A DNA stretch of 40,451 nt. It comes from Candidatus Eiseniibacteriota bacterium. Its GTDB lineage: Bacteria; Eisenbacteria; RBG-16-71-46. Below, one piece after another: positions 1-40,451 of the stretch. Numbering within the stretch: the first letter of the stretch is position 1; each line of letters opens with the position of its first letter. Under the pieces are notes generated by a model that saw nothing but the letters and a program-made list of their open reading frames with translations, made no database searches and had not been told where the DNA came from. Location of the stretch: positions 1 to 40,451 of the forward strand of contig JANYBS010000097.1 in assembly GCA_025360715.1 (NCBI GenBank). Direction: 5' to 3'. Both the position numbers and the translations under genes were made by a program.

Positions 1-2214
1 CTTGACCAGCACGCGCGCGTCGAGCGCCACACAACCGCGGCCCGGCGGCAGCGCCTTGAGCGGGTTGAGCTCCATCTCGGCGATCAGCGGATGATCCGTA
101 GCGAGCTGCGCCAGGCGCAGGATCGATTCCTCGATCGCGATCTGGTCGGCCGGCGGCGCGCCGCGGTAGCCGTCCAACAAGGCGGCTCCACGGATGCCGC
201 GCATCATCTGCTTGGCGTCGAGGTCGGTGATCGGCGAGACGCGGAAGACCACGTCCTGCATGAGCTCCACCTGCACGCCTCCCAGACCGAACACGAGCAG
301 CGGCCCAAAGGACGGATCGCGCGTCATGCCCACGATCGTCTCGATGCCGCCGGTGATCATGGGCTGCACCGTCACGCCGCTCATCTCGTTGCGCTTGCCC
401 AGCCCCGTGAGCGTCTCGGCGATGGCGTTGAACGCCGCGCGAACCTCGTCACCATCGCGCAGGCCCAAGCGCACGCCGCCCACGTCGGACTTGTGCGTGA
501 TGGTATCGCTCGCCAGCTTGAGCACCACCGGGTAGCCCAGCGCATTCGCATCGAGCACGGCGTTCTCGGCCGTCTGTGCGAAGCGCATGGACGGCGTGTG
601 GATGCGATACGCCTCGAGCATCGCGGTCGTCTCGGCGGCCTCGAGCCACACGCCCTTGGCGGGATCGCTCACGCGCTTCATCGCGTTGGCAAGCAATGCA
701 TCGACCTTGGCGCGGTCGACGTCGGTGAAGGTGCGGCTCTGGCCTTCGGGCTGCTCCAGCCACTGGCCGTACTTGACCGCGCGCGCGAGCGCGATGGCCG
801 CGGCTTCGGGGAATGAATAGGACGGGATGTGCCCGGCCTGCAGCGAGCGCAGGCCCTCGGGCACGCCGTGCGAGCCCAGGAAGCACGACAAGATCGGCTT
901 CGGCTGCGTGCCGCGCGCGAGGGCATCGGCCTTGGCGGCCTCGTTGCCGCGCACGATGGCCTTGGCGACGTCGCTCGCGGTGGTCACGATCGGCGGCACG
1001 TAGAGCACCAGCAGCGAATCCACGTTGGGATCGTTCGACATGAGCCGCACGGCTTTCTCGAACGACTCCACAGTGGCCGACGCGATCATGTCCACGGGAT
1101 TGCGCGTGCTGGCCTCGGGCGGCAGGAATTGCTTGAGCGCTTGAATCGTGGCGTCTTCGAGGGTCGCGACTTCAAGCCCGCGCGCCTCGAGCGCATCTGA
1201 CGCCATGATGCCCGGGCCGCCGGCGTTGGTGACGATGCCCACGCGATGGCCGCGCGGCACCGGCTGGTTGGCCAGCAGCATGGCGACGTCGAAGAGTTCT
1301 TCCATCGTATCGGTGCGGATCACGCCGGCCTGCGCGCACAGGGCGCTCACGGCGGAATCGGCGCCCGCGAGCGAGCCCGTGTGGCTGGACGCCGCGCGGA
1401 TGCCGGCGCCCGTGCGGCCGCTCTTGACCGCGATGATCGGCTTGGTGCGGCCGACGCGGCGGGCGATTTCAAGGAACCTGCGGGGGTTACCAAAACTCTC
1501 CAGATACAGAAGGATGATGCGCGTGCCCGGGTCCTTTTCCCAGAACTCCAGCAGGTCGTTACCGCTTACGTCAGCCTTGTTGCCCACGCTGGCGAAGTGC
1601 GAGATGCCGATGCCGAGCGCCTTGGCGTAGTCGAGGATCGCCAGGCCCAGCGCGCCGCTCTGCGAAGAGAACGCCACCGAGCCCGCGGGCGGATACGTGG
1701 GCGCGAACGTGGCGTCGAGCCGCACGCCGGCCTCGGTGTTGAGCACGCCCAGACAGTTCGGGCCGATCACGCGCATGCCGTAGCGGCGCGCGATCTCGAC
1801 CATCTTGCGCTCGCGCTCGCGGCCAGCTTCACCGGTTTCCTTGAAGCCGGCGCTGATCACCACGGCGGCTTTGACGCCGCGCTTGCCGCAGGCTTCGAGC
1901 GTATCATTCACGTGCGCGCCAGGCACCACGATCACGGCCAGATCGACCACCTCAGGGACGTCATCGATCGTCGCGTACGCGCGCACCGACTGCACGACAG
2001 GCGCCTTGGGATTCACCGGATAGACCGCGCCCTGGTAACCGTTCGCGAGCAGGTTATGGAAGATCTCGCCGCCCACGCTGCCGCGCGTGCGCGAGGCACC
2101 GATCACCGCGACCGAGCGCGGGCGGAAGACAGCCTCCAGGCCGGTGCCGGGAGCGGGACGCGGCGGGATGGCAGACAAAGGGGCGGCGGCGAGAGTGGCG
2201 CCGGGATCGGTCAT
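1..2214 (-). CDS. ADP-forming acyl-CoA (acetate-CoA) ligase, fused alpha-beta type; 3' end cut by window edge
   Basis: Predicted to interconvert acyl-CoA + ADP + Pi with acid + CoA + ATP in the cytoplasm (acetyl-CoA synthetase, ADP-forming / Pat-like acyltransferase superfamily). All 738 codons in view are open. The order is: CoA-binding Rossmann domain (about residues 27-125, SVAVIGAS at 34-41), succinyl-CoA-ligase-like domains with IGPNCLGVLN, then an ATP-grasp domain from about residue 500. The phosphohistidine of the family is present as SSHTGSLAG (His278), and the second, ATP-grasp-side histidine as THKSDVGGV (His574), so both phosphate-relay residues are kept. No GNAT acetyltransferase domain is seen before the cut. 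The ATG at 2214 has AGGAG seven bases upstream on the minus strand. The family is usually near 700 residues, so little is missing. The exact acid substrate cannot be read from sequence. Confidence 0.9.
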   Translation of the reverse strand, partial: MTDPGATLAAAPLSAIPPRPAPGTGLEAVFRPRSVAVIGASRTRGSVGGEIFHNLLANGYQGAVYPVNPKAPVVQSVRAYATIDDVPEVVDLAVIVVPGAHVNDTLEACGKRGVKAAVVISAGFKETGEAGRERERKMVEIARRYGMRVIGPNCLGVLNTEAGVRLDATFAPTYPPAGSVAFSSQSGALGLAILDYAKALGIGISHFASVGNKADVSGNDLLEFWEKDPGTRIILLYLESFGNPRRFLEIARRVGRTKPIIAVKSGRTGAGIRAASSHTGSLAGADSAVSALCAQAGVIRTDTMEELFDVAMLLANQPVPRGHRVGIVTNAGGPGIMASDALEARGLEVATLEDATIQALKQFLPPEASTRNPVDMIASATVESFEKAVRLMSNDPNVDSLLVLYVPPIVTTASDVAKAIVRGNEAAKADALARGTQPKPILSCFLGSHGVPEGLRSLQAGHIPSYSFPEAAAIALARAVKYGQWLEQPEGQSRTFTDVDRAKVDALLANAMKRVSDPAKGVWLEAAETTAMLEAYRIHTPSMRFAQTAENAVLDANALGYPVVLKLASDTITHKSDVGGVRLGLRDGDEVRAAFNAIAETLTGLGKRNEMSGVTVQPMITGGIETIVGMTRDPSFGPLLVFGLGGVQVELMQDVVFRVSPITDLDAKQMMRGIRGAALLDGYRGAPPADQIAIEESILRLAQLATDHPLIAEMELNPLKALPPGRGCVALDARVLVK

Positions 2215-2465
2215 GGCGAGGCTCCTGTGCAGAGGATGGAGGACAGAGGAATCACACGCCCAAGGTACTGCAAGCGCGGGGCCAGCAGGGGGCGCGGTCA
2301 CGGCCGCGCAAGATGGGCGTAAACACAAGGCATGCAGACGGTTGCCAGAAACATGACGTACGAGCGAGGCGCTGCCGCACTGCCAGCGAGGCTCCTGAAC
2401 TGCCGTTTTGTCAGAATTGCCACGCTCCGGCATTTCAGTAGGCGCACGCGAGCGACACCTCATTG

Positions 2466-2471
2466 TATAAA
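2466..2471 (+). promoter_or_regulatory. Candidate -10 element TATAAA before the prolyl oligopeptidase gene
   Basis: TATAAA stands out in GC-rich DNA. No good -35 is seen. An in-frame ATG lies 8 bases after it at 2480, so either a near-leaderless start at 2480 or a 65-base leader to the SD-preceded ATG at 2543 is possible. The 250 bases between the two divergent genes contain no other feature I could support. Confidence 0.4.
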
Positions 2472-2542
2472 CACCAGCGATGACACCCCACGACCCCCAC
2501 TCGCCCGACCCGCAAGCCGAAACACTCACAGGAGATGCGTCC

Positions 2543-4642
2543 ATGGACTCCCGACTGCGTTCGACGATCGCCGCCGCACTCGTGACCGCTGCGGCCAGCA
2601 GCGCCGCTGCCGCCCCGAACCCCGCGCCGCCGCCCACGCCGGTGCATGTGGTGCGCGACACGCTGCACGGTGTGGTGATCGAGGACCCCTATCGCTGGCT
2701 GGAAGACAAAGACAGCCCCGAGACGCGCGCATGGGTACACGACCAGATGGCGTTCACGCAGGCGCAGCTCGCCAAGGTGCCGGGCCGTGACGACGTGAAG
2801 GCCAAGCTCGCCGCCTACAAGAAGGTGGATGCGCGCAGCGTGCCCACGGTGCGCGGCAAGCGGCTGTTCTTCAGCGCACGCAAGGCCGATCAGCAGCAGG
2901 CGGTGCTCACCATGCGCGAGGGCGCGGAGGGCGCCGATGTGGCGTTGGTCGACCCCAATGGCATGGGCGCCGACCACACGACGAACGTGGCGCTGCTCGA
3001 TGTCTCGCACGACGGATCGCTGGTGGCCTATGGCATCCGCACGGGCGGCGAGGACGAGACCGACGTGCGCCTGCTGGACGTGAGCACGCGCAAGGACGTG
3101 CCCGGCGGGCTGCCCAAGGCGCGTTACCTGGGCGTGGCGATCTCGCCCGACAAGAAGGGCTGCTGGTACTCGCGCTGGGACGCCTTGGGCTCGCGCATCC
3201 GCTGGCACCGCTTTGGAGACGACGCTTCCAAGGACAAGACGGTCTTCGGCGAAGGCTTCGGCCCCGAGCGCATCCCGGCCGTGAGCCTGACCGACGACGG
3301 CCGCTGGGTCGTGGCGTGGGTCTACACGGGCTCGGCGGGCGACGACATCCAGCTCTCGGTCATGGATGCTATGAAGGGCACCAGGTTCACGCTCGTCACG
3401 GGCGACCTGCACGAGAAGGTGTCGATCGAGAGCGCGGGCGGCAAGTTCATCTTGAGCACCACATGGCAGGCGCCCAACGGCCGCGTGCTCGTGGCCGACT
3501 GGAACAACCCGGCTCCGGCGCATTGGCAGGAGATCATTCCCACGCGCAAGGACGCCGTCATCGAGGGCGTGAGCGTCGCGGGCGGGCGGCTGGTCGTGCA
3601 ATACCTGCAGAACGTGAGCAGCAAGCTCGAGACCTTCGGCCTGGATGGATCGCCGCGCGGTGCGATCGCGCTGCCGGGCATCGGTTCGGTCAGCGCAGTG
3701 AGCGGCTCGTTCGAGGGCAACGAAGGCTACTTTTCGTTCGAGTCGTTCAACCGCCCCACGGCGATCCACCGTTACGACTTCGCCGCAGGAGCGGACAGCG
3801 AATGGTGGAAGCTCACCGTGCCGTTCGCGGGCGACCGCTACGAAGTGCGGCAGATCACGTACTTCTCCCAGGACGGCGTGAAAGTGCCCATGTTCGTCAC
3901 CCAGCCCAAGGGCATGGAATACGACGGCTCGCATCCTGTTCTCATGACAGGCTACGGCGGCTTCAACGTGAACCAGACGCCGGGCTTCGCGGCCTTCGCG
4001 GCCGCGTGGCTCGACATGGGCGGCGTGTTCGTGTCGACCAATCTGCGCGGGGGCGGCGAATTCGGCGACACCTGGCATCAGGGCGGCATGCGCGCCAAGA
4101 AGCAGAACACTTTTGATGACTTCCTTGGCGCGGCGCAGTGGCTGCTCACGCATGGCTATTGCACGCGTGAGCGGTTGGGCATCATCGGCGGCAGCAACGG
4201 CGGCCTGCTGATCGGCGCGGCGATCACCCAGCGCCCCGACCTGTTCGGCGCGGCCGTCTGCGAGGTACCGCTGCTCGACATGCTGCGCTTCCACCGCTTC
4301 CTCGTAGCGCGCTTCTGGGTGCCGGAATACGGATCCTCAGAGGATGCCGAGCAATTCCAGTGGCTGCGCGCGTATTCGCCCTACCAGCATGTGGTTGCAG
4401 GCACGAAGTACCCCGCCACGCTGTTCGTCTCGGGCGATTCGGATACGCGCGTGGATCCACTGCACGCACGCAAGATGGCGGCGCTGCTGCAGGCGGCACA
4501 GGGCGGAGACAAGCCGGTGCTTCTGCACTACGACGCGTCTTCCGGCCACTCCGGCGGCCAGGGTGTGGATAAGTCGATCGAGGATGACGCCGACGTGCTG
4601 CAGTTCCTGCGCGCGCAGCTGGGGATGTCCGCGCAGAACTGA
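2543..4642 (+). CDS. Secreted prolyl oligopeptidase, family S9A
   Basis: A serine peptidase that cuts short peptides after proline; here it probably acts outside the cytoplasm because residues 1-24 form a signal peptide (short charged start, Ala-rich core, then PNPAPPPTP). The mature protein opens with the S9A signature EDPYRWLED, continues as a seven-bladed propeller (about 80-420), and ends in an alpha/beta-hydrolase domain. The catalytic triad is visible: Ser551 in GGSNGG, Asp638 in RVDPLHA and His669 in SGHSGG. At 699 residues it has the normal family length. I chose the ATG at 2543 because AGGAG lies 8 bases upstream and the signal peptide then starts correctly; an in-frame ATG at 2480 would add 21 residues. 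A terminator follows at 4674, so it appears to be transcribed alone. Confidence 0.93.
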   Translation: MDSRLRSTIAAALVTAAASSAAAAPNPAPPPTPVHVVRDTLHGVVIEDPYRWLEDKDSPETRAWVHDQMAFTQAQLAKVPGRDDVKAKLAAYKKVDARSVPTVRGKRLFFSARKADQQQAVLTMREGAEGADVALVDPNGMGADHTTNVALLDVSHDGSLVAYGIRTGGEDETDVRLLDVSTRKDVPGGLPKARYLGVAISPDKKGCWYSRWDALGSRIRWHRFGDDASKDKTVFGEGFGPERIPAVSLTDDGRWVVAWVYTGSAGDDIQLSVMDAMKGTRFTLVTGDLHEKVSIESAGGKFILSTTWQAPNGRVLVADWNNPAPAHWQEIIPTRKDAVIEGVSVAGGRLVVQYLQNVSSKLETFGLDGSPRGAIALPGIGSVSAVSGSFEGNEGYFSFESFNRPTAIHRYDFAAGADSEWWKLTVPFAGDRYEVRQITYFSQDGVKVPMFVTQPKGMEYDGSHPVLMTGYGGFNVNQTPGFAAFAAAWLDMGGVFVSTNLRGGGEFGDTWHQGGMRAKKQNTFDDFLGAAQWLLTHGYCTRERLGIIGGSNGGLLIGAAITQRPDLFGAAVCEVPLLDMLRFHRFLVARFWVPEYGSSEDAEQFQWLRAYSPYQHVVAGTKYPATLFVSGDSDTRVDPLHARKMAALLQAAQGGDKPVLLHYDASSGHSGGQGVDKSIEDDADVLQFLRAQLGMSAQN

Positions 4643-4673
4643 TCGGCAGGCGAAGTTCTCCACAACCACGAGG

Positions 4674-4708
4674 CGCGCGGGAGGAGTTCTCCACATCCCG
4701 CGCGTTTT
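4674..4708 (+). terminator. Rho-independent terminator after the S9A peptidase gene
   Basis: CGCGCGGGA (4674-4682) pairs perfectly with TCCCGCGCG (4696-4704), followed by TTTT. The 13-base loop itself contains the palindrome GGAGTTCTCC. It starts 31 bases after the stop codon. Confidence 0.7.
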
Positions 4709-4809
4709 CGCGTCAGAAGCGCAGGTAATTCCGCGAGCATGCGCGACGCTCGCGTGAATCGCGGCCCGCGCGTGTCCAGAAGAAAAATCGCCTAGTGCGG
4801 CGCGTGAAT

Positions 4810-4823
4810 TTTCAATCTTGAAA
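4810..4823. promoter_or_regulatory. Palindrome TTTCAA-TC-TTGAAA overlapping the putative nrdJ -35
   Basis: A perfect 6-2-6 inverted repeat in AT-rich sequence. Its right half is the candidate -35 hexamer, the position expected of a repressor operator. It does not resemble the NrdR box (ACACWATATATWGTGT), so the binding protein is unknown. Confidence 0.35.
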
Positions 4824-4848
4824 CGGTGAGCGCGCGCGGTGGTATAAA
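4818..4848 (+). promoter_or_regulatory. Candidate nrdJ promoter TTGAAA-N19-TATAAA
   Basis: TTGAAA at 4818-4823 and TATAAA at 4843-4848 with a 19-base spacer, slightly longer than the optimum. This is the best promoter-like sequence in the 446-base gap before nrdJ and predicts a leader of about 235 bases. Confidence 0.45.
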
Positions 4849-4988
4849 CGCAACTCACCGCTGTCGCCGTTCGACTCTTCGGCGCCAGCGGTTTTCTCAC
4901 CTCACGCGCGCATCACAACAGCATCGACTGGCAACATCGTAGTCGCATCAGCAGTAGTGTAGGTCCCCCACGCCTGATCCACTCGGGC

Positions 4989-5085
4989 TGGCGATACGTG
5001 CGGCCCCCTCGGGGCCCGGTCGCCATCCCGGCAGGGTCGCCAACAAGGAGCAGGTCCACACCCGCTTCGAGGACCAGGAGGGTCC
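4989..5085 (+). promoter_or_regulatory. Structured nrdJ leader with alternative hairpins at the ribosome site
   Basis: An interrupted stem is formed by TGGCGA (4989-4994)/TCGCCA (5020-5025) enclosing GGCCCC (5002-5007)/GGGGCC (5011-5016) with a CTC loop. Nearer the gene, GGACC (5071-5075) can pair either with GGTCC at 5053-5057 or with GGTCC at 5081-5085. The second pairing places AGGAG of the SD in a 5-base loop, so the two states are mutually exclusive. The arrangement is like a riboswitch or translational switch, but no known aptamer could be assigned. The CCAGGAG around the SD resembles the core of the cobalamin B12-box, yet the companion GCCACTG element is absent. Confidence 0.35.
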
Positions 5086-5088
5086 GCC

Positions 5089-8000
5089 ATGTCCCAGACA
5101 CTCGAACCACAGAGCACCCGCACCCAGGCACCCGCGCCCACGCAGGCCGGTGTCCGAGTGCCGCGTCATTTCACCGTTGCGGGCAAGGATGCGCTCGCGG
5201 ACGTGAAGTGGGACAAGCGGCGCACGGTCATCGCCAATCCCGACGGCTCGGTCGTCTTCCAGATGGATGACGTCGAGGTGCCGTCCACGTGGTCGCAGCT
5301 CGCGACCGACATCGTCGTGAGCAAGTACTTCCGCAAGGCCGGCCTTCCCGGCACGCCCGGTCACGAGACCAGCGTGCGCCAGGTCGTCCGCCGCCTCGCG
5401 CACACGGCCCGTGTGACCGGCGAGGAGCAGGGCGGCTACTTCGCCACGAGCGAGGACGCCGAGGCCTTCGAGGCCGAACTCACCTACATGCTTGTGCACC
5501 AGATCGGCGCCTTCAACTCGCCGGTGTGGTTCAACTGCGGCCTGTTCCATGAGTACGGCATCACGGGCTCGGGCGGCAGCTTCTTCACCGACCGCGCCGA
5601 CGACACAGTCAAGATGACGACCGACTCGTACTCGCATCCTCAGGTGTCGGCCTGCTTCATCCAGTCGGTCAACGACGACCTCATGTCGATCTTCGAGCTC
5701 GTCAAGAACGAAGCCCGCGTCTTCAAGTACGGCTCGGGCACGGGCACGAACTTCTCCAAGCTGCGCGGCCGCATGGAGAAGCTCTCGGGCGGCGGCACGT
5801 CGTCGGGCCTCATGTCGTTCCTTGAGGTGCTCGATCGCGGCGCCGGCGCCACCAAGTCGGGCGGTACCACGCGGCGCGCGGCCAAGATGGTCGTGCTCGA
5901 CATGGACCACCCCGAGATCACCGACTTCGTGCGCTGGAAGATGCGCGAAGAGAAGAAAGTCGCGGCCCTCATCGCGGCCGGCTATCCGTCGGACTTCAAC
6001 GGCGAAGCCTATGCCACAGTCAGCGGCCAGAACTCGAATAACTCCATTCGCGTTCCCGATCGGTTCATGAACGCGGTCGAGACCGGCGGCGAGTGGTCGA
6101 CGATCTTCCGCACGACCGGCGAGGTCTACCAGACGCACCCGGCGCGCAAGCTCTGGCGCGAAGTCTCCGAAGCCGCGTGGGCGTGCGCCGACCCAGGTAT
6201 CCAGTACGACGACACGATCCAGAAGTGGCACACGTGCAAGGGCACCGATCGCATCCATGCGACGAACCCGTGCAGCGAGTTCGTGTTTCTCGACGACACC
6301 GCGTGCAACCTGGCGAGCGTGAACCTGATGAAGTTCCGCTCGAACGACGGCTCGTTCGACGTCGAAGGCTACCGTCACGCCAACCGCGTGTTCTTCCTGG
6401 CGCAGGAGATGCTGGTCAGCTTCGCGTCGTACCCCACCGAACGCATCGCCCGTCGCTCCGAGGACTTCCGTCCGCTCGGCCTGGGCTACGCCAATCTGGG
6501 CACGCTGCTCATGGTCGAGGGCCTGCCCTACGACAGTGACGCGGCGCGCGCTTATGCGGCGTCGATCACCGCGATGATGACGGGCGAGGCCTATGCGCTG
6601 TCGGCCGAGATGGCCGCGAGCAAGGGCACATTCAAGGGTCACACCGAGAACGCCGACGCCATGCTGAACGTGATGAAGCTGCACCGCGACGCGGCCCGCT
6701 CCATCGACCCGGCGCTCGCGCCGCGCGACATGCGGCAGGCGGCGATCGAGTGCTGGGACCGCGCGGTCTCGTACGGCGGCCTGCATGGGTACCGCAACTC
6801 GCAGGCCACCGTTCTGGCCCCCACCGGAACCATCGGCCTGCTCATGGACTGCGACACCACGGGCGTCGAGCCGGACTTCGCGCTGGTCAAGTTCAAGAAA
6901 CTCGCGGGCGGTGGCTACTTCAAGATCGTGAACCAGTCCGTGCCGCTCGCGCTCGAGCGTCTGGGCTACACGCATGACGAGACTGAACGCATCGTGCGCT
7001 ATGCGATCGGCCACGGCACGTTCGAAGGCTCGCCACATGTGAACGATTCGTACCTGCACAACAAGGGCTTCTCCGACGCCGAGATCCAGAAGGTCGAGGC
7101 TTCGCTACCCTTCGTGCTCGACATCCGTCAGGCGTTCGGCCGTGGCATGGTGAGCGAGGAACTGCTCACGCGCTTGGGCGTGACGATGCCGGAGCGTGAG
7201 CGCCCCGGCTTCAATGCCCTGCCGATCCTTGGCTTCACGGATGCGCAGATCGAAGAGGCCAACCTCTACATCTGCGGCACGCAGACGGTCGAAGGCGCGC
7301 CGGGCCTCAAGAGCGAGCACCTGCCCGTGTTCGATTGCGCCAACCGCTGCGGCAACCGCGGCACGCGCTACATCCAAGCCATGGGCCATGTGCGCATGAT
7401 GGCGGCGGTGCAGCCGTTCATCTCGGGCGCCATCAGCAAGACGGTCAACCTGCCGAACGATGCGACGGTCGATGACGTGCAGGACATCTACACGCAGTCG
7501 TGGAAGCTGGGACTCAAGGCCGTGGCGCTCTACCGCGACGGCTGCAAGATGAGCCAGCCGCTCAGCAGCACAACCAAGAAAACCGAGGAGAAGCCGGTCG
7601 TGGTCGAGGAGGGCGCCGGTCCGCCCAAGCTCAACCGCCGCCGCCTGCCGAAGCGCCGTCACGGCTTCACGCAGGAAGCGCGCATCGCCGGCCACAAGGT
7701 CTTCTTGCGCACCGGTGAGTACGAGGACGGGACGCTGGGCGAGATCTTCATCGACATGCACAAAGAAGGCGCAGCGTTCCGCAGCATGATGAACTGCTTC
7801 GCCATCGCAGTGTCGATGGGCCTACAGTACGGCGTGCCGCTCAATGACCTCGTCGACCAGTTCTGCTTCACGCGCTTCGAGCCGCACGGCCGTGTCGAAG
7901 GCCACGACAACATCAAGGTGGCGACCAGCGTGATCGACTACGTGTTCCGCGTACTCGGCTTCGAGTACCTGGACCGCACCGATCTGGCGCACGTCGTGCC

Positions 8001-8283
8001 GGAGTCCGGCCCGATCGGCGTCATCACGCAGAAGTCCTCGGAGCAGCCGCCCGTGGGCCGCGAACACCGCGAGGCCAAGCGTGCGCAGAGCGGCGTGCTC
8101 ACGCTCGATCCGGCGCGTTCGCGCGTGATGGAGAATGAAGAAGTGGTCAACAACGTCCAGCAGAGCTACAACAAACGCATGATCGGCGATGCGCCCGCGT
8201 GCGACAGCTGCGGCCACATCACCATCCGCAACGGCACCTGCTACAAGTGCGTGAACTGCGGCAGCTCGATGGGCTGCTCGTAG
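5089..8283 (+). CDS. nrdJ: Adenosylcobalamin-dependent (class II) ribonucleoside-diphosphate reductase
   Basis: Reduces ribonucleotides to deoxyribonucleotides with a thiyl radical generated from coenzyme B12, independently of oxygen. The active-site loop is NPCSEF: Asn393, Cys395 (radical) and Glu397 match Asn320, Cys322 and Glu324 of the Thermotoga maritima enzyme. The redox pair is Cys189 (VSACF) and Cys406 (DTACNLAS). PTGTIG and the glycine-rich barrel segments are intact. A TSCPD-type domain covers about 855-965 and a cysteine-rich tail (CDSCG, CYKCVNCGSSMGCS) ends the protein, serving thioredoxin-linked re-reduction. The 1064 residues are usual for this long subtype; no intein is seen. 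AGGAGG lies 7 bases before the ATG. It stands alone between a structured leader and a strong terminator. No class I or III reductase is in view, so the cell may depend on B12 for DNA precursors, which the window alone cannot show. Confidence 0.97.
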   Translation: MSQTLEPQSTRTQAPAPTQAGVRVPRHFTVAGKDALADVKWDKRRTVIANPDGSVVFQMDDVEVPSTWSQLATDIVVSKYFRKAGLPGTPGHETSVRQVVRRLAHTARVTGEEQGGYFATSEDAEAFEAELTYMLVHQIGAFNSPVWFNCGLFHEYGITGSGGSFFTDRADDTVKMTTDSYSHPQVSACFIQSVNDDLMSIFELVKNEARVFKYGSGTGTNFSKLRGRMEKLSGGGTSSGLMSFLEVLDRGAGATKSGGTTRRAAKMVVLDMDHPEITDFVRWKMREEKKVAALIAAGYPSDFNGEAYATVSGQNSNNSIRVPDRFMNAVETGGEWSTIFRTTGEVYQTHPARKLWREVSEAAWACADPGIQYDDTIQKWHTCKGTDRIHATNPCSEFVFLDDTACNLASVNLMKFRSNDGSFDVEGYRHANRVFFLAQEMLVSFASYPTERIARRSEDFRPLGLGYANLGTLLMVEGLPYDSDAARAYAASITAMMTGEAYALSAEMAASKGTFKGHTENADAMLNVMKLHRDAARSIDPALAPRDMRQAAIECWDRAVSYGGLHGYRNSQATVLAPTGTIGLLMDCDTTGVEPDFALVKFKKLAGGGYFKIVNQSVPLALERLGYTHDETERIVRYAIGHGTFEGSPHVNDSYLHNKGFSDAEIQKVEASLPFVLDIRQAFGRGMVSEELLTRLGVTMPERERPGFNALPILGFTDAQIEEANLYICGTQTVEGAPGLKSEHLPVFDCANRCGNRGTRYIQAMGHVRMMAAVQPFISGAISKTVNLPNDATVDDVQDIYTQSWKLGLKAVALYRDGCKMSQPLSSTTKKTEEKPVVVEEGAGPPKLNRRRLPKRRHGFTQEARIAGHKVFLRTGEYEDGTLGEIFIDMHKEGAAFRSMMNCFAIAVSMGLQYGVPLNDLVDQFCFTRFEPHGRVEGHDNIKVATSVIDYVFRVLGFEYLDRTDLAHVVPESGPIGVITQKSSEQPPVGREHREAKRAQSGVLTLDPARSRVMENEEVVNNVQQSYNKRMIGDAPACDSCGHITIRNGTCYKCVNCGSSMGCS

Positions 8284-8311
8284 CGTATCGCGCTCGCTTC
8301 ACAGAAACGAC

Positions 8312-8344
8312 AAGGGGGCATGGTCCTTAGGACCGTGCCCCTTT
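8312..8344 (+). terminator. Rho-independent terminator after nrdJ
   Basis: GGGGCATGGTCC (8315-8326) pairs with GGACCGTGCCCC (8330-8341) around a TTA loop with one G-U pair, and flanking AAG/TTT extends the stem. It begins 29 bases after the nrdJ stop. Confidence 0.85.
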
Positions 8345-8734
8345 CCTATGCCCGTTGGCCGAAGCGCGCACCAGCTGGGGCGAGTAGAACATGCATTGCT
8401 GCTTCTGGGCTCTGAACGTGTCCGGGGCGTAGTGATCCGGCTGCATCGGACTCAACGAGTCCGACAATCTCGGATGAAGCACTACAGGCTCCATCGCGAG
8501 TTCCGCGCGAGAAGGCAAGCTCTCGGAGATACCTCGGATGTGCATGACGCACCTTCACGAGCGCGCGCGGATGGAGGCGCCACATGACGCAGTACGCGCA
8601 CCTTACCTTTTGCTATCGTCGTGGCGCCGGAGCTCCTTGAGGGTCGCCCTCAAGACTTGACGAATCTGATCGCCAAAATCGTTCACAGGGTCTTTGACCC
8701 ACCTCGCGCGGGCACCCGGCCCGCTTCAGGCGCT
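8345..8734. other. Gene-poor stretch with two perfect hairpins
   Basis: No convincing gene in these 390 bases. Two perfect inverted repeats occur: TCGGACTC/GAGTCCGA with a 3-base loop (8446-8464) and CTTGAGGG/CCCTCAAG with a 3-base loop (8636-8654); neither has a T tract. A 72-codon minus-strand reading frame (8327-8545) exists but has no SD and no recognisable domain. Together with the adjacent STAS remnant, the stretch looks like decaying DNA. Confidence 0.5.
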
Positions 8735-9108
8735 TCAGGTGGCGCCGCACGCCTTCTGCGCCGCAGCCGTCACGGGATCGGGCGGCAGGCCGGCATCAGC
8801 CGTAGGATCGCCGCCCGCATCGGCCGGCGTGTCCGAGCCCGACTCGCGGCCATAGAGCTTGACCGGCGTCACCGGCGGCACCTCGCCCGAAGGCGCCCAC
8901 ACGTCGGACGCGAGCGCGATCGAGCCGGCATCGCGCACGGCGGCCTCTTTCGGAGAAGCCGCCGCTTTCGCGAGGCGCTCGGCGATCGGCATCACATGGG
9001 TCAGGCCGCGGATCTGCAAGAGCCTCCCTCGAGAGCGCTGTGGACGCGCACGAGATGCACGCGTCTCCGCGGGAAGTCTCGGCACGCCTGCGCGGAACTG
9101 AAGGGGTC
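8735..9108 (-). pseudogene. Truncated, frameshifted STAS-domain (anti-sigma-factor antagonist-like) remnant
   Basis: Read on the minus strand straight after the methylase stop, one frame gives CRDFPRRRVHLVRVHSALEG and the next gives RLLQIRGLTHVMPIAERLAK. Joined, they match the C-terminal half of a STAS domain (the usual pattern is a hydrophobic strand, then '..RLL.ItGL..V.PI'). The switch of frame lies near 9023-9030, at a GAGGGAGG run, and one missing base would explain it. The N-terminal half of the domain is absent, because upstream DNA is methylase. After the domain a tail rich in Ala, Pro and Asp runs to a stop at 8735. This is a reading by eye of family pattern; a short functional ORF starting inside (ATG at 9085) cannot be excluded. 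Confidence 0.45.
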
Positions 9109-10170
9109 TTATGCCCCCGCCGCGACCGCACGCACGCGCGGTGTCACCCGGCGCAGCCGCGCGGCACGCGCGCCGACCTGCACCAAGAACAAGTGCTCGC
9201 GATTGCGCGCCTTGCCCGGCGTGCCGACCTTGCGGCCCTGGCGGTCGTGGATTCCGATCTTGTGTCCGATGTAGCGCGGGTGGTCGATCGACACCTCGCG
9301 CACGCGGCCGCGCATGGCCAGGATCTCGCGAAGGTCGCGCAGCGTCAGGAAACCCTCATCGCTGAAAGAGACCAGCAGCCATCTGGCCTGCGCGGCCTCG
9401 ACCACCGCGCGCAGTGCCGCGCCGATGGTGCTCGGGCGGTTGTAGACGCTCGTGCGCGTGCGCACATCGGTCCGCTTCATGGCCACGCCGTAGACCTCGG
9501 GCTTGTCCCAGCGCACGAGCGACTCCCACACGTGATAGTTGCCCAGATAGCTATGTTGATTGTACGGCGGATCCAGGTACACGAGATCGGCCGCGTGCCG
9601 TTGCACGGCCGTGAGTGCGTCCAGGCAGGTGGCGCGGCCTGGGCCCGGCAGGATCTCGGGCATGCGCAGCTCGAGCGAGCGCAAGGCGCGCGGCGCCCAT
9701 TGCTTGAGGTACGCCATCTGCACTCCGGTGGTGCTGTCGACGCGATCGGCCGCGCGCATGAGCGCGGTGAGCGCGATCGCCCGCAGCGGCGGCTCGAGCC
9801 CCATGCGCTCGATACGCTCGCGGATCGCATCGACGCGCGCGCCGTTCTCGGGCCGCAGGTAGCGCGATCGCTCGCAGAACGTGGCGGTGAACCAGCCCGG
9901 GCGACCCTTCACGCGGTCGAGTTCTTCGAGCAGGCGCTCCGCCTTGACCCGCCAGCGCCGCGCGTCGGCCGCCACGTGGCAGCCAGCGAGCACATGCGCG
10001 TAGGTATTGTGGTCGTTCGCGTGCACGCGATAGCCGGCGCCCTTGAGCGCGTGTCCCACGCGTGCCGTGCCCGAGAACACGTCGAGCACGCTCGTCACGC
10101 CGGCGCAGCCCTGCACCTGCGCGACGATGCGCGGCAGCAGCAACCTCTTGGAGCCGATGTATTTGATCAC
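9109..10170 (-). CDS. D12-class DNA adenine-N6 methyltransferase (Dam-like)
   Basis: Transfers methyl from S-adenosylmethionine to adenine in DNA. The N-terminal KYIGSKRLLLP and FSGTARVG (32-39) form the SAM-binding region, and the catalytic DPPY is at 200-203 (YLDPPYNQHSYLGNYHVWE). All family motifs are present over 353 residues. No restriction endonuclease, specificity subunit or phage gene is next to it, so it is an orphan methylase; target sequence unknown. The start is GTG at 10170, directly following the family N-terminus IKYIGSK. There is no SD; TACTTT lies 6 bases upstream, so a leaderless mRNA is likely. The basic tail (RAARLRRVTPRVRAV) is probably outside the catalytic fold. A degraded STAS gene begins right after the stop codon. 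Confidence 0.9.
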   Translation of the reverse strand: MIKYIGSKRLLLPRIVAQVQGCAGVTSVLDVFSGTARVGHALKGAGYRVHANDHNTYAHVLAGCHVAADARRWRVKAERLLEELDRVKGRPGWFTATFCERSRYLRPENGARVDAIRERIERMGLEPPLRAIALTALMRAADRVDSTTGVQMAYLKQWAPRALRSLELRMPEILPGPGRATCLDALTAVQRHAADLVYLDPPYNQHSYLGNYHVWESLVRWDKPEVYGVAMKRTDVRTRTSVYNRPSTIGAALRAVVEAAQARWLLVSFSDEGFLTLRDLREILAMRGRVREVSIDHPRYIGHKIGIHDRQGRKVGTPGKARNREHLFLVQVGARAARLRRVTPRVRAVAAGA

Positions 10171-10176
10171 GGCGAT

Positions 10177-10182
10177 AAAGTA
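10177..10182 (-). promoter_or_regulatory. Candidate -10 element TACTTT, 6 bases before the methylase GTG
   Basis: On the minus strand TACTTT is followed by ATCGCC and then the GTG start, with no SD in between. The spacing is the same as at three other starts in this window (11398, 13444, 22005) and predicts transcription starting at the start codon. The 68-base divergent spacer to the antiporter gene holds only this and a weaker CAGAGT (10226-10231) 7 bases before the antiporter ATG. Confidence 0.45.
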
Positions 10183-10238
10183 CTACACCCACCGAGACGC
10201 ATTGCGCCGCATCGCCTCGCTCGTGCAGAGTACCGAGC

Positions 10239-11348
10239 ATGACTCGTGCCTGGGCATCCCCACTGCGGCTCCAGCCGCTGCAATTGCTGCTCGTATTCGT
10301 GGCGCTCGCGCCGCTGGGCGTGATGCTCCACTGGAGCGGCACGGCCATCTTCGCGTGCAGCGCGCTGGCCATCGTGCCGCTGGCCGGGCTCATGGGCGAA
10401 GCGACCGAAGCACTGGGCTCGCGATTGGGCGCCGGTGCGAGTGGGCTGCTCAACGCCACGTTCGGCAATGCCGCCGAGCTCATCCTGGCGCTCGTCGCAC
10501 TGCATGCCGGGCACTTCGAGGTGGTCAAGGCCTCGCTCACCGGCTCGATCATCGGCAACGCGCTTCTGGTGCTGGGCGTTTCCATGATCGCGGGCGGCGC
10601 GAAGCGCGAACGCCAGACGTTCGACCGCGCGGCCGCAGCGGCCTCGTCCACGCTACTCACGCTCGCCGCGATCGGCCTGGTTGTGCCTGCCGTGTTCCAC
10701 TTCGTGAGCGAACTCGAGCGCGCCGAGGGCACGCTCTCGCCCGTGCGCCAGGCGGTGAGCGAACATGGCCTGAGCGTGCTCATCGCCATCGTGCTGTTCA
10801 TCGCCTACCTGCTGAGCCTGCTGTTCACGCTGCGCACGCACAAGCACCTGTACACGGGCGGCAGCGAGGCGTCCGCGCACGGCCCGGTCGACACGCGCCG
10901 CGCGCTGCTGACGCTTCTGGTTGCCACGGGGCTCATCGCGTGGATGAGCGAGTTGCTCGTGGGCGCGGTCGAGGCCGCCACCCATGCGCTCGGGCTCACC
11001 GAGGTCTTCGTGGGTGTGATCGTGGTCGCCATCGTGGGCAACGCGGCCGAGCACTCCACCGCGGTGATCATGGCCATTCGCGACAAGATGGACCTGGCGC
11101 TTAATATCGCCATCGGCTCGAGCATCCAGATCGCACTCTTCGTGGCGCCCGTGCTGGTATTCGCCTCGCACTGGATCGCGCCGCGCCCCATGGACCTGCG
11201 GTTCTCGCCGTTCGAGGTGCTGGCCGTGCTGGCGGCCGTAGGCGTGGTGAACCTCGTATCGCAGGATGGCGAGTCGAACTGGCTTGAAGGTGCGCTGCTG
11301 ATCGCGGTCTACCTCGTGCTGGCGGTGGCGTTCTTCCTCCTGCCCTAG
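10239..11348 (+). CDS. Ca2+/H+ antiporter of the CaCA superfamily (CAX/VCX1 type)
   Basis: An inner-membrane exchanger that exports Ca2+ (possibly other divalent cations) in return for protons. It has about eleven hydrophobic segments. The two family-defining alpha repeats are plain: [13 protein letters not shown] near residues 76-88 and [13 protein letters not shown] near 268-280, each with the essential glutamate. A loop with histidines and charged residues ([19 protein letters not shown]) separates the halves. Length 369 is standard. The start is ATG at 10239; no SD is seen, and a weak CAGAGT lies 7 bases upstream, so the message may be leaderless. Divergent from the methylase; the next gene has its own promoter. 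Confidence 0.93.
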
Positions 11349-11385
11349 CCCCCCTTAGCACGTGAATGCGTCCGCGGCGCTCTGC

Positions 11386-11391
11386 TAGACT
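11386..11391 (+). promoter_or_regulatory. Candidate -10 element TAGACT for the cysteine dioxygenase transcript
   Basis: TAGACT ends 6 bases before the ATG of a short upstream ORF at 11398. The same hexamer lies upstream of genes at 13642, 16559, 22005 and 31439. No clear -35 is visible. Confidence 0.45.
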
Positions 11392-11397
11392 TGCCAC

Positions 11398-11424
11398 ATG
11401 GCACCCGCTGTCTCACCTCAGTAA
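11398..11424 (+). CDS. Candidate leaderless 8-codon upstream ORF (MAPAVSPQ)
   Basis: ATG at 11398 opens eight codons ending in TAA at 11422-11424. The stop overlaps the AAGGAG ribosome site (11423-11428) of the downstream dioxygenase gene, so a ribosome terminating here would sit on or next to that site. If the TAGACT at 11386 is the -10, the ORF would be translated from the first base of the mRNA. It contains no cysteine codon, so a simple cysteine-attenuation leader is not supported; two prolines could slow ribosomes. Existence as a translated peptide is inference from position only. Confidence 0.35.
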   Translation: MAPAVSPQ

Positions 11425-11433
11425 GGAGCTCGT

Positions 11434-12006
11434 ATGGCCGTCACGCAGGATTCCCGTCTTCGCGAACTCATCGCGCGCATCGATGGCGCCATGACGCCGC
11501 CCGATGATGCCGGCCGATGTCGCGCCGTGAAGGCCGTGCTCGAGGACGTCATGAGCAAGGGCGTCGACTTCCTCGACCCCTCGTTCCTGGTGCCCAACCC
11601 CGAGCGCTACGCGCGGCGCCTCGTGCACGCGGACCCCGCGCGCCACTACTGGCTCATCGCCATGGTCTGGGGCCCCGGGCAGGGCACGCCGCTGCACGAT
11701 CACGCGGGCATCTGGTGCGTGGAATGCGTCTACCAGGGCCGCATCAAGGTCACGTCGTTCTCGCCGCGCGGCGGCGATCCGGAACGCGACATCGTGCAGT
11801 TTCATCAAGAGACCGTGATCCACGCAGGCGTTGGTGAAGCCGGCGCGCTGATCCCGCCCTTCGAGTACCACGTGCTCGAGAACGCGCTCGAGACCCCGGC
11901 GGTCACGCTGCATGTCTACGGCGGCGAGATGGACCACTGCCACATCTTCGAGCCGGTCGACGGCGGCTACCTGCGCAAGTACCGCCAGCTCTCGTACACG
12001 GCGTAA
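11434..12006 (+). CDS. Cysteine dioxygenase (Arg-type, type I)
   Basis: Oxidises L-cysteine to cysteine sulfinate with non-haem Fe(II) and O2. The cupin iron ligands are His88, His90 (TPLHDH) and His146 (FEYHVLEN). Tyr59 and Arg61 (YARRL) correspond to human Tyr58 and Arg60, the latter gripping the cysteine carboxylate, which argues against a 3-mercaptopropionate (Gln-type) enzyme. Cys95 (HAGIWCVE) and Tyr162 (VTLHVY) fall at the places of human Cys93 and Tyr157, the residues that form a thioether cofactor; many bacterial homologues have Gly in place of the Cys. Length is 190 residues. AAGGAG is 5 bases before the ATG. Preceded by a short upstream ORF and convergent with the HD-GYP gene. Confidence 0.92.
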   Translation: MAVTQDSRLRELIARIDGAMTPPDDAGRCRAVKAVLEDVMSKGVDFLDPSFLVPNPERYARRLVHADPARHYWLIAMVWGPGQGTPLHDHAGIWCVECVYQGRIKVTSFSPRGGDPERDIVQFHQETVIHAGVGEAGALIPPFEYHVLENALETPAVTLHVYGGEMDHCHIFEPVDGGYLRKYRQLSYTA

Positions 12007-12029
12007 GCACCGCTGCGCGAGGCGGCCGT

Positions 12030-12073
12030 CTCAGGCAGCTTCGCGTTGCTCATCACGCTGCTTCGCGTTGCTC
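12030..12073 (-). repeat. 22-base tandem duplication across the HD-GYP stop codon
   Basis: Two adjacent 22-base units (12052-12073 and 12030-12051) share 14 identical leading bases on the minus strand and both spell EQREAA followed by TGA, in different frames because 22 is not a multiple of three. The gene now stops in the upstream unit at 12053, leaving the second as a silent copy of the old or new C-terminus. Confidence 0.75.
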
Positions 12074-13444
12074 GCCGTCCTCGAGCCCGCCGCATTCCAG
12101 CGCACCGATCAGGCCATCAAGGCACACGCCGCACAGGCCGATGCCGCGGTCGCGCTCCATGATCGCGAGCGTGCGCTCGGGCGAGAGCGCGGGCCGGTAG
12201 GGCCGCCGCGTCGAAAGCGCATCGTACACGTCGGCCACGGCGAGCACGCGCGCGAGCGCCGGGATCTGCTCGCCGTGCAGCCCGCGGCAGTAGCCGCTGC
12301 CATCCAGGCGCTCGTGATGCGCCGCGCTCGCGAACGCGAGCCATTCGAAGCCCTGCACGTGTTCCAAAATGCGCTCGGTGTAGTACGAATGCATGCGCAT
12401 GACCTCCCACTCCGACGGCGTGAGCGCGCCGGGCTTGTCGAGGATCATGTTCGGCACTGTGAGCTTGCCCAGATCATGCAACAGCGCGGCGCGGCGGACC
12501 TCGTTCACATCCGGCTCGCTCCAACCCAGCTCGATCGCGGTGCTCACGGCAAGCTGCGTCATGCGCTGTGAATGCGCGCCGGTGAAGGGCGACTTGGCGT
12601 CGACGACCTCGGCGAACACCTGCGCGATGCGGTCGATCGCACGCGGCCCGGCCAGCAGCGCGGCACCGCCGGGCTCGGCCTCGGTCACCAGGCGCGTGAG
12701 CTCGCGCGTCTCGAGCGCGCACCACGCCGATAGCGGGCGCTCGAGTCCCTCGCAAGCAGCGACCACGAGCGGATCGAACCAACGCCCGGCGCGCTCGCGC
12801 ACCACTTGCAGGCCCTGCACCGGGCCTCCGCGCATCGCGAACACCTCGAGTGTCTGCGCCAACGTAAGGATGCGCGCGACGATGGGGATCTCCTCGCCGC
12901 GCAAGCCGCGCGGCTCGCCGCGGCCATCCCAGTGCTCGTCCAGGTCGCGCACCGCCACGGCCGCGCCCTCGCCCAATCCGAGCTGCCGCACGATCTCGGC
13001 GCCCCGTTCGCAGCGCACCTGCACGAGCTTGGTCGCGACCTTGCTGCCGCGGCGGGCGAGGCCCGCCACACGCCGCGCGCGTTCGATCAGCGACGCGCCC
13101 GGCGCCGTGTGCGACATGGCATAGGCCGCGGCGCGAAAGTAGTTCGACCAGTCCACGCGCATGCGCGCGCCCTTGGCCAGCCGATCATCGCCGCCAAAGA
13201 GGGCGAAGACCTGGCTCGCGTTGCTCGAGCAGCCCACGTCCTTGAGCAGCGCCGCGTAGTACAAGTCGCGCTGCAGTTGCAGCGGCAGGCCCACGCGGCC
13301 GCCCAGCTCCATGGCGATCAGGCACGAGCGCAGCGCGTGTCCCATCGGCTGACCTTCGGTGAGGTCGAGCGCGAAGGACAGGGCAGAGAAGACATCCGAC
13401 AGTCGGACGCTCTCGGGGGCGGGCTTACGGGAACGCAATGACAC
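12053..13444 (-). CDS. Tandem HD-domain protein with C-terminal HD-GYP-like module
   Basis: Likely a signalling phosphohydrolase, possibly for cyclic di-GMP or a related dinucleotide. The C-terminal module has the HD-GYP series: TGAHSQRM, ALLHDLGKL (His323-Asp324), HSYYTERIL, AAHHERLDGSGYCRGL and ARVLAVADVYDAL. The name-giving GYP reads GYC (381-383). The N-terminal half is a decayed copy: GHALRS keeps one histidine (His36), but the HD pair is KD (LLKDVGC, Lys68-Asp69) and the GYP site reads GEP (EHWDGRGEPRGL), so it is probably non-catalytic. No receiver domain or membrane segment is seen. I chose GTG 13444 because GATACT lies exactly 6 bases upstream (leaderless pattern); in-frame ATG codons at 13513 and 13615 would add residues of unlikely composition. 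Confidence 0.85.
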   Translation of the reverse strand: MSLRSRKPAPESVRLSDVFSALSFALDLTEGQPMGHALRSCLIAMELGGRVGLPLQLQRDLYYAALLKDVGCSSNASQVFALFGGDDRLAKGARMRVDWSNYFRAAAYAMSHTAPGASLIERARRVAGLARRGSKVATKLVQVRCERGAEIVRQLGLGEGAAVAVRDLDEHWDGRGEPRGLRGEEIPIVARILTLAQTLEVFAMRGGPVQGLQVVRERAGRWFDPLVVAACEGLERPLSAWCALETRELTRLVTEAEPGGAALLAGPRAIDRIAQVFAEVVDAKSPFTGAHSQRMTQLAVSTAIELGWSEPDVNEVRRAALLHDLGKLTVPNMILDKPGALTPSEWEVMRMHSYYTERILEHVQGFEWLAFASAAHHERLDGSGYCRGLHGEQIPALARVLAVADVYDALSTRRPYRPALSPERTLAIMERDRGIGLCGVCLDGLIGALECGGLEDGEQREAA

Positions 13445-13450
13445 ACCGAA

Positions 13451-13456
13451 AGTATC
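13451..13456 (-). promoter_or_regulatory. Candidate -10 element GATACT before the HD-GYP gene
   Basis: On the minus strand CCGATACTTTCGGTG runs into the GTG start at 13444. Nearly the same 15 bases, CCGATACTTTCAGTG, occur on the minus strand upstream of the small membrane-protein gene (GATACT at about 32651-32656), which supports a shared promoter element. Confidence 0.45.
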
Positions 13457-13575
13457 GGTCGCGGGCGCGCAAAGGTTGAGGTCCCGCCTGTGTTTTCCGG
13501 CATTTAGCGACATGGCACCCCGGCAGGGCCTCGGAACCGCCTCGGAACCGCTGGCGGCGCCGCGCGGGCGCCCGG

Positions 13576-13581
13576 TAGACT
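13576..13581 (+). promoter_or_regulatory. Candidate -10 element TAGACT for the secreted nuclease gene
   Basis: GGTAGACTT in otherwise GC-rich sequence, 60 bases before the ATG at 13642. Just upstream, CCTCGGAACCG is repeated twice in tandem (about 13529-13551). Confidence 0.4.
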
Positions 13582-13641
13582 TGAACGGACCCTTTCGGGC
13601 TTCGCGTTCGCGCACCGGCCCAGCAGCCTGGCATCCTTCGC

Positions 13642-15672
13642 ATGGAGTCTCTCGTGGCCCACGTGTTCCTCCGGCCTCACCGCGCGCTCGCGCTGGCCGC
13701 GCTCTGCACCGCCGCGCTCACCAGCTTCGCCGCCCCGGCGCATGCGCTGCGAGTCGCGACGTGGAACCTGATGCGGTTCCAGTCCAACAATGTCGTCACG
13801 CCCGTCGCGTCACGCACGCCGGCGATCCGCACCGTGATCTCGGCCATGCAGCCCGACATCGTGCTCGTGGAGGAGGTCAACGACTCCGGCGCGCGTGATT
13901 CGCTGCTCAACAACGTGTTCAACGTGCTCGAGCCCGGGCAGTGGGCGGTGCAATGGACCTCACTCGCCACCAGCGGCGAGGGCGGCGGCATCTTCTACAA
14001 GCCCGCCAAGGTGGCGATCAGCAACTTCGGCACGATCACGACGGGCGGTCCGCGGCCGATCATCCAGGCGCTGTGCAAGCCGGTCGGCTACAACAACAAG
14101 GCCGGCTGGTTCCGCATCTACACGATGCACCTCAAGGCCGGCAATCCCAGCTTCACGGCGGCGGACTCCGCCACTCGCCGGCTGGAGTGCTCAAGCATCC
14201 GCACCACGCTCAACAATGTGATCACGACTAACGTGGGCACGAACTTCATCCTGGGCGGCGATACGAACTTCTATGGCGACTGGGAGGGCGGCTACCAGCG
14301 CCTGACCGAATCGCAAGCCAGCAACAATGGCCGCTGCACCGACATGCTCGTCATGCCGGGCACATGGAACAGCAACTCCGCGTATGCCTTCAACGACACG
14401 CAGTGCCCGCAGCTCTCGCCGTCCACCAGCGACTTCTCGGGCGGCGGCATGGACGACCGCTTCGACATGATCCTGAGCTCGGCGTCGATGCAGGATGGCA
14501 ATGGCCTCGACATGCGCACCGGCAGCCTGCCGGGCGGCTATGGCGCGTTCGGCAATGACGGCCAGCACTTCAACACCGACATCAACGGCGGCGGCTTCAA
14601 CGCCGCCGTGGGCTACACCGTCGCGACCGCGATGCACGACGCCGCGGACCACATCCCGGTCGTCTCGAACCTGCAGTTGCCCGCCAAGATCGCGGCCAGC
14701 TCGCAGATCGACTTCGGCCGCATGATCGTGGGCGCGAACGTCACCTCGCCGCTCAACATCACGAATGTGGCCACGGCGCCGGCCGACCTGCTGCGTTACA
14801 CGCTGGCCGCGCCCGCGGGCTTCACCGCACCCGCCGGCAGCTTTTCCACACCCACAGGCGGCGGCGGCAACACGCACGACATCGGCGTGGTCACTTCGGC
14901 GGCCGGAGCCCTGAGCGGCACGCTGGGTGTGGCCACGAACGATGTCGACAGCACGCTCAAGACCGTCAAGCTGTCGGCGGTCGTGCTCGATCACGCGGCC
15001 GCCTCGCTCGACTCCGTGAGCAAGGTCACGACCGGCTCGTTCGACTTCGGCGTGCATCCGGCCGCGGGCTTCGCCGACCTCCCGGTGCGCGTGCACAACG
15101 CGGGGTACAACGCGCTGCGCTCGAGACTGCAGCTGAACACCGCGTGGCTGCTGGGCGGCGACGGTCACTTCAAGGTCCGCGATGCCTTCACGCCCGTGCT
15201 GCTCGCGGGCACGGGACTCACGCTCGACGTGTACTTCGACCCCGCATTCGCCACGCTCGATTCCACCTACACGGGCACGCTGCAGGTCACGGGCGCTGAC
15301 GAATCGCTTCCCGGCGGCGCCGCCGCGGACACCCTCCGCGTGCAGCTGCAGGCGCGCGTGACCAGCGCCAGCACCGCGGTCGGCCCGAACACGGCAACGC
15401 TGCGTTTCCTGCCGCCGCGGCCGAACCCGTTCACGCACTCGACCGAGCTGGCGTTCGATCTGGCACATGAGGCGCCGGTATCGCTGGCCATCTATGACCT
15501 GAGCGGCCGCCGCGTGGCCCTGCTCGCAGACGGCCCACTGGGTGAAGGCCACCATGTGGTGCGTTGGAACACCCAGGATGAGAGCGGCAAGACCGTTCCG
15601 GCGGGACTCTACTTCGTGCGCTTCCAGACGCCGGGGCTCACGCGCGTCGCGAGGCTCGCCCTGCTGCCGTAA
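13642..15672 (+). CDS. Secreted endonuclease/exonuclease/phosphatase-fold protein with Ig-like domains and FlgD-like C-terminus
   Basis: A signal peptide (about 1-35, ending APAHA) leads into an endonuclease/exonuclease/phosphatase (EEP) domain of about 310 residues. The metal and catalytic residues of the fold can be placed: Asn42 (ATWNL), Glu78 (VLVEEVN), Asp207-Asn209 (GGDTNF) and Asp336-His337 (AADHIPVV, replacing the usual SDH). Two beta-rich domains of the choice-of-anchor-D kind follow (starting near IDFGRMIVG and FDFGVHPA). The last 85 residues are FlgD-like: PRPNPFTHS, IYDLSGRRVALL, VPAGLYFVRF. Substrate could be DNA, RNA or a phospho-compound. No SD precedes ATG 13642; a GTG at 13654 has GGAG 6 bases upstream and is an equally good start that keeps the signal peptide. 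Convergent, 9 bases apart, with the zinc-ribbon gene. Confidence 0.88.
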   Translation: MESLVAHVFLRPHRALALAALCTAALTSFAAPAHALRVATWNLMRFQSNNVVTPVASRTPAIRTVISAMQPDIVLVEEVNDSGARDSLLNNVFNVLEPGQWAVQWTSLATSGEGGGIFYKPAKVAISNFGTITTGGPRPIIQALCKPVGYNNKAGWFRIYTMHLKAGNPSFTAADSATRRLECSSIRTTLNNVITTNVGTNFILGGDTNFYGDWEGGYQRLTESQASNNGRCTDMLVMPGTWNSNSAYAFNDTQCPQLSPSTSDFSGGGMDDRFDMILSSASMQDGNGLDMRTGSLPGGYGAFGNDGQHFNTDINGGGFNAAVGYTVATAMHDAADHIPVVSNLQLPAKIAASSQIDFGRMIVGANVTSPLNITNVATAPADLLRYTLAAPAGFTAPAGSFSTPTGGGGNTHDIGVVTSAAGALSGTLGVATNDVDSTLKTVKLSAVVLDHAAASLDSVSKVTTGSFDFGVHPAAGFADLPVRVHNAGYNALRSRLQLNTAWLLGGDGHFKVRDAFTPVLLAGTGLTLDVYFDPAFATLDSTYTGTLQVTGADESLPGGAAADTLRVQLQARVTSASTAVGPNTATLRFLPPRPNPFTHSTELAFDLAHEAPVSLAIYDLSGRRVALLADGPLGEGHHVVRWNTQDESGKTVPAGLYFVRFQTPGLTRVARLALLP

Positions 15673-15681
15673 AGGCTCCCG

Positions 15682-15906
15682 TCACCCGGCCGTATCGCGC
15701 GGCGGCGGCCCGCTCGGCGGTTCCTGCCCCTCGGCCAAGGGCGAGTGCCCGGCGCACTCGAGCACCGGCAAGCTCGGGTAGCGGCTGAAGCGCGCGTCCG
15801 TGCGCGAGAGCAGACACATCCAGAAGCGGCTGCGTGGCGTTGCCACGATGTGCGCGTGCACGCACCGCGCGCACAGCCCAGCGCGATCGCCGGTAGCGCT
15901 CGCCAT
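15682..15906 (-). CDS. Small four-cysteine zinc-ribbon-like protein (74 aa)
   Basis: A hypothetical protein with a coherent pattern: CARC (Cys12, Cys15), Cys31 in FWMCLLSRTD and Cys51 in PVLECAGHSP, separated by a conserved-looking RFSRYPSLPVL. Four cysteines in CxxC...C...C suggest one zinc site. I recall similar short proteins with an 'LCARC.HAR....RGS.F..C..S..DPRFP.YP.LPVL.C' pattern scattered among GC-rich bacteria, function unknown. The ATG at 15906 has a perfect AAGGAGG 6 bases upstream on the minus strand, the best ribosome site in this region, which decides the start and supports expression. The last 20 residues are Pro- and Gly-rich and probably disordered. Confidence 0.75.
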   Translation of the reverse strand: MASATGDRAGLCARCVHAHIVATPRSRFWMCLLSRTDARFSRYPSLPVLECAGHSPLAEGQEPPSGPPPRDTAG

Positions 15907-16080
15907 CGCCTGCCTCCTTGGGATGCCTGCCCGGCGGCGACCGCCAGGACGGGTGTCGGTGGTTCTTACGATTGTTCCAGGGCGGGGGCCCGACGAGGCC
16001 CGCGGAGCCACCTCCCAACGCCCCGTTCCGCGTTACGCCGCAACAAGCTGGCGGTATCGCAGGAGCTCGTGGCCCGGCCC

Positions 16081-16109
16081 TTGCATTGTAGTCCCGCAGA
16101 ACCGATAGC
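16081..16109 (+). promoter_or_regulatory. Candidate promoter TTGCAT-N17-GATAGC for the PEP-CTERM gene
   Basis: TTGCAT at 16081-16086 and GATAGC at 16104-16109 with an ideal 17-base spacer, 47 bases before the ATG at 16157. Nothing else could be assigned in 15907-16080. Confidence 0.45.
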
Positions 16110-16156
16110 AAAACCCCCTTGCCTCAACCTCGGTCCCTCCCCGAAGGAGTCCACAG

Positions 16157-16393
16157 ATGAAGAAGCTGCTTCTCTTGCTCGCTTGCCTCGCGCTGATGGC
16201 GGCGCCTGCGTATGCGTCGCCTGCCTCTGGCGTCGACCAGGGTTATGGTCACTCACAGGGCTCCAGCGGCACCGACCTCGATCACGAAGACGACAAGCCG
16301 ACGCGGCCCGTGCCGGAGCCCGGCACGATGGCGCTCGCCTCGATGGGCCTGATCGCCCTCGGCGCGGCCGCCCGCAAGCGCTTCAACCGCTAG
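16157..16393 (+). CDS. PEP-CTERM sorting-domain protein (78 aa)
   Basis: A short exported protein: signal peptide (MKKLLLLLACLALMAAPAYA), a 30-residue polar, Gly/Ser/Asp-rich middle, then a textbook PEP-CTERM tail of VPEPGTMALASMGLIALGA plus a basic end (RKRFNR). In known systems, exosortase cuts after the PEP motif and the protein is delivered to the cell surface or exopolysaccharide matrix. No exosortase gene is in the window, so the processing enzyme must lie elsewhere. AAGGAG is 7 bases before the ATG. A promoter lies upstream and a strong hairpin terminator downstream, so it is transcribed alone. The mature peptide would be only about 30 residues. Confidence 0.88.
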   Translation: MKKLLLLLACLALMAAPAYASPASGVDQGYGHSQGSSGTDLDHEDDKPTRPVPEPGTMALASMGLIALGAAARKRFNR

Positions 16394-16467
16394 TCGCCTC
16401 ACACATCGCGCGCTTGTCCCCACGGGCGCGCACGGACGCACCAACCCATCTGGATCCCCCGGTGGGA

Positions 16468-16505
16468 CGGCGACGAGGGAACTCCCTCGTCGCCGTGTCC
16501 GTTTC
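16468..16505 (+). terminator. Terminator-like hairpin after the PEP-CTERM gene
   Basis: CGGCGACGAGGG (16468-16479) pairs perfectly with CCCTCGTCGCCG (16484-16495) around AACT, followed by TGTCCGTTTCC. The stem is strong; the T run is poor. Confidence 0.6.
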
Positions 16506-16508
16506 CGG

Positions 16509-16514
16509 TAGACT
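16509..16514 (+). promoter_or_regulatory. Candidate -10 element TAGACT for the glycosyltransferase-LamG operon
   Basis: GGTAGACT directly after the preceding terminator, 44 bases before the ATG at 16559. The first ATG downstream is at 16524, 9 bases after the hexamer. Confidence 0.4.
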
Positions 16515-16523
16515 CCCTGCTCC

Positions 16524-16568
16524 ATGTCCCGGTCCATGAGCCACCCCGAGCCATCCGAATGGCAGTGA
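16524..16568 (+). CDS. Candidate 14-codon upstream ORF overlapping the glycosyltransferase start
   Basis: ATG 16524 reads MSRSMSHPEPSEWQ and stops with TGA at 16566-16568, 10 bases inside the glycosyltransferase gene (ATG 16559). With no SD before either start, ribosomes ending this peptide could reinitiate at 16559. Evidence is position only. Confidence 0.25.
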   Translation: MSRSMSHPEPSEWQ

Positions 16569-18667
16569 CCCGCGCCGCGCGCCGGCCTGCCACCGCTTCG
16601 CCGCCCGCCGGACGCAGCCCTGTGCGCCTGCACGCCGGCGCTTTCTCGGGTTCCGCGCTGTGGTCGCGCCTTGGCTATGCCGCGCTCGCGCTCTTCGCCG
16701 CGGCGCTGCTCGTGATCATCACGCGCGTGCATCGCATCGGCGACATCTACACCGAGACCGACTTCTACGGCTCCTACGGTCTGGGCGCGCGCATGATCGA
16801 GCGCGGGCACTTCGACCCCGCCCGCTATGCCGTCGTAGGCCCGGTGCACGAAGTGGCGCTCGCGCTTGTGGGATTCGTGGTACGCGACCTGTTCGTGGCC
16901 GCCGAGTTGCTCTCGGCACTGGCCATGTGCGCGGCGACGTTGCTGTGGTTCCGCGTGGCACGCGCGCGTGTGGGCGCGGCCGCCGGCCTGGTCACCGCGC
17001 TGTTCCTGATCACCAACGGCACATGGCTGCGCTACGGCTACTCGGCGACCACCGATGCGCTCGCGATCGGCCTGCAGGCTCTCTTCGCAGGGCTACTACT
17101 CACCGGAAAGCACGCCCCGCGGCGCCTGCTCGCCGCCGGCGTGATCGGCGCGCTGGCCATGCTCACGCGCTACAACGCGGTGGCGCTGCTGCCCGCCGGC
17201 CTGATCGTGATCCTGGCGGGCGGCGCAGACCTGCCCGCGGCCCAGCGCCGGCGCGGCGCGCTGCTGTTCGCCGCCGGCTTCCTGGGACTGCTCGTGCCGT
17301 GGGTGGCGTTCAGCATGGCGCATGGCGGCCATGCGGGCATCCAACTTCACCACAACATCGCGTACGAGGTCTTCGCACGCGCGAAGGGCATCTCGTGGGA
17401 CGAGTACGAGCGCAGCATGCAGTCGCAGTTCCCCACGCCATGGTCGGTGCTCGCGCGCGATCCGGGCGCGGTGATGCTGCACATGCTGTTCAATGTCGCC
17501 GACCACTTACGCCTCGACATGATCCAGCTCACGCTCTGGCCCATGGCGCTCACGGCACTGGCCGGATTCGCGATCGCGGCCACCACGGACCTGCTGCCAG
17601 CGCTGGCACCCGCGCTCACACAGACGGTGCTGTTCTTCTTGACGCTCGTGCCCGCGTTCTATTCGGAGCGCTACGCACTGGCGGTGCTGCCCGGCTGGGC
17701 GCTGCTCGCCGGCGTCGCGGTCGCATCCCCGCGCTTCGCCGGCGCGTTCACCGCCGCGGGCCGCAACGTGTGGCTCAAGGCGCTGCTCGTCATCGTCCCG
17801 CTGGCGCTGTCGCTGCAAGCCAGTGTAGCGCTGCAGAAGCAACAGGCGCGCTACCTGCCACTCGAGGCGTTGAGCATCGCGCGCGACGTGAAGCCGCTGC
17901 TGCGCCCGGGCGACCGCGTGATGGCGCGCAAGTCGTACTTCGCGTGGCACGCCGGCCTGGAAGCCGTGCCGTTCCCGTTCGCGGATTCGCTCGCGCAGCT
18001 GGCGGCGGCCGCGCGCCGCGAGCACGTGCGCTGGCTGTACTTCTCGTGGCCCGAGGCCGAACTGCGGCCCGCCTTCGAATACCTGCTGGATACCATCAAT
18101 ACGGTGCCGGGGCTGATCCCACGCGCCGTCACGCGCCACAATCCGGCGGTGCTCTACGAGATCACACCCGCCTTCGGCGCCGAGCCCGAGTGGAACACGG
18201 ATCCGCGGCGCAGCTCGATTGCCCGCGCGCGCGCGCGATTGCTGATCAACGACAAGGATTGGAGCTCGCGCGTGCTCGTTGCCGTCGATGATCAGCGCAC
18301 GGGGAACTTCGCAGCGGCACAGGCGCTGCTCGATGAAGCCCACGCGATCGTGCCAAACGAACTGGCGGTGCTGCTGCCGCTTGGGCAGAACCTGGTGAGC
18401 CTGAGGCGCGGCCGTGAGGCGAACGACGTGTTCGTGCGCGCGGAAGGCATCGAACCCGGCAACGCCCAGGCGCGCCTGGGCCGTGGCTGGGCGGTGCTGC
18501 TCATGGAACATCCTCAGGAAGCCGGCGAGCTGTGGAAGCCGGTCATCGGATTCGCGGACGACACCGCGACCCTGAAGCGCATGCTCGAGCTGTACACGAA
18601 CCTTCACGACGCCGACGGCGCCGCCGCCGTGCGCCAGCGCATGACGGAGACAGGAGCCGCCCGATGA
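16559..18667 (+). CDS. Integral-membrane glycosyltransferase (GT-C / PMT-ArnT-like) with C-terminal TPR-like region
   Basis: Expected to move a sugar from a lipid carrier to an acceptor on the outer face of the inner membrane. Residues about 40-430 hold ten or so hydrophobic segments. The first extracytoplasmic loop has the acidic motif expected of GT-C enzymes (ETDFYGSYGLGARMI), followed by the typical 'RYGYSATTDAL' and 'ALAMLTRYNAVALLPAGL' stretches. From about 430 the protein is soluble, and residues about 585-700 look like two or three tetratricopeptide-type helix pairs (GNFAAAQALLDEAHAIVPN; EGIEPGNAQARLGRGW). Acceptor unknown. No SD; start chosen at ATG 16559. The stop overlaps the next gene by four bases (ATGA), so the LamG lipoprotein is translationally coupled, suggesting a shared envelope role. 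Confidence 0.8.
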   Translation: MAVTRAARRPATASPPAGRSPVRLHAGAFSGSALWSRLGYAALALFAAALLVIITRVHRIGDIYTETDFYGSYGLGARMIERGHFDPARYAVVGPVHEVALALVGFVVRDLFVAAELLSALAMCAATLLWFRVARARVGAAAGLVTALFLITNGTWLRYGYSATTDALAIGLQALFAGLLLTGKHAPRRLLAAGVIGALAMLTRYNAVALLPAGLIVILAGGADLPAAQRRRGALLFAAGFLGLLVPWVAFSMAHGGHAGIQLHHNIAYEVFARAKGISWDEYERSMQSQFPTPWSVLARDPGAVMLHMLFNVADHLRLDMIQLTLWPMALTALAGFAIAATTDLLPALAPALTQTVLFFLTLVPAFYSERYALAVLPGWALLAGVAVASPRFAGAFTAAGRNVWLKALLVIVPLALSLQASVALQKQQARYLPLEALSIARDVKPLLRPGDRVMARKSYFAWHAGLEAVPFPFADSLAQLAAAARREHVRWLYFSWPEAELRPAFEYLLDTINTVPGLIPRAVTRHNPAVLYEITPAFGAEPEWNTDPRRSSIARARARLLINDKDWSSRVLVAVDDQRTGNFAAAQALLDEAHAIVPNELAVLLPLGQNLVSLRRGREANDVFVRAEGIEPGNAQARLGRGWAVLLMEHPQEAGELWKPVIGFADDTATLKRMLELYTNLHDADGAAAVRQRMTETGAAR

Positions 18668-19569
18668 CCCACACGAATCCTGGGCCCACCACGTCTGGCC
18701 CGACAACGCTTGGCCGCGCGTTCACCGCCACGCTGTTGCTGCTGGCGCTGGGCAGCTGCGCCGGCAAGCAGGGCGCACGGCCGCCCGCGCCGCCAGCCGG
18801 GCCGGTGGCCGCGCCCGCGGCCGACTCGGTGACGATCGCACTCTGGCGATTCGACGAGAACGGCGGCACGCGCGGCGCGGACTCCGGCCCGTACCGCCTG
18901 CACGCGATCGCGGGCGACGACACGCGCACGGACTTCGGGCGTTTCCGCAGTGCGCGCAGCTTCCAGCGCTCGGTGCAGTCATTCGTCTACGTGCCTTACA
19001 ACCCGGTCATGGATTCGCCGCGGGGGTTCACGGTCGAAGCGTGGATCGACATGCGCTCCGTGGCGCCCTATGAGCTGCAGCCGATCGCCGCGCGCTGGTC
19101 CACGGTCCCCGGCGAACAGAGCTGGGTCTTCGGTGTGGTCGGGCAGAAGCTCTACAAAGACTCCCCCGGCCTGTTCGACGACATGGTCGTGGGCGCGCCG
19201 CAGAACCATCTCGTGTTCGGGTTCGTGCCCGAGAATGCAGCCGCAGCGCGCGGCACGTATTCGATCACGGCGCTGCCCATGGACCGCTGGGTCCACGTGG
19301 CTGCCACGTGCGACGGCGAAGTGGTGCGGCTCTATGTGGACGGCCGCATGGACGCGCAGGCGGTGATCGCCAGTGGGATTCGCGCCAGCGCCGCGCCGCT
19401 CGTGGTGGGCAGCATCTTCAACGAACGCAAGCTCACGGATTTCGGCGGTGACCTGCGCCTGGAGAATCTCACGAACGACGCGTTGCTCTACCAGTTCGAC
19501 GGCAGCATCGACGAAGTGCGCCTGTCGGCCACCGCGCGCCACGTGTTCGACAGCGCGCCGTTGCGATAG
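18664..19569 (+). CDS. LamG/concanavalin A-like lipoprotein
   Basis: A surface lipoprotein with one LamG-type jelly-roll domain, probably binding glycan or protein. A signal sequence ends in the lipobox LGSC with Cys32 as the lipidated residue, followed by a Pro/Ala linker. The jelly roll starts at ALWRFDENGG and shows the family landmarks GFTVEAWIDMR, the WVHVAATCDGEVVRLYVDGRM core and the closing DGSIDEVRLS. Length is 301 residues. AGGAG lies 7 bases before the ATG, and the ATG overlaps the stop of the glycosyltransferase gene, placing both in one operon. No catalytic motif is recognisable. Confidence 0.82.
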   Translation: MTHTNPGPTTSGPTTLGRAFTATLLLLALGSCAGKQGARPPAPPAGPVAAPAADSVTIALWRFDENGGTRGADSGPYRLHAIAGDDTRTDFGRFRSARSFQRSVQSFVYVPYNPVMDSPRGFTVEAWIDMRSVAPYELQPIAARWSTVPGEQSWVFGVVGQKLYKDSPGLFDDMVVGAPQNHLVFGFVPENAAAARGTYSITALPMDRWVHVAATCDGEVVRLYVDGRMDAQAVIASGIRASAAPLVVGSIFNERKLTDFGGDLRLENLTNDALLYQFDGSIDEVRLSATARHVFDSAPLR

Positions 19570-19600
19570 CAGGGGCGAACGCGTCCCGCTCGCCGACGAT

Positions 19601-19672
19601 ATGACCGACAACATGGCTGACAACATGGCTGACAACATGGGCGACAACATGGGCGACAACATGGGCGACGCT
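19601..19672 (+). repeat. Six tandem 12-base repeats (ATGGSYGACAAC)
   Basis: Units: ATGACCGACAAC, ATGGCTGACAAC twice, ATGGGCGACAAC twice, ATGGGCGACGCT. They start 31 bases after the LamG stop and end 94 bases before the subtilase ATG. Read in frame they would encode (M-x-D-N) repeats from ATG 19601 to a stop at 19717 (38 codons) without an SD. A TAGGTT (19715-19720) after them may be the subtilase -10. Role unknown: array of binding sites, slippage tract or remnant coding repeat. Confidence 0.85.
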
Positions 19673-19766
19673 TTGCCCACAACGTGCCTCTGGTGGCCGC
19701 GACGGGCCAGGCGTTAGGTTTGTGACATCGCTCCCGCTCGCACGGACCACCCCGCACGGGAATCGC

Positions 19767-21950
19767 ATGCGCCGCTTCTTCAGCTTGTTCCTGATCAGCA
19801 CCCTTGCCTTTGCCACGACTCCGGCCGCGGCCGGTTCTCGCCTGCTCGTCGCGCAACTGAGCGCTGCGCCGGGAGACGCCGGCACCGCGCGCGCCGGCGC
19901 AGAGAACCCAGACGCAGGCGCCGCCGCCATGCGCCGCGCGGCACCGCGACTCGCCGCGCTCGGCCTGCAGATCCGCCGCACGCTCATGGATGGCCTGACC
20001 ACCTCCACCACGCGCATGGCGCAACCGCAGCGCGCTGCAGCGCTTGCGCGCGTGCCGGGCTTCGCGCCCGAGCGCGTGGTGCTGCTCGAGGCGCCCGACT
20101 CGGCGCTGGCCGAGAACGCGCGCGTGGTGCTGGGCGATGATCCCGCCATCGACTGGGTCGAGCCGCTGCGCACACGCGCGCTACAGATGACCGGCATGAG
20201 CGCCGCACCGGCGCCCACGCGGGCCGCCACCCTTGATACCTTTCCGAATGAGACGCTCTTCCGCAGCGGCGACCAGTGGGGGCTCTACAACATCGGCGGC
20301 GCCGGTACATATGGCGGCAGCGCGAGGGCCGACGTGCACGCGCTCGAAGGCTGGCGCATCGGTGTGGGCGCGAACAGTCTCAAGCTCGCCATCGCCGACA
20401 CCGGCATCGATCCGGCGCAGCCCGAGCTGGGCGGGCTCATGCCCGACGCGAGCCCGCGCATCGTGGACTCACTCGAGGTCTGCGACGATTCGGTCCACAC
20501 GGTCTATGACCAGTACGGTCACGGCACGCCGGTCACCGGCGTCGTTGCGGCGCGCACCAACGATGGTCCGCATTTTTCGGGCCGTGGCATCGCGGGCTTG
20601 TGCGGCGGCGATGGCCAGGGCAATGCCGGCTGCCGCATCGTGCCCATCAAGATCTCGCCAGGACACACTGGCGAAGCCACGTCGTTCGATATCGCGCGCG
20701 CCGCCATCTACGCCGCTGACGTGGGCGCGCGCGCGATGAACCTGAGCTATGCCGGCGATGGCGCGAGCCGCATCGAGCGCCTGGGACTCGCGTACGCGAT
20801 CGTGCGCGGCTGTGTGGTCGTGGTGGCCTCGGGCAACAAGGGCACGCTCGACCCCACGCTCGCGCAATATCCGTCGGCCTATTCCGGCGAGGGACTGTGC
20901 ATCCAGGTGGGAGCAACCGAACCGTTCGACGATCGCGTGGCGTTCTCGTCCTACGGCCCCGGCCTCGACTTGGTCGCGCCCGGCGTGAACGTGCTCACCA
21001 CGTTCATGACGTACCCCAGCTTCTACGGCGCGGTGTACGACGGCTACGTGGCCGCCTCGGGTACGTCATTCGCGGCCCCGTTCGTGACCGCGGCAGTAGG
21101 CTTGCTCGCCGCGCAACGTCCCGAATTGGAGGACACCGATTACCAGCACCTGTTGCGCGAGAGCGCCGACGACATCGGCGCGCCCGGCGTGGACGCGCAG
21201 ACCGGCTACGGCCGGCTCAACGTCGCGCGCGCGCTCGCGGCGATCCCGCCCACGTTCGGTATCTGGCACGACGAAGTGGCTGCGGACTCATTCGTAGCCG
21301 AGGGCCCCGGGCTCTTGCGAGTGGGCGAGAGCGGGCCCGGCACGCTCGACCGCGTGCGCGGCACGTACGCGGCAACGCGCTTGCTGGCGCTCGCCACGGT
21401 CACGCTGCCGGACTCGTTCGTGGACTCGATCCGCGTGTGGCCGCGTGTGGGCGGCACGCTCGCGGTGCGCGGCGACTTCCAACTGCCGCACTTTGCCGCC
21501 ACGGCGCAGGTGGTCGCCCAAACCGGCCGCACGTTCACGCTGCGCGGGTATCTGTACAAGCTCGATGACGACACGTGCTCCACGTGCACCGACCACTACG
21601 TGCCACTGTCTCCCGAATACGTGCGCTTCGGCTTCACGGTGATCGGCAAGGTGAACCGCACCGGCGGCGTGCGTCCCGCGCTCGTGCCGCCCGCGGCCGC
21701 AGCGCTGCACCTGAGCGCAGGCCCCAGCCCGTTCCGCGGCGCACTCACGATCCACGTGCCTGCAAGCGGCCGCGTACAGGTGCTCGACGCCCAGGGCCGC
21801 GTGCGGCGCGTGTTCCACGCCGCAGCGGGTGCAGCGCTGTGGGACGGCCGCGATGACGCCGGCCGCGACGTGGCGCCCGGGCTGTATCTGATCCGCTTCG
21901 ACGATGGCCGCAGCACGCGCACGGCGCGGGTGGTACGCCTGGGCGGGTGA
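19767..21950 (+). CDS. Secreted subtilisin-like serine protease (S8) with FlgD-like C-terminus
   Basis: A secreted endopeptidase. Signal peptide (MRRFFSLFLISTLAFATTPAAAG), then a propeptide-like segment to about residue 145 containing RVVLLEAPDSALAENARVVLGDD. The peptidase domain carries the S8 triad: Asp211 (IADTGID), His252 (YGHGTPVTG) and Ser434 (ASGTSFAAPFV), with the oxyanion Asn in VVASGNKG. A beta-rich region follows, with a CSTC pair, then a FlgD-like end (GPSPFRGALTIHV, VLDAQGRVRRV, VAPGLYLIRFDDG). Length is 727 residues. I chose ATG 19767 because it begins the signal peptide; an in-frame GTG at 19722 adds 15 residues with no ribosome site. The FlgD-like tail is shared with the proteins at 13642 and 38143, suggesting a common surface-attachment or secretion route. 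Confidence 0.9.
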   Translation: MRRFFSLFLISTLAFATTPAAAGSRLLVAQLSAAPGDAGTARAGAENPDAGAAAMRRAAPRLAALGLQIRRTLMDGLTTSTTRMAQPQRAAALARVPGFAPERVVLLEAPDSALAENARVVLGDDPAIDWVEPLRTRALQMTGMSAAPAPTRAATLDTFPNETLFRSGDQWGLYNIGGAGTYGGSARADVHALEGWRIGVGANSLKLAIADTGIDPAQPELGGLMPDASPRIVDSLEVCDDSVHTVYDQYGHGTPVTGVVAARTNDGPHFSGRGIAGLCGGDGQGNAGCRIVPIKISPGHTGEATSFDIARAAIYAADVGARAMNLSYAGDGASRIERLGLAYAIVRGCVVVVASGNKGTLDPTLAQYPSAYSGEGLCIQVGATEPFDDRVAFSSYGPGLDLVAPGVNVLTTFMTYPSFYGAVYDGYVAASGTSFAAPFVTAAVGLLAAQRPELEDTDYQHLLRESADDIGAPGVDAQTGYGRLNVARALAAIPPTFGIWHDEVAADSFVAEGPGLLRVGESGPGTLDRVRGTYAATRLLALATVTLPDSFVDSIRVWPRVGGTLAVRGDFQLPHFAATAQVVAQTGRTFTLRGYLYKLDDDTCSTCTDHYVPLSPEYVRFGFTVIGKVNRTGGVRPALVPPAAAALHLSAGPSPFRGALTIHVPASGRVQVLDAQGRVRRVFHAAAGAALWDGRDDAGRDVAPGLYLIRFDDGRSTRTARVVRLGG

Positions 21951-21992
21951 CGCCGGCCACTGCACGCGCGTGCGCCTTGCGCAGCGTCCGCG

Positions 21993-21998
21993 TAGACT
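21993..21998 (+). promoter_or_regulatory. Candidate -10 element TAGACT, 6 bases before ATG 22005
   Basis: TAGACT-CATGGC-ATG with no SD. The spacing predicts that transcription starts at or next to the start codon (leaderless mRNA). Confidence 0.5.
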
Positions 21999-22004
21999 CA
22001 TGGC

Positions 22005-23288
22005 ATGCGACTTCGCTCTTTTCTGCCATTCGTGCCATTGCTGTTGCTCATGCTTTTCGGCTGCTCGCCTGCCGCGCGCGATCCGCGCTGGGCGGACGTG
22101 AGCGAACACACGCCCGCCGCACTGCGCGATGTCGATGCGCACGATCCCAGCCTGGCCGCGAACGCGCAGGGGCGCGTCGCGCTCACGTGGGTCACGAGCG
22201 ACACCGCGGGCTCCGACGTCTGGCTCGCGGTCTCGCGCGACAGCGGCGCGCACTTCGCGCCGCCCGTGCGCGTGAACGCCACGCATGGCGAAGTGGCCTC
22301 GTACGCCGAGAGCCGCCCAGTGGTGGCGTTCGGCGCGGGCGAGCGGGTACTCGTGGCGTGGGCCGCGCGGCGCACGCAAACCGCCGGCGGCACGGCACGC
22401 GACGCCGACGACATCGTGCTGCGCATGAGCGATGACAGCGGCGCGCACTTCGAACCACCGGTCGCGCTCAACAGCGACGCGCAGGACTCGCTCTCGACCT
22501 ATCATGGCTTCCTCACGATCGCCACGAACAACGCCGGCGAGGCCGCTGTGGCGTGGATCGATGGCCGCAGCACCGTGCTCGCGCCAGGCGAAGACGAACC
22601 CGCGCGCAGCGAGGTGCGGCTCGCAGTGAGCCGCGACGGCGGCGGCACCTGGGCGCGCGACACGCTCGTGGCGCGCGAGGTGTGCTCGTGCTGCCGGCTC
22701 GCGCTGCACTTGGGAAGCGACGGCCACGTGGCGCTCGCTTATCGCGGCGCCAAGGATGACATGCGCGATCCGCGGCTGGCGCAATCGATCGATGACGGCC
22801 TCTCGTTCGCGAACGACACGCTGGTGAGCGCCGACCACTGGCGGCTCAACGGCTGTCCGTCGATCGGTCCGGCGCTCGCGGCCACGAGCGAAGGCGGGCT
22901 CTACGCGTGGTACACGGGTTCCGACAGCACAGCCGACGGCGCGCCGCCCGGCGTTTACGTGAAGACGTGGCACGTCTCCGGCCGCACGGGGCTGCGTCAC
23001 GCGATGGCCGACAGCCTGCGCAGCGCGAACCGGCCCATGCTCGCCGCGATGGGCGATGGCGCCATGCTGGGCGTGCTCGCGGTGCCGCGCGAGGACTCCA
23101 CGCGCCATGTGCTGGCGGTCCGAGCGCTCGATCTCTCGGCGCGGCCAGGCCCGTGGCTGTTCCTGGGCGCCGGCGTGCGCACCGCTGTGCTCGCGTCCGG
23201 CGGGCCGCGCCATGTCTGGGCGGCGTGGATCGAGAAGCTGGCCATGGGCCCGCGCGTGCGCCTGGTACGCATCACCCCGTTGCTATGA
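22005..23288 (+). CDS. Beta-propeller lipoprotein with Asp-box (BNR/sialidase-like) repeats
   Basis: An exported lipoprotein: [20 protein letters not shown] gives a lipobox with Cys20. The rest is a propeller marked by Asp-box-like turns at regular spacing: [24 protein letters not shown] and SIDDGLSF, with strands such as [14 protein letters not shown] and VALAYRGA between them. An unusual CSCC cluster ([14 protein letters not shown]) sits in the middle. Sialidase catalytic residues cannot be assigned, so it should be called a sialidase-like fold, not an enzyme. 427 residues. The mRNA is probably leaderless (TAGACT 6 bases upstream, no SD). The MoxR gene starts 155 bases downstream. Confidence 0.82.
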
Positions 23289-23397
23289 CAGCGTCGCCCT
23301 GGCAACGTCGCCCTGACAAGCCGGGAACATCGCGCCGCGCCCGTCGGCCGCACCGCCGCGGCGGGCTGAGCCGGCGAGCCCGAAGACTCGATAAACC

Positions 23398-23427
23398 TTC
23401 ACGAGCCCGCGCCCAAGGGTGTAACCT
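23398..23427 (+). promoter_or_regulatory. Candidate promoter TTCACG-N18-TAACCT for the MoxR operon
   Basis: TTCACG at 23398-23403 and TAACCT at 23422-23427, 16 bases before ATG 23444. The preceding 23289-23397 is Arg/Pro-coding-like GC-rich sequence with a short direct repeat (CGTCGCCCTG at about 23292 and 23306), and shows nothing else. Confidence 0.35.
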
Positions 23428-23443
23428 TCGCGCCCTCAATCGA

Positions 23444-24511
23444 ATGCCGCGTCATGGCCCGGGCTCGCGCTCGCGCCCGCCCGCGGTCCACCGGCCGCCC
23501 ACTCCCGAGGTCCGATTGTCCGGCGCCCCTTCCGATCTGCAGGCCGTGCAACAGCTGAACCAGGCGCGCGAACGCATCAACACCGAACTGCGCAAGGCGA
23601 TCGTCGGTCAGGACGAAGTCATCGACCACCTGCTCACGGCGCTCTTCTCGGGCGGCCACGTGCTGCTCGTGGGCGTGCCGGGCCTGGCAAAGACGCTCCT
23701 CATCTCAAGTCTCGCGAAGGTTCTGGACCTGGAATTCAACCGCATCCAGTTCACGCCCGACCTCATGCCGAGCGACATCACCGGCACCGACATCCTCGAA
23801 GAGGACGCCACGACCGGCCGGCGCGCGATGCGATTCATCCGCGGCCCCATCTTCGCGAACATCGTGCTGGCGGACGAGATCAACCGCACACCGCCCAAGA
23901 CGCAGGCGGCGCTGCTGCAGGCCATGCAGGAGAAGGAAGTCACCGCCGGCGGCCAGACGATGGCGCTGCCGAAGCCGTTCTTCGTGCTGGCGACGCAGAA
24001 CCCCATCGAGCTCGAAGGCACCTATCCGCTGCCTGAAGCGCAGCTCGACCGGTTCATGTTCAACGTGCAGGTGGACTATCCCAAGCAGGACGAAGAAGAG
24101 AGAATCGTCGCTTCCACCACGTCGGCCTACACGCCGGCGATCGAGCGCGTACTCAGCGGCGCCGACATCCTGGCGCTGCAGCAGCTCGTGCGCCGCGTGC
24201 CGGTGACCGATCACGTCGTGCGCTATGCCGTGCGCTTGGCGCGCGCCACGCGCGGCCGTGAGGACGCGCCGGCGTTCGTGAAGCAGTGGGTCAGCTGGGG
24301 CGCCGGTCCGCGCGCCTCGCAGTTCCTGGTGCTGGGCGCCAAGACGCGCGCCGTGCTGCGCGGGCGTTTCGCGCCGGGCATCGAGGATGTGCAAGCGGTA
24401 GCGTTGAGTGTGCTGCGCCATCGCGTCGTGACCAACTTCACGGCCGAGGCCGAAGGCATCCGCCCCGACCGCATCATCGCCGACCTGCTGCAGCAGATCC
24501 CGACGGACTAG
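23444..24511 (+). CDS. MoxR-family AAA+ ATPase
   Basis: A chaperone-like ATPase that typically works with von Willebrand A (VWA) domain partners such as the DUF58 and BatA-type products encoded 2-4 kb downstream. Walker A is GVPGLAKT (77-84), Walker B VLADEINR (Asp144-Glu145), sensor 1 [23 protein letters not shown], and a C-terminal lid follows ([21 protein letters not shown]). The core starts at about residue 33 ([19 protein letters not shown]). The start is uncertain: ATG 23444 gives 355 residues with a basic, Pro-rich N-terminus, while TTG 23516, preceded by GAGG at 5 bases, gives 331 residues, nearer the family norm. First gene of a six-gene run on the plus strand. Confidence 0.92.
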
Positions 24512-24542
24512 TACTCCGCACCATCACCGGAGGCCTTGCCGC

Positions 24543-25910
24543 ATGGCTGGTACGAACGTCGAACTCAAGCGCCAGATCGGGCTCTACGCCGCCACCGCCA
24601 TCACGGTCGGCAACATCATCGGCTCGGGCATCTTCCGCTCGCCGCACTCCGTGGCGCAGGAGCTGCACGGATTCACGCCGGTGCTCATGGCGTGGATCGT
24701 CGGCGGCATCCTGAGCATCTGCGGCTCGCTCGTTTTGACCGAGCTCGCGGTTCGTCATCCGAAAACCGGCGGCCTCTACGTGTTCATCCGCGAGGGCTTC
24801 GGCGATCAGTGGGCATTCGTCTTCAGCTGGGCCAACCTGTGGGTGATCAAGCCCACGGTGATCGCGTCCATCGTGAGTGTCTTCGCGCTCTACTTCTGCC
24901 AGGTCATGGGCTGGGGCCACGGCGCCGAGTTCATGGTCGGCTGCGCGGGCATCGTGATCCTCACGCTGGTGAACTACCTGGGCGTCAAAGAAGGCGCCGC
25001 CACGCAGTCGCTCTTCACCACCGCCAAGTTGGTCGGCATCCTGGGGCTGTGCTTCTTCGCTTTCACGGTTCCCTCCACACACCCCGCCGGGCTCATGGAG
25101 CATGCCGCGAAGGCCGGCAACGCGGGCCATCCGCTCATGCTCGCGTTCGCGCTGAGCATGATCACGATCCTCTTTGCATACGACGGCTGGACGGACTCCA
25201 CGTACGTGGCCGGTGAGGTCGTGAACCCGCAGCGCACCATGCCGATCGCCATCCTGGGCGGCACGTGGCTGGTGGTCGCGGTCTACGTGCTCACCAACTT
25301 CGCCTACTACCACGTGCTCAAGCCCGACGAGATCGCGAGCTACGAGGCCGTAGGCTCGGAAGCGATCCACCGCCTGCTCGGCGACTGGGGCGCTCGCGCG
25401 CTGGCCGTGCTCGTGGCGGTCTCCACGTTCGGCACCACGAACGGCGCCATCCTCACCGGTCCGCGCGTCACGCAGGCGGCCGGCGCCGACGGCCTGCTGT
25501 GGAAGCCGCTCGCCGCGCTCGATCCCAAGCGCGGCACGCCTGCGCTCGCGCTGCTCGTGCAGGCGGTGCTCTCGTGCCTGTGGCTCAAGGCCGCCGGCGG
25601 CTTCGAGGACATCTCGGGCTGGTTCGTGACCACCTCGTGGCTGTTCTATGGCGTGACTACCGCCACCATCTTCACGCAGCGCGCGCGCGAATCGCGCGGA
25701 GAGATGCAGCCCGCCAGTTATCGCACGCCGCTTTATCCGCTCACGCCGATCATCTTCCTGGTCGTGACCGCGGTCATCATCTACAGCGACTTCACCAACA
25801 GCGGCGCGATCCCCGGCACGCCGATCCCGCGCGCCATGGCCGGCGTGATCATCGCGGCCACGGGCTTCCCCGTGTACTGGATCTGGTGGAGGGGCAAGCG
25901 CGCCCGCTAG
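24543..25910 (+). CDS. APC-superfamily amino-acid permease (LAT-like)
   Basis: An inner-membrane amino-acid transporter or exchanger with 12 predicted helices in 455 residues. Helix 1 carries the unwound substrate-binding motif of the family (VGNIIGSGIF), and helix 6 the matching FAYDGWTDSTYVAGEV. The PHSVAQ loop and the VVNPQRTMPIAI stretch after helix 6 are those of the LAT/SteT-like branch. Substrate cannot be told. GGAGG is 9 bases before the ATG. It starts 31 bases after the MoxR stop and is followed after 3 bases by the methyltransferase gene, so it is inside the MoxR-DUF58 operon, an uncommon place for a permease. Confidence 0.92.
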   Translation: MAGTNVELKRQIGLYAATAITVGNIIGSGIFRSPHSVAQELHGFTPVLMAWIVGGILSICGSLVLTELAVRHPKTGGLYVFIREGFGDQWAFVFSWANLWVIKPTVIASIVSVFALYFCQVMGWGHGAEFMVGCAGIVILTLVNYLGVKEGAATQSLFTTAKLVGILGLCFFAFTVPSTHPAGLMEHAAKAGNAGHPLMLAFALSMITILFAYDGWTDSTYVAGEVVNPQRTMPIAILGGTWLVVAVYVLTNFAYYHVLKPDEIASYEAVGSEAIHRLLGDWGARALAVLVAVSTFGTTNGAILTGPRVTQAAGADGLLWKPLAALDPKRGTPALALLVQAVLSCLWLKAAGGFEDISGWFVTTSWLFYGVTTATIFTQRARESRGEMQPASYRTPLYPLTPIIFLVVTAVIIYSDFTNSGAIPGTPIPRAMAGVIIAATGFPVYWIWWRGKRAR

Positions 25911-25913
25911 GCC

Positions 25914-26702
25914 ATGACGTCCTACTACCTCTCGCCCGACCTCTATGAGCTGGTCTACGCCGACATGGTGGCGGATATCGCGCCACATGTGGCGGCAGCG
26001 AAGGCCGCCGGCGGGCCGGTGCTCGAGGTCTGCTGTGGCACGGGGCGGCTCCTGATCCCGACGCTCGAAGCGGGCATCGATTGCGACGGGCTCGATGTGG
26101 AGCCGACGATGCTCGGCGCGCTACGTGCCAAGCTGGCCGCGCGCGGGCTGCACGCCGCGCTGCATTCGGCCGACATGCGCAGTTTCAAGCTGGAGCGCCG
26201 CTACGCGCTGATCGCGATCGGCTTCAACTCGTTCCTGCACAATCTTTCCCAGGACGACCAGATCGCCACACTGCGCCGCTGCCGCGAACATCTGGCGCCC
26301 GGCGGCTGCCTGCAGCTGATGGTGTTCCATCCGAGCGCCGAGAAGCTCCTCGAATGGAGCGGCGCCGAGAGCTTCGTCAAAGAGCTGCCGCTACCGGACG
26401 GCGGGCGGCTGCGCGTATACGACCTCGCACACGACGACCGCGTGGAGCAGATCCGCCGTATGACACGCCGGCTGGAGTTCCTCGATGCCGCGGGCGCCAA
26501 GACGCGCGAGGAATCCCTCACGTTCGACCTGCGCTACATCTTCAAGCCCGAGATGGAACTGTTGCTGCGCGTGGCGGGTTTCCGGCAGTGGAAGGTGGAG
26601 TCGCTTTTCGCAGCCTATCAGGACGCCAGCGCGTATCCCGCAGGACAAGGTCCGCGCGAAGGCGACCACCTGCGCTGGTCCGCATGGGGCGCAAGCGCAT
26701 GA
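25914..26702 (+). CDS. Class I SAM-dependent methyltransferase
   Basis: A Rossmann-fold methyltransferase of 262 residues with motif I VLEVCCGTGR (36-45), the acidic motif II GLDVEPTML and motif III region SADMRSF, followed by YALIAIGFNSFLHN. The C-terminal half has the long strand segments typical of small-molecule methyltransferases (RLRVYDLAHDD; LEFLDAAGAKTREESLTFDLRYIF). Substrate unknown. It starts 3 bases after the permease stop and ends 10 bases before DUF58, so all three share a transcript. It may modify a metabolite moved by the permease or act independently of the MoxR/VWA proteins; the sequence does not decide. Confidence 0.85.
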   Translation: MTSYYLSPDLYELVYADMVADIAPHVAAAKAAGGPVLEVCCGTGRLLIPTLEAGIDCDGLDVEPTMLGALRAKLAARGLHAALHSADMRSFKLERRYALIAIGFNSFLHNLSQDDQIATLRRCREHLAPGGCLQLMVFHPSAEKLLEWSGAESFVKELPLPDGGRLRVYDLAHDDRVEQIRRMTRRLEFLDAAGAKTREESLTFDLRYIFKPEMELLLRVAGFRQWKVESLFAAYQDASAYPAGQGPREGDHLRWSAWGASA

Positions 26703-26712
26703 GAAGGCCCCG

Positions 26713-27735
26713 ATGAGCGCGTCCGATCCCAAGGCCGGCAGCGGTGCGATGTCGGATCCACTCTCGCGCAGCGGCGCGGCGTCGGATCCTCTCTCGCGCA
26801 GCGGCGCTCAGGCTGACCGCGGCATCGCCCGCGGTGGCGCGGGCGACCGCCGTTCGCTCGATCCGGGCGTGGTCGCGCGGCTCGGGCATCTGGACGTGCG
26901 CGCGCGCATGGTGGTCGAAGGCTTCATCGCCGGCATGCACCGCAGTCCGTTCCATGGCTTCAGCGTGGAGTTCGCCGAGCACCGGCCCTACATGCCGGGC
27001 GATCCGCTTAAGAACCTGGACTGGAAGGTGCTGGGCAAGAGCGATCGTTACCTGGTGAAGCAGTACACCGAAGAGACGAACCTGCGCAGTCATCTGCTGC
27101 TCGACCTGTCGGGCTCGATGGGCTTCCAGTCGCCGCGCGCGTCGCTCTCCAAACTCGAGTACGCGCGCTCGCTCGCCGCCGCGCTTGCGTATCTCATGCT
27201 GGGCCAGCAGGACGCCGTGGGCGCCATGCTCTTCGCCGAGACACCGCTCACGTACATCCCGGCGCGCGCGGTGCGCTCGCACCTTGACGTGCTGCTCAAG
27301 GTCCTCGCCGGCGGCACACCGCAGGGCCGCACGCAACTGGGGCCGGTGCTGCACGAAGTCGCCGAACGCATCAAGCGCCGCGGGCTCGTGATCCTGCTCA
27401 GCGATCTTATGGACAAACCCGAAGAAGTGCTCTCGGGACTGCAACACTTCCGCCACCGGCATCACGAGGTGGTGGTCTTTCACATCCTCGATCCCGACGA
27501 AGTGGATTTTCCGTATAGCGACACAAGTACGTTCGTGGACCTCGAGACTGGCGAGCGCATCACCACCGAGCCGTGGGAGATCGCGGCGCGCTACCGCGAG
27601 CGCTTCACGGCGTGGCAGGACCGCTACCGGCGCTCGTGCCGCGAGCAGCGCATCGACTACGTGCCGCTCGATACGCGCATGCCGTTCGATCGCGCGTTGC
27701 TCGCCTATCTCGAGAAGCGGGCGAAGCTCCTGTGA
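26713..27735 (+). CDS. DUF58 / VWA-like protein, MoxR partner
   Basis: A 340-residue member of the DUF58 family, which pairs with MoxR ATPases. The family signature HRSPFHGFSVEFAEHRPYMPGD is followed by DWKVLGKSDRYLVKQYTEETN and a metal-ion-dependent adhesion site of the DxSxS kind (Asp131-Leu-Ser-Gly-Ser135). The fold ends with QRIDYVPLDTRMPFDRALLAYL. It has no membrane segment. Before the domain, the N-terminus has three 10-residue repeats (SDPKAGSGA, SDPLSRSGA, SDPLSRSGA). The start is ATG 26713 with AAGG 5 bases upstream. Its TGA stop shares one base with the next ATG. Confidence 0.92.
   Translation: MSASDPKAGSGAMSDPLSRSGAASDPLSRSGAQADRGIARGGAGDRRSLDPGVVARLGHLDVRARMVVEGFIAGMHRSPFHGFSVEFAEHRPYMPGDPLKNLDWKVLGKSDRYLVKQYTEETNLRSHLLLDLSGSMGFQSPRASLSKLEYARSLAAALAYLMLGQQDAVGAMLFAETPLTYIPARAVRSHLDVLLKVLAGGTPQGRTQLGPVLHEVAERIKRRGLVILLSDLMDKPEEVLSGLQHFRHRHHEVVVFHILDPDEVDFPYSDTSTFVDLETGERITTEPWEIAARYRERFTAWQDRYRRSCREQRIDYVPLDTRMPFDRALLAYLEKRAKLL
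26721..26810 (+). repeat. Three in-frame 30-base repeats in the DUF58 N-terminus
   Basis: Units at 26721-26750, 26751-26780 and 26781-26810. The last two differ at only a few bases and the first is diverged. Each encodes a 10-residue S-D-P-x-x-x-S-G-A-x block, adding a low-complexity tail before the DUF58 domain. Confidence 0.85.
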
Positions 27736-28364
27736 TGTTCCGCGTGGTGGCGATGGTCGTGTTCGCCCTGGGCGCGGTGATGCTGGTGCTATTCCTTGGC
27801 CTGCTGGGCGAGGCACCCGGCAGCGCGATCGAATCCAAGCACCTGCGCGAGATGAAAGAGCGCACGACGGCGCCCGCCCTGTACACCCCGTTCACCGCCG
27901 ACAGCTTCGCGGCATTACCGCATCAGCTCACATGGAACCGCTATGCGCATCTGGAGCAGCGCGGCGTGAGCATGGTGGGGTGGGTCCAGCGCACACTCGC
28001 CGCCGGAGATGGCGACATGCACCTGGAGCTCACGCCCGCGCCGCATGGCGAGAACGCACGCGATACGCTTTACGTGACCGCCGAGATCACGCCGTGGTGG
28101 CGGCATCGCTCCACCGCGTGGTCATACGAGAGCCTGCTGGCCGTGCTGCGCCCCAACGACGGCGGCACCACGCGCTGGAGTGGCGGCCCGCAGAAGGTGC
28201 GCGTGAGTGGCTGGCTGCTCTACGACTTCCAGTATGACCGCCCGAACAGCTCGTGGACCATGCTGCACGGCGCGCCGCGGCTCACGGGCTGGGAGATCCA
28301 TCCCGTCACGCGCATCGAGGCATGGGATGACGCCACCCAGGCGTGGCTCGAGGTGACGCCGTGA
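27735..28364 (+). CDS. Hypothetical single-pass membrane protein in the MoxR operon
   Basis: A 209-residue protein not recognised by family. An N-terminal hydrophobic segment (about 4-25, AMVVFALGAVMLVLFLGLLG) anchors a soluble domain rich in Trp and beta-strand-like sequence (TWNRYAHLEQRGVSMVGWVQ; ITPWWRHRSTAWSYESLL; RVSGWLLYDFQYD). The phrases 'VSGWLLYDFQYD', 'WEIHPVTRIE.WD' and 'W.EV' near the end suggest a compact binding domain. The ATG at 27735 shares one base with the DUF58 stop (TGATG) and the gene's TGA overlaps the next GTG, so it is translationally coupled on both sides and probably works at the membrane with the DUF58 and BatA-type proteins. Confidence 0.85.
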   Translation: MFRVVAMVVFALGAVMLVLFLGLLGEAPGSAIESKHLREMKERTTAPALYTPFTADSFAALPHQLTWNRYAHLEQRGVSMVGWVQRTLAAGDGDMHLELTPAPHGENARDTLYVTAEITPWWRHRSTAWSYESLLAVLRPNDGGTTRWSGGPQKVRVSGWLLYDFQYDRPNSSWTMLHGAPRLTGWEIHPVTRIEAWDDATQAWLEVTP

Positions 28365-30424
28365 ACTTTTTGAACCCGCTCTTTCTCTTCGGCCTCGCCG
28401 CCGCCGCGCTGCCGATCCTGATCCATCTCTTCACCCGCCTGCGCCCGCGCGAGGTGAAGTTCCCCTCGCTCGAGTTCCTCACCGAGGTGCACCAGAGCGA
28501 GATCCGCCGCCTCAAGATCAAGCAGTGGCTGCTGCTGCTCTTGCGCACGCTCGCGGTTGCGGCCTTCGCGCTGGCGATAGCGCGCCCGGCCATGCGCGGC
28601 AGCTTCGGCGCGCGCGGTGAGACGAGCTCCACGGCAGTGGCGCTGGTCGACGTGAGCGGCAGCATGGGCGCGATAGGCCGCGACGGCCGCACACTATCCA
28701 CGCAGGCCAAGCGGATCGTGGAAGACCTGCTCGCCACGCTCGGCCCCGCCGACGAGTTGTTGTTGGTGCCCTACGACCGCTCGCCGCACCCGGTCTCCGA
28801 GAAGCCGCTCAGTGACGTGGGCCGCCTGCGCGCCGCGAACCAGGCGCTGGTCACCAGCGCATCGATCACCGATCACGCGGCCGCCCTCGCGCTGGCGACC
28901 CAGGCGCTCGAAAAGTCGCACGCGCTCGACCGCGAGCTGTTCTGGGTGTCGGACTTCCAAGCGTCGGGCTTTCAGAAAGCCGGCGCGTCTGCGGCATTCG
29001 CCGCGCCTGCCACGAGCGCCAAGGTGTACCTCGTGCCGCTCGCGGCGCGCAGCCGCGCCAACGCCGCACTCACGTCGGCCACGCTTACGCCGGGCGACGC
29101 CGGCGCGGCACTGTCGGTGAGCGCCACGGCAAGCGGCGTCACCCCCGGCGATTTCGCGCTTGAAGCGCGCAGCGTCGGCGCCGCCGGCACCGCGGGCGCA
29201 GCGCTGGGACGCGGCTTCATCTCGCTACCCGCGACCGGCGACGCCTCGGCACTGCTGCCGCTGGCGAGCCAGCCCGAGGCCGGCGGCGAGGTGCTGCTGC
29301 CCGACGACGCGCTGGCCTTGGATAACCGTCGCGTGTTCGCCGCGGGCCGCGCCGGCACGCTGCGCGTGCTGCTGCGCGAGGACGCTGGCCCTTCGCCGTT
29401 GCGGCTTGCGCTCGAAGCGGGCGGCGAAGCGTCGGGCCTGAGCGTGCAAGCGGTCGATGGCGCCACGCTCGCCGCGCAAGCGAACACCGCCGACGCGATC
29501 GTGATCGGCGATGTCGCACGCTTGGGACCCGCCGAGATCCAAGCCGTACTCGATTTCTGGCGCGGCGGCGGCGGCTTGCTGCTGGCGCCCGGCGCTCTCG
29601 CCGATGCAGGCGCGTGGAACGAGTCGCTGCTGCGGCAGTTGCAGATGGGGACCCTGAGCGCGCTCGAGACCGCGCCCGGCGGCGCCTCGTGGCGGCTGCT
29701 GCGCGAGGTCGCTGGGCATCCCGTGCTCGAAGGTTTCCCCGCGCGCCCGGGCGAGGCGCTGTCGACCGCGCGCTTCACGCGTGCCCGAGCCTTCGCGGCC
29801 ACTTCGCACGCGCGCGTATTGCTCAGTTTCGATCGCGCGCACCCGGCGCTTCTGGAAGGCGCGCATGCGCTCTTGCTGACCACCGCGCTCGATGCAGCCA
29901 GCGGCGACTTCGCTGTGAGCGGTGCGTTCCTGCCGCTCGTGCATCAGGCCGTGCGCGTGCTCGCGCGCGGCACCGCCGCCGCTTCACTCACCCCCGGCGA
30001 GTCGTGGACCGGCCCCGGAAGCACAGGTGCGTGGCGCGTGGTGGGCGAAGACGGCCGCGATGTGGCGGTGTCGCTCACCAGTGGCCACGGCACCCCGCGC
30101 GTGACCACCGCGCCGTTGGAGCAGCCCGGGCTCTACCGCGTGCTGGAGAACGGCAAGTTGCGTAGCAGTTTCGCCGTAAACCCCGATCCGCGTGAGTCCG
30201 ACATGACGCCGTTCGACGAACCCAAGCTCCTTGCGGGATTCCCCGCTGGCCGCGCGAGCATCCTGCGCCCGGGCGAGGACTTCGCGCGCCGGGTGCGCGA
30301 GGCGCGCTATGGCCGCGAGCTGTGGCCGTGGTTCCTCATGCTCGCGCTGTTGTTCTTGATCGCCGAGAGCATCCTGGGCCGCATCGGCCTGCCGTCACGC
30401 GCGCCCGGCGCAGCGCCCCGCTGA
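28361..30424 (+). CDS. BatA/VWA-type membrane protein
   Basis: A 687-residue membrane protein typical of MoxR/Bat operons. It opens with the BatA signature FLNPLFLFGLAAAALPILIHL...PREVKFPSLEFL and a second helix (WLLLLLRTLAVAAFALAIARP). A VWA domain follows with an intact metal site (Asp97-Val-Ser-Gly-Ser101). The middle (about 320-470) resembles the glutamine-amidotransferase-like fold often found in such proteins (VIGDVARLGPAEIQAVLDFWRGGGGLLLAPG). A C-terminal helix (LWPWFLMLALLFLIAESIL) ends it. The start is GTG 28361, overlapping the previous TGA (GTGA), with GAGGTG 6 bases upstream. The operon ends at a strong terminator 20 bases on. Confidence 0.9.
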   Translation: MNFLNPLFLFGLAAAALPILIHLFTRLRPREVKFPSLEFLTEVHQSEIRRLKIKQWLLLLLRTLAVAAFALAIARPAMRGSFGARGETSSTAVALVDVSGSMGAIGRDGRTLSTQAKRIVEDLLATLGPADELLLVPYDRSPHPVSEKPLSDVGRLRAANQALVTSASITDHAAALALATQALEKSHALDRELFWVSDFQASGFQKAGASAAFAAPATSAKVYLVPLAARSRANAALTSATLTPGDAGAALSVSATASGVTPGDFALEARSVGAAGTAGAALGRGFISLPATGDASALLPLASQPEAGGEVLLPDDALALDNRRVFAAGRAGTLRVLLREDAGPSPLRLALEAGGEASGLSVQAVDGATLAAQANTADAIVIGDVARLGPAEIQAVLDFWRGGGGLLLAPGALADAGAWNESLLRQLQMGTLSALETAPGGASWRLLREVAGHPVLEGFPARPGEALSTARFTRARAFAATSHARVLLSFDRAHPALLEGAHALLLTTALDAASGDFAVSGAFLPLVHQAVRVLARGTAAASLTPGESWTGPGSTGAWRVVGEDGRDVAVSLTSGHGTPRVTTAPLEQPGLYRVLENGKLRSSFAVNPDPRESDMTPFDEPKLLAGFPAGRASILRPGEDFARRVREARYGRELWPWFLMLALLFLIAESILGRIGLPSRAPGAAPR

Positions 30425-30443
30425 AAGTCGCCGGCGAATGCAG

Positions 30444-30485
30444 CACGGCCCGGATCCGATTCGCGGACCCGGGCCGTGTTTTTTT
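30444..30485 (+). terminator. Strong Rho-independent terminator ending the MoxR operon
   Basis: CACGGCCCGG (30444-30453) pairs with CCGGGCCGTG (30469-30478); an inner TCCG/CGGA can extend the hairpin. Seven T residues follow (30479-30485). Confidence 0.92.
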
Positions 30486-30502
30486 ACCAAGCAACCGAAG
30501 GC

Positions 30503-31354
30503 TCACTGACCTTCGAGCTTCACGTTCTTCGGCAGCGCTTCGGGGTTGAGCACCTTGAGCACGACGCGACGATTGCGCAGGCGCTCTTCGTCGTTGCGCT
30601 CCTTGGTCTCGGGCTGCGTCTCGCCGTAGCCCTTGGCCACGATGTTCTCGGGCTTCAGATGGAAGTGGTCCACCAGGTACTGGCGCACCGACTCCGCGCG
30701 CGACTGGCTGAGTTTCATGTTGTACGCCGCCGAACCGCGCGTATCCGTATGGCCCTGCACTTCGACTCGCAGGTCCACGAACTTCTCGAGCGCGTCTCCA
30801 GCCTCGTTCAGGGTCTTCTCAGACTCCGGCAGCAGGCCCGCCTTGCCCGTCTCGAAGTAGATGTTCTCGAGCCGCACGGTGCCACCGGAGATCAACTGGC
30901 GTTCCACTTCGTTGGCCGGCGCCGACGCCTTGGGCGCGGGCGGCGGCGTGACCGGCGTGGCCTTGGGCGCTTCGGGCGCCGGCGCGGTCGTGGCCGACTT
31001 GCGCTCACTCATCGCGGCGCGCTGCGTGGCGGAGCAGCCGTGCACATCGACCGAGTCGCCCTTGGCCGTATTCGGGCACAGGTCGAGGCCGTCGCACACG
31101 CCGTCTCCGTCACTGTCGACCGAGCAGCCGTACATGTCGACCACGCAACCCTTGGGCGTATCCGGGCAGCGGTCGATGCGGTCGTACACGCCGTCACCGT
31201 CGTAGTCCACGGCGGGCCAGCGGAAGCAGGGCGCCTGCCTATCGACCTTCTCGAGCAGCTTGGGCAGATCGGCGCGCGCAGGTGCAGCGAAGAGAATCGT
31301 GAGCAGCAAGAGCGAGACGATCGCGCCTGCCGTGCGGGAATTGAAAGACTTCAT
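30503..31354 (-). CDS. OmpA-family outer-membrane/peptidoglycan-binding protein with thrombospondin type-3-like repeats
   Basis: An exported protein linking the outer membrane and peptidoglycan. A signal peptide (1-28, ending APARA) is followed by two calcium-binding type-3-like repeats (DYDGDGVYDRIDRCPDTPKG and DSDGDGVCDGLDLCPNTAKG), a long Ala/Pro/Lys linker, and the OmpA C-terminal domain with YFETGKAGLLPES, VEVQGHTDTRG, LSQSRAESVRQYL and NRRVVL, including the Asp and Arg that hold diaminopimelate. There is no N-terminal beta barrel, so it may be periplasmic. 283 residues. GGAGGTG lies 5 bases before the ATG on the minus strand. Divergent from the redoxin gene with 84 bases between. Confidence 0.93.
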   Translation of the reverse strand: MKSFNSRTAGAIVSLLLLTILFAAPARADLPKLLEKVDRQAPCFRWPAVDYDGDGVYDRIDRCPDTPKGCVVDMYGCSVDSDGDGVCDGLDLCPNTAKGDSVDVHGCSATQRAAMSERKSATTAPAPEAPKATPVTPPPAPKASAPANEVERQLISGGTVRLENIYFETGKAGLLPESEKTLNEAGDALEKFVDLRVEVQGHTDTRGSAAYNMKLSQSRAESVRQYLVDHFHLKPENIVAKGYGETQPETKERNDEERLRNRRVVLKVLNPEALPKNVKLEGQ

Positions 31355-31419
31355 GGTTGCACCTCCATCATGGCGATGCTCACCGGGGGGCCGGAGAGCG
31401 CTTGGGTCCTTCCGGGGAA

Positions 31420-31426
31420 TAGACTA
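31420..31426. promoter_or_regulatory. Overlapping divergent -10-like elements (TAGACT / TAGTCT)
   Basis: On the plus strand TAGACT (31420-31425) precedes the redoxin ATG by 13 bases; on the minus strand TAGTCT (31426-31421) precedes the OmpA-type ATG by 66 bases. If both are used, the two promoters cannot be occupied at once. Confidence 0.35.
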
Positions 31427-31438
31427 GCCTCTTGGCCC

Positions 31439-32119
31439 ATGAAGCGCACCTTCGCCTTGACCGCCACACTGTTCGCCACGCTCATGATGCTGTTCATGCC
31501 GCTCGCGGGGAGCGCGCAGGCGCCGTCCGATGCCGATTCGCCCGCCGACGTGCTCGATCAACCCGCACGCGCGTGGACGTTCGACCGCTGGATCCGCACC
31601 GCGCCGCTCTCGCAGGCACAGCTGCGGGGCAAGGTCGTGCTGCTGCGCTGGTGGACGCACGGCTGCCACTACTGCAAGAGCACGCTGCCCGAGATCGAAG
31701 CGCTGCGCACCCGTTATGGCGCCAAGGGTCTGGTCGTGATCGGCGTGTTCCACCCCAAGCCGCAGCGCCACGTGCAGGATCGCTGGGTCGTGTCGGTGGC
31801 TGACAGCTTGGGCTTCCACGGTCCGCTCGCGGTGGATGAACGCTGGAGCACGCTCGAGCGCTGGTGGCTCAAGGGGCACCCCGACCGCAACTGGACGAGC
31901 GTGTCGTTCCTGATGGACGCCAAGGGCATCGTGCGCTGGGTGCACACCGGCGGCGAATACCACCCAAGCGACGACCCGCGTCACCGCACGTGCGACCTGG
32001 AGTCGAAAGACCTCGAGACCAGGATCCAGGCGCTGCTCGCCGATCCCGCGACCAAGCCGATGAGTGCGGCCGTGCCCGTGGAGCCTAGCGCCCGCCCAGC
32101 TGGATCATCCACGCGTTGA
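31439..32119 (+). CDS. Secreted TlpA-like thioredoxin-fold redoxin
   Basis: A thiol-disulfide protein outside the cytoplasm. A signal peptide (MKRTFALTATLFATLMMLFM..AGSAQA) precedes a redoxin domain whose active site is Cys76-His-Tyr-Cys79 in WWTHGCHYCKSTLPE, followed by the strand VVIGVFHPK and a later YHP-type loop (GGEYHPSDDP). Typical TlpA enzymes carry CxPC; CHYC with two aromatic/polar spacers is less usual and may shift the redox potential. 226 residues. No SD precedes ATG 31439; TAGACT lies 13 bases upstream, so the leader may be only 6-7 bases. The last 35 bases overlap, tail to tail, the gene on the other strand. Confidence 0.88.
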   Translation: MKRTFALTATLFATLMMLFMPLAGSAQAPSDADSPADVLDQPARAWTFDRWIRTAPLSQAQLRGKVVLLRWWTHGCHYCKSTLPEIEALRTRYGAKGLVVIGVFHPKPQRHVQDRWVVSVADSLGFHGPLAVDERWSTLERWWLKGHPDRNWTSVSFLMDAKGIVRWVHTGGEYHPSDDPRHRTCDLESKDLETRIQALLADPATKPMSAAVPVEPSARPAGSSTR

Positions 32120-32591
32120 ACGCGAGCGACTTGAGCACGCACGTCCGGTAGCTATCGCCGCGGCGGATGTAGCCGTAGTCGCGATGGCGTGCGTGTGCGT
32201 GCGGGACGAACGATGGTATCTGGATGACGCCGAGTCCCTGCCGGCGCATGCGCGCCTCCTGCACCCGCTGCTGGCGCAGATCGACCGCCGCGCGCCACGA
32301 TTCGCCGTAGTACTGGGACGTGCCGAGGTTGACCGGGATCGGCAGGATCATCCAAGGCGGTCGCACCTGGGTGACGTACACGAGCGTCAGCACAAGGACC
32401 GCCAATACCAGATGCGGCAGCCGCACTTGCGAGCGCCGCTGCTCGCGGCGTGGATGCCGGCGGGCGACGGCGCGTTGCTTCTCCACCACCATCAAGTCGG
32501 CGACCGCGGCCTCGGCCTCTGCGCGGCCGCGTTCGGCAGCGCTGAGCGGGTCAATCTCGCCGGGTTCGTGGTTGCGAAGCGGTGCGCTCAT
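32085..32591 (-). CDS. Hypothetical small single-pass membrane protein
   Basis: A 168-residue protein not recognised. A charged N-terminus rich in Glu/Arg (about 1-60) includes AERGRAEAEAAVADLMVVEKQ, perhaps a short coiled coil. One membrane segment follows (LPHLVLAVLVLTLVYVTQV), then an outer region with an Arg/Gln-rich stretch. The ATG at 32591 is preferred over upstream in-frame starts because the upstream codons look non-coding. A CCGATACTTTCAGTG element about 55 bases upstream matches the promoter-like sequence of the HD-GYP gene. The 3' end overlaps the redoxin gene by 35 bases, convergently. Confidence 0.6.
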   Translation of the reverse strand: MSAPLRNHEPGEIDPLSAAERGRAEAEAAVADLMVVEKQRAVARRHPRREQRRSQVRLPHLVLAVLVLTLVYVTQVRPPWMILPIPVNLGTSQYYGESWRAAVDLRQQRVQEARMRRQGLGVIQIPSFVPHAHARHRDYGYIRRGDSYRTCVLKSLAFNAWMIQLGGR

Positions 32592-32786
32592 CGCGTGGTC
32601 GTGCTCCGCAGAGGGATGGATGTCACTCGGGTGGCCAGACAAGACCACTGAAAGTATCGGCGGGTGCCGCAAGGTCTTGAGATGCCGCATGCCGCGCGCA
32701 CGTACGCCACACTTGCCCGCGCCTGCGTGGTTTGCGCTTGCCTGCCACGCGCTTGTCGGCCATGACCAGCGCTGTTAGCGTCACTG

Positions 32787-32846
32787 CCCCGCTGCCGCTG
32801 CGGGGACATGCGCCGCAGACCGCCACGGGGATCCGTGGCGGCTTTT
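32787..32846 (+). promoter_or_regulatory. Tandem hairpins in the mfd leader, the second terminator-like
   Basis: CCCCGC (32787-32792)/GCGGGG (32800-32805) is followed by CCGCCACGG (32820-32828)/CCGTGGCGG (32833-32841) with loop GGAT and then CTTTT. The second could end transcription 35 bases before mfd. The nearest upstream plus-strand gene ends 700 bases away, so the pair more likely acts as an attenuator within the mfd leader than as a leftover terminator. The rest of 32592-32881 shows only a weak TTAGCGT (about 32776) as a possible -10. Confidence 0.4.
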
Positions 32847-32881
32847 CGCATTATCGCCACGCGCTTCCGCCCTAAGGAACG

Positions 32882-35800
32882 ATGACCACCACCGATGTGT
32901 TCCTGAGAGACGAGCTGGCCGAGAAACTCGCGCGCCACGCCGACCGCAGCCCCGAGGCCCTCGACCTGCTCGGCACGCTGCGCGACGGCTGGGACCGCGC
33001 CGACGCGGCGGGACGCTGGCCGCGCGTGGCAGTGAAAGGCCTGACCGGCTCCTCGCGCGCCTATCTCGCCGCGTGGCTGCACCGCCAGCTTGGCAAGCCG
33101 GTTTTGTACGTGGTGCCGCATGGCGAGGCATACGAGGCCGCGCGCGACGACTTGGAATACTTTCGTGGCCGCGGCCCCACGTTCGCGTTCCCAGAACCCG
33201 ACACGCTGCCCTACGACCCGTCGTCGCCGCACCCGAGCGTGACCGCGGAGCGGCTCGAGACGCTGGGGCGGTTGGCGGCCGGCGAGAACGGCATCGTGAT
33301 CGCCACCGTGCGCGGTGTGCTGCAGAAGCTCCCAAGACGAGCGAAGTTGGCGCACGCGGTGCTGCGGCTCAAGGTGGGCACCGAAGCGCCGCCAGAGGCG
33401 CTCATGCAGAAGCTCGTGTTCATGGGCTACGAGCGCTTCCCCGAAGTCGAAGCCGTGGGCCACTTCGCGCGCCGCGGCGGGATCCTGGACATCTATCCGG
33501 TCGGGCAGACCGATCCGCTGCGCGTGGAGTTCGATGGCGACACCATCGCTTCACTGCGCCGCTTCGATGCCGGTACGCAGCGCAGCTTGGAGAAGCTCCC
33601 CGATGCGACCGTGATGCCGCGTTACGAGATCCTTGTGGAGCCCCAAGAAGCCGAGGCCATCGCCCAACGTCTGCGCGATGCGGGCGACGAGAAGGCGCAG
33701 GGCGGCGCGAACCTGTTCCACGAGGGCATGGAGCGTTTCGCGGGCTACTACGACACCGATCTTGAATCGCTGCTCGACTACCTGCCGGACGACGCGGTGG
33801 TGTTGCTCGATGACCCCGCAGCACTGAACGACCGCCTTGCCGATCTTCAAGATGGCATCGCGCGTGCGTTCGAAGCCGCGCGCGTGCACTACCCCATGAT
33901 CTCGCCGCCGTCGCAACTTTATCTGGACGCGAGCGTGTGGGAGAGCCGCATCGTCACGCGGCGCGGCGCGGACTGGATGGGCACGGTGGCGGTGGCCGGC
34001 GAGGCCGAGCGCTACGCCAAGAACCTCTTCATCGACTGCAAGCCGGTCGAGATCCTGCAACGCAGCATCGAGAAGCTCAAGGACCACATCGCCGAACTGA
34101 ACGCGAACAACGTCGAGCCATACATCCTGTGCGACAACCAAGGTCAGCGCGACCGGCTCTTCGAGATGATCGGCGACGCCGGCGCCACACTGGGCGTGGG
34201 GCTGGTGTCCGCCGGCTTCACGCTGCCGGGCGCAGGGCTCGCGCTGCTCACCGACCACGAGATATTCAGCCGCTATCGCCGCCGCCGCCGCCGACTGCGC
34301 CGCACGGGCGGCATGAGCATCGCCGAGCTGAGCACGCTCAAGCGCGGCGACTTCGTGGTGCACGAGGACCACGGCGTGGGCGTGTACAAGGGCATGAAGC
34401 GCCTCACGCTGGGCGGGCAGGAGACCGACTGCCTGGAGCTCTCCTACGCCGAGAAGGACGTGCTCTATGTGCCCGTGCATCAGTTAGGAATGGTCTCGCG
34501 CTACGCTGCCGGCGATGGCGCGAAACCTGGCCTGCACCGCCTGGGTTCGGCGAGCTGGCAGAAGACCAAGGCGCGCGCGAAGAAGGCCATCCAGGACATG
34601 GCCGATGAACTGCTCAAGGCCTATGCAGCGCGCCACGCCCTGCCGGGCTACGCGTTCAAGCCCGACTCGGTGTGGCAGCGCGAACTCGAGGCCTCGTTCC
34701 CCTACGACGAGACGCCCGATCAGCTCAAGGCCATCGAGGACGTGCGCACCGACATGGAGACCGCTTCTCCCATGGACCGCCTGATCTGCGGCGACGTGGG
34801 CTACGGCAAGACCGAGGTCGCCATCCGCGCGGCATTCAAAGCCGTTCAAGACGGCAAGCAGGTCGCGGTGCTCGTGCCCACGACCATCCTGGCCACGCAG
34901 CACGGCAAGACCTTCTCGGAGCGTCTGGCGGACTTTCCCGTGAAGGTCGAAGTACTCTCGCGCTTCCGCACCGCGCAAGACAGCAAGGCCGTGATCGCCA
35001 AGCTGGCCAGCAAGGAAGTCGACATCGTGATCGGCACCCACCGCCTGCTGAGCAAGGACGTGAAGTTCGCCGACCTCGGGCTCGTGGTGATCGACGAAGA
35101 GCATCGCTTTGGCGTCAAACAAAAAGAGAAGATCCGCCAGATCACCCGCACCTGCGACGTGCTGGCACTGACCGCCACACCGATCCCGCGCACGCTCAAT
35201 CTTTCTTTGGCCGGCGCGCGCGACATGAGCGTGATCGAGACGCCACCGCAGAACCGCTTGCCGGTGCACACGGAAGTACTGGAGTTCGATCCCGAGGTGA
35301 CCACCGAGGCGATCCTGCGCGAGATCGACCGCGGCGGACAGGTGTTCTTCGTGCACAATCGTGTGGAGACCATCTACAACACCGCCACCATGGTGCAGCA
35401 CATGGTGCCGCAGGTGAGCGTGGGCGTGGCGCACGGGCAGATGGGCGAGCGCGAGCTTGAGAACGTGATGATGGAGTTCTCGGAAGGGCGCCTGGATGTG
35501 CTCGTGGCCACGATGATCATCGAATCCGGCCTCGATATTCCGACCGTGAACACGCTCGTGGTCGACCGCGCCGACACGCTGGGCCTGGCGCAGCTCTATC
35601 AGCTTCGCGGTCGCGTGGGCCGCTCGAACCAGCGCGCGTATGCGTACCTCATGGTCCCCAGCCGCCGCGTGCTCACCGAGGACGCGCACAAGCGCCTGCG
35701 CGTGATCGAGGAATTCGACGAGCTAGGCGTGGGCTTCAAGGTGGCGCTCAAGGACATGGAGATCCGCGGCGCTGGCAACCTGCTGGGCCCCGAGCAGAGC

Positions 35801-36400
35801 GGGCATATCATGGGATTGGGCTTTGACCTGTACGTGAAGCTGCTCGAAGAGGCCGTCGCAGAGCTCAAGAACGAGAAGGGCGAGGTGGGCGCACTGCGCC
35901 CCGAGCCGCGCCTGCTCACCGACTGGAGCGCGTACCTGCCCGACGACTACGTGCCCGACGAACACGAGAAGCTCGCGCTGTATCGCCGTCTCGCCGAGGC
36001 CAAGGACGAAGCGTCGATCGACGACTTCACGCTGGAGCTCATGGACCGCTTCGGCCAGTTGCCTGCGCCCGCGGTCGCGCTGGTGGAGCTGCGGCGCGTG
36101 CGTGTGATCGGGCGCGGTGGCAAGGCCGAGGGGAGCGCGCTCGTCGAGCATATAAAGGTCTTCCAGGATGTCGCTGAAGCCACGCTGCACCGGCCGCTCA
36201 AGCCGCTCGAGATCCAGACCGTGGTCGCGGGGCTACAGTTCCAAGTGGAGTTCTTCAGTGGTCGCGAGTTTGGCGTGCGTCTGCGCGGCGAGGGCCTGCT
36301 GCTGCTCAACCGCCTGCGCGAGATGCTGCGCGCGGTGGCGCTCGCGGAAGTCGCCGCGGAGCAGATGGCGGCCAAGATGGCGGAGCGAGGCAAGAAGTGA
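32882..36400 (+). CDS. mfd: Transcription-repair coupling factor
   Basis: Mfd releases RNA polymerase stalled at DNA lesions and recruits UvrA. 1172 residues, normal length. The order is: UvrB-homology module (1 to about 330, with LYVVPHGEAYEAARDDLEYF and LPYDPSSPH), a linker, the CarD-like RNA-polymerase-interacting domain (about 483-545, LKRGDFVVHEDHGVGVYKGM), the RecG-like translocase with Walker A GDVGYGKTE (Lys643), DEEH at 738-741, TATPIPRTL and RGRVGRS, and the C-terminal TRCF domain. An Arg-rich run (RYRRRRRRLRRTGG) precedes the polymerase-binding domain. AAGGA lies a few bases before the ATG. The last four bases overlap the next gene (GTGA). Confidence 0.97.
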   Translation: MTTTDVFLRDELAEKLARHADRSPEALDLLGTLRDGWDRADAAGRWPRVAVKGLTGSSRAYLAAWLHRQLGKPVLYVVPHGEAYEAARDDLEYFRGRGPTFAFPEPDTLPYDPSSPHPSVTAERLETLGRLAAGENGIVIATVRGVLQKLPRRAKLAHAVLRLKVGTEAPPEALMQKLVFMGYERFPEVEAVGHFARRGGILDIYPVGQTDPLRVEFDGDTIASLRRFDAGTQRSLEKLPDATVMPRYEILVEPQEAEAIAQRLRDAGDEKAQGGANLFHEGMERFAGYYDTDLESLLDYLPDDAVVLLDDPAALNDRLADLQDGIARAFEAARVHYPMISPPSQLYLDASVWESRIVTRRGADWMGTVAVAGEAERYAKNLFIDCKPVEILQRSIEKLKDHIAELNANNVEPYILCDNQGQRDRLFEMIGDAGATLGVGLVSAGFTLPGAGLALLTDHEIFSRYRRRRRRLRRTGGMSIAELSTLKRGDFVVHEDHGVGVYKGMKRLTLGGQETDCLELSYAEKDVLYVPVHQLGMVSRYAAGDGAKPGLHRLGSASWQKTKARAKKAIQDMADELLKAYAARHALPGYAFKPDSVWQRELEASFPYDETPDQLKAIEDVRTDMETASPMDRLICGDVGYGKTEVAIRAAFKAVQDGKQVAVLVPTTILATQHGKTFSERLADFPVKVEVLSRFRTAQDSKAVIAKLASKEVDIVIGTHRLLSKDVKFADLGLVVIDEEHRFGVKQKEKIRQITRTCDVLALTATPIPRTLNLSLAGARDMSVIETPPQNRLPVHTEVLEFDPEVTTEAILREIDRGGQVFFVHNRVETIYNTATMVQHMVPQVSVGVAHGQMGERELENVMMEFSEGRLDVLVATMIIESGLDIPTVNTLVVDRADTLGLAQLYQLRGRVGRSNQRAYAYLMVPSRRVLTEDAHKRLRVIEEFDELGVGFKVALKDMEIRGAGNLLGPEQSGHIMGLGFDLYVKLLEEAVAELKNEKGEVGALRPEPRLLTDWSAYLPDDYVPDEHEKLALYRRLAEAKDEASIDDFTLELMDRFGQLPAPAVALVELRRVRVIGRGGKAEGSALVEHIKVFQDVAEATLHRPLKPLEIQTVVAGLQFQVEFFSGREFGVRLRGEGLLLLNRLREMLRAVALAEVAAEQMAAKMAERGKK

Positions 36401-37149
36401 GGGCGCGCGCGCTGGGTTGCGCGCTGCTGCTGTCGCTCACTTCAATGTGCGCGCAGGCGGGAACGCCCGACTCACTCACGATGCGCGCGCCGCTCTTCAC
36501 GCGCCGCGACTTGTTCTACGCGGGCGGCGCGGCGGCGGCGATAGCAGCTGCCGCTTCCAACGACGCTTGGGCGCAAGGCCAGGCCCTGCGCGCGCAGGAC
36601 CAAGGCTCGCGCGACGCCGCACGCTTCGCCGAGCACCTGGGCAACACCGCGGTCGTGGCGCCGTTGCTGGTCGCGGTCGACCTCGCCGCGCGCGCCACCG
36701 GCCACCCAGCGTTCGGCGCAGCCACCGAGCGCGTGGCGGTCTCTGTGGGCGTTGCCGGCGTGGGCGTGCTGGCGCTCAAGCAGGTGTTCGGCCGCGCCCG
36801 ACCGTTCGAGTCTCCGAACGACTCGCGTGACTTTCGCCCGTTCTCCGGCCACGACGCGTTCCCCTCGGGCCATTCGGCGATCGCGTTCGCGCTGGCCGGC
36901 GCGCTGGGCTGCGAGAGCAAGCAACGCTGGCTGCCCTTCGTGACCTACCCCGCCGCGACGGTCGTCGCGTGGTCGCGCCTGCGCGACGACAAGCACTGGC
37001 TGAGCGACGTCACCGCGGGGGCAGCCTTCGGCTGGTGGACGGCGCGAAAGGCAGAGACGATCGCCAAGCGCCGCTTGCCCCGCGGGCTCTGGGTGATGGT
37101 GTTCCCGGGCAAGGGCGGCGCGAGCGCGCGGATAGGCGCGCGGTTCTAG
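36397..37149 (+). CDS. PAP2-family phosphatase, exported/membrane
   Basis: A lipid- or polyprenyl-phosphate phosphatase of the PAP2/vanadium-haloperoxidase superfamily with all three motifs: KQVFGRARP (128-136), PSGHS (156-160) and SRLRDDKHWLSD (catalytic His200, Asp204). A signal-peptide-like N-terminus (ALGCALLLSLTSMCAQA) precedes it, and hydrophobic segments lie between the motifs. A possible twin-arginine-like RRD is present (FTRRDLFYAGGAA), but it sits after the first signal and is probably chance. 250 residues. The GTG start overlaps the mfd stop by four bases, so translation is coupled although the functions seem unrelated. It ends one base from the convergent DUF1801 gene. Confidence 0.9.
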   Translation: MRARALGCALLLSLTSMCAQAGTPDSLTMRAPLFTRRDLFYAGGAAAAIAAAASNDAWAQGQALRAQDQGSRDAARFAEHLGNTAVVAPLLVAVDLAARATGHPAFGAATERVAVSVGVAGVGVLALKQVFGRARPFESPNDSRDFRPFSGHDAFPSGHSAIAFALAGALGCESKQRWLPFVTYPAATVVAWSRLRDDKHWLSDVTAGAAFGWWTARKAETIAKRRLPRGLWVMVFPGKGGASARIGARF

Positions 37150-37150
37150 G

Positions 37151-37678
37151 CTAGCGCTGCTTGGTAGCCTTCTTTTTGGCAGCCTTCTTCTTGGCGGCCT
37201 TCTTTGTCGCCGGCGCCTTCTTGGCGGCCTTCTTCTTGGTCAGGCTCCGCACCGGCGCGCCGCTCACGGCGATGTCATCGATGATCCGCAGCGATTCGAT
37301 CGCGAGCTTCTCGAGCACCTTCATGTCGATATCGGCCAACCGCCGCACGTGCAGGCAGCCGCCGCCGCGCTTGTAGGGGCCGAGCTTGTCGAGCAGCGCC
37401 TTGTGGCGGTCCAGGCCGCCGGTCGCGTAGAGCGTCAACTGCTTCGCTCTAACCGCGCACGCGATGCGCATCCACTGCACGGTGCGGCCGTTCGAGCCCG
37501 GCAGCGTGATGTTGCCGAAGCCGATGATGTGCTCGCCCCACAGGACCGGCTTTTCCTTTGAAATGACTTTCAGCATATGCACGAGGGCCGCGCCATCCGC
37601 GCGCATCTGCGGATCCTCGACGGCGGCAAGATACGCAGGGACAGAGGCCTTCGTGGGCTGGGTCTTGATCTCGGCCAT
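37151..37678 (-). CDS. DUF1801-family protein with histone H1-like lysine tail
   Basis: A 175-residue protein. The first 140 residues are a DUF1801 (YdhG/iron-chaperone-like fold) domain, seen from VEDPQMRADGAALVHMLK, PVLWGEHIIGFG and the late CLHVRRLADIDMKVLEKL. The last 30 residues alternate Lys and Ala (KKKAAKKAPATKK and so on), like bacterial histone H1-type tails, which suggests DNA or RNA binding. ATG 37678 has GGAGG 8 bases upstream. Function is unknown in the family; a nucleic-acid role is inferred only from the tail. The stop is adjacent to the PAP2 gene stop on the opposite strand. Confidence 0.82.
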   Translation of the reverse strand: MAEIKTQPTKASVPAYLAAVEDPQMRADGAALVHMLKVISKEKPVLWGEHIIGFGNITLPGSNGRTVQWMRIACAVRAKQLTLYATGGLDRHKALLDKLGPYKRGGGCLHVRRLADIDMKVLEKLAIESLRIIDDIAVSGAPVRSLTKKKAAKKAPATKKAAKKKAAKKKATKQR

Positions 37679-37707
37679 GGGGCAGACCTCCGAGCAAAGT
37701 GAACGTC

Positions 37708-37821
37708 TCAGGCTTCCTCGCGCGGCGCTGGAATCGCGCCGAGCAGCGACGGTAGCACGAGCAGCAGCAACAGCGCCGACATCGAGAACCCGCCGACCAC
37801 GGCGAGCGCGACATTCACGGA
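37708..37821 (-). pseudogene. 3' stump of an RND-type efflux pump gene
   Basis: On the minus strand the last 37 codons before the stop at 37708 read VNVALAVVGGFSMSALLLLL followed by VLPSLLGAIPAPREEA. This is the last transmembrane helix and end of an RND transporter (CusA/AcrB-like proteins end '..A.VVGGL..S.LLTL.VLP.L'). Upstream of about 37821 the frame continues without RND character, so the other ~1000 codons are missing. The identification rests on one helix and should be tested by alignment. Confidence 0.5.
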
Positions 37822-38142
37822 CAACCTGGTTCCGCACACAGCCCTCGGCAGTCGACGACGGACTTCTCTCTCCCCGGTGTGACGCGGACCCACACCCGTC
37901 CCCGCCGAAGGGCCGCCTCGCAACCGGACTCCGCTCGGACAATTGCAAGAAGGGAATGTAGAATCAGGAGAGCCTAGTACCGAAGCATGATCCGGATTTT
38001 ACCGAAACGCACCCTTCACAACGCAATTGCTGGACATCGCATGACACAGGTAGCAGGATTGAGTAGGCGCCCAAATGCACATCGCATCCGCTTCAGTAAA
38101 ACTCGCACTTTCATGGTTTCCCAAGACAAAGAGGCCTGCGCG
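37822..38142 (+). other. Junction region with loss of GC bias and a possible promoter
   Basis: About 320 bases without a gene. Base composition falls from the chromosome's usual high GC to near balance between about 37930 and 38140. TAGAAT (37959-37964) is the best -10-like element, with no proper -35. ATG codons at 37987, 38041 and 38113 are in frame with the following gene, but the best start is 38143. No insertion-sequence ends or target-site duplication were found by eye. Confidence 0.45.
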
Positions 38143-40326
38143 ATGCCTGCGAGATCTTCATGGCTCACCTACGTGGGGATTGTCTCTGGGCTGTTGCTGC
38201 TCGCGCTCACTCCTGAACGAACAGATGCCCTCCAACTGCGCTGGATCTCTGGGACAACGGACCTAAGTTTCGCGGAGTCTCGCGCGTGTACGCTGGTGGT
38301 GCGATTCGACCCCGGCACTTCATTGCCGAAGGTTTGACGCTTGCTCTGGGTCAGCGCCAGCGACTCCGGCCAAGCGCCTGCGCTTGTCTTCGACGCAGAG
38401 CCTGGAGCGCGTGGGAATCCTGCGGCAGCTTGCGAATTCATTCTGCCCACAGATCCAAGTGCCATTGCTTCACGCGAGCTCGATGCGCACTTCTGCGGCG
38501 CAATCGCCGGCCCCTACAGCACGGCGCGACTGATCCTCACATCACCTGGCGGGGCGAACGCGAAGCTTAAGATCGTCGCATTTGCGCCATCGGCCACGGA
38601 TTCGATGGAGGGCACCACGGTTTGTTCGGAGGAGCTCACGCTGAACGGTGGTTGTGTTGGCAACTACCCACCGGTGGTCTTTCGTGCAACCTCAACGCAC
38701 CATCTCGGGCGGCTTGACGTTCGACTCGTCGGAGCCAATCTCCTCAAGGTGACCTCCGTGCCGATTTCGGCACACGATTCCTCGTGGACCTATCCTCTCG
38801 AAGTGAGTTCAAGATCGGATAGTCAGGTCACCGCTCACGCATTGCTTGCGGCGCCATTGCCCGAGATTGTCGTTGGTGCGCAAGACGAGCTGGGCGGGGT
38901 GGGGGCGTCCACAATTCCAGCCGACAACTTCCCGCCGCTTTCGCCGCAGTTCTGTTCGGCAACGTTCGAGGGGTCCTCCGACACAACTGGCATGCAGCCG
39001 AAGGACTTCGCCTTCCTCGACGCAGGGGACTCGTGGCACGTGTTCTATACGCGGCAGTATCAGACCTCCAACTACACGGACCAGTCGAACACTCGCCGGA
39101 TCGGCCACGCCGTCTCGACCGACCAACACCTGAACTCCTGGACTGTGGTGGATCGCAGCGCGATTCAGGTCCGCCCGGGCAAGATCTGGGACAATTTGCA
39201 TGTGTGGGCGCCGACCATCGTGCGCAAGCCCGGTGACATCACCTACTACATGTTCTACACCGGCGTGCAGCTCGACACACTAAGCCAACCTCCGAACCTC
39301 AGGACATCCGAAATCCAGCGCATCGGCATTGCCACTTCGGTCGATTTGAACACGTGGACGCAGGACGCGACCCCGGTCTACTCGAACAAGCGCACGTCCT
39401 GGGCGTTTCGAGATTCTTCTCACAATGTCGTGCAAATCAGCCCGACTCAGTTCTACTCGGATACCTGGCAATTCCGCGATCCATTCGTGATGCAAGACCC
39501 CGACAACCCCGGCAAGTGGCTGCTGTACTTCGCGGCTATCGACTCGACACTAAACAAGTACGTCGTCGGTCTGGCGCGAACCCAGGGAACCGACCTGCGC
39601 GTCTGGCAAGATGTATGGCCGCTCAGAAGAACTTCGGCGGCATTCATGAATGCGTCCCGAGATGAGTCGCCACACGCGTTCAAGCGGAACGGGAAATGGT
39701 GGCTTCTCTACACCTCGAATCATGTCGACGGCGACCAGATCACGTTCACGCTGACCGCGAATAGCCCCGCCGACTCCGCAGGATGGCTTCGACCGGACTC
39801 GCTCAAGGCCATCACTTGCGGACAGCACGGGTTCCCGTCCTCGCTTAACCAATGGCACGCTACCGAATATGTCGGGATCGGATCGCATGAGTACTTAAGC
39901 GCGTTCGCGGACAACCTATTTGGAGGCGGCGTCATCCAATTCACTCAAATCGTGCACCCCGACGCTACCTGCCCAACGGACAGCATTCTGCTTAGTTGCC
40001 CGGATGTATGGACAGACGTGGCGCCGAATGCCGGGGCTCGAACGAACAAGCCCGTTTCCCTCCTGCTCTCAGGCGCGAGTCCCGCTCGCGGGTCAGCCTC
40101 CTTGCGGTTGACACTTGCGGATCGCGGACGGATCCACCTCGCAATCTATGATGTCTTCGGGCGACGGGTGCGTTCGCTGTTGGACGGGTGGATGCCGGCT
40201 GGGCCTACTACGGTGGCCTGGGACGGCCGTGGCGATCAGGGGGCCGTGACGAGCAGCGGCATCTACTTTGCGCGCGCAACTGGCACTCGCGGAAGAGCCG
40301 TGGTGCGGATACCGCTACTGCACTGA
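38143..40326 (+). pseudogene. Secreted five-bladed-propeller glycosidase-like protein with FlgD-like tail, interrupted by an in-frame TGA
   Basis: One reading frame runs from ATG 38143 (GAGG 8 bases upstream; signal peptide WLTYVGIVSGLLLLALTPERTDA) to TAG-free codon 64, meets TGA at 38335-38337 (codon 65), and continues open for 660 more codons. Sense flanks ...FDPGTSLPKV and RLLWVSASDSG fit one domain, so a Trp codon TGG may have become TGA. Residues about 250-600 resemble the GH32/GH43 propeller (DSWHVFYTR, HVWAPTIV, YYMFYTG, FRDPFVMQD, GKWLLYFAA, DESPHAFKRNGKWWLLYTS). A FlgD-like domain ends it (IYDVFGRRVRSLL, SSGIYFARATG). Without read-through, the body could start only at TTG 38341, without a signal peptide. 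Codon use is visibly less GC-rich than in neighbours. Confidence 0.75.
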
Positions 40327-40338
40327 TATGGCGAACCG

Positions 40339-40451
40339 ATGAACGCCCGACGCTTGAAACACATTCAAGCCATGCGCTCAATCATGACATGGGCGGCGTA
40401 CCTATCTGTGGCGACGCTTCTCTGCCTCGCCTTCGATGGCGTCGGCAGTGT
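40339..40451 (+). CDS. Start of a secreted protein, cut by the right window edge
   Basis: ATG 40339 opens 37 codons to the edge: a basic start (MNARRLKHIQAMRS) followed by a hydrophobic core (MTWAAYLSVATLLCLAF), that is, a signal peptide. An in-frame ATG at 40372 would give a more typical length. It lies 12 bases after the glycosidase-like gene, so the two probably form an operon. No SD is seen. The mature protein is out of view. Confidence 0.55.
   Translation, partial: MNARRLKHIQAMRSIMTWAAYLSVATLLCLAFDGVGS

Follow-up and report, generated by a model that had tools for sequence, protein, structure and literature searches.

The window analysed here, a stretch of DNA of 40,451 nucleotides, carries at positions 11434-12006 of the forward strand an open reading frame that starts with ATG and encodes 190 amino acids. 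A likely ribosome-binding site, AAGGAG (11423-11428, forward strand), could be read directly from the sequence five bases before the start codon. The predicted protein matched the Pfam family CDO_I (PF05995) with 45.5 bits (cut-off 23, E 7.9e-12), while no NCBIfam family was found for it at E 0.001. Based on the reading frame, the Pfam match, an AF2 model and the fold match, the gene (cdo) was annotated as an Arg-type small-molecule thiol (cysteine) dioxygenase. It is the single CDO_I match in the source assembly (4.29 Mb, 253 contigs, 96% complete). Upstream lies a Na/Ca exchanger gene (10239-11348, forward strand) and downstream an HD-domain gene (12053-13615, reverse strand). The closest named relatives of the protein belong to Candidatus Eisenbacteria, and a plasmid search returned 54 records, all with identities below 60%. 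The other window genes that were scanned (5089-8283, 13642-15672, 22907-30424 and 32882-36400) are ordinary-looking and include a class II ribonucleotide reductase, an exo/endonuclease-like protein with a FlgD-like C-terminal domain, MoxR-like, DUF58 and BatA genes together with an amino-acid permease, and a transcription-repair coupling factor.

Alignment with rat cysteine dioxygenase (CDO) located all of the expected active-site residues. Three histidines align with the three-His iron site, His88 and His90 in the His88-Asp89-His90 stretch (codons 11695-11703) and His146, the equivalent of His140 (11869-11871), and the model has the cupin fold. Tyr59 (11608-11610) corresponds to Tyr58 of the mammalian enzyme and Arg61 (11614-11616) to the carboxylate-binding Arg60, a position occupied by Gln in the three reference chains of 3-mercaptopropionate dioxygenase (MDO), where this residue marks the Gln type. 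Both Tyr59 and Arg61 are present in 43 out of 43 representatives of the protein's clade, the window protein included. Cys95 (11716-11718), the predicted thioether donor, takes the place of Cys93: HDHAGIWC95 aligns without gaps to rat HDHTDSHC93, the Cys following the second His ligand (His90, rat His88) by five residues, and in both proteins the conserved cupin-motif Gly (G102 in the window protein) stands seven residues beyond it. Chance or misalignment was therefore rejected for Cys95, there being no gap between His90 and Cys95 nor up to the G102 anchor. Tyr162, the predicted thioether acceptor, closes the motif Thr158-Leu-His160-Val-Tyr162 (11905-11919), which corresponds to the outer-sphere Ser153-His155-Tyr157 ('SHY') motif with Thr158 in place of Ser153; Thr is a known substitute for this Ser according to passages of PMC10966181. 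Cys169 (11938-11940) is the equivalent of Cys164. A preliminary description of this DNA had put Cys95 at the place of human Cys93, Tyr162 of VTLHVY at that of Tyr157 and Arg61 at that of Arg60, and the alignment bears out each of these assignments; with the characterised dioxygenases aligned, it is Cys95 and no other residue of the window protein that falls on the Cys93 position. The eukaryotic di-proline after the Tyr (Y-S-P-P) is replaced by Y162-G-G-E, and Trp94, fixed in 43/43 clade representatives, stands where the mammalian enzyme has His92.

The AF2 model, built from a 58-row alignment, reached a pLDDT of 95.4 and a pTM of 0.90. In this model one strand (95-101) begins with Cys95 and another (156-162) ends with Tyr162. 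In VIA-align 4wvz_A, 4qma and 4tlf_A shared the top score (for 4wvz_A, Z 24.4 and rmsd 1.6 A over 177 residues), and rat and human CDO followed with Z 21.6-22.5 and rmsd 2.0-2.2 over 170-173 residues. Foldseek ranked the chains of Azotobacter vinelandii MDO (6xb9) first and 4wvz eighth. The PDB title of the latter reads 'artificial crosslinked thiol dioxygenase G95C variant from Pseudomonas aeruginosa', which indicates that placing a Cys there is enough for a related bacterial protein, from the same branch, to become crosslinked. When the PDB was searched by sequence, using the window protein, its family profiles (A1, A2) and two further bacterial proteins of the Cys type, the only bacterial chains listed were MDO types, Bacillus subtilis CDO, ergothioneine dioxygenase and 8vni. 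Among the listed bacterial chains that were compared (8vni, a mercaptosuccinate dioxygenase, lies outside this comparison) none has a natural Cys at the position, and only the engineered 4wvz carries one. The statement of the preliminary description that most described bacterial enzymes have Gly there holds for the solved enzymes of P. aeruginosa, A. vinelandii, R. eutropha, B. subtilis (3eqe) and for ergothioneine dioxygenase, 8vni again being left aside.

Compared with solved relatives, the window protein combines features of several types. With mammalian CDO1 (PDB 6u4s, 2ic1) it shares the three-His site, equivalents of Tyr58, Arg60, Cys93, His155, Tyr157 and Cys164, and the fold (Z about 22), but the identity is 27% over 143 columns, the two lie on opposite sides of the family tree, and the Ser153, Y-S-P-P and His92 of CDO1 are replaced as described above. 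By sequence and by fold, the nearest solved structures are P. aeruginosa MDO (PaMDO; 3uss, 4tlf), A. vinelandii MDO (6xb9) and R. eutropha 4qma. These differ in carrying Gln for Arg60 and Gly for the Cys, and their loop is one residue shorter (HDH-x3-G against HDH-x4-C in the window protein). The G95C variant of PaMDO (4wvz) has its Cys at the same cupin-motif position beside the same Tyr; it is however artificial and Gln-type, while the window enzyme is natural and Arg-type. B. subtilis CDO (YubC; 3eqe, 4qm8, 4qm9) is likewise an Arg-type bacterial CDO_I protein with the same core, but it has Gly at the Cys position (HDHGQSIG in 3eqe) and is distant (Z 18.3-18.8).

The cysteine is well conserved among relatives. 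In 59 genomes, the source genome included, a CDO_I match was present in 14 and a close relative of the window protein in 12 (again including its own), all 12 with the Cys. The more distant matches in these genomes (in G054, in G055 and a second gene of G016; E 3e-9 to 1e-6) also have it. Named loci were collected with search patterns that left Cys95 out, and in the best 80 of 148 the residue is Cys in 78, Val in one (L058) and Arg in one (L080, which is truncated and comes from a metagenome bin). Arg61 is present in 80/80 of the same loci and Tyr162 in 78/80, the remaining two not reaching it, which again argues against chance. Their hosts are Eisenbacteria, Armatimonadota, Planctomycetota, Acidobacteriota, Latescibacterota and proteobacteria (Stenotrophomonas, Xanthomonas, Wenzhouxiangella). 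Within the 43 clade representatives Cys95 is found in 42, with Val in L058, while Cys169 is kept in 37, Cys98 in 19 and Cys29 in 15. The gene itself is patchily distributed in the family of the source organism: none of the four genomes of its genus (G001-G004) has a CDO_I match, compared with 11 out of 15 other genomes of the family. Genome G016 carries two enzymes, one of the WCVE type and one of the HNHRGQECW type from the other deep branch (loci L011 and L016), with the Cys-Tyr pair in both.

A census of PF05995 matches was performed in seven samples, namely the phylum of Xanthomonas (299 genomes), a domain-wide sample (385), Planctomycetota (149), Acidobacteriota (149), the phylum of genome G054 (45), the phylum of genome G596 (inferred to be Actinomycetota; 198) and Armatimonadota (101). 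The centre genomes' own genes (G059, G060, G061, G062) and the window's phylum were excluded, as were the second genome copy G852, the fragment G754:C43 and the sub-cut-off match G1143:C1:8344029. For 198 readable matches the residue at position 93 is Cys in 91, Gly in 92 and another in 15. The Cys share amounts to 9/25 in the phylum of Xanthomonas, 8/14 domain-wide, 29/58 in Planctomycetota, 31/42 in Acidobacteriota, 7/7 in the phylum of G054, 5/49 in that of G596 and 2/3 in Armatimonadota. The window's clade occurs in Planctomycetota, Acidobacteriota, Armatimonadota and the phylum of Xanthomonas, and they were picked for that reason, which raises the Cys share and makes the overall figure a biased estimate for bacteria as a whole. 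The phyla of G054 and G596 entered the census because these genomes had a match, with Cys and Gly respectively. The domain-wide sample, the fairest but small, gave 8 Cys, 5 Gly and 1 Trp in 14 readable matches (L148, with two stops, was dropped). Among the 134 Arg-type matches, with Arg at position 60, there are 84 Cys, 40 Gly and 10 other residues. All 84 Arg-type Cys proteins have the Tyr, but since Gly-type proteins carry it almost as regularly, the Tyr says nothing about the bond when taken alone.

The 49 matches from the phylum of G596 (L257-L305) stand somewhat apart. Arg60 is missing in 48 of them (Tyr, Val, Trp, Phe, Gln and others replace it), and for L262, the one of them that was searched, the best solved matches are ergothioneine dioxygenase entries (8qf*). 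PF05995 thus seems to lump several substrates. The Gly-type matches from this phylum were rejected as CDO controls, with Arg60 in 1/49 and ergothioneine dioxygenase as the best match of L262. Four proteins of the same phylum (L277, L297, L298 and L303) are Gln-type and MDO-like with a natural Cys at the PaMDO Gly95 position (HDH-x3-C), which makes them counterparts, occurring in nature, of the crosslinked G95C variant; in L301 the Gln is replaced by Ser.

The counts above bear on the expectation, expressed in the preliminary description, that the pair would be unusual in a bacterium. This expectation was only half right: the solved bacterial enzymes compared have Gly, yet Cys is frequent in the sampled CDO_I matches (91/198, on both sides of the family tree). 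Any surprise concerns the family and not a single copy, the pair being common in the bacterial matches sampled and on both main branches. Passages of PMC4019311 describe many bacterial CDOs as lacking the Cys, which is called prototypical for eukaryotic CDOs; the wording 'many of them' leaves room for some bacterial CDOs with it. No description of a natural bacterial Cys-type CDO was found in the portions of the open-licence literature searched. The Cys-Tyr pair is frequent among the bacterial relatives examined, though papers describe it mainly from animals.

The window enzyme belongs to a large bacterial clade with the cofactor pair; it is a well-conserved thiol dioxygenase of the Arg type, and its substrate is most likely cysteine. 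We consider it probable, with some reserve, that it is an Arg-type CDO_I cysteine dioxygenase that forms the predicted Cys95-Tyr162 thioether as mammalian CDO does. In such an enzyme Fe(II) would be held by His88, His90 and His146, and the carboxylate of L-cysteine would be bound by Arg61 and Tyr59. O2 would then be added to the thiolate, presumably giving cysteine sulfinate. An occasional uncoupled oxidation during turnover may join the sulfur of Cys95 to the ring of Tyr162, and the resulting protein-derived Cys-Tyr cofactor would, as in mammalian CDO, raise activity and coupling. The sulfinate would presumably end up as pyruvate and sulfite in the cell, and relatives may export or resist the sulfite via a neighbouring YeiH-type transporter. 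The preferred reading is supported by the matching active-site positions, the model and its fold matches, the crosslinked 4wvz, the gene neighbourhood of relatives and the conservation of Cys95 in 42/43 clade representatives while the other cysteines drift. Counted against it are Trp94 in place of His92, the Gly protein L131 within the clade, the 61 named loci that have none of the neighbour genes, the lack of a YeiH match in the window's genome and the absence of the enzyme from the four genomes of the same genus.

Formation of the thioether in the window enzyme is likely, as predicted from the pair. The cysteine could instead be a conserved but unmodified second-sphere thiol that tunes the iron site or the packing, with no thioether anywhere in the clade. 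We regard this as unlikely, though it deserves serious attention: bacterial forms are said to use an unmodified Tyr (a passage of PMC8050391), the bond is no crucial requirement for cysteine oxygenation in the cited part of a review (PMC4019311), and both the di-proline after the Tyr and the Ser of the SHY motif are missing, Thr replacing the latter in the window protein and in 35/43 clade representatives. In human CDO the di-proline after Tyr157 may orient the phenol, according to a passage of PMC8503633, whose authors also argue that the need for an amplifier does not appear in bacteria; the same paper gives 3.8 A from sulfur to ortho-carbon for uncrosslinked rat CDO (6U4V). On the other hand, PaMDO has no di-proline after its Tyr (YGAN, compared with YGGE in the window protein), yet its G95C form is crosslinked by PDB title, at the very place where the window protein has its Cys. 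The Cys position, Tyr and Arg moreover co-occur (84/84 Arg-type Cys proteins with Tyr, the Gly types being nearly as constant).

The history of the cysteine was followed on a maximum-likelihood tree of 71 rows, computed under LG+G4 rather than a mixture model and with the Cys column removed; its bootstrap stopped a little short of convergence. Rows were excluded if they were odd or long (nine), shorter than 125 residues or at least 50% identical to a kept row, or if the Arg position held none of R, Q, K and S. The family is split in two with support 100/100. On the side of P. aeruginosa MDO lies the window's clade, which at this cut comprises 12 rows (96/92), 11 of them with Cys and one, L131, with Gly. 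Rat CDO, the one eukaryotic row, is on the opposite side, where it joins Planctomycetota proteins, four with Cys and one with Gly, in a six-row set (91/91, not starred). L277 and L297 group with PaMDO (94/87). Cys is found on both sides of the tree, and its history requires 11 changes by parsimony, at least five of them forced by the starred branches. A quick tree of 152 rows placed 43 rows in the window's clade (42 Cys and one Val, SH-aLRT 96), but because it has many weak branches and some long rows, conclusions rest on the 71-row tree. This tree does not distinguish gain from loss of the Cys. Consequently, where the protein had been said to retain the pair, the presence of the pair stands, while retention was not established, as repeated gain would give the same picture.

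Gene neighbourhoods of relatives also carry information on the substrate. In the family of the source organism, a PF03601 gene (YeiH family, putative sulfate export) adjoins cdo on the same strand in 10 out of 11 other CDO-bearing genomes; the exception, G016, has it on a different contig. The window's genome assembly has no PF03601 (YeiH) match. The 46-base gap ahead of the HD-domain gene (12007-12052) marks the place where the relative L018 has a YeiH-type gene (L018:666-1661, between cdo and the HD-domain gene). Across 20 family genomes YeiH was found in 11/12 with the enzyme versus 2/8 without it (Fisher p 0.004, uncorrected for kinship). In the best 80 of the 148 named loci YeiH is present in the flanks of 15, adjacent and on the same strand in 15/15 and downstream in 14; seven of these (L017-L021, L027, L028) appear to be already counted among the 10 above, and eight are new.

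Five Armatimonadota loci (L022, L023, L030, L031 and L034) have cystathionine beta-synthase-like (CBS) and/or cystathionine gamma-synthase/lyase-like (CGL) genes near cdo. The gene order is CBS-CDO-CGL in L023, where the contig ends within CBS, CBS-CDO-YeiH in L031 and CDO-YeiH-CGL in L022; L030 has CDO-CGL with CBS 3 kb off, and in L034 CBS-CDO is followed by an opposite-strand ORF and then CGL. The three CBS-like neighbours tested scored 487-502 bits against TIGR01137 (cut-off 510), their C-terminal part being missing, and one out of two CGL-like neighbours tested exceeded the cut-off of NF005871. An aminotransferase-like gene lies ahead of CDO in L037 and L043, and L041 gave a weak, distant CGL match. 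In 61 of the best 80 of 148 named loci, including all 43 of L054-L096, the four neighbour genes (YeiH, CBS, CGL, aminotransferase) are all missing, some flanks being short, and queries with the four gave no match in the 40-kb window.

The neighbourhood of the relatives, with YeiH and, in Armatimonadota, transsulfuration-like enzymes, agrees with cysteine as the substrate; the window copy has neither. The simplest reading of these neighbourhoods is a route from homocysteine to cysteine, cysteine sulfinate and finally pyruvate plus sulfite, with export of the sulfite, and the Armatimonadota clusters could possibly represent a bacterial reverse-transsulfuration-to-sulfite route. YeiH is the main sulfite-resistance factor in Salmonella, as stated in a passage of PMC12880088. 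However, sulfite is also made from 3-mercaptopropionate (part of PMC6370202), so YeiH does not discriminate between the substrates.

The substrate is less sure than the assignment to the family, because the tree puts the enzyme on the side of the MDOs and its best solved matches are MDOs. It is nevertheless rather improbable that the enzyme oxidises some other small thiol acid, such as 3-mercaptopropionate or mercaptosuccinate, and not cysteine. Such a function would fit the position of the protein with PaMDO and away from rat CDO across the 100/100 split, as well as the MDOs among its best sequence and fold matches, but Arg61 stands where MDO has Gln, and the five Armatimonadota loci place the gene near genes of cysteine supply. 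A recent import of the gene or of its Cys by horizontal transfer from a eukaryotic CDO is extremely improbable and was rejected on the 71-row tree with its one eukaryotic row: the pair has been described from eukaryotes (passages of PMC8050391 and PMC4019311), but the 100/100 split separates the clade, which falls with MDO, from rat CDO and so makes a eukaryotic loan unlikely, the identity to rat CDO is 27% over 143 columns, and the closest relatives with names come from Eisenbacteria, Armatimonadota and Planctomycetota.

Returning to the reading of the window enzyme as a cysteine dioxygenase with a thioether, a broader proposal can be made tentatively, and we are close to undecided on it: the Cys-Tyr thioether cofactor may be no specialty of animals or other eukaryotes. 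It would be widespread in bacteria, on both deep CDO_I branches including that of MDO, with a state that changed at least five times on supported branches and with natural Gln-type proteins that have the Cys as counterparts of the engineered crosslinked MDO. If the thioether forms in the window enzyme, the cofactor would be an old or repeatedly invented device, and sister pairs of bacterial Cys and Gly enzymes, such as L227 and L226, would offer a natural experiment on its role. The view that the cofactor serves only the cysteine load of the fed mammal would then be weakened, and bacterial cysteine catabolism, with transsulfuration, CDO and sulfite export, would be suggested as its setting.
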